Assembly: GCF_002953935.1 (NCBI RefSeq)
Contig: NZ_CP026514.1
Location: forward strand, 1,054,001 to 1,118,000
Direction: 5' to 3'
Source: Arthrobacter sp. PGP41
Lineage (GTDB): Bacteria; Actinomycetota; Actinomycetes; Actinomycetales; Micrococcaceae
DNA: 64,000 nt
Numbering within the stretch: position 1 is the first letter of the stretch; each line of letters begins with the position of its first letter. Below the pieces are notes generated by a model, which did not search any database, was not told the DNA's origin, and saw only the letters and a list, made by a program, of their open reading frames with translations. Shown here one piece after another: positions 1-64,000 of the stretch. The translations under genes and the position numbers were made by a program.

Positions 1-347
1 GCCCGGCCGTCGCCAAGGGCACCACGCCGAGCGGCGGGCAGGTCCCGGCGCAGGGACACCAGCCATTGGCGCTGAAGCTCGGCCGTTGGCACCAGGATCA
101 GGACTTTGATGCCCTGCCGGACTGCCTCGAAAGCGGCGGCGATTCCGACGCGCGTCTTGCCGGAACCGGTCACGGCCTCCACCACGCCGCGGCGCGCATT
201 CGAGTGCCAGGCCTTCAGCGCCTCCTGCTGCCACGGATACAGGAAGCCGTAGTCGTAGGAGGCAGGCACCGCCGCGGGCGGAGCCTGGACGGGCACCCGC
301 GGAAGCGTCGCGACCGGGTGGGACCCGGCGTCGGCTAGTTCTGGCAT
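1..347 (-). CDS. DEAD/DEAH-type helicase, N-terminal part (cut by window edge)
   Basis: Reading leftwards, the first about 115 codons are present and the gene runs off the left edge. After a Pro/Ala-rich leader come the sequence YPWQQEALKAW and a Walker A motif, AVTGSGKTRVGIA, followed by LILVPTAELQRQW (motif Ia-like). This order is that of a superfamily 2 helicase or restriction-helicase N-terminus. I chose the ATG at 347 because GGGGG lies five bases upstream; an in-frame ATG at 359 is possible but has no ribosome-binding site. It lies 78 bp downstream of the NERD helicase on the same strand, so the two may be co-transcribed. The C-terminal nuclease or helicase domains cannot be seen. Confidence 0.75.
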   Translation of the reverse strand, partial: MPELADAGSHPVATLPRVPVQAPPAAVPASYDYGFLYPWQQEALKAWHSNARRGVVEAVTGSGKTRVGIAAAFEAVRQGIKVLILVPTAELQRQWLVSLRRDLPAARRGALGDGR

Positions 348-425
348 TTCATCCCCCATTGGACGGTTCTGATCTGGTGCCTGAAGAGTATTGCGGGGCA
401 CCGACAATTTAGGTGAGCAGCGCCA

Positions 426-2114
426 CTAACCGTCTTCCAGCACAGGTTTCCACGCCTGGCTCCGCGATAGCGCGAGCTTGAGCTCGCGGCCGCCGGCCTC
501 CTCCAGCAGCCCGGAATGACCCACAACCACCAGTAGGCTGCGTGCCCGGGACAGCCCGACGTAGAGCTGCTCCCGGGCCCGGTCCATGTCCTTGAAACCG
601 TTCACGCAGAGAACAACAACAGACCGTTCCAGGCCCTTGAAACCCAGCACATGGCCGTAGAACTCACCGTCGTTGGCGTGGAAGTCCCGCCAGTACTCTT
701 CCGTGGCGCCGCGCTTAAAGTAGTCCAAATGAATGGGGTGGCGGTCCTTGGTGGTGAGAAGCGCGATCTGGTTGTTCGCCCAGCCCTCGTCGATCAGCGA
801 ATCCAGGCAGTCCCCGGCGATCTCGAGCGCGTCCTCGGTTGGGCAGTCCACGAACCGGACGGGCAGGCCCGTGCTTCCGCGGGGCTTGAAGTATTCGCCG
901 GCGAATGGCTTGAACGTCTCAGCGATCTTGACGGTGTTCCGGAGGTTATCGTCGATGTGGATGGGCACGAAGGTGGCCATCGGCCCGCTGGTGAGGTCCG
1001 CCGTCGCGCCTCCCCAGCGCTGGTAGACGTCCTGCCGGTCGTCCATGAACGCGTATACCTCACCCGCGTACGGGTCGCTGGTGCACGCGAGAAGGGCGTC
1101 CCACCACAGGGGCGCGAAGTCCTGCGCTTCATCGACGACGACGGCGTCCAGCCGCTCGTGCGGCTCCAGGCCGGCTGCCAGCTCCTTCAGGAGGCGGGGC
1201 ATCTCGACGTCGAAATAGTCCTGCCCCGAGCCGTCCGGGACTCCCAGCCCGCGCACGTATTCGTGGAACTCGCCCGTGAACACCGGCTTGGCTTGCCGCT
1301 TCCATGTCCCGACGCGGTCCTGGAGGTATTGCCCGAGGCCTTTGTTGTAGCAGAAGAGGCCTACGCGTTTGCCCTGCTTGCTGAGCAGCTTGGCCTTCTC
1401 GACGGCGAGCCACGTCTTTCCGCTGCCCGCGCCGCCGGTGAAACGGACCCTGTTGAGTGAGCGGGTTGCCTGGAGCAGCACGGACTGGCGTTCCGTGAGG
1501 TGGTCCTGCTCTGCCTCGTCCTCGTGCGAGGTGGTGGAAGGTACGACGGCGGTGTCCAGGTTTCCGCCCAGCTTGCGGACGATGCGTTCCAGGAAGGCCG
1601 GGGCCAGCGGGGAGGCGCCGCCGCCTTCGTTTTCGATGGCTTGGCGGACGAGGTCGGCGGGGGACTTGCTGCCGGTCTGGTCGAGGATGAGCGACCGGGG
1701 GCAGCCTGCCATGGTCCAGTCCCGCGGCACGTCGGTGTAGGGCAGGCTGACCATGTAGACGCAGCGGCTGCTCAGGCGCGCACCGAGCTGGTTCTCCAGC
1801 CAGTTCTTGAGGGCGTGGAGTGAGCTCTGGGACTGCGCCACGGGGCTTTGGATCTTGCGTCTCTGGGTGCGGTCCGACTGGTACCACTGCCCGTCCGTGA
1901 TGCTGACCTGGCCGCCCTTGACCTCGATGGCAGCCATGCCAACGTTGGGCCAGAGGACCAGCAGGTCAATCTCGTATTCATTCCGGCCGTCGCGGACGTG
2001 GACCGAGTGGGCCAAGACGCAGTCATCGGGGAGGCTGTTCTTGAGGGCAGTCCAGACGGCCTTTTCCGCGTGATGTCCTTCGCCGAACTCCGGTTCTTCC
2101 GGAATGCACCTCAT
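426..2114 (-). CDS. NERD-domain protein with UvrD/Rep-like helicase
   Basis: An N-terminal NERD (nuclease-related) domain occupies roughly residues 10-130, with the acidic/lysine core EIDLLVLWPN...AAIEVKGG typical of PD-(D/E)XK folds. A superfamily 1 helicase follows: Walker A GGAGSGKT near residue 228, Walker B VVVDEAQD near 327, and the C-terminal helicase motifs LGFKGLERSVVV and VGLSRARS near 495-525. Such proteins are presumed DNA-processing enzymes and often occur in defence or mobile regions; the exact role is unknown. I chose the start at 2114 because GGGGG stands five bases upstream; an in-frame ATG at 2126 lacks a ribosome-binding site. The helicase cut by the left edge follows 78 bp downstream. 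Confidence 0.85.
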   Translation of the reverse strand: MRCIPEEPEFGEGHHAEKAVWTALKNSLPDDCVLAHSVHVRDGRNEYEIDLLVLWPNVGMAAIEVKGGQVSITDGQWYQSDRTQRRKIQSPVAQSQSSLHALKNWLENQLGARLSSRCVYMVSLPYTDVPRDWTMAGCPRSLILDQTGSKSPADLVRQAIENEGGGASPLAPAFLERIVRKLGGNLDTAVVPSTTSHEDEAEQDHLTERQSVLLQATRSLNRVRFTGGAGSGKTWLAVEKAKLLSKQGKRVGLFCYNKGLGQYLQDRVGTWKRQAKPVFTGEFHEYVRGLGVPDGSGQDYFDVEMPRLLKELAAGLEPHERLDAVVVDEAQDFAPLWWDALLACTSDPYAGEVYAFMDDRQDVYQRWGGATADLTSGPMATFVPIHIDDNLRNTVKIAETFKPFAGEYFKPRGSTGLPVRFVDCPTEDALEIAGDCLDSLIDEGWANNQIALLTTKDRHPIHLDYFKRGATEEYWRDFHANDGEFYGHVLGFKGLERSVVVLCVNGFKDMDRAREQLYVGLSRARSLLVVVGHSGLLEEAGGRELKLALSRSQAWKPVLEDG

Positions 2115-2221
2115 TGCCGCCCCCATATTGATAAACCGGCTCCCGGGCTTTGCGCTGATCCAACGTTAGCCGGGCTGGCCTGAATCACTACGGCGACACG
2201 GACAGGTCAAACTTCCCGATG

Positions 2222-2797
2222 TTAGGAGCGCGACTTGGCGGAGTCCTTGAAAGCGGCAAGTCCAAACTGGGCGCGGATATCAGCCAGGTCGCGGGTATTC
2301 CGTTCTATCTGCGCCATCTGGTCTTTTTCGATGAACCAGGAAAGGATGCGACTTGCGATCACAAGGCCTACCAGCAGTAGGAATGCCCAACCGGCCGCAA
2401 TGATGAAGTCCGGCATGGTCAGGAATGCATTTTTCAATGCAATGGCGTCGTTCAGGCTTCCGGTCAGGCTGCCGAGGATGTCATTCAGAGTATCGGTGAT
2501 TGGCTGAAAGATCGGTCCGGCAGAGAGCTGGGGACTCTCAAGTGTTGGATCTTTTCCGACAGACCAGCGCGGATCAGTGAGGTGGGCAAGAATATAGAAC
2601 ACCACCGCCAGATTGGCCGCAGCGAATGACATCGTTCCCGCAAGCAAAGCATTGACGGCCCTCGCTGTTATTTTCGGTAGAGAAGACACCGGGCGCCCAA
2701 CGGCAAAGAATCCGCCGATAATAATGGCAGCGAGCCATACAAGAGTTTTCAATGTATCGACGCTGAAATCGCTCAGCATTTCCATGGCACGTTCCAT
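2222..2797 (-). CDS. Putative membrane protein of unknown function
   Basis: 191 residues with hydrophobic segments near 16-35 (VWLAAIIIGGFFAVG), 48-70 (LLAGTMSFAAANLAVVFYIL) and 133-155 (AAGWAFLLLVGLVIASRIL). A polar tail with a short charged helix follows (KDQMAQIERNTRDLADIRAQF). I do not recognise the family. It stands alone on the minus strand between the RNase H-like gene and the NERD helicase, with about 100-230 bp free on either side. The start codon could also be one of the next in-frame ATGs (2785, 2779); none has a clear ribosome-binding site. Confidence 0.6.
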   Translation of the reverse strand: MERAMEMLSDFSVDTLKTLVWLAAIIIGGFFAVGRPVSSLPKITARAVNALLAGTMSFAAANLAVVFYILAHLTDPRWSVGKDPTLESPQLSAGPIFQPITDTLNDILGSLTGSLNDAIALKNAFLTMPDFIIAAGWAFLLLVGLVIASRILSWFIEKDQMAQIERNTRDLADIRAQFGLAAFKDSAKSRS

Positions 2798-3024
2798 CTT
2801 CCTAATGCAGTGTAAGAACTGTGGCCGTTGGCCGCAGAGTTTGGCGCGCCCGTGAAGGGCAGATTCAATAGGACTGAGTCGGGCGGACCGGACTAGCAGG
2901 GAGGCGTCCCATGGTCCAGCTCAAGTCTGGGGCTTCCACGGGCAGACGGCCAAAACGCGTGACGTTGACAATCTTGGCTTTGCCTTTCCGCCATGGGTCA
3001 GGGCGACTTCATCCGGGAGGCTGT

Positions 3025-3924
3025 TCAGGCAGCCAAGCCCATATTTCGCTGTTCGACAACGCTTGCGGCCATTCGCAAGGTCTCGTGTGCTGGAAGCTCG
3101 GCTTCCTTGTGCCTTCGGGACATCACTGCCAGCCGGTCAGCGAGAACGTTCAGTTCATGATCGGCGTGGCCTTTGACCCACTGGAAATGAACGTCGGCAA
3201 ATGCGGTCAGGGCCTGTATCCGTTGTATCTCTTCGCGGCAGGCTGCAGTTGATTGTCCGGGTTGGAAGCCGCTGTCGTTGAGCATCCTCGCGGCTGTGAG
3301 GTTGTCGGAGGAAACGGTGACGGCGCAGCGTCCGTCCAAAACGCCGGTATAGGCGTTCTTGGCAGCACCGAGAGCCAGCCGGATTGCCCGAAGCTCGCTT
3401 TCCAGGATGCTTCCGCCGCCCACGGCCTTCAGGCCGGGGCGAAGCGGCAGGCCCTTTCCGAAATCCAATACCCAGCCGTGCCCTGCCCAAGGAGTGCGGT
3501 GTCCGATGGAGGCGTCTGTAGCAATCTCCAGCCGGCAGAACAGTGCATCAAGCCTCTCGGCCACGGCTTTTTCTGTCACCACGACGCCTACAGCAGGCGG
3601 ATAGGAAAGATCAACAGGAAGCCCAAGCCCCAGCAACCGTTCGCGTGCAGTATCCACAACGGAAAAGACGGGCTCGTTCCCGCCCGCCGCCAGTTCCGAA
3701 ACGGCGCGGGCGGCCTCCGCGTAGGCTTTGCCCCAATGCGGCCCTGCGGCGGCCTCGGTGATCCAGCCCGACCGCACTCCCAGAACGGCAGATTCGAACG
3801 TTCGTGCCACGGCCCACAGGATGAGGCCCCGTCGGGACACGATCAGCACTGTAAGTCCGGAACGCTTTGCGACAGCTTCAGCGGCCGAAAGGGATCGGCG
3901 TGACGGCGGAGTAGGGAACGGCAT
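3025..3924 (-). CDS. RNase H-like domain protein
   Basis: 299 residues. The second half carries a complete RNase HI-type acidic tetrad: Asp in EIATDASIG (about 136), Glu in LESELRAI (about 175), Asp in VSSDNLTA (about 205) and Asp in NVLADRLA (about 264), with the QWVKGHADHELN signature just before the last. The first about 120 residues are an extra N-terminal region unlike the RNase HI hybrid-binding domain, so the protein is about twice the usual length. Cleavage of RNA in RNA-DNA hybrids is the family activity; the substrate here is unknown. The start is well supported by AAGGAGG five bases before the ATG. No operon partner is evident. Confidence 0.8.
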   Translation of the reverse strand: MPFPTPPSRRSLSAAEAVAKRSGLTVLIVSRRGLILWAVARTFESAVLGVRSGWITEAAAGPHWGKAYAEAARAVSELAAGGNEPVFSVVDTARERLLGLGLPVDLSYPPAVGVVVTEKAVAERLDALFCRLEIATDASIGHRTPWAGHGWVLDFGKGLPLRPGLKAVGGGSILESELRAIRLALGAAKNAYTGVLDGRCAVTVSSDNLTAARMLNDSGFQPGQSTAACREEIQRIQALTAFADVHFQWVKGHADHELNVLADRLAVMSRRHKEAELPAHETLRMAASVVEQRNMGLAA

Positions 3925-4176
3925 GTGGGCCTCCTTGCACGGATTAACTGATGCTCGGAAGGCTATAGGTGGGCACCGACATTATCGCGGGAGGTGTTCC
4001 CGGCTGGGCCGATGTTCAACTCGCGCGTCGCAGGTCCTGGACCACTCCGCCGGGCTCGAAGTCAAGGTAATGGACCGAATCGTTGAGTCTTCATGATGCG
4101 GTTCCTAGCTCGGCGTGGTGACGGTTTGGATCTCTCCATGAAACTCTTGGCAGAGGCTCAGCGGAACGGTCGGGGA

Positions 4177-5649
4177 CTATGAGGGACGCGTCCCGACGTT
4201 CCACCTCAACTCCGTCGCCTCCACCGGATGGCGGCCTCGTTGGATGGCCAGGAGAATTTGGGCAGCGGCTTCCGTTCGCGGTACCCCTTCCTTGAGCCAA
4301 TTGGTGTTTTCCGGGCTGGGAGCCGACCAACCGTTGCTGGAGAGCCAATGCGTGCTCATGCGCCACTCGTGAGAAGGAATACCCAAATCGGAGACGATTT
4401 CGCACCTAACTCCATTGCTGCCAGGCGTGGCCCGAGCATAGGGCGCGGCGGTGTGACTGTACTGGATGTGCAAAAAGGAACCGGATGGTAGTGCTTCGAT
4501 TGCTTCGGCAACGAGGTTCTCGACGACCCGCCATTCTTCAAATTCCCTAGCTTCCCATTCATTAAGCTCTTCCAGCGTTCCCCAGCCGGAGTCGCAGTCA
4601 ATGTACGAGGGCTCGTCGGGCTGCATATCCTCCGGCGGGTCCGATGGGAGAATTGTTTCTACCGCCGCTTCCCAGCTTCCGTAACGACGGATGAGCTCTA
4701 CGGCTGAAGGATGTTCTTCTCTCACGGCGGCGGCCGCGATAATCCACTGGTCGTAAAACTCTATGTCCATGGGATTCCCGAATTGCATGCATTCCTCGGT
4801 GGAACGGTCGAGGACGTCCAGGTAGTCCAGCTCGGTGAAGCGGTGGTCACTAGACAGCATCCGCATACCCACCGAGTTCAGCAAACTTTCCCAAGACCCG
4901 TGACCGTAGCGTGCACGCAAGGTTCGTCCCGGAACGGGCCAGGGATCAGCCGGGTCGTTCGTAATTGAACCAAGGCGCCTCGACACTGCCTGCATACCGC
5001 TCTCGTAGTCCTCGTGAGAAATGGTCGTGATTGTTCTAGCTCGGATGGCAAGAGCTGTTGCTTCGATGACGGCTAGAATCTCTGCCATGCGCCGATATGG
5101 CAAGCGTTCATTCAGAATGCCGCGGAGCTCCGACACTGCGGTGAGGGACATCTTTCCCAAGGCCAATTGGTAGTCCGGTTCTATTTCATGGTGTACTCCC
5201 GTGACATACAGCAGGCTTAGCTTGTCACCGATCCGCCGTGTCGGGATGTCCTCGACCGTTTGACCACCGGGAATACCCGGGATGTGCAGCAGTTCCGCGG
5301 CGGTCGGGATGTCGATTGAAATACCCAGTGCTTTTAAAACTTTGGGTATGTCATCGCGACCAATTTCCGAGGCGTGGAGCCGCTCAACCATTTCCTCGTT
5401 GGCGAGCAGCACCTCGTTGGTTGCCGACGCGCGCCGCCGAACCGCGCGTGAGCGCTCCAACTCATCGCTTGGGCTGCTTTCCGCCATGATCAGGAGGCAG
5501 ACCTCTTCAAGGTCCCGCTCCGTCGCCTTGGCGATCGCACGGAGCGGATCACCCTTCCTGTACCAGTCCATAAAGTCAGACTCGATTATCCAGTCTGACG
5601 GCACATGAATGCCCACATGATGCTGTTCCTTGCCGACAACGTCCCCCAA
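4177..5649 (-). CDS. Uncharacterised protein with HNH_repeat-like modules; tandem paralogue of the upstream HTH gene
   Basis: 490 residues from a TTG start 11 bp after the preceding reading frame. No enzymatic motif is recognised. Its parts align in order with the upstream HTH protein: WYRKGDPLRAIAKATERDLEEV matches RYADGETLDAIGQSFGITRERV; SLTAVSELRGIL matches DLSLMSELRAAL; and the module PWPVPGRTLRARYGHGSWESLL matches PWPPTRQTVMKRFGGWNEAL. A second module (FTELDYLDVLD ... HPSAVELIRRYGSWEAAV, about 272-335) matches the frameshifted tail of the upstream gene. These Y/F-G-x-W modules resemble the homing-endonuclease-associated repeat. About 150 extra C-terminal residues are unique. The helix-turn-helix consensus is weaker here than in the paralogue. 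It is probably the last gene of the ARPP-1/ADP-ribosylglycohydrolase operon. Confidence 0.7.
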   Translation of the reverse strand: MGDVVGKEQHHVGIHVPSDWIIESDFMDWYRKGDPLRAIAKATERDLEEVCLLIMAESSPSDELERSRAVRRRASATNEVLLANEEMVERLHASEIGRDDIPKVLKALGISIDIPTAAELLHIPGIPGGQTVEDIPTRRIGDKLSLLYVTGVHHEIEPDYQLALGKMSLTAVSELRGILNERLPYRRMAEILAVIEATALAIRARTITTISHEDYESGMQAVSRRLGSITNDPADPWPVPGRTLRARYGHGSWESLLNSVGMRMLSSDHRFTELDYLDVLDRSTEECMQFGNPMDIEFYDQWIIAAAAVREEHPSAVELIRRYGSWEAAVETILPSDPPEDMQPDEPSYIDCDSGWGTLEELNEWEAREFEEWRVVENLVAEAIEALPSGSFLHIQYSHTAAPYARATPGSNGVRCEIVSDLGIPSHEWRMSTHWLSSNGWSAPSPENTNWLKEGVPRTEAAAQILLAIQRGRHPVEATELRWNVGTRPS

Positions 5650-5659
5650 TGCTTCTCGC

Positions 5660-5889
5660 CTATCCCTTCACCGAACGGATCGCATGCGCCCAAGTGCCGT
5701 AGATATTCCTTACCGATGCACCGGAGGGGCGGGAACGGCTCTCAGCTAGCTCCTGCTTCACCCATTCGTCGTAGCCTGCAAATGTCGCATTCGTCTCTTC
5801 TGCTGACGAGTGAAAGCAAAAGTCACTCACCGCGTCGTCGTAGTCCTCCCGGGTGAATTTGACGAGACCTTTGGGCCGCCCCTTGGACG
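5660..5889 (-). pseudogene. Frameshifted C-terminal module of the sigma-4-like HTH gene
   Basis: This stretch encodes GRPKGLVKFTREDYDDAVSD ... PSGASVRNIYGTWAHAIRSV in the frame that would be reached if one extra G were present in the C6 run (plus strand) at 5894-5899. The upstream frame stops immediately after that run. The encoded segment is the expected second Y/F-G-x-W module and aligns with residues about 272-335 of the downstream paralogue. Joined, the gene would run 5660-6687 and encode about 342 residues. Natural disruption, programmed slippage or a homopolymer sequencing error are all possible. Confidence 0.6.
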
Positions 5890-6687
5890 CTAGCCCCCCA
5901 TGGCCTCCAGGGCCTCGTTCCAGCCCCCGAAGCGCTTCATCACCGTTTGTCGGGTGGGCGGCCACGGGAAAGCTCCCTGCCGAGACACTAGGCCGAAGGC
6001 CACAACGAGTTCGTCGCGGAGCTCCTGGTAACGGGCGCCGGTGATGCTGACGGCCGGGTCCTCCGACAAATGCTTCTGCGCGGCGCCAATAACTCCCAGG
6101 ATGGTCGCCACGTCGTCCGGCGACGCTTCGGCGGACTCCAGGGCGGCGCGCAGCTCACTCATAAGGGACAGGTCCAGGTTCACAACCGCCCACTCACGGT
6201 CGGGCGCAAGATTCCGGTCGGATCCCAGCAGGAACCAGATCCCGGCAGCCAGTGCCTCTTGGGAAAAGATGTCGTCGACCTGGGCCTTGGAGAAGAGAAT
6301 CGCCGATCCCCTCAATGCATCCTCGGCCAGATCGACGTCGATCGTGGGGAAGAGTGCCTGGAGCTTCAGGACGGTATCGGGGCGGCTGACACCGCGCTTC
6401 GCCATCTGGCGGGCGAGGTTACCGTACTGAGCCAGGAAGGCTTCGTGCGCCGCCTTGGTGGCCGCTTCCCGTGCCGCGATCTGGTTCTTGCGGGATTCCT
6501 CGGCGTTCGTGCCGCCGACCTTGGCGATGATCTGCCGGACGCGCTCGCGGGTGATGCCGAAGCTTTGGCCGATGGCGTCCAGCGTCTCGCCGTCCGCGTA
6601 GCGCTCAACCATTGCAGCGTCGCGCTGCTCCCGGCTGAGTTCAGGAGTTGTTGTCATGGTCATATTCCTATCAGCAGCCTCGGACAT
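5890..6687 (-). CDS. Sigma-70 region 4-like helix-turn-helix protein
   Basis: 265 residues. Near residues 27-56 it has DGETLDAIGQSFGITRERVRQIIAKVG, which is the DNA-binding helix-turn-helix of sigma-factor region 4. A helical middle follows, then near the end a module PWPPTRQTVMKRFGGWNEAL that resembles the homing-endonuclease-associated repeat. The start ATG overlaps the stop of the ADP-ribosylglycohydrolase gene as TAATG, so translation is coupled. The reading frame ends at a G6 run; the next frame continues with plausible protein (see 5660-5889), so the visible product is probably truncated by one module. A transcription or DNA-binding role inside the ADP-ribose operon is inferred; no family function is known to me. 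Confidence 0.7.
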   Translation of the reverse strand: MSEAADRNMTMTTTPELSREQRDAAMVERYADGETLDAIGQSFGITRERVRQIIAKVGGTNAEESRKNQIAAREAATKAAHEAFLAQYGNLARQMAKRGVSRPDTVLKLQALFPTIDVDLAEDALRGSAILFSKAQVDDIFSQEALAAGIWFLLGSDRNLAPDREWAVVNLDLSLMSELRAALESAEASPDDVATILGVIGAAQKHLSEDPAVSITGARYQELRDELVVAFGLVSRQGAFPWPPTRQTVMKRFGGWNEALEAMGG

Positions 6688-8186
6688 TATTGGGCACCTG
6701 CGCGCGTGGCACCGCCGGCCGCCGTGTCGGTGATGGTTTCGGCTTCTGCCAGCACCTGCATGAAGAAGGGATTCGGCCGTGCCCCGGGCAGCACGCGCTG
6801 TAGTTCTTGCAACGCTTCCAGCGGAGAAATGCCGGCTACACGAGCCCCGTATAACGCTGCAACGGTCGGCGTCCGGGATTCCGCGCGGACACAGTGCAGC
6901 AGCACCGTTTTGCCCTCAGCACGGTAGCGCTCGACGGCGGCCGCCGCCTCCCCGAGGACATACGCGGCATGTGCGTTGTCGCCTTCAACAGAAGAGTCGA
7001 CCACCCAGAAGGTGGCATGGTTCTCAAGTGCCACGTCCGGAACATCCAGCGTGCCCAGTCTGCAGAGCGACACCACCGCATCGATGCCCAGCTCGGCCAC
7101 CCGCTGAAGCGAGCCGACCCCGCCAAGCCATACTCCGTCGTCGTGCGGATGCCGGACCAGGGAGTCCGTGCGGCTCCACATGCTGTAGTCGTGCCGTTTA
7201 GCCCGTGGCCAAGAACCGAGCCGCTGGCCTTCGCCGCCTCCCAGCTCCATGCCCAGGACCATCAGGTCGCGGGCATGCATCCCCGGCCACCCGTGAAGCC
7301 GCTGACGCCACTCGAAAGGCACTGCCGTGTAGCCGCAGGCAGCTCCCAGCAGGCCGCCGGCGATGGCGGCCACCGTGTCCGTGTCGCGCCCGCCCCGTAC
7401 CGCCTCCTCCAAGGCAGCCCGCAGGTGAGCCGGGCCGGCAACCGAAAGGCCTGCATGATGGATGGCGCTCCACGCCCCCTGGAACGCCTCCACCACCCAG
7501 CCGTTGCGGGTGAAGTCGCGGGGCCGGGATCGCTCGGCCGTCTCGATCCGCCCCAGCCACACCGAAGCACGATCAGCAGGCAACAGCGACAGCCCGGCCC
7601 GGACATCAAGCTGCCCGGTGATAACCGCATAACGGATGGCGACGCACCACAGCCCGCAGGCCTCCTGTGCGTCAGGATCGGCATGGGTCAGGTCGCTCAA
7701 CTCAGCCGCAGCAGCCATCAGCTCAGAGGGCTCCCGGTCCAGGTATGCAAGCGCGAGGGGAGCAGTCCGCATCAGCGACCCGTTGCCGGCGCTCCGTCCG
7801 GTCCGAGTATGGAAGTCAGCGGCCGCGGCAGTGAAGTCAGCGGCCTCAACCTCGCGGCCAGCAGCGGCAGCCAGCCGCCGGGCGGCCGCGATGACGGAGC
7901 TCGTCTGGGCCCCGACGTCCTTCGCCTCGGCCGCCCACGAGGACCATGCCCGGACCACTGCGGTGAGTGCCGCAGGGGAGGAGGAGCCGCCGTCGGACGC
8001 GGACTCCAGCAGCGCCTCGGCGATCAGGATGGCCATGGAGGTGTCGTCGGTCCACTCGGCCGGCGCGAACCCGAACGGGCCGCCGCCCTTCATGGTGACG
8101 TCGGCGCCCTCCGGCAGCGGCGCACCGAACTCGTAGCCGGCCCCAAGGGCGTCGCCGGCAGCATTCTGCAGAGGGTTCAGTTTCAT
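6687..8186 (-). CDS. ADP-ribosylglycohydrolase fused to a Cys-based protein phosphatase-like domain
   Basis: 499 residues. The N-terminal about 310 residues are an ADP-ribosylglycohydrolase (ADPRGH/DraG family), with GDALGAGYE (11-19), the metal-binding EWTDDTSMA (44-52) and GRDTDTVAAIAGGLLG (about 268-283). The C-terminal about 160 residues are a dual-specificity phosphatase/rhodanese-like domain with the P-loop HCVRAESRT (C-x5-R, Cys near 434). The predicted role is removal of ADP-ribose from macromolecules or small molecules, with phosphate removal from the product. Fusion or neighbourhood of these two domains with ARPP proteins is a known NAD-metabolism arrangement. The ATG overlaps the ARPP-1 stop (ATGA) and the stop overlaps the next start (TAATG), so the three genes form one translationally coupled operon. 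Confidence 0.9.
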   Translation of the reverse strand: MKLNPLQNAAGDALGAGYEFGAPLPEGADVTMKGGGPFGFAPAEWTDDTSMAILIAEALLESASDGGSSSPAALTAVVRAWSSWAAEAKDVGAQTSSVIAAARRLAAAAGREVEAADFTAAAADFHTRTGRSAGNGSLMRTAPLALAYLDREPSELMAAAAELSDLTHADPDAQEACGLWCVAIRYAVITGQLDVRAGLSLLPADRASVWLGRIETAERSRPRDFTRNGWVVEAFQGAWSAIHHAGLSVAGPAHLRAALEEAVRGGRDTDTVAAIAGGLLGAACGYTAVPFEWRQRLHGWPGMHARDLMVLGMELGGGEGQRLGSWPRAKRHDYSMWSRTDSLVRHPHDDGVWLGGVGSLQRVAELGIDAVVSLCRLGTLDVPDVALENHATFWVVDSSVEGDNAHAAYVLGEAAAAVERYRAEGKTVLLHCVRAESRTPTVAALYGARVAGISPLEALQELQRVLPGARPNPFFMQVLAEAETITDTAAGGATRAGAQ

Positions 8187-9148
8187 GCCATCTCCATCAG
8201 GGGGTGTTGGGTGTTCCAGCCGGTCAGGTGCGCCAGCTGGGGCCGACGCTGGGGGAGTGCGACGGCGATGCCGGCGGCGGTAACCGCTCCGGCGGCGCGG
8301 GAGACATTCCGGCTCCGGAGGGAGCCGTGGTTCCGTACCTCCACAGCCGCAACGCCGCCGTCGAACGTTCCGAAGTCCATCGCCTGGACGTGCGCTGCGA
8401 AGTCGCGGGCGTACTGGCCGGGCATCGGTCCTGAGTTCAGTGCCTGGGGTGGCAGGAGTTCAAGGTCCAGCAGCGCCGACTCGATCAGCTGCCGGTAGTG
8501 GCGGCGGAAGAGCGTGTGGGTGCCGAAGACCTCCAGGAGCAGCGGCTGCCGGCCCAGGCCGATCACCACGCCGCGCTGGCCCTCCAGCGGGGCGGGCGCG
8601 TCCGCGGCGCTGAACCGGTTCCGTTCCTCCTTGTCGTCCTTGAACCAGTCCATGTGCTGGAGGAGGGAGCTGGTGGCAGAGGCGCCGCGGGCGGCGTCGA
8701 AGCGGCGGACCCGTTCCCAGATGCGGTCCTGCCGGTCGCCACCCCATTGCCTGGTGCGACCGTTGGCAAGCTCGGACCACACGTTCATCGGAGCGCGCCG
8801 TGCCTGCCGCCGGTGGCTGTGCTGTCCGGCTTCCCAGCGGCCGGCTTCCACGCAGAAGGTGTCGATGTCGCGGCTTTCGCCCGGGCCGAGGACGACGTCG
8901 CTGGCGCACGTCCGGTGCTGCTGGCCGCCTTCAAGCAGCTCGCCTTCCAGCAGCAGTGCCGGGTGCGGGCCGTTGTTGGTGACGGTGAGGCTGGACACCT
9001 GGGCGCCGCTGGCGAGTTCGGTGACGGCGACGTCTGCGTGGGTGCCGGTGCTGATGCCGAGGCTCCCGGGGGCGGCGGTCCAAACGGGGAAGATGCTGAG
9101 CGGGCCGAGGCTGCTGCCGGCGCCGACGTGGAGCTGGGGAACTTTCAT
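8183..9148 (-). CDS. ARPP-1 family protein (ADP-ribosylglycohydrolase/phosphatase-associated)
   Basis: 321 residues, matching the ARPP-1 family (DUF6569-type): MKVPQLHVGAGSSLGPLSIFPVW at the start, ELLEGGQQHRTCASDVVL, the block FCVEAGRWEAGQ near 96-107, then QARRAPMNVW. The biochemical function of ARPP-1 is not established; it was named for operonic association with ADP-ribosylglycohydrolases and rhodanese/phosphatase proteins in predicted NAD/ADP-ribose pathways, exactly the context here. First gene of the operon: AGGAGGT stands five bases before the ATG, and a 20-bp palindrome lies 18 bp upstream. Its stop overlaps the next start by ATGA. Divergent from the NUDIX/NrtR-type regulator. Confidence 0.85.
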   Translation of the reverse strand: MKVPQLHVGAGSSLGPLSIFPVWTAAPGSLGISTGTHADVAVTELASGAQVSSLTVTNNGPHPALLLEGELLEGGQQHRTCASDVVLGPGESRDIDTFCVEAGRWEAGQHSHRRQARRAPMNVWSELANGRTRQWGGDRQDRIWERVRRFDAARGASATSSLLQHMDWFKDDKEERNRFSAADAPAPLEGQRGVVIGLGRQPLLLEVFGTHTLFRRHYRQLIESALLDLELLPPQALNSGPMPGQYARDFAAHVQAMDFGTFDGGVAAVEVRNHGSLRSRNVSRAAGAVTAAGIAVALPQRRPQLAHLTGWNTQHPLMEMA

Positions 9149-9165
9149 GGTGACCTCCTGGTGAT

Positions 9166-9185
9166 TTATCGCATTTCTGCGCTAA
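9166..9185. promoter_or_regulatory. Palindromic operator, site 1 (ARPP-1 side)
   Basis: TTATCGCATTTCTGCGCTAA is an imperfect palindrome of the form TTA-N2-GCA-N4-TGC-N2-TAA. It lies 18 bp before the ARPP-1 start. The same design recurs 48 bp away (centre to centre) on the regulator side. The likely binder is the adjacent NrtR-type regulator; this is inferred from position and symmetry. Confidence 0.7.
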
Positions 9186-9213
9186 TTGAGCCCAGTATGC
9201 ACCGGTTGCTTCT

Positions 9214-9233
9214 TTAGCGCAAGACTGCAATAA
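9214..9233. promoter_or_regulatory. Palindromic operator, site 2 (regulator side)
   Basis: TTAGCGCAAGACTGCAATAA has the same TTA-N2-GCA-N4-TGC-N2-TAA form as site 1 and ends 8 bp before the regulator's GTG start. Binding here would block the regulator's own transcription start, so autorepression is likely. Confidence 0.7.
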
Positions 9234-9241
9234 ATAGAGGT

Positions 9242-9907
9242 GTGAAGGATTCCAAGAACAGCCCTAGCCCGTCCCTGCTTGACTTTCCGCGGCCGTCGGT
9301 GGCGGTGGACACTGCGGTGCTGACGGTCTCGGAGGGGAGCGTGTGCGTGTTGCTGGTGCGCCGCGCGGAGGACCATCAGCACGGGAAGTGGGCGCTGCCG
9401 GGCACCTTCTTGAGGGAGCGCGAGACCCTGGCGGACGCGGTGCTGCGGTGCCTGCGGGAGAAAGCAGGGATCTCCGGCCGTGTGCCACGGCAGCTGCAGG
9501 TGTTTGACGAACCGGGCCGTGACGACCGCGGGTGGGTGCTGTCGGTGGCGCACGTGGACGTGGTGCCGCTGGCGGCTTTGGAGGTGGCGTTGAAGTCCGA
9601 CGGCGTCCGGCTGGCTTCCGTGACCGGGGAACCGGAGCTGATCGCCGGATTGCCTTACGGGCACACGGATATCGTGACGAAGGCTGTGGAGTGGTTGCGG
9701 GTGGCCTATTCGGAGGCCCCCGATCCTGGTGCCCTGCTGAATGAGCCGTTCACTTTGAAGGAACTGCGGGAGCTGCATGAGGTGGTGGCGGGCGCCCCGT
9801 TGATGCGAGACACTTTCCGGCGCTTTATGGAGCCGAAGCTTGCCGGGACGGGGCAGATGTCTGACGGGACGCGGGGGAGGCCGTCGCGGTTATGGGTGCG
9901 GCCCTGA
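9242..9907 (+). CDS. nrtR: NUDIX-domain transcriptional regulator, NrtR-like
   Basis: 221 residues from a GTG start. The N-terminal about 140 residues are a NUDIX domain (VDTAVLTVSEGSVCVLLVRRAED...KWALPGTFLRERETLADAVLRCLREKAG); the NUDIX box is degenerate (G-x5-E retained, REUxEEx changed to LREKAG), as in regulators that bind rather than hydrolyse ADP-ribose. The C-terminal about 75 residues (EPFTLKELRELHEVVAG...RDTFRRFMEPKLAGTG) are the winged-helix DNA-binding part of NrtR proteins, which control NAD-related genes with ADP-ribose-type ligands. It is divergent from the ARPP-1/glycohydrolase operon with two matching palindromes between, so it very probably controls that operon. The symbol is by family, not by proven orthology. 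Confidence 0.85.
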   Translation: MKDSKNSPSPSLLDFPRPSVAVDTAVLTVSEGSVCVLLVRRAEDHQHGKWALPGTFLRERETLADAVLRCLREKAGISGRVPRQLQVFDEPGRDDRGWVLSVAHVDVVPLAALEVALKSDGVRLASVTGEPELIAGLPYGHTDIVTKAVEWLRVAYSEAPDPGALLNEPFTLKELRELHEVVAGAPLMRDTFRRFMEPKLAGTGQMSDGTRGRPSRLWVRP

Positions 9908-9972
9908 GAGTTGAAGCCTTGATGGGCCGGTTGAATGGACCTTGACGAGCTATTGTCGATTATGGTCTGAGA

Positions 9973-11847
9973 ATGAGCCTTGAAGCCTGGACTCCTCTCG
10001 AATCTGTCGACGATGAACTTTTGACCTTGGAAACCGCCGCGATTCTGACGTTGGCCCGCGAGTACAGAGCGGACAAGGTAGAGGCTGCAGTTGACGCATG
10101 GACTCCGCTGCAGATTGCCCTGCTCCAAGAAACGAGGAGAGAGGAACAAATATCAGAGGCAATTAGTGTGCTCGGTGAGTTGCTACACGTGACGGGTCTC
10201 AGACTTCCGTCTGCGGTTAACAGGGCGGAATTGCCAGCATTTGTTGAGGCATTGCGTGAACTGTCTCGACTCGTTCGTGTGGCGCCGGATCGCTCAAGCA
10301 GTGTGAGGGCAGCCGTGGGCCTCCTCAATCTGGCTTGTGGAGAGTCCATGGAACAGAGCGCTGACGTGTCCAAACTTTTTCGCAGCGGACTACTGGACAC
10401 CGCATGGCAACATGTCCGACGCTTTGTTGCCGCGCCCGCTTCTGAAGAACGACGAATTCAGCCACCCGAGATTGGCACGCCAGCCTCGAGCGAATGGAAT
10501 GCGCATGACAGGTCGCTTCTCGGTGACTACGCGCCCTGGTCTTGGGGAGTCGGTCCCATGTTCCAAACTCTGGGCGGCTGGGATGCGACCTGGCAAATGG
10601 CACGACGATCGTCCAAAGAAGAACACTTGGACATGATCCGTTACTGGGCACCGCTTCCGCACCTCGTCCTTGGACCCCTTGGGTGGTCGGATCCGGCGTT
10701 GGGCGTGGCCCGTTGGATCCTCTTGGGAATGCCACAGTCGACGCCGGAATTGTCATTGTTAGGGCGTGTTTGGGGTGCCGAGGCACTTATGTATTTCTCA
10801 CATCCGCAAATGGACTGGATACCGGAGTCTCACGGGTGTCTCGGTTTTCAACCTGGAACATCCGGGCGCCGGATCAGCCGCATCTACGAGTCGCGCGAAA
10901 TCGCTGAAGCCTTTTGGGGCTGCGGAGGACTTCATATGCAGGTCCATTTGGAGTGGCAGATGTGCGGTCAACAAGAACCAACAGGAATCTGGCCTCCTGT
11001 ATATACAAGTGTGGTCGATCGTCATAATGTCGTTCTTCACCTTGATGCTACAAGGGGGTGGCACACGCAATTGCAGACTCTTGGTGACAGACTTGCCGCT
11101 GAGCTCGCGGACCCGAGAATTGAGGTCACGATAATCGCGCCACCCGTCGGCATGCTCGGCACCTTCAGGCGATCCCAGCTGACAGGCCTCTGGTATTCGG
11201 GCTCCCACGAGGCTCATACCTTGGGCCACACGAAGCTGAACACTCCCGTTCGTAGACTTCCACCAACCGGTGCCGTAAAACCGCCGACCCCGGTGCATTG
11301 GAACCCATCCCTTCGGCACACGAACGCCGCGGCGTTCTGGCTTGCCAGTGAACTTGCTCGCCGGCACCCCCACTACGTGCTCTTGGGTGACTCTGCTAGC
11401 AGTCTTCGGCTGGTGAGTGACACTGGGCCGATCATCAAAATTTCGCGACATGCAGCAGTGGAAGCGGGGGCAATTGTGTTGACCCCCAAGGAGTTTTTTG
11501 CAGTGGACGACAAGCGGAAGCTCATTGAAGACCTCGAAAGCAAGTTGGGGTTGCCCGCGAGGAAACGGGCAGCAGTTACGACGAGACGGACCGTTATGTA
11601 CCGGGCAATGGCGCATATCCTGGCCGCGACCGTCGGCGACAAAGCAACCTGGGATTTTGTTCCTGCTGGTGCAGAACCCGCGGGGGCCTGGTATATGACG
11701 CGGGATGCAAAACCCATTGCATTCCTGACGCGAGACGGGACAGTCAGTTTCCCGGAGGGATCGGTCAACCTGTTAGAGCGATACGAAGCTCACTCAAGAA
11801 AGATGACTGCCATGATCGGAGAGGTCTTCCGGCTGGTCATGCCGTAG
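9973..11847 (+). CDS. Unrecognised 624-residue protein next to mcrBC
   Basis: I recognise no family. The protein is soluble and rich in Trp, with a helical Glu/Leu-rich N-terminus (about 1-120), a middle part with GWDATWQMARR and WAPLPHLVLGPLGWSDP, and a C-terminal part beginning around HTNAAAFWLASELARRHPHYVLLGDS. No Walker, nuclease or transmembrane motif is evident. The ATG has no ribosome-binding site; a TATGGT hexamer ends seven bases before it, which would suit a leaderless message. Its last 54 bp overlap the 3' end of mcrC on the other strand. The position between a regulator and a restriction system, and the lack of recognisable motifs, make it a candidate accessory or independent defence gene; this is inference only. 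Confidence 0.7.
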   Translation: MSLEAWTPLESVDDELLTLETAAILTLAREYRADKVEAAVDAWTPLQIALLQETRREEQISEAISVLGELLHVTGLRLPSAVNRAELPAFVEALRELSRLVRVAPDRSSSVRAAVGLLNLACGESMEQSADVSKLFRSGLLDTAWQHVRRFVAAPASEERRIQPPEIGTPASSEWNAHDRSLLGDYAPWSWGVGPMFQTLGGWDATWQMARRSSKEEHLDMIRYWAPLPHLVLGPLGWSDPALGVARWILLGMPQSTPELSLLGRVWGAEALMYFSHPQMDWIPESHGCLGFQPGTSGRRISRIYESREIAEAFWGCGGLHMQVHLEWQMCGQQEPTGIWPPVYTSVVDRHNVVLHLDATRGWHTQLQTLGDRLAAELADPRIEVTIIAPPVGMLGTFRRSQLTGLWYSGSHEAHTLGHTKLNTPVRRLPPTGAVKPPTPVHWNPSLRHTNAAAFWLASELARRHPHYVLLGDSASSLRLVSDTGPIIKISRHAAVEAGAIVLTPKEFFAVDDKRKLIEDLESKLGLPARKRAAVTTRRTVMYRAMAHILAATVGDKATWDFVPAGAEPAGAWYMTRDAKPIAFLTRDGTVSFPEGSVNLLERYEAHSRKMTAMIGEVFRLVMP

Positions 11848-13014
11848 AAATGTTGGGCCTTCCATAGCCCAAACCTCTTCCTGTGCCTGAGAAGCAAACT
11901 TGGCTGAAGGTATCTGTGAAGGCGGGGTGAGAACGTCCAGCAGTTGCTGGCGAACCTCGATCGCCGACCTTCCGAGGTCAACCGTGGCTACCGTGAACCG
12001 ATGGCCGCTCGACTCGAAACTCTCCCGGATCGATTGTCCGACAGAGGGATACAGCAGGATGCCTTCCGCATACAGTGAGAGAGGGTCATCTACGGCTTCC
12101 TGGGACCGAACATAGGCGTAGATCTGATAGAGATGGCCGCTCTTGAAGGTCTCTCCGCCGAACTGGCCCTTAGCTAGCGCAGAAGTGAATTTTGTGTCGA
12201 TGATGATACGCCGCTTGACCGTGGAGTTTTCCAGCAGAATATCCGTTTGCATTTTGGGAATGAACGCGGCGGCGCCGGGAGTTTCGTTGTTGGAGTTCCA
12301 TGAGATGAACTGTCCGGTACTGGTCTGCCAGCCAGATGCACTGGCCGCGGCCCGGTAGAAGCCTCCCACCGCGCGTTCGAACAGGCGCCGGAACTCGTGG
12401 TCAGTGAGGCTTGATCGTCGGAGCCGTCCCGTTCCTTCATCGCTCGGCAGTATGAGTTGCAGGGCCAGGCGAGCCGCCAGGAGTACCGCCCTGTCCTGCA
12501 CATCGTTGCGTGAGAACCGAACGGTCGTGTCGCGGACAGTCGATCGTGTATCGGTGCCCCTCACGCCAAGGTCGGACAACCGCCTAGCATCGGCTCGGCA
12601 TCGATGGCTCAGCGATTTAGAGACGACCAAGGGAGCCAAAAACGTAAGAGCAGCCTGAACCAGCCGATTTCTGGGAGTGTCTACGGTCAGTTCCTCGTAG
12701 CGGCACGCCACTTGCCCCCGGCTCAGCAGCTGATGAGACTCTGTTCGCAGGACGTCAATTCGGCCGCGGACTCGCCGGAGGTCCCCTTCAGTAGGAGCAA
12801 ATCCCGGTGTTAGTGGCTTCTTCAGGCGGTCCGCTACGCTCGCGACAAGTATCTCGCCTAGTAGGTCCGGTAGCCGCTCCGGGTACTCTTCAATGCCGCT
12901 TAGCGATGGGCTTCCAGTTTTATATAAATCGGATGCATACAGCAGAAGCAGCCAGAGGTTTCTGACTGGAATACGGGTTTTTCCGGAAACGACCACGAAA
13001 GCATCCGGACCCAT
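11794..13014 (-). CDS. mcrC: McrC-like nuclease subunit of a McrBC restriction system
   Basis: 406 residues. The N-terminus (IPVRNLWLLLLYASDL) and the block RGRIDVLRTES...RYEELTVDTPRNRLVQAAL are typical of McrC. The PD-(D/E)XK nuclease core is Asp in QTDILLE (near 256) and DTK in RIIIDTKF (near 271). McrC cleaves DNA once translocated by the GTPase McrB on modified DNA. The start is 2 bp after the mcrB stop, so the genes are coupled. The 3' end overlaps the converging 624-residue gene by 54 bp, which is unusual. Confidence 0.9.
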   Translation of the reverse strand: MGPDAFVVVSGKTRIPVRNLWLLLLYASDLYKTGSPSLSGIEEYPERLPDLLGEILVASVADRLKKPLTPGFAPTEGDLRRVRGRIDVLRTESHQLLSRGQVACRYEELTVDTPRNRLVQAALTFLAPLVVSKSLSHRCRADARRLSDLGVRGTDTRSTVRDTTVRFSRNDVQDRAVLLAARLALQLILPSDEGTGRLRRSSLTDHEFRRLFERAVGGFYRAAASASGWQTSTGQFISWNSNNETPGAAAFIPKMQTDILLENSTVKRRIIIDTKFTSALAKGQFGGETFKSGHLYQIYAYVRSQEAVDDPLSLYAEGILLYPSVGQSIRESFESSGHRFTVATVDLGRSAIEVRQQLLDVLTPPSQIPSAKFASQAQEEVWAMEGPTFLRHDQPEDLSDHGSHLS

Positions 13015-13016
13015 AT

Positions 13017-15185
13017 CTAATTCAGTCCCTCGACGAGCTTTGACACTTCTGCCTCCGCTGACGAGGGATCTTCAAACCAATACTCCTTGAGCGTCGGAGC
13101 AATTTCTGTTGTTACTACGGCTCGGAACCAGCTCACGTATGAATCCACACGCTCCTCTGCCGGTGGCGTCACGAAGCTGTGGCCGAGCATAAACTCTGCT
13201 CCCAGCGTCGAATCGTCCCGGATGGATGCGTTCAAAGCGTCAAAGCGGCGGCGGACGGTCTCGAGGTGTGCTACTTCCACGTTGTGTTTGGCCTTCATCC
13301 ACTGCAACCAGCTGTCGTTCAAGGCAGGTGCGAGCGAAACGAACCCAAACCGACGGCGGAACGCCAAATCCATGATGGCAAGGGAACGATCTGCGAGATT
13401 CATCGTGCCAATGATATGGAGATTGCTCGGGACATGGACCGTCTCGTCTGATGCACGCGGATAAGCAAGATGGAGAGCTTCCCGGGGAGAGCGCTTCCCG
13501 GCCTCGATGAGCGTAAGCAGCTCACCGAAAACCTGGACGGGGTTTCCGCGGTTTATTTCTTCTATGAGAACGACGTGAGGCACCTCGGGAACTGCGTTTG
13601 CGCGCTCAACCATCTCGAGGAAAGGCCCATTCACCAAGGTCAACTTGCCGTCAGAGCCTGGACGCCACCCTCGTACGAAGTCTTCGTACGACATGTTCGG
13701 ATGGAACTGCACGGCCCGGATAGCCGACTTCAGGTCTTTACTGCCGATCAATGCGTATGCCAGTCGTCGCGCGAGCCAGGTCTTGCCCGTGCCGGGAGGG
13801 CCTTGAAGGATGATGTTCTTCTTCGACCGCCAACGCGCCAGGATCTCCGTCAGCTCGGATTCCGACACGAAGCAACCGTCGAGGACAATGTCGGCGACCG
13901 AGTAAGGCTTTGTTGGGGACGGCGGTGCCAACTCCACCGGATCTCCGTCCGCCTCGTCACTCCGCCCGGCCGGGTCCAGGAATGCGGTCCACGAGAGCTC
14001 CGGGAAGGAGTGCACTGGATATTCAGGATCATCGAACTTGGCTACCAAAGTGTCCAATATGTCCAGGTACCGGCTGCCGTCCGCCTGGAACAAGTTGCCG
14101 TCCAGCATCAGAGCAGTCTTTAGGTATCTTCGCGACTGACCGTCGAGCGGCAAGAAGTTCCAAGGGCGGATCCAAAATAGGCCCATACTCAGTTTTCCGC
14201 CGACACCACGAATACCCCGGGCACGGTCATAAGCTTCGGCAAACCTTATTCGCGCCTGATCCTCAGAGGAGCTGGCCAGGGAGAGCGCTGCCTCAAAGGC
14301 GTCCCACAGCGCATCGATGTCGCCGGACGCCCTTTCAGGCTTGTAGGAAAAGAACCACGAGTTCTGGTTGTTCAGCAGTGGGATTGCATCGAAAGCAGTA
14401 GGCGGAGGCGTCGACAGGCCCAAGGCCTTGGCCCAGTCTCCGGCCAAAGCCGTTCGTTTCGCATGGGTAATTCCGCGATTGAAGGACCCGAAGACAGTGA
14501 ACGGGCAGATATCGTCAAGCGGCATGGAAACGCCGTTCTCATCCTTGTCCGTCAGATAGTTAAGATTCTCGTGACGCGTCTGTAGGTTCTGAAGAGCTGC
14601 CAGGAGCTCGCCCCGACGATCCTTGTACGAAAGCAACGCAGTGGCCAACTCTTCATAAAACGGCGTCCACTGGAAGTCCTCTTCGGGACTCGGGTCCTCA
14701 TCGCCGAACCGTTTGGACCAGGCCGCATCGTTGCGGAACCTGCTGATGTCCTGCTGCTCATTGTCAAAGGCGAAGCGGATCAGCGCTTCGCTCATCCAGC
14801 TCCCGGTAGCCACCTTCCAGATCGTTGCCCGTCCCGTGTAGAAGTACCATTCGCGGGGCTGCTCCAGCGGGTTCCAGTCGACGTCGACTCTGCGGCCATC
14901 GCCGTGGTTACGTGTGACACGTCCCGTTGCCTTGATGGCCATGGTTGAGACAAGGTGGCCGCGAGTGTCGAAAGGGACGCCGTGCTTCCGCACGTAGCTC
15001 GCCTTTATCGCGATGCGGTCACCGGGCCGCATGGATTTTACGACGTCGAGGTGACGGTCCTCAAAGCCGTTCTCCCAGACTCCTTCGGCCAGAAACCGGG
15101 CGGTTTGGTCCTGGGGGTCCCGATCCGAGAAAAACGCTCCGACGAACCAGTTCTGTTTCGGGGTATTTACCTCTTCTGACAACAT
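13017..15185 (-). CDS. mcrB: McrB-like AAA+ GTPase of a McrBC restriction system
   Basis: About 722 residues from the ATG at 15185, chosen because homologous protein begins at NWFVGAFF and AGGAG lies upstream; longer in-frame starts add unlike sequence. The N-terminal 140 residues look like a modified-base recognition (EVE/YTH-like) domain (DPQDQTARFLAEGVWENGF...SMRPGDRIAIKASYVR). The AAA+ motor has Walker A LQGPPGTGKTWLARRL near 463, Walker B VVLIEEINRGNP near 540, IGTMNLADRS near 595 and the arginine finger FRRRF near 608. McrB drives NTP-dependent translocation for McrC cleavage; the target modification is unknown. It is divergent from the PLD/DUF3427 helicase gene. Confidence 0.9.
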   Translation of the reverse strand: MLSEEVNTPKQNWFVGAFFSDRDPQDQTARFLAEGVWENGFEDRHLDVVKSMRPGDRIAIKASYVRKHGVPFDTRGHLVSTMAIKATGRVTRNHGDGRRVDVDWNPLEQPREWYFYTGRATIWKVATGSWMSEALIRFAFDNEQQDISRFRNDAAWSKRFGDEDPSPEEDFQWTPFYEELATALLSYKDRRGELLAALQNLQTRHENLNYLTDKDENGVSMPLDDICPFTVFGSFNRGITHAKRTALAGDWAKALGLSTPPPTAFDAIPLLNNQNSWFFSYKPERASGDIDALWDAFEAALSLASSSEDQARIRFAEAYDRARGIRGVGGKLSMGLFWIRPWNFLPLDGQSRRYLKTALMLDGNLFQADGSRYLDILDTLVAKFDDPEYPVHSFPELSWTAFLDPAGRSDEADGDPVELAPPSPTKPYSVADIVLDGCFVSESELTEILARWRSKKNIILQGPPGTGKTWLARRLAYALIGSKDLKSAIRAVQFHPNMSYEDFVRGWRPGSDGKLTLVNGPFLEMVERANAVPEVPHVVLIEEINRGNPVQVFGELLTLIEAGKRSPREALHLAYPRASDETVHVPSNLHIIGTMNLADRSLAIMDLAFRRRFGFVSLAPALNDSWLQWMKAKHNVEVAHLETVRRRFDALNASIRDDSTLGAEFMLGHSFVTPPAEERVDSYVSWFRAVVTTEIAPTLKEYWFEDPSSAEAEVSKLVEGLN

Positions 15186-15310
15186 GCCTCGGGAACTCCT
15201 GTGTTCATGTAACGGCCCGATGCGGCCAATGATCATTAGACCACCACCCAGGGCAATCTTGAGTGCATGACGCTTGAATGATCTTTCGCAGTGATTGCGG
15301 TTTTGCACGC

Positions 15311-15316
15311 TAACCT
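15311..15316 (+). promoter_or_regulatory. Candidate -10 element for a leaderless helicase message
   Basis: TAACCT ends six bases before the GTG at 15323, and no Shine-Dalgarno sequence precedes that codon. Together these suit a leaderless transcript starting at the GTG. No good -35 hexamer is visible. Confidence 0.3.
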
Positions 15317-15322
15317 GGCGCA

Positions 15323-18300
15323 GTGACTAATTCCATTGGGGGAGGGTCGGCGCAGCAGCTGCCCGCAGGTTTATACGAACTACTGAATACGGACGTGCTT
15401 GGCCAGCGATTGGGCCGCAATGCAGAACTTGAGCCCATGTTTGCGGACGTAGAAGACGATGACGTCCCTGATATCCTCTCCCGTCATGTCGCCGACGCCG
15501 TTCGCGACGCTCTCGCTGCCGCACGCCCTGTAGACAGAGTTGCCCTGGCCAACCGGTTGCTCGAAACGTTGCAGCAGAAGGGCCGCATAGCAAACGGCCC
15601 AACAGTGCTGCAGTCCCTCCACCGCCCGGATACGCTCAAGCGCCGCCAGCTCCGTCGCCCCACAACAAGACTTAGCGACTCCGCGCTCCTGACCAACAGC
15701 AACGAGGACCCCAACCTGGCAGCAGAACTGCGCGCAGAAATCGAATCGGCGGACAGCGTCGACCTCCTCTGCGCCTTCGTCCGCTGGACCGGCATCAGAC
15801 TTCTCGAGCCGGCACTTGAGCAGCTTAGGGATCGGGGCGTGAAACTTCGCGTCATCACCACCACGTACATGGGCGCAACTGAACGCCGGGCCATCGACGA
15901 ACTCGTCAACCGGTACGGAGCCGAGGTCAAGATCAGCTACGAAACCCACTCCACCCGGCTTCATGCGAAGGCGTGGCTGTTCCGCCGCAACTCAGGCTTC
16001 CACACCGCTTACGTCGGCAGCTCCAACCTAAGTCAAGCCGCACTACTGGACGGGCTTGAATGGAACGTCCGCCTCAGCTCCGTAGCCACGCCCGCCCTCC
16101 TGCAAAAGTTCGAGGTCACGTTCGACAGCTACTGGGAACAGCGTGCGTTCCAAAGTTATGATCCAGAACGCGACGGCGAAAGGCTGGACGCTGCGTTGGA
16201 ACGCAACGGCGGCCGCCGCACAGCGGTCCCGGATGCACCCACTGGGCTTGAGGTTCACCCGTTCTTGCATCAGGAGGAGATGCTGGAGGACCTGGAAGCG
16301 GAGCGTCACAAAGGCTACAACCACAATCTCCTGGTCGCAGCTACCGGCACCGGCAAAACGGTAATCGCAGCCCTGGACTACAAAGGCCTCCGCGCGGCTG
16401 CCGGCCGCGACCTAAAGCTGCTCTTCGTGGCGCATCGACAGGAGATTCTCAAGCAGGCAATGCGCACCTACCGCGACGTCATGCAGGACGGCGCCTTCGG
16501 TGAACTCTACGTGGGGGACCACAAGCCGAAAGAGTGGAAGCACATCTTCGCGTCGGTCCAGTCGCTGTCTTCCCTCGGCGTCGAGCAGCTGGAGCCTGAC
16601 TTCTTCGACGTCGTCGTCATCGATGAGTTCCACCATGCCATGGCGCCCACGTACCGCCGCCTGCTGGACCATCTGAAACCGCAGCAGCTTCTCGGACTCA
16701 CGGCGACTCCGGAACGGGGCGACGGCGTCGACGTCGCCAAGCAGTTCTTCGATGGCCGGACAGCCAGTGAGCTTAGGCTCTGGGACGCTCTGGACGCTGA
16801 CCTGCTGGTCCCGTTTCACTACTTCGGCGTCTCTGATGACGTCGACCTGAGCCAGTTGGAGTGGAAGCGCGGCAACTATGACACCACCCAGCTGAGCGCC
16901 CTGTACACCGGCAACGACGCCCGCGCCGCCAAGATAATCCGCGAACTCAGGGACAAAGCCACCAGCACCGACCAGATGCGGGCCATCGGCTTCTGCGTCT
17001 CGGTCCAGCACGCCCACTACATGGCTGAGGTGTTCAACCGTGCCGGCATTGCCTCGGTCGCCGTCGACGGCACCACTGACAATGCTGACCGCGAGGAAGC
17101 CCTGCGGCGCCTGGGTAAGCGGGACATCAACTGCATCTTCGCCGTCGACCTTTTCAATGAAGGACTGGACCTGCCGCAGGTGGACACCATCCTGCTGCTC
17201 CGGCCCACGCAGAGCGCCACCGTCTTCCTGCAGCAGCTGGGACGCGGACTGCGCCGTGCGGAGGGCAAAGCGGTGCTGACGGTCCTGGACTTCATCGGCC
17301 AGCAGCGCCGTGAGTTCCGCTTTGACCTGCGCTACCGCGCGCTGACCGGCTACGGGCGCAAGGAGCTGGAGAAGGCTGTCGAGGACGAGTTCCCGTACCT
17401 GCCGTCGGGCTCGCAGATCGTGCTGGACCGGGTGGCGCAGAAGGTGGTGCTGGACAACATCAAGGCGCAGCTGCGGTTCAACCGGGCGCAGCTGGTCCGG
17501 AACATTGCGTCGTACGCCGAGACCGAGCTGGAGGCCTACCTGGAGCGGTCCGGGAACGAGGTGAAGACGATCTACCGGTCCACCAGGGACTCGTGGACCG
17601 CTTACCTCCGCCAGGCGGGACTGATCGAGGGGCTTTCACCCCTGGAGACCGTGTTGCGCGGGAAGCTCGAGGAGCTGTCGGACGCGGAGGAAAAGAAGCT
17701 GCTGGGCCGCATGGCCGCATTGATTCACGTGGACGATCCGGAACGGGCCGCTGCCTATTCGATGCTCGTTGCTCCCGACGCGCCCCGCTACGCGGACCTT
17801 GGCATGCGCGAGCAGGCTTTTGCACGCATGCTGTTCTACACGTTGTGGGATGACGGCGGAGGATTCAAGACGTACGACGACGGCCTGGACCACCTGCGCG
17901 GCTACCAGTTTGTGTGCCGCGAGATCCGGCAGGTGATCAAGCTGGGAGTGACGGCATCCAAACATGCAGCGAAGAGTCTTGGCGCTGGGTTGCAGCACAT
18001 CCCTCTGCTTTCACATGCCACGTACCGGCGCGAGGAGGTTCTTGCGGCTCTGCAGTACGGCTCGCTGGAACAAGGCAAGAACGTCCAGCACCGGGAAGGC
18101 GTCGCATGGTGTCCGGCAACGTCTACCGACGCCTTCTTTGTCACCCTCAACAAGGACGACAAGAAGCACTCGGCGACCACGATGTACAAGGACTACGCGA
18201 TCAGCCCCGAGCTCTTTCACTGGGAGTCGCAGAATGCGACATCGCCTACGAGCCCGACGGGACGGCGTTACCTTGACCGGGCCTCGCACGGTTCGAAGGT

Positions 18301-18478
18301 TCTGATCTTCACGAGGGACACAGCGGACGACGAGACCGGGCTGACAGTTCCGTATACCTGCCTGGGGCAGGTGGACTACGTTCAGCACGCGGGGGAGAGG
18401 CCGATAGCCATTACCTGGAAGCTTCATCGAGCGATGCCCGCAGATGTGTACGTGACGGCTGCTGCGGTGGCGCTATGA
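15323..18478 (+). CDS. PLD nuclease-DEAD/DEAH helicase with DUF3427
   Basis: 1051 residues. A phospholipase D-like nuclease module lies around 130-290, with the HxK motif in TRLHAKAWLF and GSSNLSQAAL. A superfamily 2 helicase follows: VAATGTGKT near 340, VVIDEFHH near 432, LTATPERGDG near 460, and the C-terminal motifs FNEGLDLPQVD and LQQLGRGLRRAEGK. The last about 250 residues fit DUF3427. Such PLD-helicase proteins are frequent in defence islands and are presumed to degrade foreign DNA; the trigger is not known. The GTG start is the only one near a -10-like hexamer and could be leaderless. Its stop overlaps the start of the small zinc-motif gene (ATGA), so the two are co-translated. It is divergent from mcrBC. 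Confidence 0.85.
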   Translation: MTNSIGGGSAQQLPAGLYELLNTDVLGQRLGRNAELEPMFADVEDDDVPDILSRHVADAVRDALAAARPVDRVALANRLLETLQQKGRIANGPTVLQSLHRPDTLKRRQLRRPTTRLSDSALLTNSNEDPNLAAELRAEIESADSVDLLCAFVRWTGIRLLEPALEQLRDRGVKLRVITTTYMGATERRAIDELVNRYGAEVKISYETHSTRLHAKAWLFRRNSGFHTAYVGSSNLSQAALLDGLEWNVRLSSVATPALLQKFEVTFDSYWEQRAFQSYDPERDGERLDAALERNGGRRTAVPDAPTGLEVHPFLHQEEMLEDLEAERHKGYNHNLLVAATGTGKTVIAALDYKGLRAAAGRDLKLLFVAHRQEILKQAMRTYRDVMQDGAFGELYVGDHKPKEWKHIFASVQSLSSLGVEQLEPDFFDVVVIDEFHHAMAPTYRRLLDHLKPQQLLGLTATPERGDGVDVAKQFFDGRTASELRLWDALDADLLVPFHYFGVSDDVDLSQLEWKRGNYDTTQLSALYTGNDARAAKIIRELRDKATSTDQMRAIGFCVSVQHAHYMAEVFNRAGIASVAVDGTTDNADREEALRRLGKRDINCIFAVDLFNEGLDLPQVDTILLLRPTQSATVFLQQLGRGLRRAEGKAVLTVLDFIGQQRREFRFDLRYRALTGYGRKELEKAVEDEFPYLPSGSQIVLDRVAQKVVLDNIKAQLRFNRAQLVRNIASYAETELEAYLERSGNEVKTIYRSTRDSWTAYLRQAGLIEGLSPLETVLRGKLEELSDAEEKKLLGRMAALIHVDDPERAAAYSMLVAPDAPRYADLGMREQAFARMLFYTLWDDGGGFKTYDDGLDHLRGYQFVCREIRQVIKLGVTASKHAAKSLGAGLQHIPLLSHATYRREEVLAALQYGSLEQGKNVQHREGVAWCPATSTDAFFVTLNKDDKKHSATTMYKDYAISPELFHWESQNATSPTSPTGRRYLDRASHGSKVLIFTRDTADDETGLTVPYTCLGQVDYVQHAGERPIAITWKLHRAMPADVYVTAAAVAL

Positions 18479-18891
18479 GCTCAGCAACCGAAGTTTGCCC
18501 CATGTGCGCGAAGCCCCTCGCCATCGTGGTCGGGAAGGTCAGCATCCCCAACCACGCAAGCCCCCGAGGTCGCTTCTGCTCGGCGTCCGGAGGCTCGTTT
18601 TCGGCGGTCGCCGCAGAAATGCAATCTGTGGTCGAGGAACCCGAACCAGATAGACCGATCAGGATGGGCCGCTGCCCTGTCTGCCGCCAAGAAAGACAGC
18701 TCTTCTCCGGCTCAACGAAAATGCCGGCCCACAGATGGAAGACCGGACCCAAGTGCTCTGGGGAGGGCCGAGAGGCGGAACGGCTTCGCATCAGACGTCC
18801 GTTCAGGCCGAACTACGGCTTACCTGAATTCGGTACAACCAGTGTTCGTGCTGTGCCGTCCTCACCACCAGGAACTGGAAAGCGTCGTTAG
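18475..18891 (+). CDS. Small protein with two CCHC zinc-type modules (copy A)
   Basis: 138 residues, starting inside the helicase stop codon (ATGA). It carries two copies of a Cys/His module: CPMC-x15-H-x7-CSASG (starting at Cys 8) and CPVC-x15-H-x7-CSGEG (starting near 68). The pattern C-P-x-C-x15-H-x6-7-C-S-x2-G recurs exactly in the protein at 30180-30581, so the two are paralogues. Zinc binding is inferred from the Cys/His spacing; no known family is recognised. The tail is Arg/Pro-rich. Coupling to the PLD helicase suggests a partner or nucleic-acid-binding subunit. Confidence 0.7.
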   Translation: MSSATEVCPMCAKPLAIVVGKVSIPNHASPRGRFCSASGGSFSAVAAEMQSVVEEPEPDRPIRMGRCPVCRQERQLFSGSTKMPAHRWKTGPKCSGEGREAERLRIRRPFRPNYGLPEFGTTSVRAVPSSPPGTGKRR

Positions 18892-19331
18892 GCTGCCATA
18901 TTCGCCGATTCGAGGCACGCGATCGTCAACATGGCCTGAGATGCCGCGATTCGAGACCGTTGATAGCCACATTGGGAGACGGCGCGCTTGCGCCGAAGGT
19001 CAGCGTCCCATCGGGTTCTTGGGACAAATTATAGGAACTAGACTGGAGTCGCCGTATCGACACCTCGAGGCATAGCGTCTGTGGCTGGGAGGCGGTCGAA
19101 TGGAGTTGAACGCACTTGAGTCCCACTGGGCAGTTTCTGCCTCGGCAGCAAGGATGGTCCCGGCACGCGCTGCGTCACAGCAAAGACGTTTGACAGAAAC
19201 GTTAGGCCGGAAAGATGTCATGTGCTCCGGGGAACCCTGAAGCAAATTGACGAGGGGCCAAATTTATTCGAGATGCGTTCATTGAAATGTGGCCGTGGAA
19301 GTGGAGAAATAACGTTGGATGGACCGGGGCA
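18892..19331. other. Gene-free spacer, 440 bp
   Basis: No convincing reading frame, repeat or remnant was found between the zinc-module gene and the methyltransferase gene. Base composition is mixed. The longer reading frame of the next gene could begin at 19287, but its first 15 residues (MWPWKWRNNVGW...) look unlike methyltransferase starts. Confidence 0.4.
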
Positions 19332-19952
19332 GTGAAACTTACCAAGTCGAAGCAGCGTGTAGCCGACCATGGGGAAGTCTTCACACCCGCTTGGGCAGTC
19401 GAGGACATGCTTGACCTTGTGAAGGCCGAGTCGGAGCGTATCGATTCGCGGTTCCTTGAGCCAGCTTGTGGCTCGGGTAACTTCTTAGTGGCCGTACTTC
19501 GCCGCAAGTTGAGAACCGTTGACACAAGACACGGCAGAAGTCAGTTTGAGAAACGACACTACGGGCTTTTTGCACTAATGTGCATCTACGGGATAGAGAT
19601 GCTCCCCGATAACGCCGAAGAATGCCGCAGGAATCTGCACGACGCTTTCATGAACTTCATCGGCCTTGATGAAGACGGGCGGTGGTCTCGTGCGACACGA
19701 AAAGTGTTGGCGGCCAACATCATCCAGGGTGACGCCCTGACGATGACCGCTTATGGAGGAGGTGCTATAACTTTCCCCGAGTGGGGATATCTGGGAAAAG
19801 GAAAGTACCAGAGGCGTGACTTCGATTATGACAACCTTACCCAGAGGGCGTCGTTCGAAGGCACTTTGTGGGAACATCTCGAAGAGGGTGATATATTCAC
19901 CCCCACGCGGACCTACCCGCAAATGACCGTCCAGGAGATCGCAAGTGAGTAA
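19332..19952 (+). CDS. N6-adenine DNA methyltransferase, SAM-binding half
   Basis: About 206 residues from the GTG at 19332, chosen because adenine methyltransferases of this kind begin a few residues before the EVFTP motif. It has HGEVFTPAW (14-22), the SAM-binding motif I FLEPACGSGNFL (near 41-52), YGIEMLPDNAEECRRNL and NIIQGDALT. The catalytic NPPY motif is absent, and the protein ends abruptly. The next gene supplies NPPY but has a degenerate motif I, so the two may form one heterodimeric enzyme. Stop and next start overlap by 8 bp (GTGAGTAA). Codon use here is less GC-rich than in the flanks, suggesting transfer. Confidence 0.8.
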   Translation: MKLTKSKQRVADHGEVFTPAWAVEDMLDLVKAESERIDSRFLEPACGSGNFLVAVLRRKLRTVDTRHGRSQFEKRHYGLFALMCIYGIEMLPDNAEECRRNLHDAFMNFIGLDEDGRWSRATRKVLAANIIQGDALTMTAYGGGAITFPEWGYLGKGKYQRRDFDYDNLTQRASFEGTLWEHLEEGDIFTPTRTYPQMTVQEIASE

Positions 19953-21612
19953 GGCTACCTTCGCCCTTCGTACTCATAACCCCGATGTGCTTACCTGCAT
20001 TGCAAACCTGTCAAATGATGAGGTGTTCACTCCGCCCGAGTTTGCGAACCAGATGCTCGATGCGCTGGAACAGTCATGGTCGGAAGCCCATGAGGGCGCC
20101 GTCATTTGGGAGGATCCAAACGTAAAGTTTCTCGATCCGTTCACGAAGTCAGGGGTTTTCCTGCGGGAGATAGTAACGCGGCTAACCGCCGGGCTGAGCG
20201 GTTTCATCCCTAATCTCGACGATCGTGTGGATCATATCTTGACTAAACAGGTCTACGGAATTGGAATCACCGAGTTGACCAGTCTGCTTGCTCGACGCAG
20301 CCTTTACTGCTCCAAGTTTGCCAACGGGCCGCACTCAATTGCGGCAACATTCGAGACGGAAGAAGGAAACATCTGGTTCGAGCGGACCGAGCATGCGTGG
20401 ATTGGCGGCACCAAGACGTTCCTGGCGGACCCGCTCTCTGACGGGGATCTGATCACCTATGCCAACCGCAGGTGTAAATACTGCGGTGCCGCTGAAGCCG
20501 AGTACGCACGAAGCGAACAGCTTGAAACACATGCCTACGCCTTCATTCACACCGACGACATCAAGGCCCGCATTGCCGAGCTTTTTGGAGACGATATGCA
20601 ATTTGACGTAATTATCGGCAATCCCCCCTATCAGTTGAATGACGGAGGATTTGGATCAAGCGCGGCGCCGATCTATCAGCGCTTCGTGGAGCAGGCTAAG
20701 GCCTTGGACCCACGAATGCTCACCTTAGTCATCCCGGCTCGTTGGTATGCCGGTGGTAAGGGATTGAGCGAATTTCGTTCGTCAATGCTTTCCGATAGCC
20801 GGATACGAGTACTCCACGATTTCCCCGATACATCCGATGTCTTTCCAGGCGTGAACAACCGGGGAGGAATCTGCTATTTTCTCTGGGATCGTGACTATGC
20901 CGGCGATGTTACAGTCTACACCCATGAAAAAGGTGAAATTACTTCAGCTGCGAAGCGACCGCTCCTTGAACCAGGCCTGGATACTTTTATCCGTTATAAT
21001 GAAGGCGTAGCGATTTTGAAAAAAGTTGTGGCCGTTGAGGGTGGGGGAGAAAATGAGCTCGTACTACCTGCAAAAAAGCGATTCAGCGAGTTGGTTAGTT
21101 CGCGTAAACCCTTCGGCTTGGACACAACATTTAATGGTCGGTTGACGCAAATCGGCAACGATCTACGCGTTTATCGAAATGGCGGCATTTGTTATATTCC
21201 TCGAGACCAGATTAAAAGCGGTACAGATCTAATCGATAAGTGCAAATTATTCGTTCCGTATGCAAGTCCTGGTAATGATGATTATCCCCACCTGGTTCTA
21301 TCGAAGCCCCTTCTCGCCGAGGCAGGAGATGTAGCTACTGAGACTTATCTCGCTATTGGCCCTTTCAAGGACACGGAAACGTCTCGCAATGCCGCTACCT
21401 ATATGGGTACCCAGTTCTTCCGCTTCATGCTTTCGCTCCTCAGGGTCTCACAGCACGTGACCCGCAATGTATACGCTTTCGTGCCGCTGCAGGACTTTTC
21501 AAAGTCGTGGTCGGACGATGATTTGGCTGCGAAATACGGGTTGACAGAAGATGATCGCGCATTCATGGGACGTTTCGTGAAGCCTGTTAGTTGGGCGGGT
21601 GACTACAAATGA
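19945..21612 (+). CDS. Eco57I-like DNA methyltransferase, catalytic half
   Basis: 555 residues from a GTG that overlaps the previous stop. It has its own EVFTPPEF near 26-33, a motif I-like block FLDPFTKSGVFL near 62-73 in which the usual ACGSG is replaced by FTKSG, a CKYCG pair near 173, and the catalytic motif IV VIIGNPPYQL near 222-231. The C-terminal half (GLDTTFNGR ... GNDDYPHLVLSKP ... GTQFFRFMLSLLR) resembles target-recognition regions of Eco57I-type enzymes. N6-adenine methylation protecting host DNA is the expected role, perhaps needing the SAM-binding half encoded just upstream. It is followed by the restriction helicase (ATGA overlap). Confidence 0.85.
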   Translation: MSKATFALRTHNPDVLTCIANLSNDEVFTPPEFANQMLDALEQSWSEAHEGAVIWEDPNVKFLDPFTKSGVFLREIVTRLTAGLSGFIPNLDDRVDHILTKQVYGIGITELTSLLARRSLYCSKFANGPHSIAATFETEEGNIWFERTEHAWIGGTKTFLADPLSDGDLITYANRRCKYCGAAEAEYARSEQLETHAYAFIHTDDIKARIAELFGDDMQFDVIIGNPPYQLNDGGFGSSAAPIYQRFVEQAKALDPRMLTLVIPARWYAGGKGLSEFRSSMLSDSRIRVLHDFPDTSDVFPGVNNRGGICYFLWDRDYAGDVTVYTHEKGEITSAAKRPLLEPGLDTFIRYNEGVAILKKVVAVEGGGENELVLPAKKRFSELVSSRKPFGLDTTFNGRLTQIGNDLRVYRNGGICYIPRDQIKSGTDLIDKCKLFVPYASPGNDDYPHLVLSKPLLAEAGDVATETYLAIGPFKDTETSRNAATYMGTQFFRFMLSLLRVSQHVTRNVYAFVPLQDFSKSWSDDDLAAKYGLTEDDRAFMGRFVKPVSWAGDYK

Positions 21613-24158
21613 CCAAGCCTGTAGACATACTTCTCCCCCCCAAACCTGCTGCCCGCCTCCGTATCTACGCATACTCGATACAGGATGAGGCTCACACGGG
21701 CTGGCTAAAAATTGGTCAAACGACGCAGGATATTCGAACCCGCATCTCCCAGCAACTGCAAACAGCAGCCATCACAAATTTCACGATCGAGCTGGACGAA
21801 TCCGCCGAACGATACGACGGTACGGTGTTCCGTGACTTTGATGTTCGCAGTCGGTTAGCAGCTAAAGGTTTCGCAAACCCCACGTTGGAATGGATGGAGT
21901 GCACAGTCGCGGATGTGCAAACCGTAATCACCGAGCTAAGGACGGGACAGAAACTTCGCGGAACCCACCATGAAACGTTCTGTATGCGACCAGAACAAGC
22001 GCTGGCGGTTGAAAAGACTTACAAATACTTTATGTCGATTTGGTCCGAGGACGAGAAAGCTGTTCCACGGTTCTTGTGGAATGCGAAAATGCGCTTCGGC
22101 AAAACCTTCGCAACTTATCAGCTTGCTCGCACCCTCGACGCAAAGAGGTTACTCGTCGTCACATTCAAGCCAGCTGTAGAGGATGCTTGGCAGACTGATC
22201 TCGAATCGCATGCAGACTTCGACGGGTGGCAATATCTTTCTACTGCGGCAGGCGCTGACCCCTCGTCTGCAGATCCAACCTTCCCCCTCGTCTACTTTGC
22301 CTCATTTCAAGATCTGCTTGGGCGGGACAAATTTGGCAACATCAAAGCCAAAAATGAGTGGTTACACGCAAGCAATTGGGACCTAGTCGTTTTCGACGAA
22401 TACCACTATGGGGCTTGGCGTGACAGCGCAAAGGAGTTGTTCGAAGGGGAGGACGCCGCGGTTGCTAAAAAGGAGCTTGCCCTCGAATATGGTGAGGATC
22501 TTGCCGCCTTCGACGAGGAACTCGACGAGCTTGGCAATGACGAAGATGCGTTCCTTCCGATTACTACGAAGGCTTATCTTTACCTATCCGGTACTCCATT
22601 CAAGGCTCTAGCAACAGGAGAATTTATCGAAGAACAGATATTTAACTGGACCTACACCGACGAGCAGCGGGCGAAGAAAGAATTCGCGGATAATCACCCA
22701 GGTCAATGGAACCCGTACGCGACCCTCCCAGAAATGCGACTTTTCACGTATCAAATGCCGGACGAGCTGGTTGCTGTCGCCAGCCATGGGGAGTTTGACG
22801 AGTTTGACTTGAACGCCTTTTTTGAAGCCAGTGGCTCGGGTGTCAACGCCCAGTTCTCACACAAGGATGACGTTCAGAAATGGCTCGACATAGTTCGCGG
22901 TGCATATATGCCCACACAAGTCGAGGCGCTGAAAGCAGGCACGCGTCCGCCATTCCCCTATTCCGACGTGAGGCTTCTTCCTTATCTACAACATTCTTTG
23001 TGGTTTTTGCCGAAAGTTGCAGCGTGCGAGGCGATGGCAAACCTGCTAGGAGAGCCGCAAAACTCGTGGTGGCATGACTATAAAGTTCTTTCGGTTGCTG
23101 GAGCTGGCGCTGGTATCGGTTTGGATGCTCTCCCGCCGGTAAAGAACGCTATCGGAAATGGGTTCGATTCAAAGACGATTACATTGACTGTGGGTAAGCT
23201 GACCACAGGAGTAACTGTGCCTCAATGGTCTTCCATCCTGATGCTCCGGAACTTAAAGTCTCCGGAGACCTATTTTCAGGCCGCTTTCCGCGTGCAGTCC
23301 CCATGGTCGATCAAGAATCCTAACGGCGACAACCCCAGCGCGGAAGCAATCCTTAAGCCCGTGTGTTTCGTCTTCGATTTCGCTCCCACCCGTGCACTAC
23401 GTCAGATCGCAGACTACGGCGCCGGGCTTTCTCCAGACGACCCTAACCCAGAGCATGCTGTGGAAGAACTGGTGCAGTTTCTTCCCGTTCTGGCATACGA
23501 TGGCTCGCACATGACTCAAGTTGACGCGGGCGGTATTCTCGATATCGCGTTGGCTGGCACCTCCGCCACCCTTCTCGCACGTAAATGGGAATCGGCGGTC
23601 CTAGTCAATGTCGACAATGACACCCTAAAAAAAATCATGGCCAGCCAGGCGGCGATGGAGGCTGTGATGAACATCGAAGGTTTCCGCGCTCTTGGAAGCA
23701 GTATTTTCGAAACTGTAGTTAATAAGAGTGAGGCAGTAAAGAGTACCAAAAAGGAGCAAGGTGAGGCCCTCATTCCTTCGGAAAAACGGGCTCTTTCTGA
23801 GGAGGAAAAAGAATATAAGAATAAGCGGAAGCAAATTCAAGAAAAGCTGATTAAGTTCGCCACGCGTATCCCTGCATTCATGTACCTTACAGACTTTCGT
23901 GAGAACACTTTGCATGACGTGATTACAAAGCTCGAGCCAGAGCTTTTCAAGACAGTGACTGGCCTAACCGTCGCCGATTTCAACCTGCTCGTTTCACTCA
24001 ACGTCTTCAACGCCTCACATATGAACCAGGCCGTTTTCGCCTTTCGTCGTTATGAAGATGCGTCGCTCTCATACACCGGCATTGAATCCCACCCGGGCTT
24101 GCGCCATTACGGGCTCTACGACACAGTTGTGGCTGTAGATGCGGAGGCTGGGAACTAA
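21609..24158 (+). CDS. GIY-YIG nuclease-DEAD/DEAH helicase, restriction subunit
   Basis: 849 residues. The N-terminal about 100 residues are a GIY-YIG (T5orf172-type) nuclease domain: RIYAYSI...GWLKIGQTTQDIRTRI. A superfamily 2 helicase follows, with a variant Walker A AKMRFGKTFATYQLA near 163, VVFDEYHYG near 260 and LSGTPFKAL near 325. The region around 690-740 is a charged Lys/Glu coiled stretch. Encoded directly after the two methyltransferase halves with an ATGA overlap, it is very likely the DNA-cutting subunit of that restriction-modification system, translocating on unmodified DNA and cutting with the GIY-YIG domain. Codons are relatively A/T-rich. Confidence 0.85.
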   Translation: MTKPVDILLPPKPAARLRIYAYSIQDEAHTGWLKIGQTTQDIRTRISQQLQTAAITNFTIELDESAERYDGTVFRDFDVRSRLAAKGFANPTLEWMECTVADVQTVITELRTGQKLRGTHHETFCMRPEQALAVEKTYKYFMSIWSEDEKAVPRFLWNAKMRFGKTFATYQLARTLDAKRLLVVTFKPAVEDAWQTDLESHADFDGWQYLSTAAGADPSSADPTFPLVYFASFQDLLGRDKFGNIKAKNEWLHASNWDLVVFDEYHYGAWRDSAKELFEGEDAAVAKKELALEYGEDLAAFDEELDELGNDEDAFLPITTKAYLYLSGTPFKALATGEFIEEQIFNWTYTDEQRAKKEFADNHPGQWNPYATLPEMRLFTYQMPDELVAVASHGEFDEFDLNAFFEASGSGVNAQFSHKDDVQKWLDIVRGAYMPTQVEALKAGTRPPFPYSDVRLLPYLQHSLWFLPKVAACEAMANLLGEPQNSWWHDYKVLSVAGAGAGIGLDALPPVKNAIGNGFDSKTITLTVGKLTTGVTVPQWSSILMLRNLKSPETYFQAAFRVQSPWSIKNPNGDNPSAEAILKPVCFVFDFAPTRALRQIADYGAGLSPDDPNPEHAVEELVQFLPVLAYDGSHMTQVDAGGILDIALAGTSATLLARKWESAVLVNVDNDTLKKIMASQAAMEAVMNIEGFRALGSSIFETVVNKSEAVKSTKKEQGEALIPSEKRALSEEEKEYKNKRKQIQEKLIKFATRIPAFMYLTDFRENTLHDVITKLEPELFKTVTGLTVADFNLLVSLNVFNASHMNQAVFAFRRYEDASLSYTGIESHPGLRHYGLYDTVVAVDAEAGN

Positions 24159-24175
24159 TCGTACCTCTTCGGTTC

Positions 24176-24799
24176 TTATTTTTCATATTTTGATTTTGTA
24201 TCAGACATTTTTATCTTGTGCTCCACGAGCTGAAGCATTTTATGCTCCGCATCCGGTTCATAGAGCCATGGTCGAACCTCAAAGCTGGCTATCCGCAATG
24301 TGGGCTGAATATCGTACAGGGGTGGCAATAGGTCGGCGAGCATATCTCGAAAGGCTCGCTGACGATGGCGCCCGCCTGCCATGGGGAACAGTGGGGGCTT
24401 GGCGGAACCGAATCGGCCTCCTGGAAGGATCTCGTTGGCCCTGCAGTGATCCGCCCACAAGTTCCTATCGTATGCAGTTACTGCCCATTCGGGATAGTGC
24501 GCTAACGTAAGGGCTCGATAATGATTAAAATGTTGCTCTTCGTCGTACTCGATAATTCGATGCTCACCATTTCGATGAGTAACAACTCCGTCCAGAGATC
24601 TACGTTCACTCAAGGGCATCACTTCGGGCATCTGAAGGCCGGTGAGGGCGTGGTAAATGTCGCTTACCTGGGGCCAGGCGCGGCCGCATTCAGTTTTTCC
24701 TGGTCTCATAAGCCACGCAGGGCAGTATTCTCTCCTAATGTCACCCCCCGTGGAGTTCGCGACTAAATCAAGAATCCTGGATTGCTCTTCCCGTGCCAT
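24176..24799 (-). CDS. PD-(D/E)XK/Vsr-like nuclease candidate
   Basis: 207 residues. The core RRSLDGVVTHRNGEHRIIEYDEEQHFN (67-92) resembles a PD-(D/E)XK nuclease of the Vsr-like type, with Asp70, then Glu84 and Asp86 in the E-x-D strand, followed by QHF. The rest is not recognised. GGAGAG lies seven bases before the ATG at 24799. It converges on the GIY-YIG helicase gene with 17 bp between stops, so it is not in that operon, but close packing suggests the two were acquired together. It could be a second restriction nuclease or a repair (Vsr-type) enzyme for the methylated sequence. The family assignment rests on motif shape alone. Confidence 0.6.
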   Translation of the reverse strand: MAREEQSRILDLVANSTGGDIRREYCPAWLMRPGKTECGRAWPQVSDIYHALTGLQMPEVMPLSERRSLDGVVTHRNGEHRIIEYDEEQHFNHYRALTLAHYPEWAVTAYDRNLWADHCRANEILPGGRFGSAKPPLFPMAGGRHRQRAFRDMLADLLPPLYDIQPTLRIASFEVRPWLYEPDAEHKMLQLVEHKIKMSDTKSKYEK

Positions 24800-25352
24800 G
24801 CGCTAGCTCTCCTTGATACACGTCTCGAAACTTGTTCTGCTATAACCTTAAACCGCGTATAGCTGCGACGTGGGGGAGTCCAACGTCAGCCTCCATAGGA
24901 CTCAGTCACTGGTCACCTAGGAGTTGGCGACCACGACCGAGAGATAGCAAGCATTTTTGCCTTCTACGGGCTGCCTGGGATTTGCCCACCTAAGTATCCC
25001 CCACCTCGGTATCGGTGGGAAGCCGCTGGACAAGGAGCCGGGGTGGCCTGGTCGCTACGGCAGCCCGTTGGCGACATTCCGGTAGACCTTTAGTAGCTGG
25101 TTCAGTGGTTCAGTCCGGACCCCGACTGGCCGAGCAGGGGCCCTGCACGGCTCCAGCAGAGCAACCGGGAGGGCGACAGGGTTACGGGTCACTCAGGCGG
25201 AGACAAAACACCTGCGGGGTGGCCGTCGGACGCTCCAGTAGTTCCGTCACTCCGCCGGCGAGCCACCACGGCGATGAGTTGGTTTGGTTTCTGGCGGCCC
25301 AAGGATTTGAGGACACGCAGCAGGGGCCCCTTTGATATGTGACCCGCGCAGA
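24800..25352. other. Gene-free spacer, 553 bp
   Basis: No supported gene lies between the Vsr-like gene and the left end of the insertion sequence. Short open frames occur here, but none resembles a known protein or has a ribosome-binding site. It may hold the promoter of the Vsr-like gene near 24800-24850. Confidence 0.4.
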
Positions 25353-25379
25353 TGGGACTGCCCCGGGTTCTGTTGACTC
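25353..25379 (+). repeat. IS left inverted repeat
   Basis: Begins TGGGACTGCCCCGGGTTCTG and is matched in reverse by the right repeat with two mismatches (positions 15 and 18). Confidence 0.9.
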
Positions 25380-25394
25380 CTTAACCTAGCGAGC

Positions 25395-25700
25395 TTGTGC
25401 TCGTGGAAGGAGTTGACCATACCCACGGCTTATGGGACGGAGTTCCGCCAGGATGTTATTGATGTGGCCCGGAAGGGTGAGGCGCCGCTGGCGCAGATTG
25501 CGAAGGATTTCGGGCTGTCGGTTACGACGTTGAAGCGCTGGATTGCCATTGCGGAACGTAAGGAATCCGGGGCCGTGCCAGCGGCGTCGGAATCGGCCGA
25601 GATGCGGGAGCTGAAGAAGCGCAACCGCTTGTTGGAGCAGGAGAATGAGATTCTGCGCCGGGCCGCGGACTATCTTGCGAGGGATACCAACCCAAAATGA
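25395..25700 (+). CDS. IS3-family transposase OrfA (start codon probably lost)
   Basis: About 100 residues: AYGTEFRQDVIDVARKGEAP, a helix-turn-helix (LAQIAKDFGLSVTTLKRWI) and a leucine-zipper segment (ELKKRNRLLEQENEILRRA). The natural start is probably at 25419, where AAGGAG stands six bases upstream, but the codon there is ATA instead of ATG. Only an upstream TTG at 25395 keeps the frame open. The stop overlaps the OrfB start (ATGA). Confidence 0.75.
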   Translation: MCSWKELTIPTAYGTEFRQDVIDVARKGEAPLAQIAKDFGLSVTTLKRWIAIAERKESGAVPAASESAEMRELKKRNRLLEQENEILRRAADYLARDTNPK

Positions 25701-26563
25701 TCTACCCGCTGGTCACGGATCTTGCCGCCGACGGTGTTCCCGTCGCGGTGACCTGCAGGGTGTTGGGCTTCAGCAAGCAAGGCTATTACCGGTGGGGGCC
25801 AGCCCCGTGACAGAACGGGACTGTGTCGATGCGCACCTGGTCAACGCCGCCCTGGACATCCACGCCGATGACCCCCGCGTTCGGGTACCGATTCATCGCC
25901 GACGAACTCCCAGAGAAGGGCATCACGGCGGGTGAGAACAGGGTCCAGCGCTTGTGCAGGGACCATGGCATCAGGTGGGTCTTCTCTAAGAAGCGCAGCC
26001 CGAATCGCAGACCCAGTCCACCGGTTCGCGACGACTTGGTCGAGCGGGACTTCACCGCAGCCGCACCGAATGAGCTGAGGCTGACGGACATCACCGAGCA
26101 CCCCGCGGCCGAGGGGAAGCTCCACCTCTGCGCGATGAAGGACGTGTATTCCGGCAGGATCGTCGGCTACTCGATGGACTCGCGGATGAAATCCTCGCTG
26201 GCCGTCGCCGCGCTCGAGAACGCGGTGCGGGCACGTCGACCGGAAGGGACTGTGGTGCACTCCGACCGGGCGTCACAATTCCGGTCACGCCGCTTCGTCG
26301 AATCACTCCGGCACCACGGCCGCACAGGCTCGATGGGCAGGGTCGGTGCGTGCGCGGACAACGCTGCGATGGAATCGTTCTTCTCGCTGCTGCAGAAGAA
26401 CGTCCTGGACCGTCAGCGCTGGCTCACCAGGCAGGAACTCCGACTGGCCATCACGACTTGGATCGAGCGGACCTACCACCGCCGGCGACGGCAAAGACGG
26501 CTGGGAAAACTCCCACCCATCGAATATGAAACAATCAACCGGACCGCGCTCATAGCGGCCTAA
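25697..26563 (+). pseudogene. IS3-family transposase OrfB, two frameshifts
   Basis: The start reads MIYPLVTDLAADGVPVAV...GYYRW, then hits a stop. The protein continues in a second frame as ASPVTERDCVDAHLVNAALD and in a third from AFGYRFIADELPEKGI. The first break, near 25795, looks like a base lost in the TGGGGG region; the second, near 25875, like one extra C in a C5 run. The rest is intact and carries the DDE triad: Asp in LTDITEHP, Asp in VHSDRASQF and Glu in DNAAMESFF. As written, no functional transposase is made. Confidence 0.85.
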
Positions 26564-26569
26564 GACCCC

Positions 26570-26596
26570 GAGTCAACAAAAGCCGGGGCAGTCCCA
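26570..26596 (-). repeat. IS right inverted repeat
   Basis: Reads, on the minus strand, TGGGACTGCCCCGGCTTTTG at its outer end, pairing with the left repeat at 25353-25379 with two mismatches. Confidence 0.9.
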
Positions 26597-27037
26597 GGCG
26601 GTAGCCGTTAAGATCCGAGTCATCGTGCAGGTCAAGTTGTGGTGGCTACTAACTGCTTCGCGGAGGACAGCTTGCAGTGGGGCGCCGATGATCAGGGCCT
26701 CCTGAGAGTGTTGGTGCGCACGCCCACTTCAAGCCAATTAGCGCTCTCGCAAAACTCCCGCCGGCCCGGACGGCGCAGTGTCTCAGGCTGGCCGCCCGGC
26801 ACGGGAACCGCCATTTGCGCGGGATGCACCAGCAGGTAGCCGAGCCGGCATAGGAACTGTCTGGCAGCAGGTCCCGCAGGGGCGGATCCGCACGTCGGGT
26901 GGTCCTATCGCGTCTAGGACTTCGGCACGCACTCGGCCGTTGCATGTGCTAGCTAGCAAAAGTGCTTTGACTGCATATACTCAACACAGTTTACGTGTTG
27001 GCATTGCGCTACCACTTCCGTTCAAAGGAGAGTTGCC
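26597..27037. other. Gene-free spacer, 441 bp
   Basis: No supported gene between the insertion sequence and the GmrSD-like gene. The last about 90 bp are A/T-richer and end with AAAGGAGAG, the ribosome-binding site of the next gene, so its promoter is expected here, but I could not assign -35 and -10 boxes with proper spacing. Confidence 0.4.
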
Positions 27038-29296
27038 ATGAAAGCTTCGGAGGCCCCAATGCTCGAAATGCTAAGAGTGGCCCGTCAATTTGAAATACCT
27101 CTTTACCAGAGGACCTATTCCTGGACAATAGAGGAATGCCAGACGCTTTGGCGTGACATTGTTCGTGCTGGTTCGAATGACAACGTCAATGTCCACTTCA
27201 TCGGTTCTGTTGTACACATCAGTAAAGGTCAGAGCAACCTGACGGCGCAGGAACCTTTGCTGGTGATTGATGGTCAACAGCGACTCACGTCAACCACTCT
27301 TCTTCTCAAGGCACTAGCCTCGACAATTGCTGAGCGACTAGATGGTGTCCAGGAGCCACTTGATGGTTTTTCTGCCACGAAAATAGCGAAACGCTACTTG
27401 ATAAATGATGACGAAGAAGATGTTCGCCGCTACCGATTGGTGCTAACTCAAACTGACCGCGATACTCTTATGGCCATTGTTGACGATTCTCCTTCACCTC
27501 ATGAACCCTCGCTACGTATTGCGGAGAACTTTGAATGGTTCAGAAAGCAGCTTTTCGATTTTGTTGATACCGGCCAAGATCTCGCAATTGTTTGTCGGGG
27601 CCTGATGAAGCTGATGGTCGTTGACATTGCCCTAACGCGGGACCAGGAGAACCCGCAGCTCATCTTCGAATCAATGAATTCGACAGGTAAAGAACTTAGC
27701 CAGGCCGACTTGATCCGGAACTTCGTCCTCATGGGCCTAAAACCGTCGCTTCAGGCGATGCTTTACAAGACCTACTGGCGTCCTATGGAACTCGCATTCG
27801 GTCAAGCGGCCTACGCGGATCATTTCGACCCCTTTGTTAGACATTTCCTGACCATCAAGACGGGGAGTATTCCGCGTAACGATGCAATTTATGACGCATT
27901 CAAGTCTTACTACAATGAACAGCTGAACTTCCCCGAGCCGCCTGAGGAAGCCGCGCTCGAAGCCCTGATGGCAGACTTCCGGACGGCGGCAGAGCACTAT
28001 TGTGCACTCGCCTTAGGTGCAGAGCCCGACAAAGCCTTGCACACGGTCTTCCGTGATATAGCGGAGCTTAAGGTCGATGTAGCCTACCCGACTCTACTTG
28101 AGTTGTATGGTGACTATGCTTCTGGACGTTTGAGCAAGATGGATTTTTTGACTGCAGCTCGACTTGTTGAAGCCTACGTCTTTAGGCGTGCTGTATGCGG
28201 TCTCGCGACTAACTCCTTGAACAAGACCTTTTCGACCTTGATGAAGGGTCTGGACAAGTCTGCATACTTGGAGAATTTCATAGCTAGGCTTGTTCTTCTG
28301 AAGAGCTATAAGCGGTTTCCCGACGATGAGGAGTTCGCTTCAAAACTTGCCACAAATGACTCCTACCACTTCAAGAGGCGGCTATACCTGCTGCGGAAAC
28401 TGGAGAACTTTGCCAGAAAAGAACCTATCAGCATCACCGACTACACTATTGAACATGTTTTGCCGCAGAATCCCAATCTTTCTGAGGAATGGCGGAGTGA
28501 TCTCGGCGATTCTTGGAAAGAGGTTCAAACTGCATGGTTGCACACCTTAGGCAACCTGACTCTCACCGGGTACAACTCTGAGTACAGCGATAAGAGCTTC
28601 CACGAAAAGAAGACCATGAAGGGTGGCTTCGACAGTAGCCCTCTTAAGCTGAATGCGTCTGTGCGAGTGCATCAGATTTGGAATGAGGCGGCGATTGGAC
28701 AACGTGCTTCGGAACTGACGACGTTGGCGACGTCAGTTTGGTTACGTCCACAGGTCGCCAGCAGGTTCCTGGTCAACGAATCGAAGCCGAAACCCGTCAG
28801 TTTGATGGCTCAACTTTATCCAGATTTTGCTGAAAGTGTTTGGAGGGTTGCTCACCATGCCCTACGAGAGGAAGTCCTGGCCCTGGACCCAACTATCACC
28901 GAAGAGATCGGGAATCAGGTTATCAGCTTCAGCTCAACACGGCCGTTCGCTGATGTTTACATTGCTAATGATCGGCTCGTGGTTCAGGCCAAGGTGCCAG
29001 CGGGGACTCTCGATGATCCCCACGGCATTTGTACCGACATTAGTACGATAGTTCATCCGGGAGTCGGGAATCTCCGGATGTATCTGGAAAACGCAAGTGA
29101 TCTTCCGAAAATAATGGGCGTCATACGTCAGGCCTTTGATGAGCAACTCGATGATTCATCTGAGGCCAGTGCCGAGTTTGATTCCCTGGAAGTCGATGCC
29201 GATGTTCTTAGAGCATCTTTGGATCCTGCGTTGCTGGTTCCCACACCTTCCGCGCAGGCTGCGGGTGACGAACCGCCCTCGCTCTTCGACGAGTAG
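27038..29296 (+). CDS. GmrSD-like modification-dependent restriction enzyme (DUF262-HNH-DUF5655)
   Basis: 752 residues. The N-terminal DUF262 (GmrS-like) domain has PLYQRTYSW near 21-29 and the nucleotide-binding DGQQRLTST near 77-85. The DUF1524/GmrD HNH nuclease is in the middle: ITDYTIEHVLPQNPNL, then HTLGNLTLTGYNSEYSDKSF. The C-terminal about 120 residues (SSTRPFADVYI ... HPGVGNLRMYLENASDLPKI) fit DUF5655. GmrSD-type enzymes cut DNA with glucosylated or otherwise modified cytosines; the DUF5655 tail is a common extra module. A good AAAGGAG precedes the ATG. Single-gene system. Base composition is lower in GC than the flanking genes. Confidence 0.88.
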   Translation: MKASEAPMLEMLRVARQFEIPLYQRTYSWTIEECQTLWRDIVRAGSNDNVNVHFIGSVVHISKGQSNLTAQEPLLVIDGQQRLTSTTLLLKALASTIAERLDGVQEPLDGFSATKIAKRYLINDDEEDVRRYRLVLTQTDRDTLMAIVDDSPSPHEPSLRIAENFEWFRKQLFDFVDTGQDLAIVCRGLMKLMVVDIALTRDQENPQLIFESMNSTGKELSQADLIRNFVLMGLKPSLQAMLYKTYWRPMELAFGQAAYADHFDPFVRHFLTIKTGSIPRNDAIYDAFKSYYNEQLNFPEPPEEAALEALMADFRTAAEHYCALALGAEPDKALHTVFRDIAELKVDVAYPTLLELYGDYASGRLSKMDFLTAARLVEAYVFRRAVCGLATNSLNKTFSTLMKGLDKSAYLENFIARLVLLKSYKRFPDDEEFASKLATNDSYHFKRRLYLLRKLENFARKEPISITDYTIEHVLPQNPNLSEEWRSDLGDSWKEVQTAWLHTLGNLTLTGYNSEYSDKSFHEKKTMKGGFDSSPLKLNASVRVHQIWNEAAIGQRASELTTLATSVWLRPQVASRFLVNESKPKPVSLMAQLYPDFAESVWRVAHHALREEVLALDPTITEEIGNQVISFSSTRPFADVYIANDRLVVQAKVPAGTLDDPHGICTDISTIVHPGVGNLRMYLENASDLPKIMGVIRQAFDEQLDDSSEASAEFDSLEVDADVLRASLDPALLVPTPSAQAAGDEPPSLFDE

Positions 29297-29343
29297 GCAT
29301 ACTGATTTGGCGTGCTTGAGGTCGCGTAGTGCATGGGCTTATA

Positions 29344-29433
29344 GGCGCACAGGTGTGGCCGCTTCATTCCCTTACACTGTGGTCCACGGGCTGGCGGTCC
29401 ACGACGTGACGACGCCGTTACGTAAGGATCTGC
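29344..29433 (-). pseudogene. YciI-like protein, 3' remnant
   Basis: The DNA matches the 3' end of the intact YciI-like gene at 53396-53698: the sequences for ADPYVTA, TSWTA.PWTTVV and EAATPVR are recognisable, but small deletions change the frame. The upstream two thirds of the gene are missing. It lies just after the GmrSD-like gene, beside the GNAT remnant. Confidence 0.65.
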
Positions 29434-29479
29434 GGCTGTGAAGCAGTCTGCCGGCCCTTCGTGGCTAGTGGGGAAATGA

Positions 29480-29993
29480 GTTCGTGTCGTTGAAGACAAG
29501 GGGGCCCGTGGCCCTGCTGCAGCACGTCCTGGCCCGGCACGTACCAGTCCCGCTCCGGTGTTCGACGGAAGCCCAGCCACCGATACAGGCTATGCGCCCG
29601 TCGCAATGAACGTGGCGCTGGTGATGCTGATCGCTCCGATGCCCGACAGCTGCCGGGCGTGCTCCACGATCGCGCGCACCACGGCACGGCACGGCCCACG
29701 CCGCCGCCCTGGTGCGCCGGGTCAAGGGCCAGCATCCGGAACTCCAGCTCCCCGTCCGTCGCGATCTCGCTGTAGGGCTGGCCGGCGAAGGTCAGCGTCA
29801 CCGCTGCCACTACCGTCCCGGCGGCTTCCGCCACCCACACCTGCGCGTGCTCGGCGCGGTGCTCTACGTCCTCCAGCACACCCATGTACGGATGGTCGGC
29901 GGCGAAGTGACCGGCCCGAAGGTAGGCGTCGCGGGTGATGCGGCGAACCTCCGGAAGGTCCGCCGGCACCGCCGGCCGGAAAACAACACTCAT
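29480..29993 (-). pseudogene. GNAT acetyltransferase, broken by two indels
   Basis: The start MSVVFRPAVPADLPEVRRIT and the acetyl-CoA-binding region FRMLALDPAHQGGGVGRA are intact. A 5-bp tandem duplication near 29685 then shifts the frame, so residues VRAIVEHARQLSGIGAISIT are encoded one frame away. A further extra base near 29600 restores the frame at AHSLYRWLGFRRTPERDWYVPGQDV. The tail is also degraded. The start overlaps the stop of the ribokinase remnant (ATGA), the same arrangement as at 58.7 kb. Confidence 0.75.
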
Positions 29994-30103
29994 GAGAAAG
30001 CGCTCGAAGCGGCAGCCGTCCGTTCCACGTAATGGCCCAGGTGTGCCAAATCCGGCTGCGACGACGCGTCGCCCACGGCGTCCGCACCCACGGCATTGGC
30101 CAC
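29990..30103 (-). pseudogene. Ribokinase, 3' remnant
   Basis: Encodes VANAVGADAVGDASSQPDLA followed by HLGHYVERTAAASSAFS and a stop, matching the last about 37 residues of the intact ribokinase at 58716-59582 (VANAVGGDAVGDPSSQPDLA, LGYYVERTAAAGGAR). The rest of the gene is missing; homology ends at about 30103. Confidence 0.8.
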
Positions 30104-30179
30104 TTTGTGTAGCATGCTCATTTAACAGAAATTGAACCGTGGGAATGCCGGGGGGCCGCCTAGGAATTTGGGAGGCGTC

Positions 30180-30581
30180 GTGACACCAGTTCTATCGCCC
30201 TTTCCGTGCCCTTATTGTGGAAAGCTGTTGTGCTCGCAGTTTTGGGATGGATATATCGCCCGTCATGCTTCCCGAGGTGCGCTATGCTCTGCCTCAGGTC
30301 TGACGTACGCCATGGCTTTGGCGACCGCCCCTCGCTCCACCGATTCGACGGTGAGCAGACCTCTGCGCTATGTATATGATCCACCAGCGCGCGGGGATTG
30401 TCCTGATTGTGGTAGATACGTTGACGTCTCTATGACGAACCGAACAGTCCCAAGGCATGTGACGTACAGGGGAGTACCATGCTCAGGGAAAGGGCGGCGA
30501 GCCCAGAATGTTGTTCCGAAATACACTAAGCCCTCAAGAGGGGGCGGCCCAGGCCCAATTCCTTGTGGTTTTCACAACTGA
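30180..30581 (+). CDS. Small protein with two CCHC zinc-type modules (copy B)
   Basis: About 133 residues from the GTG at 30180, chosen because GGGAGG lies upstream and the module then begins at the same distance as in copy A; a TTG at 30132 is possible. It has CPYC-x15-H-x6-CSASG and CPDC-x15-H-x7-CSGKG, the same double Cys/His module as the protein at 18475-18891. No known family. Here it stands alone, between the metabolic gene scars and the Hhe gene, not next to a helicase of the PLD type; the downstream large gene is however also a helicase. Confidence 0.65.
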   Translation: MTPVLSPFPCPYCGKLLCSQFWDGYIARHASRGALCSASGLTYAMALATAPRSTDSTVSRPLRYVYDPPARGDCPDCGRYVDVSMTNRTVPRHVTYRGVPCSGKGRRAQNVVPKYTKPSRGGGPGPIPCGFHN

Positions 30582-30994
30582 GGGGCTGCACCACGCGATG
30601 TCCAGCCTGCCGGGGCGCACGCACGGAAGGCGAGGCGCCCAGGGAGGTGCCGCCGTCGGGCATTCCCAGCAGCGACTCCCCACCTCGTGCACCGCACGCT
30701 AAGCCGGAAGTCCACTTAGTCGCAGCCCCTTCCGGCCCTACTGAACGGCGGCGTCTGCAGTCAAAGCTCGCTGCGTCGGCCGGACGGCTCTTTCTCCGTG
30801 CGCCTAGCCCCGGGAGGGCCTAAAGAGCCGCAAACAACGGGTTCCATTGGTCCGGGCCGTAACCTACCGGTCTTTCGGACCGTTGCGCAGTGCCAGAACC
30901 AGCAGACAGGCAGGATTGTCAGCGCCGGATGCCATGATTGGTTGCATTGATTGAATGACGGTACTGATGGCGGTGCCGTAGATGGGGGAATGTG
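30582..30994. other. Gene-free spacer, about 410 bp
   Basis: No supported gene. It must contain the promoter of the large Hhe gene, but no convincing hexamer pair was identified. GGGGG six bases before the ATG at 30995 is the Hhe ribosome-binding site. Confidence 0.4.
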
Positions 30995-33900
30995 ATGAGT
31001 CTGTCCAACCGCGAGTATGTGGGCCGGGCCCTTGAGGCCTTGGCGTTTGGCCTGGAGCCCTACATCGCAGCAGTGCTCTCCGAGGTAGCCCCCGGCGTGG
31101 CATGGACCAAGATCATTCAGCACAAGGATGAGAACGCCGGCCGCGCTGCGCAATCCTACGCACCCACGGATCTCAGCCTGCAGCTGCGCATCATGACTGA
31201 ATCCATGGGCTCACTTGGCTACCCTTTCAACCTCCCGCATGAGGCACGCAGCCACACCTCCGAGCTGCGCCAGGCACGGAACCGCTGGGCCCACAATGAG
31301 ACCTTCGATGACGCCGATACCTTCCGTGCCCTGGACACCGCAGGTCGGCTGGCCAAAGTGATCGGGCTGGACCAAACTCACAGCGAGTTGGCTGCGCTTC
31401 TTACCGAGTACCAGAACCGGTCCTCTCCCAGCCGGGAACAACCGGAAGAAGCCCAGCAGGGTCTGCCGGCCGCCGTCGCGCAGTCCGACCACCCGGAGGA
31501 AAGCCTTCCAGGTGAGCCCTCGGCCCATGGCCCGGCTGCATCCGCTCCTCACGTTGTGGTCGACGTGACCACTGCAGATTCACTGAGCTACGCGATGGCG
31601 CACAACGGCTTCCGCTTCGTCAGGCAGGTCAAGATCACCAACAATGGCGCGGAAATCCGTGGTGCAGTAGTCCGGGTGGAGGCCTCCGCTCAGACAGGCC
31701 GGATCTCCGGCGACTTCCAGCAGTATGTGGACCTTGCCGCAGGCCAAACCATCACGCTCGATGACCTCAACGTTCCAGTTCAGGCCGCCACCATGTATGA
31801 ACTGGCTGACCGCCAGATGGGAAAGGTGCTGGTCACCGTCCACGCGGGCGCCGATGCCGCCGTAGCGGAGCTGGGCCGCGCAGAGACGGACCTGACACTC
31901 CTGCCCGCTCAGCTGTGGATCGCCGGCCGGGGACTCGTCTCCTACGAGTTCCTGGCCGCGTACGTGCAACCGCACCATCCCAGCATTGCCAAGCTCATGT
32001 CCGAGGCCGCCGACATCCTCATGCAAACAACGGGCAGCGGCAGCTTCGACGGGTACCTGGAAGACGGGGACCGGGTGGACCAGATCGTGTTCGCCATCGC
32101 CCAGGCCATGAGCAACCGCGACATCCGCTACAGCATGCCACCCGCCAGCTGGGGACTGGAAGGTCAGCAGGTACGCACGCCGGCGCAGGTTCTTGACGAC
32201 CGCTTGGGCACGTGTCTCGACACCACGCTGGTCCTGGCTGCCGCTTTGGAATTCTGCGGCATCCGGCCTCTGCTCTGGCTGGTGGAGGGCCACGCCTTCC
32301 TCGGCTACTGGCGGGAGGAGGGCAGCCTCAGCACTGCGGCCTCCGACGACGTGCCCGAGCTGGTCAGCCTTGTACAGCGGGGCTTCATCGGCCTCGTGGA
32401 AACCACGCTCCTCACCGGCAGCCAGCCGATCTCGGCGGCCGCATTACGCAACAGCCCGCTGAACCGCTATGTGGAAAGCGGCAATGACGAGATCAACGCG
32501 GTGACTGACATCAGGCGCGCCCGCCTCGATGGCATCTACCCGTTGCCTGCCCGCACCATGTCCGACGCCGGAACCTACACCGTGGTCAAGTACGTCCCGG
32601 AAACCAAGACTGCGCCGGAGCTGCCGAAGAAGGCAGCCTCAAGCGGAGGAACGGCCAGGACCACAACCGATGTCCCGCCCCGGGTGGTCCAATGGAAGAA
32701 CGCGCTGCTGGACCTGAGCCTGCGGAACAGGCTCATCAACTTCACTGACACGGCCCGGTTCCCACTCGCAGTGCCCACCGCCTGGATGGGCGCCTTCGAG
32801 GACCTCATCAGCAAAGGCGCGTCTGTCAGCCTGCTTCCGTCTAACCAGATCAGCGCCATCCACCAGGAACGCGGCGTCCGCTTCGGCAAGGACCTTCCCC
32901 AAGACGAACTCGCCGACCTGCTCAGCTCCAAAAAAGCCGTGTTCGCCGAGGTCAGCGAAGACGGCTACAACGCCAAGATGCGCGGGCTCGCCTACAAGGC
33001 GAAGACCCAGCTGGAGGAAACCGGAGCCAACAACCTCTATCTGGCCCTTGGCAGCCTGATGTGGGAGCTGGACGGCCGGGCGCTTCGGTCCCCGCTGGTT
33101 CTAGTCCCGGTGAAACTGACTTCCGCAGGAAAAAACGGTCTGTACCGGGTCACACTCGACGAGACCGGCCAGTCCACGCCGAACTATTGTCTCCTCGAGA
33201 AGCTGGCCCAGTCTCACGACCTGCGCATCCCCGGCCTCGCCGAGCCTGAGGAAGACGGATCTGGAATCGATCTGGACGCTGCCTTCGCTGCTGTCCGGAC
33301 CGCCGTTTCGGCCAAGGGCCTGGCTTTTCGCGTGGAAAACACCGTGGACCTGTCCATGTTGCAGTTCGCCAAATTCCGCCTGTGGAAAGACCTTGACGAG
33401 AACTGGAAGGAATTCACCGCCAACAGCCTGGTCAAACACCTGATCAGCACCCCCACGGAACTCTATTCAGACAGCGTTGCCGTCACGCCCGACGTCGACC
33501 TGGACGCCTTGGCTGCCCAGTGTCCAATACCAGCGGACTCGTCTCAGTTGGAGGCAGTCGCGTCTGCGGTCGCCGGCCAGACGTTCGTCCTGGAAGGCCC
33601 TCCGGGCACCGGAAAGTCACAGACCATCACCAACCTCTTGACCCGCGCCATTGCTGACGGCAAAAGGGTCTTGTTCGTCGCGGAGAAGCGGGCAGCACTG
33701 GATGTTGTCCAGAAGCGGCTCGACGACGTCGGGATGGGACCGTTCTCCCTTGATCTGCATGACAAGGGCAGCAAGCCGGCAGTGGTTCGGGCACAGATCA
33801 AACACGCCTTGGAGCTGAGCTTGTCGGCGAACAAGCAGCAGCTCGAGACTGCCTCCACCGACCTTGCCTCGGTCCGCCGTGGACTGGTCCGGTATGCCCA

Positions 33901-36900
33901 CAACGTCCATGAGGAGAATGGCGCGCAGCTGTCCCTCTACAGCGCGCGGACCAAGGCTCTGACCTATGAACCTGAGCACGCCACGGTTTCACTCAGCCCG
34001 GAGCTGACCGCGTCCTTAAATGATTCCACCCTCGAGTCGATCCGGCAGGTGTTCCGGGAACTTCCAGAGTTTACGGACCCCGTCCGGCCTGGACCTGATC
34101 ACCCATGGCGGTTTGCCTCTGTCGCTGGCGGCGAGCAGCAGGAGCAGCAACTGCTGGCTCTGGGAATTCGCCTCAACGAGGCGCTGAACGCCTTGCGGCC
34201 AACGCCCGGACTGCCGCCGGTTTTGGACGCCGCGCAGACACCGGCCGACGTCGCAACGCTCGCCACACTGCTGCAGGACCGGGACGTCCCGCTGGTGACA
34301 CTGGATGTGGTCCGCTCTAGCGACTGGTCAGTTAATGCTGAACAGCTGGAGAAACTGGTTACGGCGTTTGCGTCCGTCCAGCATCCGGGCCTTGAGCAGG
34401 TAGCACCGGCGGCTATGGACCTTCCTCTGCCAGAAATCCTCGGCCGCGCACAGCATGCCGCAGCTTCCGGGTTCTGGGGACGCAAAAAGCGGTTGTTGGC
34501 AGTGGCCGCCGAACTGTCTTCCGTGCTTGTTCCTGGAGCTGAGATCCGCCACAAGGAGCTGGTGCCGCTGCTGGAGAAACTGGTGGCCGTCCAGCACGAG
34601 GTCTCCGGACTGCGGGCAACGCGGGGCTCTTTGCCTGGGCTTCCTGCGGATCAGCAATGGAACCCGCTGACGCCGGACGCACAAGCCGACCTGCGGCACC
34701 GTATTTCCTGGCTTCGCTGGGCCGCGCAGGCGGTGCAGCCGGCTTCGGAGCCCGCCGTCGCCGGCTTTCAGAGCGAGCTCCGTACGTTCCTGACAGATGC
34801 CCCCGACGTCCACCAGAACGTTGTCGGCTGGTTGCGGGAGCTTTCCCATGCCTGGGAAGAATTCCTGAAGATCCAAGGTGTGGGTAGTGACGACCTGCGG
34901 GCGTGGACCGGTGAGCGGGGCTTCCTGGCCCGGTGGTGGGAAACGTCCGTGCCGCGCCGACTGGACGCGGCGGGGTCGGTACCGCTGACCCGGTGGTTCG
35001 AGCTGGTCCGTCATGTCGAACCGCTGCGTGCCGCGGGGCTGCTGGATGCCCGTATTGCCATCCTCGACGGCGAGCTGGAAGCAGATGACGCGGCGGCAGC
35101 CTTTGAACGCGGCTTGGCTGAAGGGTCGCTGGCCGAACGGCGCATCGCTACCGGGTTGGCCGACTTTGATCCCACAGTGCACGAGCGGACCATCGAGCGG
35201 TTCACCACGCGCGCGGAAGCGGTACGCGAGTTGCTCAAAACCAACCTTGCCGCCGGGGTCCTGCGCTCCCGGACGGTCTCGTCGTCGTCGACCTCCGGAC
35301 GCATGGGCGAGCTGCAACGGCAACTCACGAGGCAACGAGGTGGCTTGTCCGTCCGAAAACTGATGGAACACTACGCAGACCTCATAACGGGGATCATGCC
35401 CTGCACGCTGGTCAGCCCGGATTCGGTAGCGCGGTTCTTCCCTGCCAAGGCCGGACTGTTTGACATCGTGGTGTTCGATGAAGCCTCACAGATTCGGGTT
35501 GCCGACGCGGTGGGTGCCATGGGCCGCGGTGCGTCAGTGGTGGTGGTGGGTGACAGCAAGCAAATGCCGCCCACGTCGTTCGCAGAGATTTCCTCTGACG
35601 CCGGCAGCGATGGCGACGCCGAGATCTCCGTGGTGGAGGATATGGAGTCGATCCTTTCCGAGTGCGTGGAAGCGCGGGTGCCGCGGCAGTGGCTGTCCTG
35701 GCACTACCGGAGCCAGGACGAATCGCTGATTGCTTTCAGTAACCAGCAGTACTACGACAGCAAGCTTTCCTCGTTCCCGGGCCCGTCCCATGGCGCTGCG
35801 AATGCGGGTGTCCGCGGGCATGGCGTGAACTTTGTCCGCGTGGACGGCCAGTTCAACCGCTCGGGACCGTCCAAGGTCCTTCGTACCAATCCGGTGGAGG
35901 CTGCTGCGGTGGTGGCCGAGATTCGCCGGAGGTTTGATGCTGATTCAGCAGGGACTCCCTCCGTAGGTGTGGTGACCTTCAACCTGCAGCAACGTGCCCT
36001 GATCGAAGGGCTGCTGCGCGACACCGAGGATCCGCGTATCGTCGCTGCCCTGGACGAGGATTCAGAGGGGCTTTTCGTCAAGAACCTCGAGAACGTGCAG
36101 GGTGATGAGCGGGACGTCATCCTGTTCTCGACGGGGTTCAGCAAGAATGACAAGGGATACCTGCCGCTGAACTTTGGTCCCTTGAACCGGTCTGGTGGGG
36201 AACGGCGCCTCAACGTTGCTGTCACCCGTGCACGCCGACAAGTTATAGTCTTCTCCAGCTTCAACCCGGCCGATCTGCGCTCTGAGGAAACCAGCTCCGT
36301 TGGCATCAAGCACCTGCGGTCCTACCTCGATCTGGCCGAGCAGGGGACCGCTGCTCTGCCTTATGACGGGCGCCGCGCCGCCAGTATTGACCTGCACCGG
36401 GAAGAGATAGCCGACGCGTTGCGGGACCGTGGCTTTGTCGTTGCAGCAGACGTGGGGCTGTCCGACTTCAAAGTTGATATCAGCGTTGCCGTTCCGGACA
36501 ACCCCAACCGCCCGTTGATGGCCGTCCTTCTGGACAGCCCCGCGTGGGCTGCCCGCCGGACGGCGGGCGATCGGGACGGGCTGCCCCGGGATGTTTTGAC
36601 GCGGATGATGCGATGGCCCTCAGTAGAGCGCGTGTGGTTGCCGGCGTGGCTGGCCGACCGGGACGCGGTGCTGGACAAGCTTGAAGCTGCTCTGGAGGGA
36701 GCGTACGTGGCGGCAGCTCCTGCTTCAGAACCGCAGGATGCCTTGGCTGGCGGAACTCCCGCGGTGACGCGCTCCGGACGACGGGCGGCAGAGGACGCCG
36801 CACCTGAGCAGGAGTTCGTTCTGGTCGCAGGCAAGGACACTTCGCCGGCTGGCCAGGGCACCCTCCTGGAGGCCGTTCAAGCGAACCCCAGGCCAGTTGC

Positions 36901-37471
36901 GCTTGTTACCGCATCCGCCCGTTCCAGCTACCAGCCTTGGACTGTCCGGCGCTTTGGCGGCCTTGAAGTACTGGACACGCTTCACTCCCGCCGCTCCGTA
37001 ACAGCCGTACGCGAAGCTATCCAAGATGTGATTGCAGCAGAAGGACCTATCCACCAGGAGCGGCTCGCCAAGCTCGTCTGCGCTGCTTTTGAACTCAACA
37101 AGGTGAACTCGCAAAGGGCAAATTCCGTACTCGATGTTTTGGACGAATCACTCCACTATTGCGACGCCGACGGTTTCATCTGGGACGCCTCGGTTGACCG
37201 GGAGATGTGGGAGCAGTTCCGCCCGAACACGGCTGACATCACGAGGAAGCCTGAGCACATCAGCGTTGTCGAAATTCGGAACGCGATGGTCGACATTGTG
37301 CGGCTCTCCGGTGGCATCCCAGTGGACGAGCTCCACCGAGAAACTATCAGGACTTTCGGTGGCAAGCGTTTGACGGCAGGTGTGACAGCCCGCCTGAACG
37401 AAGGACTGCAGTATGGCGTCGACACGAAGAGGCTTGAGCTTCGAGGAGCATTCGTGCAGCTGGTTAGCTAG
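30995..37471 (+). CDS. Hhe-type defence protein: HEPN, transglutaminase-like, DUF4011 helicase, Vsr-like nuclease, DUF3320
   Basis: 2158 residues. Domains in order: a Swt1/HEPN-like N-terminus with the RNRWAH motif (R-x4-H, about 95-100); a transglutaminase-fold segment RLGTCLDTTLVLAAALEFCG...VEGHAFLGYW (about 403-440) with Cys and His; DUF4011 WKNALLDLSLRNRLINF (about 568); a superfamily 1 helicase with GPPGTGKSQT (about 868), VVFDEASQ (about 1495), SWHYRSQDESL (about 1570) and NVAVTRARRQ (about 1738); a Vsr/MTES_1575-like nuclease (about 1800-1895) and a DUF3320-like end. This is the single-protein HEPN-helicase-Vsr architecture known as Hhe. In the nuclease the usual E-x-D strand reads AVLLDSPAW, so the Glu is replaced. 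The ATG at 30995 has GGGGG upstream. The lipase-like gene follows after 47 bp. Confidence 0.85.
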   Translation: MSLSNREYVGRALEALAFGLEPYIAAVLSEVAPGVAWTKIIQHKDENAGRAAQSYAPTDLSLQLRIMTESMGSLGYPFNLPHEARSHTSELRQARNRWAHNETFDDADTFRALDTAGRLAKVIGLDQTHSELAALLTEYQNRSSPSREQPEEAQQGLPAAVAQSDHPEESLPGEPSAHGPAASAPHVVVDVTTADSLSYAMAHNGFRFVRQVKITNNGAEIRGAVVRVEASAQTGRISGDFQQYVDLAAGQTITLDDLNVPVQAATMYELADRQMGKVLVTVHAGADAAVAELGRAETDLTLLPAQLWIAGRGLVSYEFLAAYVQPHHPSIAKLMSEAADILMQTTGSGSFDGYLEDGDRVDQIVFAIAQAMSNRDIRYSMPPASWGLEGQQVRTPAQVLDDRLGTCLDTTLVLAAALEFCGIRPLLWLVEGHAFLGYWREEGSLSTAASDDVPELVSLVQRGFIGLVETTLLTGSQPISAAALRNSPLNRYVESGNDEINAVTDIRRARLDGIYPLPARTMSDAGTYTVVKYVPETKTAPELPKKAASSGGTARTTTDVPPRVVQWKNALLDLSLRNRLINFTDTARFPLAVPTAWMGAFEDLISKGASVSLLPSNQISAIHQERGVRFGKDLPQDELADLLSSKKAVFAEVSEDGYNAKMRGLAYKAKTQLEETGANNLYLALGSLMWELDGRALRSPLVLVPVKLTSAGKNGLYRVTLDETGQSTPNYCLLEKLAQSHDLRIPGLAEPEEDGSGIDLDAAFAAVRTAVSAKGLAFRVENTVDLSMLQFAKFRLWKDLDENWKEFTANSLVKHLISTPTELYSDSVAVTPDVDLDALAAQCPIPADSSQLEAVASAVAGQTFVLEGPPGTGKSQTITNLLTRAIADGKRVLFVAEKRAALDVVQKRLDDVGMGPFSLDLHDKGSKPAVVRAQIKHALELSLSANKQQLETASTDLASVRRGLVRYAHNVHEENGAQLSLYSARTKALTYEPEHATVSLSPELTASLNDSTLESIRQVFRELPEFTDPVRPGPDHPWRFASVAGGEQQEQQLLALGIRLNEALNALRPTPGLPPVLDAAQTPADVATLATLLQDRDVPLVTLDVVRSSDWSVNAEQLEKLVTAFASVQHPGLEQVAPAAMDLPLPEILGRAQHAAASGFWGRKKRLLAVAAELSSVLVPGAEIRHKELVPLLEKLVAVQHEVSGLRATRGSLPGLPADQQWNPLTPDAQADLRHRISWLRWAAQAVQPASEPAVAGFQSELRTFLTDAPDVHQNVVGWLRELSHAWEEFLKIQGVGSDDLRAWTGERGFLARWWETSVPRRLDAAGSVPLTRWFELVRHVEPLRAAGLLDARIAILDGELEADDAAAAFERGLAEGSLAERRIATGLADFDPTVHERTIERFTTRAEAVRELLKTNLAAGVLRSRTVSSSSTSGRMGELQRQLTRQRGGLSVRKLMEHYADLITGIMPCTLVSPDSVARFFPAKAGLFDIVVFDEASQIRVADAVGAMGRGASVVVVGDSKQMPPTSFAEISSDAGSDGDAEISVVEDMESILSECVEARVPRQWLSWHYRSQDESLIAFSNQQYYDSKLSSFPGPSHGAANAGVRGHGVNFVRVDGQFNRSGPSKVLRTNPVEAAAVVAEIRRRFDADSAGTPSVGVVTFNLQQRALIEGLLRDTEDPRIVAALDEDSEGLFVKNLENVQGDERDVILFSTGFSKNDKGYLPLNFGPLNRSGGERRLNVAVTRARRQVIVFSSFNPADLRSEETSSVGIKHLRSYLDLAEQGTAALPYDGRRAASIDLHREEIADALRDRGFVVAADVGLSDFKVDISVAVPDNPNRPLMAVLLDSPAWAARRTAGDRDGLPRDVLTRMMRWPSVERVWLPAWLADRDAVLDKLEAALEGAYVAAAPASEPQDALAGGTPAVTRSGRRAAEDAAPEQEFVLVAGKDTSPAGQGTLLEAVQANPRPVALVTASARSSYQPWTVRRFGGLEVLDTLHSRRSVTAVREAIQDVIAAEGPIHQERLAKLVCAAFELNKVNSQRANSVLDVLDESLHYCDADGFIWDASVDREMWEQFRPNTADITRKPEHISVVEIRNAMVDIVRLSGGIPVDELHRETIRTFGGKRLTAGVTARLNEGLQYGVDTKRLELRGAFVQLVS

Positions 37472-37518
37472 GCGAATATGGCATTTAGGCAATCATTCAA
37501 ATTTTGATCGGAGTTCCC

Positions 37519-39372
37519 ATGTCCCAAGAACCTACACTGCTCTTTCTGCACGGCGTCGGAGACGGAAACAGAGACCGTGCCTGGCTGACTGGCCTTGAGG
37601 CGGCGTTATCGCGCCTGGGGTATCCGGCCATAAACCCTGAACGCGTACTTGCGCCCAGGTATGCTCACGCACTCAGGGACAGTGATGAATCCTTCCCTCT
37701 TCCCAAGATCAACGTCAAGCAGCCTGCGAGGGACAAGGTCCGCCAGAATCGCCGGGACTTTGAGCGACGCACAGCTGCGCTTGAGTTTCGGCTAGGAAGA
37801 CATGACCACGGAACCGGCTGGGGTGGCGCCGAACTAGTGGTTAACGGGGCGGCGAACCTTCCCGGTTTCGCGCAAGTCCGAAAGTACCTAGGTGACGCTG
37901 ACGTCAGAGCACAGGTTCTGCGGCTCCTCCTCAGCAAACTGCCCGCAGCCGGCCGGATAGTAATTGTTGGCCATAGCCTAGGGTCAGTAATTGCTGCAGA
38001 CCTGATTCAGCGGTTACCAAAAGAGCTCGAGGTGGTCGGCATGATCACCATCGGCAGCCCACTGGCGAGCGGCAGATTCAATGTCGACAAACTGCGCGAA
38101 AATATGCAGGAGCCGCCCACCAACTTGGCTTGGTGGGCAAATTTCTGGAACGTGCTGGACCCAGTAGCGGCCCACAGAGGCCTGTCGTCGGTGTACAACT
38201 GGATGCTTGACTTCCGAATTGGAACTGGATTTAACCACCACGTGCACGACGCCGAAGCGTACCTTTCACACGATGCCGTCGCCGAAGCCGTGGGGTTTGG
38301 GCTCTTCGGATCCAAGTCCAAGGAAATCGTCCTCGCGGAGCGAGGTCTCGATATTCAACTGGATGCGTCTGAACTGACTGCCTTGGTGGCACTGCGTTAT
38401 GCCCATCTGCTCAAGGAACGGCTGGACGGCGAACAGGGTATTCGATTTGCTGGAGCGTTGCGGCAGGTGCAGGCCACAGTCGTCGACGAAATTCGTCAAA
38501 GGAATAAGGAAGCGGGGAGGCCGCTGCCCTCTCAAGTTGCAAGGCTGGCCTTCGACGCATCCGACTCGAATGCGAACGTCCCTGAGCCCCTGCCGAGCCG
38601 TCATCTCACTAAAGAGGAGGCGGTAACGCTGTTGACAGTTCTGGCATCCGAAAATGTGATCCGGCCCTTTGACATCAATGTAGACCGCGGTAAATGGCTC
38701 GGCGCAATGCGGGAGCTTACCTCGGAGATGGGGTTGGGCAGCCAGTACGGTTCTCACGTTTTTGAGGCTGCCAAGGAGGCCCAAGATGTGCTCAGTGGAG
38801 CGCTCGTGATTGATTGGAAGAAATGGGGAGCACTCGGCGCGGGTGCCGTTGCACTAGTCGTTGCTACCGGCGGCCTAGCCCTGGCTGCGGCACCTGGGGT
38901 AGTCGGGGCCGCAGTCATCACAAGTGCCCTGGCCGGATTCGGTCCTGGAGGAATGATTGGTGGACTTCTAACTGCGGGAACGCTGGTAGGTGCGGGTGGT
39001 GGTGGCATCGCCTTCAGCCTTGCCAGCCCCGGCACTTCAGCCGAAACGGTCGAAGCAGTGATTCAGCGCCGCTTGGCGGCAGCGATACTGCGCCAGCGGC
39101 AAAAGCTTGAACCGGACTACACGTTGTGGAGCATCCTAACTTCAAATGAGATAACAGTCCGCCGCGAATATGAGCGGCTGGACGAGTTCTCCGATGAGTC
39201 CTCTCAGGCACTGAAAGAGCTGAAGAAGAAGCTCGAGACAATTGGGAGGGCAATGAAGTACTTGTCCGAGAACGGCCTTGAGCCGAGGCTAGTTGAAGAT
39301 CCAGCGGAAGATGCAGCGGACCTGGCGGAGGGCCCGGACACTGCTGCTCGCCAGCCCTCACCACTTAGCTAG
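37519..39372 (+). CDS. Alpha/beta-hydrolase (lipase-like) with glycine-rich membrane segment
   Basis: 617 residues from the ATG at 37519 (CGGAG upstream). The N-terminus LLFLHGVGDGNRDRAW (oxyanion-type HG) and the nucleophile elbow VIVGHSLGSV (about 149-158) mark a serine alpha/beta hydrolase; HHVHDAEAYLSHDAV near 240 may hold the catalytic His. The C-terminal part has a long hydrophobic Gly/Ala stretch (about 434-504: GALGAGAVALVVATGGLALA through AGTLVGAGGGG) that could span or insert in the membrane, then a charged coiled tail. It is 47 bp downstream of the Hhe gene in the same direction, so it may be a partner. A membrane-acting lipase effector is inference; no family name is certain. Confidence 0.7.
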   Translation: MSQEPTLLFLHGVGDGNRDRAWLTGLEAALSRLGYPAINPERVLAPRYAHALRDSDESFPLPKINVKQPARDKVRQNRRDFERRTAALEFRLGRHDHGTGWGGAELVVNGAANLPGFAQVRKYLGDADVRAQVLRLLLSKLPAAGRIVIVGHSLGSVIAADLIQRLPKELEVVGMITIGSPLASGRFNVDKLRENMQEPPTNLAWWANFWNVLDPVAAHRGLSSVYNWMLDFRIGTGFNHHVHDAEAYLSHDAVAEAVGFGLFGSKSKEIVLAERGLDIQLDASELTALVALRYAHLLKERLDGEQGIRFAGALRQVQATVVDEIRQRNKEAGRPLPSQVARLAFDASDSNANVPEPLPSRHLTKEEAVTLLTVLASENVIRPFDINVDRGKWLGAMRELTSEMGLGSQYGSHVFEAAKEAQDVLSGALVIDWKKWGALGAGAVALVVATGGLALAAAPGVVGAAVITSALAGFGPGGMIGGLLTAGTLVGAGGGGIAFSLASPGTSAETVEAVIQRRLAAAILRQRQKLEPDYTLWSILTSNEITVRREYERLDEFSDESSQALKELKKKLETIGRAMKYLSENGLEPRLVEDPAEDAADLAEGPDTAARQPSPLS

Positions 39373-39568
39373 GCGTACTGTTTACCGAGGTTGGGAACGC
39401 ACAGCTCACCGCCTTATGCCGAGGGCCGGCGGGCGCGTCATAATCGCCCAGTTCTTGATCTTACAAATGGTTTGAGGGGACTTGGCTCGGCGATCTGTTA
39501 CGGCCGGCCGGCCGTTCCGTACTGTGACCACCCCAGGGCGTTTCGACGTCAAATGAAAATGGAGACTC

Positions 39569-40201
39569 ATGCTTATAAAGTTGTTCAGAGCGCGGTTCCG
39601 GCTTTGGCCTGTTCTGCTGATCATCGTGCTGGTTGTTGCGGGAACAGGCGCCGCATTCGCATCCGGTGCACTTAACGCGCGCGTACTCAGTTCGATGTTC
39701 ACCAGCAGCTCGCACGAACGCGATTCGCAGGTGGTTCAGTCTGTTACGCGCTTGCAAGAGGTCGCCCTGCTCAGCCTTCACATGGAGGGTATCTCGAGGC
39801 ACGAAAGCAATGGAGAGATTTTCGGTGTGGCCATACCCGCGAGCGAGAAAACGACCCTGATCCAGTATCAATTCGACGCGAAATTGGGCATCGATGGGGC
39901 ACAGGTGACGATCGAACCCACCGGTCCAAAGTCCTATCGGTTGACCATTCCTCAATTCATTGGCATCGGCTTCGACAAGCCCACGTTCGAGGACCCCCTC
40001 GAGAGCAACAACGCGCTTGGCTGGCTGGCAACGCCAGCAGTTGAAACTCGCATGGTCAACAACATCCTCAGTGACGAGAACAAGCAGAAGTACATCTCCC
40101 AAAACGAAGCAGCGCTGAAGGAGCAGGCCAAGGTTTTCTACTCCGGGCTCATCGCAAGCGTTGATCCCGGAATCACCGTCGACTTCGCGTTCGCAGGATA
40201 G
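39569..40201 (+). CDS. DUF4230-like membrane-anchored protein
   Basis: 210 residues. One N-terminal transmembrane segment (LWPVLLIIVLVVAGTGAAFA, about 12-31) is followed by an extracytoplasmic domain: VTRLQEVALLSLHMEGIS, then a middle strand pattern (IPASEKTTLIQYQFDAKLGIDGAQVTI...YRLTIPQF) that resembles DUF4230. Function is unknown. GGAG lies upstream of the ATG. It sits between the lipase-like gene and the converging Wadjet operon. The family call is from pattern only. Confidence 0.55.
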   Translation: MLIKLFRARFRLWPVLLIIVLVVAGTGAAFASGALNARVLSSMFTSSSHERDSQVVQSVTRLQEVALLSLHMEGISRHESNGEIFGVAIPASEKTTLIQYQFDAKLGIDGAQVTIEPTGPKSYRLTIPQFIGIGFDKPTFEDPLESNNALGWLATPAVETRMVNNILSDENKQKYISQNEAALKEQAKVFYSGLIASVDPGITVDFAFAG

Positions 40202-40378
40202 ATGCCGACACTCCGCATGAAGAGCAGCCGTCGTCGGCTTAACAGCGAACACGTTTGAGCACCTCGAAGCGTTCAATCCCGGACACAGGATAGGGCGGAT
40301 TGATTCAAAAACGATGGTGGCTGTTGAGCAGTCGCTCGCTGTCTTTCTCGGCCTGGCCCGGTAGCTGGGATACGGACT

Positions 40379-41617
40379 TCAGGCCTCCAGCTCTTCGAGC
40401 GCCCAGCACCAGTTGATCAGTTCCTGCTCCAGACGAATATTCGAGCCATAGGTGCTGTTCCCCAGCGACTCGTATAGCGCCGCTTCTGCCGCCGTCAGCC
40501 TAGCAAGCGCCGCCCGCGAGGGCGATTCTTCCTTGCCCCAAGCATCCCTGTGTGCAAGCAGGGTTCTCTCATCCATTAGTACACTCTCCACGTGCGGATG
40601 GACGGCCCGGAGCTGGTCGAGGATCCGGAAGCCGTGGGTGTCAATGTCGCCCCAGTAGAGGACCCGGCAGTCACGGAGCCAGGCGGCGTCCCGCAGGGAA
40701 GAGAATCCGTACCCGCCCCCAAAAAGTGCCAGCGTCCCTGGGCGGTCGGGGAGCGCCAGGAAATTGACCTGGTTTTCCGTTGCGATGACGGTATCCACGG
40801 GCAGCCGCAACCCGCCGAACGCTTCGGCTGTCAATGTAATGTCCCGCGCCCCACCGAACTGGTCAATTTCAGGATCCAACAGACGAAACCTCACTAACTC
40901 CGGAGGGTGCAGGAACCCGTGCCGTCGTGCGAATCTCGCCGCAGGTGTCCTTCCTGCGCTGTCTTCGAGCCCCGCATCATGATCCGGGGACTCCAGCTCG
41001 TCGTCACCTGCGGACATTTCCTGGTCGCGGGAAGAAGGCTCGACGGTGGCCAGCATTTGGTCAATAACCTGCTGGTGCCGCTCGATGAACTTCGTGTGCA
41101 CCCCGGGCAGGCCCAACTGGCGGACGTAGATACCGGGCGCCGGGTTGTCCCGCAGCCACAAAGCTATACGCGCCGCAGTCACGGCCGCCGGGCCCAGTTC
41201 GAGGAGCTTCAGCGGCCGCCTCGCTGCCCAGTCCACCAGCTGAGGATCCAGTCCGGCCAGGCCCTCGGTCAGAGACCGGAAGACGCCGACCTCCCGCGCC
41301 TTCCCAACAAAGCCGATCTCGTCCTCAACAGTGGCAAATACAGCCGCGGCGGGAACGGAATTGGCCCCCACAGTCCGCCGCCCGGACTCCACCGTCTCCA
41401 AAGAGTAGGCACCTGCCCCGGAAAAAAGCTCAGCTGCCCACGCGCGGACCGTCTCGTAATCGCTGAGTAGTTCTGCCGCCGTCGGACGCTTCAACGGACG
41501 ACGGCGGGGGTACAGTCCGCTGGGCTCCAGCAGCTCCCGGAGGAGTGAACCGCTGCCCCACGCCTTCAGCGACAGGGCCCTCAGGTCCGCCAGCGTGGTC
41601 CACGCCTTAGCGGCCAC
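40379..41617 (-). CDS. jetD: Wadjet JetD, Toprim-type nuclease subunit
   Basis: 412 residues from a GTG start. The N-terminal part fits DUF3322 and the C-terminal part DUF2220, a topoisomerase VI A/Toprim-like fold: TENQVNFLALP (Glu near 280) and YWGDIDTHGFRILDQL (D-x-D near 325). JetD is the nuclease that cuts circular plasmid DNA after loop extrusion by JetABC. The start overlaps the jetC stop by 11 bp. Last gene of the operon. Confidence 0.92.
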   Translation of the reverse strand: MAAKAWTTLADLRALSLKAWGSGSLLRELLEPSGLYPRRRPLKRPTAAELLSDYETVRAWAAELFSGAGAYSLETVESGRRTVGANSVPAAAVFATVEDEIGFVGKAREVGVFRSLTEGLAGLDPQLVDWAARRPLKLLELGPAAVTAARIALWLRDNPAPGIYVRQLGLPGVHTKFIERHQQVIDQMLATVEPSSRDQEMSAGDDELESPDHDAGLEDSAGRTPAARFARRHGFLHPPELVRFRLLDPEIDQFGGARDITLTAEAFGGLRLPVDTVIATENQVNFLALPDRPGTLALFGGGYGFSSLRDAAWLRDCRVLYWGDIDTHGFRILDQLRAVHPHVESVLMDERTLLAHRDAWGKEESPSRAALARLTAAEAALYESLGNSTYGSNIRLEQELINWCWALEELEA

Positions 41618-44600
41618 GCCGGTCCTTCTCCTCGCGGTACTCCTGGATGGTCATGTTACGCAATTGGGAATCGTCACCGCTGGTGTTGGCCACGAAACCC
41701 ACATGCGAGACAAACGGCTCGATCACGTGGATCTTCTGCAGGGGTGTGACGATCAGCAGCTGCAGCTTCATCCGCTGGAACAGCTCCAGCCCGTACCTGG
41801 CGGACTCGTCCGAGCCCCGACCGAACGCCTCGTCAATCACCACGAACCGGAAGCTCCTGCCGCTGCCGGCATTCCTGCCCGCTCCCTTGCCGGACCCCAG
41901 CCCGAACTGGAACGCCAGGGCCGCCGCCAGGATGGTGTACGCCAGCTTCTCCTTCTGACCGCCGGACTTGCCGCCCGAATCCGTGAAGTGCTCGTATTCC
42001 TCGCCGGTCTCCGTCCACTTCTCCGACGCCGAGAATGTGAACCAGTTCCGCACGTCGGTCACCTTCGCCGTCCATTTCCGGTCGAGGTCAGTCAGTCCTT
42101 CCCGGCCGCGGAACCTGTCAATAAGCCGCTCCACCTGCAGGTACTTCTGCTCGGAGTACTGATCGGTCCCGCCGATGGTCCCCTCCGAGCACGCCCGCAG
42201 GTCGCTGCCGAACTCCCGCACGTCCTGGTCCGACGTGGCCTGGTGCTCCAGCTGGATGTGCCGGCCCGTGTTGTACGGAATACCGGCCAGGGACTGGTTG
42301 ATCTCGCCGATCCGGTCAATGATGTTCTGCCGACGGCTGTCCAGGAACGCATTGAACGCCACCACCTCGCGGATGGTGTTTTGGTTCAGCAGGTCCTTGA
42401 ACTGGTTCTCGAACCGGGGCAGGTCGTTGCCCACCAGCTGCTCCAGCAGCCGGTTGTAGTCCGCCGCGGCCTCCAAAGAGGCGTCGACGTCGGTGGTTTC
42501 GTTCGGGTACTTGTTGCGGAAGTCCGCCATCTTAGTGACGGTGCTCTCCGCTGCACGGGCGATCCTCTTCGACAGCGCGTCGATGGTGTCCGTCAGCCCG
42601 TTCCGCACAGTGCTTTCCACAGCGGCAGTGTTCTTATAGGTGAGCGGTTTGTCCCCCAGCGTTGTTGCGGTGAGGCGTTCGACGGCGGCCAGCACCCCCG
42701 TGTCGTCAGTCATCGGCGTGTCAACCAGGACGGCCCGGCACTCCTCAATTGCCTCGGCGATGTCTCTAGCGGCGCCCTGGTTAGTCCCGATGTTGCGTTG
42801 GTTCTTTTCGGCTCGAGATTCAGTTTGTTCGAGTCGCCGGGAGATTTCTTCCTTCGTGCCCATGAGCTGTTGCAGGACGTCGCTGGTGGTTTCCAAGGCC
42901 CGCTTTTCCGCCTTCAGATCCTCGATGGTGCGGGCCGTCGCCTGCCAGCTGATCTCACCGAATTCCGTGACGGAACCCACCACACCGAGCTGCCGGTTGT
43001 GCCGGCCCAGAGACCCCATCTCACCGTTGACACGGTCAAGCTGCCCGGCCACAACCTTCAGCTGGCCCTGTACCCCATCCAGATCGGCGCGGAACCCGGC
43101 GATCTTGTCATGGTTGTCCCAGCCCAGCACGTAGTTGCGCCGGTCCGCCAGGTCCTTGCGGTCGTCCTTCTCATGCCGGCCGCGCCCGCCTTTGAGCTGA
43201 CCGTTGGCAGTCAACGCCTTGGGGTACCGGCGGAAGTCGGCCATGTTCTCGCAACAGAAGTAGTCAAACCGGCTGCTGAGCTCGTCCTGTAGGAAGTCCC
43301 GGAACGGGGTGCCCTGCTTGATGGCGATCTTCGCCGCCAGCGTGCCCGGCTCGGCGGCCGTGGGCGTGTAGGACTCGCCCATCCTCAGGTACGCCAACCG
43401 GCCGCGCAGGTTGTTCGCGTCCACCCAGCTGCTGACAGCGGCGTAGTGCTCCGCGGGGACCAGGAGCGAGAGGGCAAACCCGTGGAGGGTCCGCTCAGCG
43501 GCGCCCTCCCATGCGGCCTCGCCTTCGCGGACCTTGAGCAGTTCGCCCACGTAGGGCAGATCGCTGTCCGTGATCCCGATGCCTTCGCAGAGCCTCCGGC
43601 GGATATCCAGCTGGGGGAGCGGAATCAGGTTGCGCCGGGCCTGCAGGCTGGTGAGCTCGGCTTTGATCTCCCCGGACCTGGTGGTGAGGCCTGCCTGCTG
43701 TATGGACAGGGTGGTGCGCGTTTCATGGAGCGCCTCGGAGCGCGCCGCCAAGTCCCGTTCCACCCCGGCGAGCCCCGCCCGGTTCGCGTCGAAGAGGACA
43801 CGGTCCTCGGGGGCCTGCAGGCCAAGGTCCGATGCCGCGGCCGAGTAGGCCTCGAACCGCTGTTTCTGCTCGGCCGACTTGGCAGCCAAAGCGGCAAGTT
43901 CGGCGTCAATCGCGGCGAGCCGTCCGCCGCCGTTGGTGCGGATGTCATCCTCCACCCCGGCCAGGACCAGGCGCAGCTGCTTGATCTCACGGGTCAGCCG
44001 GTCCGAATCCTCCTGCAGCCGCACCCCGGTGCGATCCAGCTCGGCCTGGTGCTCCAGGCTCAGCTGCAGTTTTCGGTCCGTGAACCACGGATGCAGCTGG
44101 TCGCGTTGTTTGCGCGCCAGCTCATCGTCGGCTGTCAGCGCGGCATGGAGTGCGGCGCCCTCCGTGATGGGTGTCAGCAGGGCGATCTGGTCCTTGGCCC
44201 GGAGGACGGCGTCGTGGGCTTTTTTTAGGTCGTCGAAGTGGTGGATCAGGTTGGTGATGCGGGTGGCGACGTCATCCTCCTCCAGCATGTTGCCGCGGAC
44301 GAACGAGGTGATGTTCTCCACCTGCTTCATGGACACCGTGCGGTGGAACAGCTCCATGGCCTGGTTGCCGCTGATCCCGAACTGGCGCTTGAAGGCCGCT
44401 GCGTACGGATCGAAGGAATCCTGGACCGACACACCGGCGGCGCGTAGCTTCTTCTTCAGCTTCAGCGGGTCCTGGCCGAAATTGCTGAAGTCGGCAGCGA
44501 TGGACTGGTCCGCTTCCGCGAGCGAGTAGAACCGGTTGGGCTGCCCTGCCTCCTGAGTAGCCCACAACGTGATGCCCAGCGTGACCCACTTGCCGAGCAC

Positions 44601-45014
44601 GGCGTTGTGGAAGACGCCCAGCACCACCGTTAGCTGGCCGGTGGCGCGCAAAGGTACCGGCTTGGAGTACTCTCCACCGGCGCTCCGGGCGCTCTTGTGG
44701 AACCCCCGGACGTACGACATGAGGGAGCGCTCCTTCTTCTGCGCCCCTGCGGCCTTGTTGTACTCGATTTTGTGCGCCGGAAGCAGCAGTGTGGTGATCG
44801 CATCCACCACCGTGGACTTCCCCGAACCGATGTCGCCGGTGAGCAGGCTGTTCGCCCCGTCCAGTCGGAACGTGCGCACCCCCTGATGGAAGGTGCCCCA
44901 GTTGAGCAACTCCAGGCGGTGCAGCCGGAAGCCCGGGGGAGTGCCGCCGTCGGCAGCTGTTTCATCCAGACTGAAGAGGCTGTCCTGCAAGTCCGTGGCC
45001 AGTTCCGCCGTCAC
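41607..45014 (-). CDS. jetC: Wadjet JetC, SMC/MukB-like ATPase
   Basis: 1135 residues. Walker A SLLTGDIGSGKSTVVDA lies near 63, the ABC signature SGGQKEKLAYT near 1016 and Walker B FVVIDEAFGRGSDES near 1057, with long coiled coils between, interrupted by a hinge region. This is the SMC-like motor that forms a MukBEF-like complex with JetA and JetB, extrudes DNA loops and detects small circular DNA. Its start overlaps the jetB stop (ATGA). Confidence 0.95.
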   Translation of the reverse strand: MTAELATDLQDSLFSLDETAADGGTPPGFRLHRLELLNWGTFHQGVRTFRLDGANSLLTGDIGSGKSTVVDAITTLLLPAHKIEYNKAAGAQKKERSLMSYVRGFHKSARSAGGEYSKPVPLRATGQLTVVLGVFHNAVLGKWVTLGITLWATQEAGQPNRFYSLAEADQSIAADFSNFGQDPLKLKKKLRAAGVSVQDSFDPYAAAFKRQFGISGNQAMELFHRTVSMKQVENITSFVRGNMLEEDDVATRITNLIHHFDDLKKAHDAVLRAKDQIALLTPITEGAALHAALTADDELARKQRDQLHPWFTDRKLQLSLEHQAELDRTGVRLQEDSDRLTREIKQLRLVLAGVEDDIRTNGGGRLAAIDAELAALAAKSAEQKQRFEAYSAAASDLGLQAPEDRVLFDANRAGLAGVERDLAARSEALHETRTTLSIQQAGLTTRSGEIKAELTSLQARRNLIPLPQLDIRRRLCEGIGITDSDLPYVGELLKVREGEAAWEGAAERTLHGFALSLLVPAEHYAAVSSWVDANNLRGRLAYLRMGESYTPTAAEPGTLAAKIAIKQGTPFRDFLQDELSSRFDYFCCENMADFRRYPKALTANGQLKGGRGRHEKDDRKDLADRRNYVLGWDNHDKIAGFRADLDGVQGQLKVVAGQLDRVNGEMGSLGRHNRQLGVVGSVTEFGEISWQATARTIEDLKAEKRALETTSDVLQQLMGTKEEISRRLEQTESRAEKNQRNIGTNQGAARDIAEAIEECRAVLVDTPMTDDTGVLAAVERLTATTLGDKPLTYKNTAAVESTVRNGLTDTIDALSKRIARAAESTVTKMADFRNKYPNETTDVDASLEAAADYNRLLEQLVGNDLPRFENQFKDLLNQNTIREVVAFNAFLDSRRQNIIDRIGEINQSLAGIPYNTGRHIQLEHQATSDQDVREFGSDLRACSEGTIGGTDQYSEQKYLQVERLIDRFRGREGLTDLDRKWTAKVTDVRNWFTFSASEKWTETGEEYEHFTDSGGKSGGQKEKLAYTILAAALAFQFGLGSGKGAGRNAGSGRSFRFVVIDEAFGRGSDESARYGLELFQRMKLQLLIVTPLQKIHVIEPFVSHVGFVANTSGDDSQLRNMTIQEYREEKDRRGR

Positions 45015-45670
45015 AGGTCCTCCCCGATTTCTGATGCCGTCCCGTGCCCTGGTTCGCGTGGGCCGGCGGCCGGCTCACCGGCGAGCGTGGCGCGGTAGTC
45101 AGCCAGCCGCGCGTCGAACTCTTCCAGCCACTGTGCATCCACGTACGCCTTCAGGATCCGTGCCACCTCGTACGTGTCCGTCTGCCCTTTGAGCTTGCGC
45201 AGGAAGCCGAGCTCCACCACCTTCTTGATGTCAGCCCCCAGCCGGTCCAGGACCCGGGCCTCGTTGCTGGATTCAGGCAAGAACACCGAGACCATGTCCG
45301 CGATCTCCTGCTCGCTCATGATGAGCCGGACCTCGCTGCTGTTGATGTCGAACTCCATCATGCGCCGGCGGAGCAGGGCCAGCAGCAGGCTGACGTTGAA
45401 GGTCAGGGAGCGGCGGGCGATGAGCCGGGGGAGAGCGGCGTCCGGATCATCCTTGGACCTCAGGAACGCGTAGCCCTCGGACTCGTCCAGGACCAGGTCC
45501 AGGCCAAGCACCGAGACGTAGTCGCGTACGTGCGAGGTCAGGCCCAGCAGGGACTGCCACAGCTTCTCTTCGTTCTCCGCGTACAACACGCCCTTGAAGA
45601 GCCGGGTGACGACAGCGGGAAGCTCCTCCGGCGTGCGGGTTTCAGTGTCAGCTGTGGCGGGGACGTTCAT
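45011..45670 (-). CDS. jetB: Wadjet JetB, MukE-like subunit
   Basis: 219 residues fitting DUF4194: VVTRLFKGVLYAENEEKLWQSLL, DYVSVLGLDLVLDESEGYAFLR and RSLTFNVSLLLALLRRRMMEFD are characteristic. It is the kite-type (MukE-like) subunit that bridges JetA and the JetC motor. It starts inside the jetA stop (ATGA) and ends in the jetC start (ATGA), so stoichiometric, coupled translation is expected. Confidence 0.92.
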   Translation of the reverse strand: MNVPATADTETRTPEELPAVVTRLFKGVLYAENEEKLWQSLLGLTSHVRDYVSVLGLDLVLDESEGYAFLRSKDDPDAALPRLIARRSLTFNVSLLLALLRRRMMEFDINSSEVRLIMSEQEIADMVSVFLPESSNEARVLDRLGADIKKVVELGFLRKLKGQTDTYEVARILKAYVDAQWLEEFDARLADYRATLAGEPAAGPREPGHGTASEIGEDL

Positions 45671-47109
45671 GCCGGCCTTCCGAAGATGATCTGTTCGATG
45701 GTGGCTTCGCGGATGGAGCCGTCCGGCAGCTGCCAGGACAGGCGCTGGGACTGCTCCGGGTTGATGGTGGCCCAGTCCGATTCGGTGGCCAGTTGGTAGT
45801 AGGCCACCACCTCCGCCAGTCCCTGCGAGAGGGGGTACGCTGCGGTGATGTCGGCCAGGGTGGCCTGCTCCGCCTCGGCCAGCACGGCGTCAATGTTGAC
45901 CCGCAGGCGTTCCTTGTCCACGAAGAACTGGCCGAACAGGGCCGAGGCGTCCACGTCCGCGTCGTCGGCCGTTTCGACGGCGTCGTCCACCAGCACTTTG
46001 CGGCTGGGCTCATAAAGGGGCCGCTCGAAGGGCAGCACCACGTCCACGGATGGCGCGTCAATTTGCATGAAAGCGCCCGACGGCGGTGCCTCCCGGGTGC
46101 CCAATGCGCCGGATTCTATGCGGCGGATCAGCTGCATGATGCGTTTATTCTCAAGGAATACCTTGTCGTCCAGGAGCCGGCGCATCTGCTGGGAAAGCTG
46201 GCGGACCGTGGCTTGGGTCTGTTCAACGGCGGGAAGCCAGTCCTGGTGGAGGTTGGCCAGCGCGTTCAGGCTGTCCGCGTTGGCCAGGGCTTCGATCCGG
46301 GTGGCTCGCTGAAGCAGGTCCTGCAGCTCGGTGCGGAGCTGGGGTGACATCAGGTAGTCCCAGAACCCCTGGAACGTGCGCCCCTGGAGGGAGCTGCTGA
46401 TGTCCTGCTGGTTGTCGAAAATGGACTCCAGTAGCTCGCCCTGGGTGCCGTCCCAGGTGGCGATCTGCTCGCGCACCTGCCGGTCCAGCTTGCGGAAATT
46501 CTGCTCCACCTCGCGGAAATCGGAGAGCAGGTCCTTGGCCAGGGCCGTGAGCTGCTGGAAGTGGTCCAATGCTTCCGGGCCGGTCATAACGCGGATGTTG
46601 CCCTCGCGGATCCGCTGCATCTCGGCGTCGATCCCGTCCCGCTGGCGCTGCAGCTCTGCGAGCCGCACCTCCGGGTCCGTCTCGGACTGCTGCACCAGCT
46701 GCTTCAGGACCGCGAAGATGCTGGTGAGCCTGGATTGGGTTGCGACGAAGTCCCGCCCGCGGAGGTTCTCCACCCAGCGGACGACGTCCTCCGCGGCCGC
46801 GGTGAGATCGTAATGGGGTTCGTCCTCGCCGGGGACGTAGTACTTCCTTAGCCATTGGCGCTCGTCGGCCGCCCAGTCATCAAGGTATTCACCTGCGGGA
46901 CGGGGGAACCTGTCTTCGCCTTCTCTGTCCCGGAGTCCGAACAGCACGTCATCCAGGACGTCGATCAGCTCCTGCCGGCCCAGGTTGCGCTGGTTTGGAC
47001 CCGTGAAGGCGGCCATGAAAAACGTCAATGCCAGGGGCGCGTTTTGGGCACGGAGCAGTGACCACCCTGCATGGTTCTCCCGCAGGGAATTGATGGCGTA
47101 GAAGTCCAT
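45667..47109 (-). CDS. jetA: Wadjet JetA, MukF-like kleisin subunit
   Basis: About 480 residues fitting DUF3375. The start at 47109 gives MDFYAINSLRENHAGWSLLR, the expected beginning; a GTG at 47148 would add 13 unlike residues. It is helical throughout, with a coiled segment (AELQRQRDGIDAEMQRIREG, about 165) and a C-terminal winged-helix-like end. It is the kleisin of the JetABC complex. First gene of the jetABCD operon, a complete type I Wadjet set. Confidence 0.92.
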   Translation of the reverse strand: MDFYAINSLRENHAGWSLLRAQNAPLALTFFMAAFTGPNQRNLGRQELIDVLDDVLFGLRDREGEDRFPRPAGEYLDDWAADERQWLRKYYVPGEDEPHYDLTAAAEDVVRWVENLRGRDFVATQSRLTSIFAVLKQLVQQSETDPEVRLAELQRQRDGIDAEMQRIREGNIRVMTGPEALDHFQQLTALAKDLLSDFREVEQNFRKLDRQVREQIATWDGTQGELLESIFDNQQDISSSLQGRTFQGFWDYLMSPQLRTELQDLLQRATRIEALANADSLNALANLHQDWLPAVEQTQATVRQLSQQMRRLLDDKVFLENKRIMQLIRRIESGALGTREAPPSGAFMQIDAPSVDVVLPFERPLYEPSRKVLVDDAVETADDADVDASALFGQFFVDKERLRVNIDAVLAEAEQATLADITAAYPLSQGLAEVVAYYQLATESDWATINPEQSQRLSWQLPDGSIREATIEQIIFGRPA

Positions 47110-47259
47110 TGGGGTCCCATGTTTGGTGCATCTCGTCGTCGAAATCACTCTAGGCGATGGCTACGACATTGTTCACCCACCGTTCCAGCTCAGACGCTCC
47201 ATCACTTAAAGTCAGGTTTCGACGAACGCTCTGGCACTTTGCAGTGCCCGGTAGCCGCC

Positions 47260-47433
47260 GCTATTCCGATGCCTCGTGTTGCTCCATTTGGCAACCTGTC
47301 CATGTGGGGCCCCGCCACGGACCTCAAGCCGTTCATCACCGGCCGGATCGCGCTCGAGGACCTGATGGAGCAGGGGTACGACACCCTGATCAAGCACAAG
47401 GACACGGCGGTGAAGGCGCTGGTGCACCCTTAG
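47260..47433 (+). pseudogene. 3' remnant of a possible dehydrogenase
   Basis: The frame ending at 47433 reads MPRVAPFGNLSMWGPATDLK and then FITGRIALEDLMEQGYDTLI, closing with KHKDTAVKALVHP and a stop. It looks like the C-terminal end of a real protein, perhaps a zinc-type (MDR) alcohol dehydrogenase, but no start or upstream part is present. It lies at the right border of the Wadjet operon, head to head with jetA. The family guess is weak. The rest of the 47110-47446 gap holds nothing recognisable except the expected jetA promoter. Confidence 0.35.
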
Positions 47434-47446
47434 GTGCTGGCGGGCG

Positions 47447-48022
47447 TCAGGGCAGGGGCTGCCGTTCGCCCACGCTGAGGGAGGCCGACGGCGGCTGGTA
47501 CTCCCGCCGTCGTCGTTCCATCCGTTGTTGCTGGCCCGGCGACGGGATTCTGGCACGCTTGGCGCGGTTGCACCTGGCGCAGGCCGCAACAAAGTTCTGC
47601 AGGCTGGTGGAACCGCCCTTGGACCACGGATAGAAGTGGTCGCCGTGCTCGGCCGGTCGGCCACAGCGGCGCCCGAAGCCGGCTTCCAGTTCGCACACAC
47701 CGCCGGCCCGGACCATCCCTTCACGTCGCTGCTGGCGCGTGAAACGGCGCACCGGATCCCGGCGCCGGACGTCCCGGCGGGTGATGACGGCAGCGGCAAT
47801 ACCCAGGACGACGGCGGCCACGCCCGGGAGCGCAACCGCGGCGACGACGTTCTCCACCATGCCGCGCAGAACCCCTGCGGCGGCGGACGGCCCAACTCCG
47901 ACAGCCGGTGCTGTCTTCGACATGAGCCCTGACATCACCGCGACAGCGAGCCAAACCATCACCGCCGAGTACGCCAGGCGAAGCCCCTGCCGGGTCCAGT
48001 AGATGCGGCCGAGTTCCGGCAT
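47447..48022 (-). CDS. Membrane-anchored HNH endonuclease
   Basis: 191 residues. Two hydrophobic segments (about 17-35 and 57-80) are followed by a basic linker (RRDVRRRDPVRRFTRQQRR) and an HNH domain: Cys110 and Cys120, GDHFYPWSKGG (128-137), N143 and CARCNRAK with Cys148 and Cys151. The four Cys would bind structural zinc; Asp128-His129 begin the catalytic beta-beta-alpha motif. The nuclease domain is expected in the cytoplasm near the membrane, suited to cutting incoming DNA; this role is inference. GGGGG lies before the ATG. It is not in an operon with the jet genes. Confidence 0.8.
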   Translation of the reverse strand: MPELGRIYWTRQGLRLAYSAVMVWLAVAVMSGLMSKTAPAVGVGPSAAAGVLRGMVENVVAAVALPGVAAVVLGIAAAVITRRDVRRRDPVRRFTRQQRREGMVRAGGVCELEAGFGRRCGRPAEHGDHFYPWSKGGSTSLQNFVAACARCNRAKRARIPSPGQQQRMERRRREYQPPSASLSVGERQPLP

Positions 48023-48325
48023 TGATTACCCCCAATTTTCAGTTCGCCGGAGGCGCGTGGCCCCGGATGACTAGGGAATCCTATAGGCCGGACGCCGGGC
48101 GGTGTCCCAGGTTTAGCTCAGTTTTTGCCGAGGTCCGCGTCCACTCTTGGCGGGAGGAGACGAACGTGGCTCCCGGCCCCGGCCTCCAGTGCGTCTCGCC
48201 CGGGAAGGTCAGCACCCCGGTGGAGGACCCGTGACCAGGGGCTTGCGGGGTTTTGCTCGGCCGCGTACAAAAGGACGTCCCGTGGCGATTAGACGCAGGT
48301 CACTAACAGGTGCAAGGGTGGACGC

Positions 48326-49063
48326 GTGGATGCCGACATCAACTTCTATTTCGACCCGGTCTGCCCTTTCGCCTGGATGACAAGCAAGTGGGTGCGGCAG
48401 GTGCAGGCGCAGCGCGAGTACACCGTGGACTGGCGGTTTATTTCGTTGCGCCTTATCAACGCCCACGTTGACTATGACGCGCAGTTCCCGCCTGAGTACG
48501 AGGCCGGACACACGGCCGGGCTCCGGCTCCTGCGGGTGGCGGCCCGGGCACGTGCTGAGCATGGCCGCGAGTCGATCGCCCGGTTGTACGAGGCGTTCGG
48601 GACCCACATCTTCGAAGCTGCCCCGGACACGGCCGGCCAGCGCAGCGAGGCCGAAGTGCGTGAGGAACGGGGGACGCGTGAATTCGTGGAGCCGGTCCTG
48701 GTCCAGGCCGGCCTGCCCCGGGAGCTTGCGGCGGCTCTCGACGACGACTCCTGGGACTGCGGGATCCGGCAGGAGACGGATGAGGCGCTGGGGCTGACGG
48801 GCAAGGACGTGGGCACGCCCATCATCCACTTCGAACCGCCTGCCGGTGTGACCTTCTTCGGGCCGGTGATCAGCCGGCTGCCGGACGACCAGTCGGCAGC
48901 CGAGCTGTGGGACCACGTGGTGGGGCTGGCACGGTTCCCTGGTTTCGCGGAGCTCAAGCGAAGCCTGCGGGAGCAGCCGCAGCTTCCTGCCTTCGGGGTC
49001 AGCTCCGGTACGGTCGGTCAGCAGGAGGACTGGCACGGCGGCAGCCGGCGGCAGAAGAAGTGA
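48326..49063 (+). CDS. DsbA-family mycothiol-type oxidoreductase
   Basis: 245 residues from a GTG. A thioredoxin-like fold with FYFDPVCPFAWMTSKW near the start; CPFAW (Cys13) is the active-site form of mycothiol-dependent reductases such as the Rv2466c type. A cis-Pro loop lies in GKDVGTPIIHF. It is a cytoplasmic redox enzyme, not a periplasmic disulfide-maker, since no signal peptide is present. It is followed within 20 bp by the SRPBCC gene in the same direction. Confidence 0.88.
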   Translation: MDADINFYFDPVCPFAWMTSKWVRQVQAQREYTVDWRFISLRLINAHVDYDAQFPPEYEAGHTAGLRLLRVAARARAEHGRESIARLYEAFGTHIFEAAPDTAGQRSEAEVREERGTREFVEPVLVQAGLPRELAAALDDDSWDCGIRQETDEALGLTGKDVGTPIIHFEPPAGVTFFGPVISRLPDDQSAAELWDHVVGLARFPGFAELKRSLREQPQLPAFGVSSGTVGQQEDWHGGSRRQKK

Positions 49064-49083
49064 CTGTCTGTAAGGATGGACCC

Positions 49084-49584
49084 ATGAACCAGAACAGCAT
49101 CCGCCACCACCAGGAGTCGGTCACGGTCAAGGCATCGGCAGAGGCGCTGTACGACCTGGTCTCCGACATCACCCGCACCGGTGAGTGGAGCCCGGTTTGC
49201 ACGCGGTGCTGGTGGGACGACGAGGACAGTGCCGGCCAGCCCGGTGCCTGGTTCACCGGCCGTAACGAGCTCCCGCACCGGTCCTGGGAGACCCGCTCGC
49301 AGGTGGTGGCTGCCGAGCGCGGCCGCGAGTTCGCCTGGGTGGTGGGCGGCAGGTTTGTCCGCTGGGGCTTCGCCCTCACCCCGGCAGGCGACGGAACCGT
49401 CCTGAGCGAGTCCTGGGAATTCCTGCCGGAGGGGATAGCCATGTTCGGGGAGAAGTACGGTGCTGACGCTGACGCCCAGATCGCCGACCGCACCCGGCAG
49501 GCGCTGGACGGCATTCCGAAAACGCTCGCAGCAATCAAGCGGATTGCCGAGTCCGTCGCTGCAAACGAGGAAGTCAGGTCCTAG
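49084..49584 (+). CDS. SRPBCC (START-like) family protein
   Basis: 166 residues from the ATG at 49084 (AAGGA upstream). The pattern SVTVKASAEALYDLVSDITRTGEWSP, WETRSQVVAAERGREFAWVV and GDGTVLSESWEFLP is that of the SRPBCC ligand-binding fold (polyketide cyclase/dehydrase type). The ligand is unknown. Probably co-transcribed with the DsbA-like gene 20 bp upstream. Confidence 0.85.
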   Translation: MNQNSIRHHQESVTVKASAEALYDLVSDITRTGEWSPVCTRCWWDDEDSAGQPGAWFTGRNELPHRSWETRSQVVAAERGREFAWVVGGRFVRWGFALTPAGDGTVLSESWEFLPEGIAMFGEKYGADADAQIADRTRQALDGIPKTLAAIKRIAESVAANEEVRS

Positions 49585-49638
49585 GACTGGAACTGCTGCA
49601 CCACCGAAAGGGACGTAGCCGCGTGCAACAATGGCGCC

Positions 49639-50118
49639 ATGACCCACGAGCAGCACAGGTCCGCCGCGCCGGAAGCGGGCAGCACCGACCTCCCCGCCTT
49701 CGAAGCCGCCTACCAGGCCGCCCAAAAAGGCCTGGCCGAAGGCGGCATCCCCATCGGGGCGGCGCTCGCCCGGGACGGCGTGGTGATCGCGAGCGGGCAC
49801 AACGAACGCGTCCAACAGGACGACCCGATCGCGCACGGGGAAATGTCCGCGCTCCGCGCCGCCGGCCGGCAGCGGAGCTACCGGGACACCACGCTCTACA
49901 CCACCCTGGCCCCGTGTGCCATGTGCGCCGGGACCATCATCCAGTTCAAGATCCCCCGCGTGGTGGTGGGGGAGGCACGCACGTTCGACGGCGAATTGGA
50001 ACTCTTGCGGTCACGCGGGGTGGAGGTGGTGGTCCTGGATGATCAGCGCTGCGTGGACATGATGCGCACCTTCCAGACCGAGAACCCCGGCCTGTGGGCC
50101 GAGGACATCGCCGAGTAG
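49639..50118 (+). CDS. Yeast-type cytosine deaminase
   Basis: 159 residues of the zinc-dependent CDA fold: zinc ligand and proton shuttle in PIAHGEMSAL (His66, Glu68) and the second ligand pair in APCAMCAG (Cys93, Cys96). The C-terminal part VEVVVLDDQRCVDMM...ENPGLWAEDIAE closely follows the FCY1-type cytosine deaminase tail. It converts cytosine to uracil for pyrimidine salvage, in keeping with the nucleoside genes at 58.7-62.2 kb. A DeoR remnant lies tail to tail with it. A 60-bp fragment of a second copy is at 53.3 kb. Confidence 0.88.
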   Translation: MTHEQHRSAAPEAGSTDLPAFEAAYQAAQKGLAEGGIPIGAALARDGVVIASGHNERVQQDDPIAHGEMSALRAAGRQRSYRDTTLYTTLAPCAMCAGTIIQFKIPRVVVGEARTFDGELELLRSRGVEVVVLDDQRCVDMMRTFQTENPGLWAEDIAE

Positions 50119-50119
50119 C

Positions 50120-50295
50120 CCCGGGCCGGCGCCGTCGTCCGTTGCCAGCGTACGGGGCAGCGCCCGCCAGACGTGGAACGGCCGCAGGCCGGGCTTGGAT
50201 GAGTTCGCCAGGACGGAGACCTCCCGGCCGGCCAGGAAGCCCGCCCCGGTACCCTCGGAACCGGCGAGTTCCTGGAGGATGTTGACGAAAAGCTG
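50120..50295 (-). pseudogene. DeoR-family regulator remnant
   Basis: On the minus strand it reads NILQELAGSEG directly followed by GREVSVLANSSKPGLRPFHVWRAL and TLATDDGAGPG, which match NTLQELADSEG and GREVYVLADSSKLGLRPFHAW, TLVTDDGADPG of the intact DeoR protein at 53762-54535. About 80 residues between these blocks and the whole N-terminal DNA-binding part are missing. Confidence 0.8.
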
Positions 50296-50333
50296 CCGGC
50301 CATCCAAGATCAAATGATTCACGGAACCCCGAT

Positions 50334-52520
50334 ATGCGTGTGTTCCGGACAGGGCGCAGGGGGATGCGGGTGGACTGGTGGTGGCTCTCGTCGGCGGCAA
50401 ATACGGTGGTGGCCGTCTCCTACCTGGCGATTTCGGTGGCCATCATTGTGCCCTTGGCCCGGTCCGGGCAGGTGCGCCGGAACCGGCTGGGAACTGCAAC
50501 GGCGGCGATCTTCTTTACCTGCTCCGTGGGGCACGGCCTGCACGCTGTCCATCCGCTGCTGCCTTTCCTGGGGCTGGACGTCCCCGAGGGCCACGCCTCC
50601 AGGGAGGGCATCTCCTGGCATGACGCGTTGTGGGAGGTGACGACGGCGGGAGTGGGCCTCTACTACTGGACGCTGCGCCGGGCGTACGCATCCATGCTGG
50701 CGGGACCGGTGATTTTCGAGGACCTGATCGAGCGGCAGCGCCTGGCGGAACTAGAAGCCGAAGCGGAGCTGAATGCTGTGCGCCGGCAGGGCGCCGCCGA
50801 GCTTGAACTCAGTGAGAAACGCTTCCGGCTTGCCTTTGAGCACGCCCCGATCGGCATCGCGCTGCTCAGCCTGGACCCCGGAGATGCAGGCAAGGTGCTG
50901 CGGGCCAACTCCGCCTTTTACGCCCTCCTGGGACGCACGCCCACGGAAGTGGAGTCCGGCAGTGTCCTGGATTTCATGGTGCCGGAGGACCGGTCCGCGG
51001 CCCAGCGCCGGCTGGTACAGATGGTGGCCGGGGAAGTCACCGAGTACACCGATTCCCGGCGTTTCTTCCAGGCGGGCGGGGACATCGTCTGGACCTCGAT
51101 GACAAGCGCGGTGGTGGCCGATGACCATGGCGTGCCCCTGTACTTGGTTGCCCAGTTCGAGGACATCACGGGCCGCCGCGAAACTGAACAGCTGCTCACC
51201 CGGCAGGCCATGCACGACGGCCTGACGGGCCTGCCCAACCGGGTGCTGCTGATGGACAGGATCAGCCATGGCCTGGCCCGGACACAGCGCAGCAGCGGGC
51301 AGGTGGCCGTGTTCTTCGTGGACGTGGACGGGTTCAAGGCCGTCAACGACACCCTGGGACATGCTGCCGGCGACCTCCTCCTGATCGAAGTAGGCCGGCG
51401 GCTGCGCTTACTGGGGCGTGAGGACGATACCGTGGCTCGCCTGGCAGGAGACGAATTCGTGGTGCTCTGCGAAGGCCTCCCGGACCGCGCCGCGGCAGAA
51501 GCCGTGGCCCGACGCCTGCTGGACGGGCTGGAAAGCCCGTACGAAATCGGCCGGGACGTCTTCCGGACCAGCGCCAGCATCGGCATCGCGCTGGCCGGCC
51601 GGGACAGCACCGCGGCCGACCTGCTGCAAAACGCCGACATCGCCATGTACCGGGCCAAGGAAGCGGGCCGGGGGCGGTACGTGGTCTACGACAGGAACCT
51701 GCGCGCCATCCGTGACAGCCGGCTGCGCACCGAGAAGGAACTGCGGCAGGGAATTGAAAACGGCCAACTGCGCGTCCTCTTCCAGCCCGTCATTGGCCTG
51801 GCTGACGGGGGCCTTGCCTCCGTGGAGGCGCTCGTGCGCTGGGACCATCCGGGCCGGGGCCTGCTGGCGCCGGCCGAGTTCCTGGACGTGGCGGAAACGA
51901 CCGGATTAATCATTCCGCTGGGCCGCTGGATGATCCCCGAAGCCTGCCGCCAGGTGGCGGCATGGCAGCGCAAAGATCCCGGACGCGCTCCGCAGCACAT
52001 ATCTGTCAACGTCAGCGCCGTTGAACTCAGCAGCCCCGGCATGGTGAACGCCGTGGCGCGTGCCCTTCGCGACGCCGGGCTTCCGCCCAGCGCCCTGTGC
52101 GTTGAGATCACCGAGTCCGCCCTGCTGGACAGCAACAGCACCAACATCTCTACCGTCCGGAAGCTGCGGGCCATGGGCATCCGGATCGCGCTGGATGACT
52201 TCGGCACGGGCTATTCCTCGCTCACCAACCTGAAGCGGTTCCCGGTGGATGTGGTCAAGATCGACAGGTCCTTCGTGGCCGGCCTTGGCATCGACGCCGA
52301 GGACACCGCCATCGTCGGCGCCGTCGTCGGGCTGGCCCACGCACTCGGGCTGGCCACCACGGCCGAAGGCGTCGAAACTGACGCCCAGCGCGATCACCTG
52401 CGGCGCCTCGGATGCACCCACGCCCAGGGGTATTTCTACTCCCGGCCGGCAACCATCTCCGAGCTCACCGGACTCACGGCCCGGCTAACGGACATGCAGC
52501 CCGCAGAACCGCTGTCCTAG
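50334..52520 (+). CDS. Membrane PAS-GGDEF-EAL cyclic-di-GMP protein
   Basis: 728 residues. About three N-terminal transmembrane segments (around 15-40, 52-75 and 100-120), a coiled linker, a PAS domain (about 160-285), a GGDEF diguanylate cyclase domain with the motif LAGDEF (AGDEF variant, about 370; often still active) and an EAL phosphodiesterase domain with EALVRWDHP (about 499) and DDFGTGYSSL (about 620), both with conserved catalytic acids. It may both make and break cyclic di-GMP in response to a signal sensed by PAS or membrane part. The start could also be at 50364. It lies between the two copies of the deaminase/DeoR sequences. Confidence 0.9.
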   Translation: MRVFRTGRRGMRVDWWWLSSAANTVVAVSYLAISVAIIVPLARSGQVRRNRLGTATAAIFFTCSVGHGLHAVHPLLPFLGLDVPEGHASREGISWHDALWEVTTAGVGLYYWTLRRAYASMLAGPVIFEDLIERQRLAELEAEAELNAVRRQGAAELELSEKRFRLAFEHAPIGIALLSLDPGDAGKVLRANSAFYALLGRTPTEVESGSVLDFMVPEDRSAAQRRLVQMVAGEVTEYTDSRRFFQAGGDIVWTSMTSAVVADDHGVPLYLVAQFEDITGRRETEQLLTRQAMHDGLTGLPNRVLLMDRISHGLARTQRSSGQVAVFFVDVDGFKAVNDTLGHAAGDLLLIEVGRRLRLLGREDDTVARLAGDEFVVLCEGLPDRAAAEAVARRLLDGLESPYEIGRDVFRTSASIGIALAGRDSTAADLLQNADIAMYRAKEAGRGRYVVYDRNLRAIRDSRLRTEKELRQGIENGQLRVLFQPVIGLADGGLASVEALVRWDHPGRGLLAPAEFLDVAETTGLIIPLGRWMIPEACRQVAAWQRKDPGRAPQHISVNVSAVELSSPGMVNAVARALRDAGLPPSALCVEITESALLDSNSTNISTVRKLRAMGIRIALDDFGTGYSSLTNLKRFPVDVVKIDRSFVAGLGIDAEDTAIVGAVVGLAHALGLATTAEGVETDAQRDHLRRLGCTHAQGYFYSRPATISELTGLTARLTDMQPAEPLS

Positions 52521-52545
52521 CCGCGACCGCCCTGCTGATTGCCCT

Positions 52546-53265
52546 CTACATCGTGGGCATTCCGTGCGGACAAATTTCGGTGCCCGCCAGCCCAGGCGTA
52601 CCTTGTCCGAATGCGGGGTCGTCCTCGCTTCCTGCCCAGACGGCGCCGCCGCCAGGGCAGGGCATCACCACGAACGCCAAGCCATCATGATGGGCCCGCA
52701 GGTGGCGTCCGTCATCCTCGACCACTTCCCAGCCCGCCTCCGGCAACGCCGCACGGTAGTGCTGCAACACATCGACGTTTTCTGGGAGCACCAACCAGCG
52801 TGTACACCCGCCGACACCACTCATGCCGCTACCGCTGTATAGGCCGATGTGCGCGATGGAATCGAACGCCCGCTGGGACTCGCGGTCTGCACTGGCCATG
52901 GGCTCATCCGTACCCTCGGTCACGCACTGCGGAGAGGAGTGGTACTTCCCGATCTTCTGCCCCAAGGCCAGGGGCGTGACAGCGAGCATCACGAGCAGCA
53001 CAACTACCGGGATGGCCGCGGCCGTCAGCCTCATCCATAGCCGTGACGAGGGCACCAGGACGGCCACGGCAACCAGCGCGACCAGACCGAGCGCCATGCC
53101 GGAAGGACCGGCCGTCAACCCCCAGGTGAGCCCCTCGAAGGCGGTAGCGGTGACGTCGCCGTACACCGCCATGAAGCCCTGATGGACCGGCACAGCCAAC
53201 AGGGCCAGTCCTGCCTCGACGGCGAGCAGTACCGCAATAGAGACAGCTCGGCCGGTCATGGGCAT
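52546..53265 (-). CDS. Membrane protein of unknown function
   Basis: 239 residues with about three transmembrane segments in the first 110 (SIAVLLAVEAGLALLAVPV, GMALGLVALVAVAVLVP, IPVVVLLVMLAVTPLAL), then an outer or soluble domain of about 125 residues with Cys residues (QCVTEG, GGCTRWL, MPCPGG, EICPHG) that might form disulfides. I do not recognise the family. It converges with the GGDEF/EAL gene. Confidence 0.65.
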   Translation of the reverse strand: MPMTGRAVSIAVLLAVEAGLALLAVPVHQGFMAVYGDVTATAFEGLTWGLTAGPSGMALGLVALVAVAVLVPSSRLWMRLTAAAIPVVVLLVMLAVTPLALGQKIGKYHSSPQCVTEGTDEPMASADRESQRAFDSIAHIGLYSGSGMSGVGGCTRWLVLPENVDVLQHYRAALPEAGWEVVEDDGRHLRAHHDGLAFVVMPCPGGGAVWAGSEDDPAFGQGTPGLAGTEICPHGMPTM

Positions 53266-53324
53266 GGCTCATTGTAGGTTCCGCCTGAGCAGCCGTACAT
53301 GGGCCCATTGCCGGCGGGCAACTG

Positions 53325-53381
53325 ACAGCAGCGGGCACCCTCCGGGACACCACGCTCTGCACCACCCTCGCCCCGTGCGGC
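53325..53381 (+). pseudogene. Cytosine deaminase fragment
   Basis: About 57 bp encode TLRDTTLCTTLAPC, matching YRDTTLYTTLAPC at the zinc site of the intact deaminase at 49639-50118. DNA identity is high over this stretch, and nothing else of the gene remains. Confidence 0.75.
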
Positions 53382-53395
53382 GGGGTTGATGGGGC

Positions 53396-53698
53396 TCAGG
53401 GGCGGACGGGCGTGGCCGCCTCTGTTCCCACCACAGTTGTCCACGGGCGGGCGGTCCACGATGTCACGACGCCGGCGGTCACGTACGGATCGGCACCTGC
53501 AAATGCCCTTGCGGCCTCGAGGGCGTTCTCGCCTGTGAAGATCAGCAACCCAGTGAAGGGTCCTTCCCCAACGGCTCCACCCAGCAGAAGGTCACCCCGT
53601 TCCGCTGCTTCCCACGCCGCCTTGAGGTGGTCTGCGCGGTATTTTTCGCGGGTCTGGAGGTAGTTGTCCTCGTAGGCGTATTCGAGCACGGCGTGCAT
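53396..53698 (-). CDS. YciI-like protein
   Basis: 100 residues of the ferredoxin-like YCII fold: YEDNYLQTREKYRADHLKAAWEAAERGDLLLGGAV...EAARAFAGADPYVTAGVVTSW. The His in RADHL and the Asp in ADPYV are the conserved pair of the family. The substrate is unknown. It reads in the same direction as the upstream deoR gene, 63 bp away. A 3' fragment of a second copy is at 29.34-29.43 kb. Confidence 0.85.
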   Translation of the reverse strand: MHAVLEYAYEDNYLQTREKYRADHLKAAWEAAERGDLLLGGAVGEGPFTGLLIFTGENALEAARAFAGADPYVTAGVVTSWTARPWTTVVGTEAATPVRP

Positions 53699-53761
53699 GG
53701 GTGTCCGTCCATTTCATTCAGGGATTTCACTCGTTGTAGAAGGTAGCGTACCCGCCGTGAC

Positions 53762-54535
53762 CTAGCCCGAAACGGCGGCCACCTCAACAGCAACCCCCGC
53801 GTCCCGGAATTTCTGCACCTGCCCGGGGTCGGCGCCGTCGTCCGTCACCAGGGTCCAGGGAAGTGCCAGCCGCACCCAGGCGTGGAACGGCCGCAGGCCG
53901 AGCTTGGAGGAATCGGCCAGGACGTAGACTTCCCGGCCGCGTCTCGCCATGAGCTCCTTGAGTCGGGTCTGGGCGTGGTCGGCTTCGCAGATGCCGTCCT
54001 CGGCGGTGACGGCGTCGGCGCCCAGGAACACCCGGTCGAAGCTCATCCGCTCCAGCGCCGCCTCGGCCAGGGGCCCGACGAAACTCTGCGAAACGGTGCG
54101 CAACCGGCCGCCCAGGCAGTCCACCTCGATGCCCTCCGAGTCGGCCAGTTCCTGCAGGGTGTTGATGCCCGGCGTGGTGACGGAGAGCTTGTCGAACCCG
54201 CGCAGTTCGTGCGCAAGTGCACCCACGGTGGAGCCGGCGTCGAGCAGGATGTTCTCTCCGGGCCGGATCACGGCCGCCGCCCACCGGGCAATGGCGTGCT
54301 TCTGCTCGAACGCCTCGCCGGTGCGCTGCCGCAGCGAGGCCTCGGGGTGCGCGCCCAGGGCCATGGCGCCCCCGTAGGTGCGGGCCAGCCGGCCCTGCCC
54401 GTTCAGCAGCGCCAGGTCGCGGCGGATGGTGGAGGCGGTCACCTCAAACCGGGCGGAGAGTTCCTCCACGGAGGCCAGCCCGGTGGTCACGGCGAGGTGG
54501 TAGATCTCCTCGCGCCGCGCGTTTGCGCTCAGCAT
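53762..54535 (-). CDS. DeoR-family transcriptional repressor
   Basis: About 257 residues from the ATG at 54535, preceded by GGAAGGAG; an upstream ATG at 54568 is less likely. The N-terminal winged helix is RREEIYHLAVTTGLASVEELSARFEVTASTIRRDLALL; the sugar-phosphate-binding DeoRC part has LLDAGSTVGALAHEL, TPGINTLQELAD, FLGADAVTAEDG and ADSSKLG. Regulators of this family respond to phosphorylated sugars. It lies just downstream of the four-carbon sugar-acid operon, so it probably controls that operon. Confidence 0.88.
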   Translation of the reverse strand: MLSANARREEIYHLAVTTGLASVEELSARFEVTASTIRRDLALLNGQGRLARTYGGAMALGAHPEASLRQRTGEAFEQKHAIARWAAAVIRPGENILLDAGSTVGALAHELRGFDKLSVTTPGINTLQELADSEGIEVDCLGGRLRTVSQSFVGPLAEAALERMSFDRVFLGADAVTAEDGICEADHAQTRLKELMARRGREVYVLADSSKLGLRPFHAWVRLALPWTLVTDDGADPGQVQKFRDAGVAVEVAAVSG

Positions 54536-54616
54536 TCCCGGTCTCCTTCCCGTGGCAGTCGTAACCATGCTAGGTCCGGCCGCCTGAAACTCCCCGCAGC
54601 ACCGGAACCACTCGAC

Positions 54617-54652
54617 AACGGCCGGTCAGCAATTCTACGCTGACCGGCCGTT
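54617..54652. terminator. Hairpin between pdxA-type gene and deoR
   Basis: AACGGCCGGTCAGC, an 8-base loop, then GCTGACCGGCCGTT: a perfect 14-bp stem. It lies 17 bp after the PdxA-type stop. On the minus strand it is followed by GTTGTCG, only a weak U tract, so termination may be partial. Confidence 0.65.
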
Positions 54653-54668
54653 TGTCTCTTACGGGTGC

Positions 54669-55673
54669 TTAGGGGGCTTCCTCGCGTGCCGGCGCGAGGT
54701 CCACTGCCTGCCGCAGTGCTTCAAGCAGGGACTCATGGTCCGCGATGTTCTTGCCCGCGATGTCGAAGGCCGTGCCGTGGTCCACGGACGTGCGCACCAC
54801 GGGCAGGCCCACGGTGATGTTCACGCCGTTCTCCAGGCCAAGGACCTTCACCGGGCCGTGGCCCTGGTCGTGGTACTGGGCCACCACCAGGTCGAAGTCG
54901 CCGCGGCCGGCGAGGAAGAACAGGGTGTCGGCCGGGAGCGGGCCGAAGGCGTCGATTCCTTCCGCCTGCGCCTTCTCGATGCCCGGCTGGATCTTCTCCG
55001 CCTCTTCGCCGTAGCCGAACAGGCCGTTCTCGCCCGCGTGCGGGTTGATGGCGCACACCGCGATCCGCGGGTTTTCGATCCCCGAGGCCTGCAGCAGTTC
55101 GTAGCCGCGCTTGATGGTCCGGTAGACCAGGTCGCCGTTGATTTTGGCAATCGCATCGATCAGGCCGATGTGGGTGGTGACGTGGATGACGCGCATCTTG
55201 GGGGCGGTCAGCATCATGGAGACTTCCTCGGTGCCGGTCAGTTCGGCGAGGAGTTCGGTGTGGCCGGGGTACTTGTGGCCGGCGGCGTGGAGGGCTGCCT
55301 TGTTCAGCGGCCCGGTGCAGATGGCATCCACCTGGCGGTCCATTGCCAGGGCAACGGCCTTCTCGATGAAGAGGAACGAACCGTGGCCGGCCGCGGCGGA
55401 GAGCTCACCCCACGCGAGGTCCTCCGGAATGCAGTCGATGTCCAGAACGTCGATGGTGCCTTCGGCGAACAATGCCTCCGACGGTTCGGCGACCTTGCGC
55501 AGGGTCAGCGGGCTGGAGACGATGTCCGCGGCGAGCTGCATCCGGCGGAGGTCGCCGATCACCAGCATGCGCGCCTTTGACCGCAGTTCGCTGTCCGCCA
55601 GCGCCTTGACGATGATTTCCGGGCCAATGCCGGCCGCATCGCCCATGGTGATGGCAACAATCGGGCGTCCCAT
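54669..55673 (-). CDS. PdxA-family 4-phospho-sugar-acid dehydrogenase
   Basis: 334 residues: IVAITMGDAAGIGPEIIVKAL at the N-terminus, the metal and substrate residues in GHTELLAELTG, HVTTHIGL and NPHAGENGLFG, and QYHDQGHGPVKVLG at the C-terminal end are PdxA hallmarks. Next to a DUF1537 kinase, PdxA proteins (PdxA2) oxidise D-threonate- or D-erythronate-4-phosphate rather than making vitamin B6. The start overlaps the kinase stop (TAATG). It ends in a hairpin before deoR. Confidence 0.9.
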   Translation of the reverse strand: MGRPIVAITMGDAAGIGPEIIVKALADSELRSKARMLVIGDLRRMQLAADIVSSPLTLRKVAEPSEALFAEGTIDVLDIDCIPEDLAWGELSAAAGHGSFLFIEKAVALAMDRQVDAICTGPLNKAALHAAGHKYPGHTELLAELTGTEEVSMMLTAPKMRVIHVTTHIGLIDAIAKINGDLVYRTIKRGYELLQASGIENPRIAVCAINPHAGENGLFGYGEEAEKIQPGIEKAQAEGIDAFGPLPADTLFFLAGRGDFDLVVAQYHDQGHGPVKVLGLENGVNITVGLPVVRTSVDHGTAFDIAGKNIADHESLLEALRQAVDLAPAREEAP

Positions 55674-56872
55674 TATTTGATACTCATTTCAGTTGTAGTG
55701 CCAGTGAGAAATTGGATGGTCCGGGCCAGCGTACCGGCGTCCCCGAACGCGCCGGCCTTGGTGACCAGCAGGGGGAGGGGCTCGGGCAGCAGGCTCATCA
55801 CGACGCCGGGCTCGATCTCACCGAGGACGGTGAAGCTGCCCGCGCCGAGGGCCTTTAGAACTGCCGTGGCCGTTTCGCCGCCCGTCATGACGAGGGCGTC
55901 GCAGTGCCCGATGCCCGCCGCCGTGGCGCGGGCCAGGGCCTCCGCCACCACAAGCGCCTGTGACTTGTCCACCGTCCCCATCGGGTCCGGCGTCAGCACC
56001 ACGTCATTCCGCGTCATTGCCTCTGCGACGAGGCGGGCCACCGCTGGCCCCTCCAGCGCGTGGTGGTCCAGCGTGATGTGCTCGGCGCCGGCGGCCACCA
56101 GTGCCTCGGTTTGCTGCCGCGCAAGGCTGGAGTAGCTGCCGATCACCGTCAGGGTCCTGCTGACGCGTCGCACTTGCGCATTTCGCGCAGATCCTTCTTC
56201 GCGCGAAGCGATGTGCGCCGCCAGCCCGCCGGAGCCCACCAGGAGCGCGGGGAAGTCCAGCAGGTCCGCGGCGGCCGCGATGGCTTGCAGGTCCTCATCC
56301 GAGGAGGCGTCCAGTACGACGGCGTCAATCCCGCGTTCCTGCACGTCTCGCAGGTGCGCCGCCAGTTCCTCCGGCGTGCGTCCGGAAGGTCCGGCCACCA
56401 CCTCGACGGTGAGGCCGCCCGCGGCAAGTGCGCCGCCGACGTCGCCGCCGAAGCGGCCTTCGGTGTTCTGCCTGCCGCCCACGTGGACAATGCCGCCCAG
56501 TGTGGTCCTTCCCGTGGCGGGAAAGGCCGGAGCCACGATGGCCAGGCCCTTGCCGCCGCGGGCGAGCCGTGCCAGTGCTGCCGCGACCTCCGCGCCCACA
56601 TTGCCGCGAAGCAGCGAGTCGATCTTCTTGAAGACCCGCCGGTCCTGCTCCAGGGCACGCCCGACGGCGGAAGTGACGGCCGCGGCCGCCTCCTCCGCCG
56701 CCAGGTAGCGGCTCTCTGTGTTGATCGAAAGGATCTCCGCCTCCGGCCAGGTGCTGCCGACGTCGAGCATTACGGAGCTGGTGTGCGTGGGGCCGTAGGC
56801 CGCGGCAGCATCTGCCGCCCCCGTCAGGTCGTCGGCGATGATTGCCCAGCGCGTGGTGGTGTTGGTGCTCAT
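55673..56872 (-). CDS. Four-carbon sugar-acid kinase (DUF1537 family)
   Basis: 399 residues: [19 protein letters not shown] at the start, [16 protein letters not shown] and a Gly-rich C-terminal ATP site ([20 protein letters not shown]). The family phosphorylates threonate, erythronate or similar four-carbon acids, providing the substrate of the adjacent PdxA-type dehydrogenase. The start overlaps the permease stop (ATGA) and the stop overlaps the next start. Which acid is used cannot be told from sequence alone. Confidence 0.9.
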
Positions 56873-57858
56873 ACTGCGTGTGCAACCTCAGGAGCTGCCG
56901 CGCCTTCCTTGGCCTTGAGGCGCTTGGCGTACCAGGCAACCATGATGGGGCAGCCGATGGCGGTCACGACGACGGAAGCGGCAACCAGGACGGTGGCGGG
57001 TCCGGCGGCGGGAAGGTACGCAGGGTTGGCCGCAGCCACCAGCATGGGGACAGTTGCGGCGTTGCCTGCGGTGGTGGCAGCGGCGAGACCGGCCAGGCCG
57101 GTGCCTCCGCTCAGCTTGTCCGCGAAGAAGAGCACAGCGCCGCCGACGATCAGCACAAACAGGCCAAGCGCGATGCCCAGCAGGCCGGCGCTAAGTACCT
57201 TTTCGAGGTTCAGGCCGAAGCCCAGGGCCAGGGCGAAGAACGGAATAAGGACGGGGGCAGCGGAGGACAGGAACTTCCGCATGGCCGGGTCAAGCGTGCC
57301 CAGCAGGACGCCAAGGAGCAGGGGGATGATGGCGCCCACCAGGGCCTGCCACGGGAAGGCCGACAGGCCTGCCACGCCCAGCGTCAGCATGGTCAGGAAG
57401 GGACCGGATTCGAGCGTCATGACGGAGTAGGCGGCAACGTCCTTCGGCTTGCCGTACTGACCCATGAGCGCCATGTACAGGCCGCCGTTGGTGTCATTGA
57501 GGGCTGCCAGGATGGCGAGGACGGACAAGCCTGCAAGCAGCCCGCCCTCAATGGGTAGTTCGCTCATGAACCTGCCGGCAATGATGCCGATGATGACCGC
57601 GAACAGGACCTTGGCGCCAAAAAGGACGCCGCCCTTTTTCAGGATGTAAGGGGTGGCCTTGATGTCGATGCTTGCACCCATGCAGACATAGAACACGGCC
57701 AGGATGGTGGTGCCGCCGGTGAAGAGGGCCCCCGTGAACGAACCGAAAAACTTGGCGGAGTCCGGCGCGAAGGTGGCCAGGAGGGCGCCGATGAGAAGGG
57801 GGACCAGCATCATGCCGCCAGGAACTTTTTCCATGGTGGCCTTGATCGGGACATGCAT
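56869..57858 (-). CDS. KdgT-type sugar-acid permease
   Basis: 329 residues and about ten transmembrane segments, with the start [20 protein letters not shown] and the block [12 protein letters not shown] typical of the 2-keto-3-deoxygluconate permease family. In this operon it more likely carries a four-carbon sugar acid or its precursor into the cell. GAGG lies seven bases before the ATG. First gene of the operon, with a promoter overlapped by palindromes upstream. Confidence 0.88.
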
Positions 57859-57924
57859 GTTGCAACCTCATTGTTGTCGGGGGAGAGGGGGATCGAGAAC
57901 CGCCCGGCTTCGACCATGATAAGG

Positions 57925-57954
57925 ATCATAGAGTCTGATGCGCGTTTAGCGCAA
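57925..57954 (-). promoter_or_regulatory. Predicted promoter of the kdgT-kinase-pdxA operon
   Basis: On the minus strand TTGCGC (57949-57954) is separated by 18 bp from TATGAT (57925-57930). The -10 box overlaps a small palindrome, ATGATAAGGATCAT (57916-57929). Confidence 0.5.
57939..57953. promoter_or_regulatory. Palindromic operator 1 upstream of kdgT
   Basis: TGCGCGTTTAGCGCA is TGCGC-N5-GCGCA and overlaps the predicted -35 box, so a bound protein would repress. The DeoR protein of the locus is the likely binder. Confidence 0.55.
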
Positions 57955-57961
57955 CCCTGCA

Positions 57962-57976
57962 TGCGCGAAGTGCGCA
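57962..57976. promoter_or_regulatory. Palindromic operator 2 upstream of kdgT
   Basis: TGCGCGAAGTGCGCA is a second TGCGC-N5-GCGCA site, 23 bp from the first, centre to centre. With site 1 it forms a tandem pair upstream of the promoter. Confidence 0.55.
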
Positions 57977-58127
57977 AGAAGATCCCGCAGGGCTCCAGGA
58001 AGCATTGTCCGGTGACGGCGGTGACCCTCGCCGGCCTCATCGCTGCCGTCACCGCACGGCTCGTCCTCCGGCGCAGAGGCCGAGCCGGAGGATCCGCCGG
58101 GAAACCGGCTGGCTGAAGACGGGACCC

Positions 58128-58493
58128 CTAGCCGCGGGAGTCCAAGGCGTCGAACTGCTCCTGCCAGAGGGACAGCTCGCGGGCCTTGTAGAGCCTGTGC
58201 GACGGGCTCCATTTTGGCCAGACTCCGGATTCAGGCTGTGCTTGCGCCCGCGGCCGGTCCTGGACGCGGGCGACTACGGGCGGGAAGGGCGCGCGCTGCA
58301 CGCTCCGTCCGCTGCCGACGGCGGGCCTGGCCAGCGCTTTTGGCCGGGCTCCAGGCCCGGCGGGCAGGGGTTTCAGGTCCATCGCCCAGAGAATCAGCTT
58401 GCAGCCCGTCCAGATGATGCCGCACAGGACCATCGCGGCGAACAGGACGGCAATCCACAACAGGATCCCGATCGCGGAGAAAATTACCACCAT
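58128..58493 (-). CDS. Small membrane protein of unknown function
   Basis: About 121 residues from the ATG at 58493, beginning MVVIFSAIGILLWIAVLFAA; a longer frame to 58586 would run over the GNAT remnant and is unlikely. One or two N-terminal transmembrane segments (about 2-32), then a Pro/Arg-rich cytoplasmic tail ending in WQEQFDALDSRG. No family recognised, and the start has no clear ribosome-binding site. Confidence 0.45.
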   Translation of the reverse strand: MVVIFSAIGILLWIAVLFAAMVLCGIIWTGCKLILWAMDLKPLPAGPGARPKALARPAVGSGRSVQRAPFPPVVARVQDRPRAQAQPESGVWPKWSPSHRLYKARELSLWQEQFDALDSRG

Positions 58494-58519
58494 GGTCCAT
58501 TTTACGGACGTAGCCGCCG

Positions 58520-58719
58520 TTAACGGGAGGGCTGAATCCCGCGAAGAGGGGCCGTAGCCTCCGTGAGCTGGAGCGTGAACACCCACAGCAGCACGTCCTC
58601 GCCCGGCACGTACCAGTCCCGCTCGGGCGCCCGCCGGAAGCCCAGCGATTCGTAGAGGGCGTGCGCCCGTTCCATGAAGGTGGCGCTGGTGATGCCGCCC
58701 GCCGAAGTGCGACGCTCAC
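58520..58719 (-). pseudogene. GNAT acetyltransferase with internal deletion
   Basis: A GTG overlapping the ribokinase stop begins MSVALRRA like the GNAT at 29.4-30.0 kb, then a deletion of roughly 110 codons with a frame change joins it to GITSATFMERAHALYESLGF, followed by RRAPERDWYVPGEDVLLWVF. The acetyl-CoA site is lost. The ribokinase-GNAT order is the same as in the 29.9-30.1 kb scar. Confidence 0.75.
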
Positions 58720-59582
58720 CGCGCGCCGCCGGCCGCGGCAGTCCTCTCCACGTAGTAGCCCAGCCGTGCCAAATCCGGCTGCGACGAGGGATCGCCCACG
58801 GCGTCCCCGCCCACCGCGTTCGCCACGGCCAGCGCCCGCGAATAGTCCAACCCCTGGCGCAGCGCCAGGACCAGGGCGGCGCAGAACGCGTCCCCCGCAC
58901 CCACGGTGTTCGCCACCGTGACCGCAACGGAAGGAGCCTCGGCCACCTTCCGGCCGTGCTCGAACATCGCCGAGCCGTCCGCGCCGTACGTCACGGCCAC
59001 CAGCTTCGCCGAGGCGAGGGCCGGGATCAGGGCGTATTCGCTCTCGTTGACGATCACCAGGTCGCAGCGCTCCAGCAGTTCCGCCGGCGTGTCCATGGCC
59101 GGAGCGGCGTTCAGGACGAAGTACCCGGGAGTCTTCCGGGCGGCCTCCAGCACCACCGGCAGGCCCACTTCCAGCTGGCACAGCACCGTTTCCTCCGGGC
59201 CGAACTCCACCCCGTCCAGCGACAGCTGCGAGTTTGCGCCCGGGCACACCACGATCTGGTTCTCGCCCTCGCGGTCCACCACGATCAGCGCCGTCCCGGT
59301 GGCCCCCGGAAGGACGGCCACGCCGGCGGTGTCGACGCCGGCACCCGCCAGGGCGTCCAGCATCCGCTGCCCCTGGGCGTCACTGCCCACGGCGCCGACC
59401 ATGCGCGCGCTGCCGCCCAGCCGCGCCGCTGCCGCGGCCTGGTTGGCGCCCTTGCCGCCGGGCTGCTCGGAGAGCACGGCGCCGCCGATGGTCTCGCCCG
59501 CGGTGGGAAGCCGTTCGGCGGTGGCGATCAGGTCCAGGTTGATGCTGCCGACCACGGTGACGGCAGGTCGTGTTGTGTTCAT
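58716..59582 (-). CDS. rbsK: Ribokinase
   Basis: 288 residues of the PfkB family: VVGSINLDLIATAERLPTAG, the sugar-binding GGKGANQAAAAARLGG (42-57) and the catalytic NTVGAGDAFCAAL (Asp as base) near 225-237. It phosphorylates ribose to ribose-5-phosphate. It is divergent from an MFS transporter and a nucleoside hydrolase, which release ribose from imported nucleosides, so the three form a salvage set. The stop overlaps the start of the broken GNAT gene. Confidence 0.92.
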   Translation of the reverse strand: MNTTRPAVTVVGSINLDLIATAERLPTAGETIGGAVLSEQPGGKGANQAAAAARLGGSARMVGAVGSDAQGQRMLDALAGAGVDTAGVAVLPGATGTALIVVDREGENQIVVCPGANSQLSLDGVEFGPEETVLCQLEVGLPVVLEAARKTPGYFVLNAAPAMDTPAELLERCDLVIVNESEYALIPALASAKLVAVTYGADGSAMFEHGRKVAEAPSVAVTVANTVGAGDAFCAALVLALRQGLDYSRALAVANAVGGDAVGDPSSQPDLARLGYYVERTAAAGGAR

Positions 59583-59641
59583 GGGAAAACTCTCTCAGGG
59601 GGAGGGCCGGAAGCGGCCGGGGTTTGAAAAAAGTGTAGCGC

Positions 59642-59680
59642 ATGGTTGTACTTGTGAGTCATACATGGTTGTATAACAAC
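59642..59680. promoter_or_regulatory. Candidate operator region between rbsK and MFS gene
   Basis: ATGGTTGTA occurs twice, at 59642-59650 and 59665-59673, 23 bp apart, and the second is part of the palindrome GTTGTATAACAAC (59668-59680). Position between divergent nucleoside genes suggests a shared repressor site; the regulator is not known. Confidence 0.5.
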
Positions 59681-59731
59681 TCGAATCGCCATGAAAGACG
59701 AATCCCTTCTGCTCGAACAAAGGAGTTTGAT

Positions 59732-61174
59732 GTGAACACCCCAACCCCCGCCGCAGCCGCGCCTCCCGCCCAGGGCGGCGCCGCCGTCGTACCTCCCGCG
59801 GACCCGCCGAAAGCCGCCGGCCGCCGCGCCGCTCTGCTGATCTCCACCCTGCTGCTGGGCGTGCTGTCCTTCCAGCTCAACGCCAGCATGGTCACCCCGG
59901 CGCTGCCGCAGATCGCCGCCGAATTCGGCCAGGGCGCGGACAGCGCCGCCCCCGTCCAGTCCATGTTCTTCCTGGCCGGCGCCATCGCCGGGCCGGTCAT
60001 CGGCCGCTGGAGCGACTTCATCGGCCGCCGCGCCGCCCTGCTCCTGGTCCTGGGCATCATGGGCGCCGGCACCATCCTCTGCATCACCGCCCCTACGCTG
60101 GAACTGCTGGTCACGGGCCGGTTCCTGCAGGGCGTCTCCAGCGCCGTCTTCGCCCTCGCCTACATCGTGCTCAGCGAAAACCTGCACGCGAAAGTCTTCG
60201 GCACCTCCGTGGGCATCATCGCCGCCATCAACGGGGGAGTGGGCGGCGTGGACGGCTACGTGGGCGGGCTCATGGCCGAGACCCTCGGCTTCCGGTCCAT
60301 CTTCGTCGTCGTGCTCGTCCTGACCGCCATCGCAGCCGCCTGCATCATCAGAATCGTCCCGGCCGGACGTCCCCAGGGCGTGCGCGGCGCCATGGACTGG
60401 TGGGGCGCAGGATCCCTCTCGCTGTTCCTGGTGTTCACCACCTACTTCGTCTCCGGCGGATCCGCCGCCGGCTGGACCGCGCCGTCCACGCTGGCCCTGC
60501 TGGCCGGCACCGTGGCGACCTTCGCCGCGTTCTGGATGATCGAGAAGCGCCGCAGCCACCCGCTGATCGCCGTCCACCACCTGCGCTCCCGCCAGGTGTG
60601 GCCGGTCATCGCCACCACCGTCCTCACCCTCGCCGGCATCTTCGCCATCATCAACTTCACCGTGGTGCTGCTCAGCCAGGATCCCGACGGCGGCTTCGGG
60701 CTCAGTGCCTCCATCTCGGCGTTGCTGTTCCTCACCCCCGCCGCGCTGATCGGCGTGTTCGCCGCGCCCCTGGCCGGATGGCTGGCCGACCGCCGCGGCT
60801 GGATCAGGACCCTCCGGTTTGGCACGGGGCTGAGCCTCGCCTGCGCCGTCACTGCCGCCGCGTTTTCGGACAGCCAGGTGGCTGTGCTGGTCGCCGTCGC
60901 GGCCCTGGGCATCTTCTACAACGGCTTCTTCCTCACCGCCATCAACGGGCTCTCGGTGCTGCTCTCACCCAAGGAGGCCCCGGCCGCGCTGCCCGGCATC
61001 AACGGCGCCTCGTTCGGCATCGGGGCGAGCCTCGGCGTCGTCCTCGTGGCGCCGTTCGCCGCCCAGGCCACGGCCGCCGGCTACGCCACCGCCCTCTGGA
61101 TTTCCGTGGGCATCACCGCCGCCGCGTTCATCACCAGCCTCTTCGTCTCCGCCCCCAAGGGCGAGACGGTCTGA
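59732..61174 (+). CDS. MFS transporter, probably for nucleosides
   Basis: 480 residues from the GTG at 59732, with AAAGGAG eight bases upstream. About 12-14 transmembrane segments; MFS motif A appears as GRWSDFIGRRAALL, and the start LLLGVLSFQLNASMVTPALPQIA fits drug/H+ antiporter-like MFS proteins. The Pro/Ala-rich first 25 residues are cytoplasmic. The substrate is inferred as a nucleoside from the coupled nucleoside hydrolase 28 bp downstream and the divergent ribokinase; drug export would be the alternative by family alone. Confidence 0.85.
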   Translation: MNTPTPAAAAPPAQGGAAVVPPADPPKAAGRRAALLISTLLLGVLSFQLNASMVTPALPQIAAEFGQGADSAAPVQSMFFLAGAIAGPVIGRWSDFIGRRAALLLVLGIMGAGTILCITAPTLELLVTGRFLQGVSSAVFALAYIVLSENLHAKVFGTSVGIIAAINGGVGGVDGYVGGLMAETLGFRSIFVVVLVLTAIAAACIIRIVPAGRPQGVRGAMDWWGAGSLSLFLVFTTYFVSGGSAAGWTAPSTLALLAGTVATFAAFWMIEKRRSHPLIAVHHLRSRQVWPVIATTVLTLAGIFAIINFTVVLLSQDPDGGFGLSASISALLFLTPAALIGVFAAPLAGWLADRRGWIRTLRFGTGLSLACAVTAAAFSDSQVAVLVAVAALGIFYNGFFLTAINGLSVLLSPKEAPAALPGINGASFGIGASLGVVLVAPFAAQATAAGYATALWISVGITAAAFITSLFVSAPKGETV

Positions 61175-61202
61175 CCCCTTACCCCTTTCGAAGGAATCTC
61201 TT

Positions 61203-62204
61203 GTGACTGCCCCCATTTACCTGGACTGCGATACCGGCATCGACGACGCCCTCGCCCTGGCCTACCTCCTCGCCTCCCCCACGGCCGAGGTGGTGGGGAT
61301 CGGGACCGTCAGCGGCAACGTCAGTGCCGCCGCGGGCGCCCGCAACACCCTGGACCTGCTGGCGCTCGCCGGTGCCGCTGATGTGCCTGTGGCTCTTGGC
61401 GCACACGACCCGCTTGTTGGCTCGTTTGCCGGCGGGGCGCCGTGGGTGCACGGGGAGAACGGGATCGGGGAGGTTTCCCTGGCGCCTTCCGCCGCTCCGC
61501 TTGCGGCGGAGTCCGCGGCGGAGATGCTGGTGCGGCTGGCGCGTTCCCATCCGGGTGCGCTGCGCGTGCTGGCGATCGGCCCGCTGACCAACATCGCCGA
61601 GGCTTTGCGGCTGGAGCCTGCGCTGCCGTCCCTGGTGGAGTCGGTGACGGTGATGGGCGGGGCCGCGCTGGCGCCGGGGAACATCACGCCCGTGGCGGAG
61701 GCTAACATCTGGCACGACCCCGAGGCCGCCGCCATAGTGCTGGCCGCGGAGTGGGATGTCACCCTGGTGCCGCTGGACGTGACCATGGCCTCGGTGCTGG
61801 AGGAGCCGCACCGGCAGGCGCTGCTGGCGTCTTCCGCGCCGGTGCCGCGGGCGCTGGGGGAGATGCTGGGCTACTACTTCCGGTTCTACGAGGGCATCTA
61901 CGGCCGGCCCTGCTCCGCGATGCACGATCCGCTGGCGGCGGCGCTCGCTGTTGGTGCTGTTAAGCCTGCCCTGGCACCCGTGGTGCGTGCCGCCGTCGAC
62001 ACCTCCGACGGGCCCTCCCGCGGCCAGACCGTCTGCGACCTGCGCGGGCTGTACGCGGGGTACCCGGAGGTGAAGGGCGCGCGGTGCCGGGTGGTCCTGT
62101 CGCTGGAGGAGGACTTCGCTGCGCACCTGGTGGAGACGCTGCTTGGCTTCCCCTTCGGCGCAGGTTCGGAAAGCACTACGGCGGCACTCACCTCCGCCGG
62201 GTAG
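61203..62204 (+). CDS. Ribonucleoside hydrolase (IunH family)
   Basis: 333 residues from a GTG (GAAGGA upstream). The calcium-binding signature YLDCDTGIDDALAL is at 6-19, with GPLTNIAEAL and the C-terminal AMHDPLAAALAVG (catalytic region with a His-Asp pair). It splits nucleosides into base and ribose; ribose then goes to ribokinase. In the same operon as the MFS transporter. No secretion signal. Confidence 0.92.
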   Translation: MTAPIYLDCDTGIDDALALAYLLASPTAEVVGIGTVSGNVSAAAGARNTLDLLALAGAADVPVALGAHDPLVGSFAGGAPWVHGENGIGEVSLAPSAAPLAAESAAEMLVRLARSHPGALRVLAIGPLTNIAEALRLEPALPSLVESVTVMGGAALAPGNITPVAEANIWHDPEAAAIVLAAEWDVTLVPLDVTMASVLEEPHRQALLASSAPVPRALGEMLGYYFRFYEGIYGRPCSAMHDPLAAALAVGAVKPALAPVVRAAVDTSDGPSRGQTVCDLRGLYAGYPEVKGARCRVVLSLEEDFAAHLVETLLGFPFGAGSESTTAALTSAG

Positions 62205-62277
62205 GTGGCCTGGGCTGTCCGAAGACTTTTTTGGCCGGTATCTATCCAGCCAGCGAAGGTTGCCGCAAGATAGGCAC

Positions 62278-63549
62278 ATGAAAAGAACTGTTGTCGCGGG
62301 TTTCGCGGCGCTCATCATGGGGTTTGGCGCTCTCACCTTCGCGGTCCCGGGCAACGCAGCCGGCCAGCCGACGCACGTCCCGGGGCAGATCCTCGTTAAA
62401 TTCAGGGACAACGGTGCGGCGGCTGGCGTGCTGCGCCAGCACGGCCTCAGCGACGGTCCCGGGGTTGGCAGCACCGGGGCCCGCCTCATCAAGGTACCGG
62501 CCGGTAAGGAACTGCAGCTCATCGCAGCCCTCAGCCGGAACCGGGCCGTCGAGTATGCCGAGGCCGACCAGGTGGCCACCGTCGCTACTGATAACTCCAG
62601 CGTCGACTACGTCCCCCGCCAGTACGCTTTGCAGAACACGGGCCAGGGCTTTTGGAATACGCGTGAAACCACATACGTAGCCCCGGGGAAACCCGACGCC
62701 GATGTGGACGCGGTCGAAGCGTGGGGCGGGGGCGAAACGATCGGTGCCGGCATCAGGGTGGCTGTGCTCGATACGGGCGTGGCCGGTGACAATCCGGACA
62801 TCGCAGTCAAGGTTGATGCCCGCAAAAACTTCAGTACCGCGGCAACCGGTGAAGACAAGTACGGCCACGGCACCCACGTGGCGGGCATTATCGCTGCCAC
62901 CAAGGACGCGGTTGGTGTCACGGGGGTGTGCCCGGGCTGCAGGATCCTGGACGGCAAGGTCCTGAACGACAGCGGCTCCGGTTCCACCTCAAGCATTGCC
63001 AACGGCATCGCCTGGGCCGTCACCCTAAAAGCCCAAGTCATCAACATGAGCCTGGGCCAGCGCGTTTCATCACGGACCCTCGAAGCTGCGGTCAATGACG
63101 CCTGGACGGCGGGTGCTGTGATCGTCGCGGCGGCCGGCAACGGAGGTACCCAGTCCAAGATCTACCCGGGTGCCTATCCAAACGTGATCGCCGTCGCGGC
63201 GACGGACAACAAGGACGCCAAGGCGTCGTTCTCCACCTACGGCAAGTGGGTGGACGTCGCTGCGCCCGGTGTCAGTGTTTACTCGACCTTCCCCAACGGG
63301 GATTTCCAACTCGCTGCCCAGAACGGCCGCGCCCATGGCTACGACATAGCCAGCGGCACGTCGATGGCCTCACCCGTCGTGGCCGGTGTGGCCGGGCTGG
63401 TGCGGGGCAAGTATGCCAGCGCCGACAATGCATCAGTCCGGACCATCATCGAATCGACTGCTGATCCGATCGCGGGCACGGGTACCTACTGGTTCCATGG
63501 CCGCGTGAACGCCTACAAGGCCGTCGGCGGCACAGCGCCCGGAGTTTAA
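62278..63549 (+). CDS. Secreted S8 (subtilisin-type) serine protease
   Basis: 423 residues. A signal peptide (KRTVVAGFAALIMGFGALTF...GNAAG) is followed by an I9-type propeptide (PGQILVKFRDNG...AVEYAEAD, about 34-100). The catalytic triad is Asp in VAVLDTGVAG (about 165), His in YGHGTHVAGI (about 200) and Ser in SGTSMASPVVAG (about 363), with the oxyanion Asn in AAAGNGG. It is a complete, probably active, extracellular protease. Two Cys (CPGCR) lie after the His motif. It begins 73 bp after the nucleoside hydrolase and is probably transcribed separately. Confidence 0.92.
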   Translation: MKRTVVAGFAALIMGFGALTFAVPGNAAGQPTHVPGQILVKFRDNGAAAGVLRQHGLSDGPGVGSTGARLIKVPAGKELQLIAALSRNRAVEYAEADQVATVATDNSSVDYVPRQYALQNTGQGFWNTRETTYVAPGKPDADVDAVEAWGGGETIGAGIRVAVLDTGVAGDNPDIAVKVDARKNFSTAATGEDKYGHGTHVAGIIAATKDAVGVTGVCPGCRILDGKVLNDSGSGSTSSIANGIAWAVTLKAQVINMSLGQRVSSRTLEAAVNDAWTAGAVIVAAAGNGGTQSKIYPGAYPNVIAVAATDNKDAKASFSTYGKWVDVAAPGVSVYSTFPNGDFQLAAQNGRAHGYDIASGTSMASPVVAGVAGLVRGKYASADNASVRTIIESTADPIAGTGTYWFHGRVNAYKAVGGTAPGV

Positions 63550-63587
63550 AGGGTCGGCCGGCGAGGCCCGGTACAGGAGTGACCAAT

Positions 63588-64000
63588 ATGGCAGTCCATC
63601 ATCGGGTCTTCGCGCGGCTCTACCCGGTGGTGGGTAAGGCGATGGAGCGCGGCGGCATGGACCAGCGCCGCCAGGAGTTGCTCACCGGCCTCTCCGGCGA
63701 GGTGGTCGAGGTAGGTGCCGGCGACGGGCTTAACTTTCCGCACTACCCGCCCGCCGTCACCCGTGTCCTGGCCGTGGAGCCGGAACCGCACCTGCGGCGC
63801 CTCGCCCGCGAAGCGGCCAGCCACGCTCCGGTACCGGTCGAGGTTGTTGATGGTCTCGCGGAGAGGCTTCCCTGCACTGACGGCAGCGCCGACGCGGTGG
63901 TTGTGTCGCTCGTATTGTGCTCGGTGGCCGACCAGACGGCGGCGCTGCGGGAAATCCGCCGTGTGCTCAAACCGGGCGGTCGGTTGCGTTTCCTCGAACA
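63588..64000 (+). CDS. Class I SAM-dependent methyltransferase (cut by window edge)
   Basis: The first about 137 residues are present. AGGAG lies upstream of the ATG. The SAM-binding motif I is VVEVGAGDGLNFPHYP, then the acidic loop VLAVEPEPHLRRLA, SADAVVVSLVLCSV (motif II) and EIRRVLKPGGRLRFLE (motif III). It resembles the small UbiE/Methyltransf_11-type enzymes. The substrate cannot be told; the C-terminus lies outside the window. It begins 38 bp after the S8 protease stop. Confidence 0.85.
   Translation, partial: MAVHHRVFARLYPVVGKAMERGGMDQRRQELLTGLSGEVVEVGAGDGLNFPHYPPAVTRVLAVEPEPHLRRLAREAASHAPVPVEVVDGLAERLPCTDGSADAVVVSLVLCSVADQTAALREIRRVLKPGGRLRFLE

Follow-up and report, generated by a model that had tools for sequence, protein, structure and literature searches.

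Gene content of the locus

The window, by which we mean the whole 64,000-nucleotide stretch of DNA analysed, is part of a one-contig genome of 4.27 Mb, and Arthrobacter is the main source of the nearest named proteins. Two neighbouring genes, here called A and B, are the subject of this report, and both open reading frames lie on the minus strand where the preliminary description had placed them. Gene A as it stands (5890-6687, 265 aa) is truncated. It encodes a helix-turn-helix (HTH) resembling region 4 of sigma-A (Pfam Sigma70_r4, residues 25-56; 6520-6615, minus strand), a helical middle part and a first HNH_repeat-like module, the recognisable part of which (residues 244-264; 5896-5958, minus strand) scores below the Pfam cut-off. 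Its second module is found on the same strand in a different frame at 5660-5890 (also given as G000:C1:1059660-1059896). Gene B (4177-5649, 490 aa) has an A-type core with a degenerate HTH and two modules, the second of which was placed at residues 273-331 (4657-4833, minus strand) by Pfam, a structure model and profile-profile comparison, followed by a C-terminal TY-Chap3 domain (residues 372-463; 4261-4536, minus strand; Pfam).

Next to A on the same strand is ARG-DSP (6687-8186), an ADP-ribosylglycohydrolase (ARG; PF03747, E 1.9e-47, 162.8 bits) fused to a dual-specificity-phosphatase-like domain. The DSPc match spans profile positions 13-132 of 133 (E 1.6e-6) at 28.4 bits, under the cut-off of 33.5, and a C-x5-R stretch, which we take to be the phosphatase motif, is visible in the sequence. 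Beyond it come ARPP-1 (8183-9148, minus strand; PF20208, E 1.1e-56), an NrtR-type Nudix regulator (9242-9907, plus strand; NUDIX and NrtR_WHD both above their cut-offs) and, adjoining NrtR, a 624 aa TY-Chap2 protein (9973-11847, plus strand; PF22553, E 2.3e-23). On the other side of B, all on the minus strand, are an RNase-H-like protein (3025-3924; Pfam and tblastn) that is a recurrent neighbour of A, a membrane-like protein (2222-2797) whose Pfam match falls under the cut-off and which some relatives share, and a recurrent accessory gene combining a NERD nuclease, presumably of REase fold, with an SF1-type helicase (426-2126; NERD and UvrD_C_2 above cut-offs).

The gap between ARPP-1 and NrtR (9149-9241) holds a candidate NrtR operator. 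Judged by eye, two boxes look common to this gap and to the matching gaps of L070, L071, L080, L081 and L082; they are less clear in L074, L078 and L079. At the very start of the window, 1-218 (minus strand) is the end of a gene of the same kind as L071:14806-17211, which adjoins a NERD-helicase gene and encodes a DEAD/ResIII helicase fused to a sigma-70 set. In the latter protein sigma regions 1.2, 2 and 4 score above their cut-offs, region 3 is weak, and parts are similar to the PbeA and MzaA profiles.

A Pfam scan of open reading frames places a defence island around the locus (11794-47148), with McrBC-type genes (11794-15308), a type IV restriction-like helicase (15323-18478), GmrSD (27038-29296), a PDC-S37-like protein (30992-37471) and Wadjet JetA and JetC. 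The island also has an Eco57I-type methylase and, at 25823-26563, a transposase.

The preliminary description suspected an undescribed signalling or conflict system. Such a system had in fact been proposed in 2022: Iyer et al. (PMC9503650, section 3.8) predicted that ARG-centred operons strip ADP-ribose put on host molecules by phage enzymes, mentioning T4 Alt and ModA/ModB; protection against phage ADP-ribosylation is a prediction in that paper as well. The parts they list are Nudix or WYL regulators, phosphatases, ARPP, TY-Chap1-3 and REase/helicase accessories. By its gene content the window has most of these features, namely an ARG, an ARPP, a Nudix regulator, TY-Chap2 and TY-Chap3, and a REase-fold nuclease with a helicase; the phosphatase-like part fused to the ARG scores under its cut-off. 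As in the predicted system, no coupled ADP-ribosyltransferase is seen, the Pfam matches of 13 open reading frames scanned between 426 and 18478 including neither an ADP-ribosyltransferase nor a sirtuin. Since the same gene set had already been predicted, the find adds a variation to a known system and does not reveal a new one. What the window adds is the A-type HTH and HNH-repeat proteins, the RNase-H-like gene and the fusion of the A-core to TY-Chap3, none of which is mentioned in section 3.8 or the matched main-text passages of PMC9503650. A-type proteins were likewise not found in the literature searched, which comprised text without figures or supplements.

Relationship of A and B

A and B are homologous, and their paralogy is real. 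Profile-profile comparison aligns them over 317 columns, from the HTH to the second module (probability 99.9, E 8.9e-32), and BLASTP finds 23% identity over 246 positions (E 2e-8). In structure models compared without superposition, B and P0070, an intact relative of A, show the same order of helices. The earlier view of the two as full-length paralogues with two terminal modules in the same order thus needs qualification. The homology and the module order stand, the latter in the A/B profile alignment, but A has one module in frame here and B carries an additional domain.

That additional domain had been overlooked when B was taken for a plain paralogue. It matches TY-Chap3 (PF22552) with E 1.8e-9 and 38.7 bits against a cut-off of 27, a chaperone domain named for the ARG system, although a structure search with this region returned middling matches only. 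B also proved not to be a recent tandem copy, since in a tree of core proteins it forms its own deep clade with support of 100/100. The core search behind the tree omitted eight short or core-less open reading frames, including the out-of-frame fragment of the window, and L089 was dropped before the tree.

The sigma-4-like character claimed for the N-terminus holds for A, where Sigma70_r4 matches with E 1.7e-7 and 31.1 bits (cut-off 24.1). In most matches the HTH of P0070 shows 34-45% identity to region 4 chains of primary sigma factors with solved structures, and it also matches SigA region 4 in predicted fold; outside the HTH, structure matches are weak. The TRERVRQI stretch of the recognition helix is invariant or nearly so across 45 relatives but is missing from B. 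Unlike primary sigma factors, A has no match to sigma region 2 in Pfam at E up to 1, and therefore A is not a sigma factor.

The assignment of the terminal modules to HNH_repeat (PF18780, homing endonuclease associated repeat) is borderline in the window and sounder in the family: A scores 22.2 bits and B 14.7 bits, both under the Pfam cut-off of 26, while relatives exceed it (49.4 and 27.6 bits, for example). For all the likeness to repeats of homing endonucleases, neither A nor B has a nuclease domain in Pfam at E up to 1.

Disruption of gene A

Gene A is broken in this genome. Aligned with the DNA of G217, G227 and G096, the window is short by 4 nt near 5900, which puts the second module out of frame. 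Among the 120 A relatives listed of 132 found, 117 are 290-431 aa long, the short ones being P0068 (the window's own copy, 255 aa), P0092 (245 aa) and P0178 (164 aa), the last with a tail unlike that of the family. Relic open reading frames of A, each with an adjoining B-type gene, are seen in G009 (L081:9578-9781, 67 aa) and G260 (L080:10470-10667, 65 aa). Both have an A-like C-terminus; the HTH is nearly complete in the former, and its first part only is present in the latter. G241 carries a gene of the B type and is without a strong A match.

This raises the question of whether A has lost its function here and is just decaying, B alone being of consequence. We regard this as a real possibility, if something short of an even one, and it is compatible with the role proposed below. 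Besides the lost module, the relics and the aberrant P0178 tail, it draws on the finding that the core and both modules are open in all eight genomes with strong A and without strong B. Decay of A is seen in three of five genomes with B and in none of the eight without (Fisher P 0.035), though this comparison involves 13 related genomes and ignores their kinship. A is also intact in G217 and G227 despite the presence of B. Moreover, the out-of-frame part of the window's copy is still 79% identical to P0070, and the reading frame stays open across the HTH and over most of the core, so that either the damage is of recent date or the truncated product may still function.

The translational coupling proposed for A has a similar ambiguity. 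The ARG stop codon does overlap the A start codon at 6687 as TAATG; however, 58 of the 120 listed relatives begin slightly further in, at MTTT or MTMTTT, and the coupled start is consequently not certain. Elsewhere in the family, the RNase-H-like gene of G217 (L070:431-1177) is split and contains a stop codon, so that decay extends to this accessory as well.

Linkage to ARPP-1 across genomes

Linkage was surveyed in 295 genomes of the family. Matches were called strong at 277 bits or more for A and 237 bits or more for B; apart from A-B cross-matches, the next lower score was below 90 bits. These thresholds exclude the relic copies of A in G009 and G260 and the core rows of g3, g6 and g12. RNase-H-like genes were counted at 200 bits or more, or as the split G217 copy, which excludes 17 of 31 rows (ten of g22, and G035, G048, G055, G072, G092, G115 and G288). 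Neighbouring genes were sought by tblastn with chosen queries, taking matches of at least 40 bits in one survey and at least 42 bits in the other.

ARPP-1 is present in 25 of the 295 genomes. It accompanies strong A in eight of 11 genomes and strong B in six of six; kinship ignored, it occurs in 11 of the 14 genomes with strong A or B against 14 of the 281 others. The holders of A or B span five genera. The expected co-occurrence with ADP-ribose genes is therefore borne out as a tendency, but A without ARPP-1 is found in three of the 11. Furthermore, a genome of the same genus (G123) has by tblastn the helicase-sigma gene, NERD-helicase, RNase-H-like gene, ARG, ARPP-1 and NrtR in the order of the window, with neither A nor B detected at the locus by the tblastn queries. 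In six of the eight shared genomes no more than about 5 kb separates ARPP-1 from A, and in G183 and G272 the distance is some 9-11 kb. A closely follows ARG-DSP in G000, G217 and G084, while the order is RNase-H-like gene then A in G227, G062 and G105. In G062 the gene after ARG encodes a TY-Chap3 protein, which has no A-core, whereas in B the same domain sits on an A-type scaffold. Given such variable layouts, A and B are exchangeable additions to an ARPP-1/ARG/NrtR core that stays constant: an accessory, optional cassette of the ADP-ribose locus.

A different reading of these neighbourhoods is that A together with its RNase-H-like neighbour, as well as B, belongs to a nucleic-acid-directed module of defence islands, the ADP-ribose operon being just a frequent neighbour. 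DNA binding would then fall to A, whose partners would be RNase H, NERD-helicase or AddAB-like helicase-nucleases. A strong RNase-H-like match is indeed found in eight of the 11 A genomes against 14 of 295 overall, and in six of those eight (G227, G183, G265, G272, G062 and G105) the gene adjoins A. AddAB-like genes adjoin A or B in G183, G265, G272 and G260; a single gene intervenes in G241, and in G105 they are found near A. Where ARPP-1 is absent, A is near a PDC-S37-like protein in G096 and beside YqaJ and NERD-helicase in G239. We nevertheless consider this main rival unlikely, albeit well short of negligible: the RNase-H-like gene shows a strong linkage of its own to ARPP-1 (12 of 14), every strong B genome has ARPP-1, and A stands close after ARG-DSP in the three genomes named above.

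The A-core in the wider order

The A profile matches 54 of 396 genomes of the order at E <= 1e-8, in G599 by the HTH alone. The genome_contigs profile scan has at least 18 loci listed, which are mostly short sigma-factor-like HTH matches. A-core matches at E <= 1e-6 are found in 31 g3 and g6 genomes (24 g3, 7 g6), a count that omits the weaker core matches of G036 and G120, and none of the 31 is among the 25 ARPP-1 genomes. We scanned 45 core proteins other than A and B with Pfam, 26 of them from g3 or g6: TY-Chap3 was matched in 25, HNH_repeat in 18, PNP_UDP_1 in five and Sigma70_r4 in none. Given these proportions and the lack of ARPP-1 in the 31 g3/g6 genomes, fusions of the A-core to TY-Chap3 do not depend on ARPP-1. 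In other families of the order the core occurs alone or fused to PNP_UDP_1, the five such fusions forming one clade. At six g3, g6 and g12 loci tblastn gave no ARG or ARPP-1 match. This argues against an ADP-ribose-specific role of the core and in favour of a general scaffold. The modular A-core, with a sigma-A-region-4-like HTH, phosphorylase-superfamily domains or TY-chaperones as partners, looks to be what is new here.

In two of three g3 loci (L083 and L126) the core gene lies between tex and a gene for a GmrSD_C protein, while the neighbours in L125 differ; TY-Chap3 is just below the cut-off in L083 and well above it in L125. The phosphorylase-superfamily fusions are seen in family f3 at L117:7579-8979, L118, L119, L120 and L121, with PNP_UDP_1 matched in all of these save L118. 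A gene for the large subunit of ribonucleotide reductase lies about 2 kb away in L117.

Proposed role

We see roughly even chances that A and B constitute an optional accessory cassette of an ARG-centric conflict system in Arthrobacter-type bacteria, B bearing the chaperone and A, broken here, the HTH, their function being suggested by genomic context. A part as scaffold or chaperone accessory is likely, the mechanism being inferred. On this proposal, a phage enzyme would ADP-ribosylate host molecules; ADP-ribose may then relieve NrtR, allowing ARPP-1, the ARG-phosphatase and the accessory genes to be made; and the ARG with its phosphatase would remove and process the ADP-ribose. B could represent one form of the chaperone of this system, in which TY-Chap3 on an A-type helical scaffold might hold modified or misfolded proteins. 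The intact form of A, with the same scaffold, a sigma-A-region-4-like HTH and no chaperone part, might place the scaffold on DNA or promoters, and in this genome B is probably alone in the role. The homology, domains, break and recurrent linkage are observations; induction, substrates, DNA binding and contact between the proteins are what we infer from them. Several findings sit uneasily with the proposal: the genomes with A and no ARPP-1, the 31 g3/g6 genomes, the independence of TY-Chap3 fusions from ARPP-1, the solitary or PNP_UDP_1-fused cores of other families, the system of G123 without A or B and the weak structure matches outside the HTH. The P values, too, ignore kinship.

Sigma region 4 contacts the -35 element, and A could instead regulate transcription in the island by recognising -35-like DNA through its HTH, with B as a co-regulator that has lost DNA reading. 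The close likeness of the P0070 HTH to primary-sigma region 4 and the conserved TRERVRQI stretch, missing from B, would suit such a division of labour. We think it improbable, as the operon already has NrtR, the A-core is widespread without a Sigma70_r4 match, and truncated or relic A in several strains is unexpected for a needed regulator. RNA polymerase is a known target of phage ADP-ribosyltransferases, T4-type enzymes among them, which allows a bolder and very improbable idea, that the A-core is an undescribed actinobacterial scaffold with interchangeable parts (sigma-A-region-4 mimic, phosphorylase-superfamily enzyme, TY-chaperone) whose sigma-4 mimic in ARG systems tethers the machinery for removing ADP-ribose to promoters or RNA polymerase, cleaning transcription complexes on site.

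Under the preferred reading of an accessory cassette, A and B are an uncharacterised, modular, DNA-binding-like family tied to a predicted anti-ADP-ribosylation defence system. They offer several handles on it: the fusion of chaperone and scaffold, the sigma-A-like HTH, and strains in which one member is lost and the other kept.

The C-terminal ends of P0138 (A type) and P0065 (B type) have similar cysteine-rich tails, zinc-ribbon-like by eye. Because the two proteins belong to different clades, such tails seem to have been swapped between the A and B lines.
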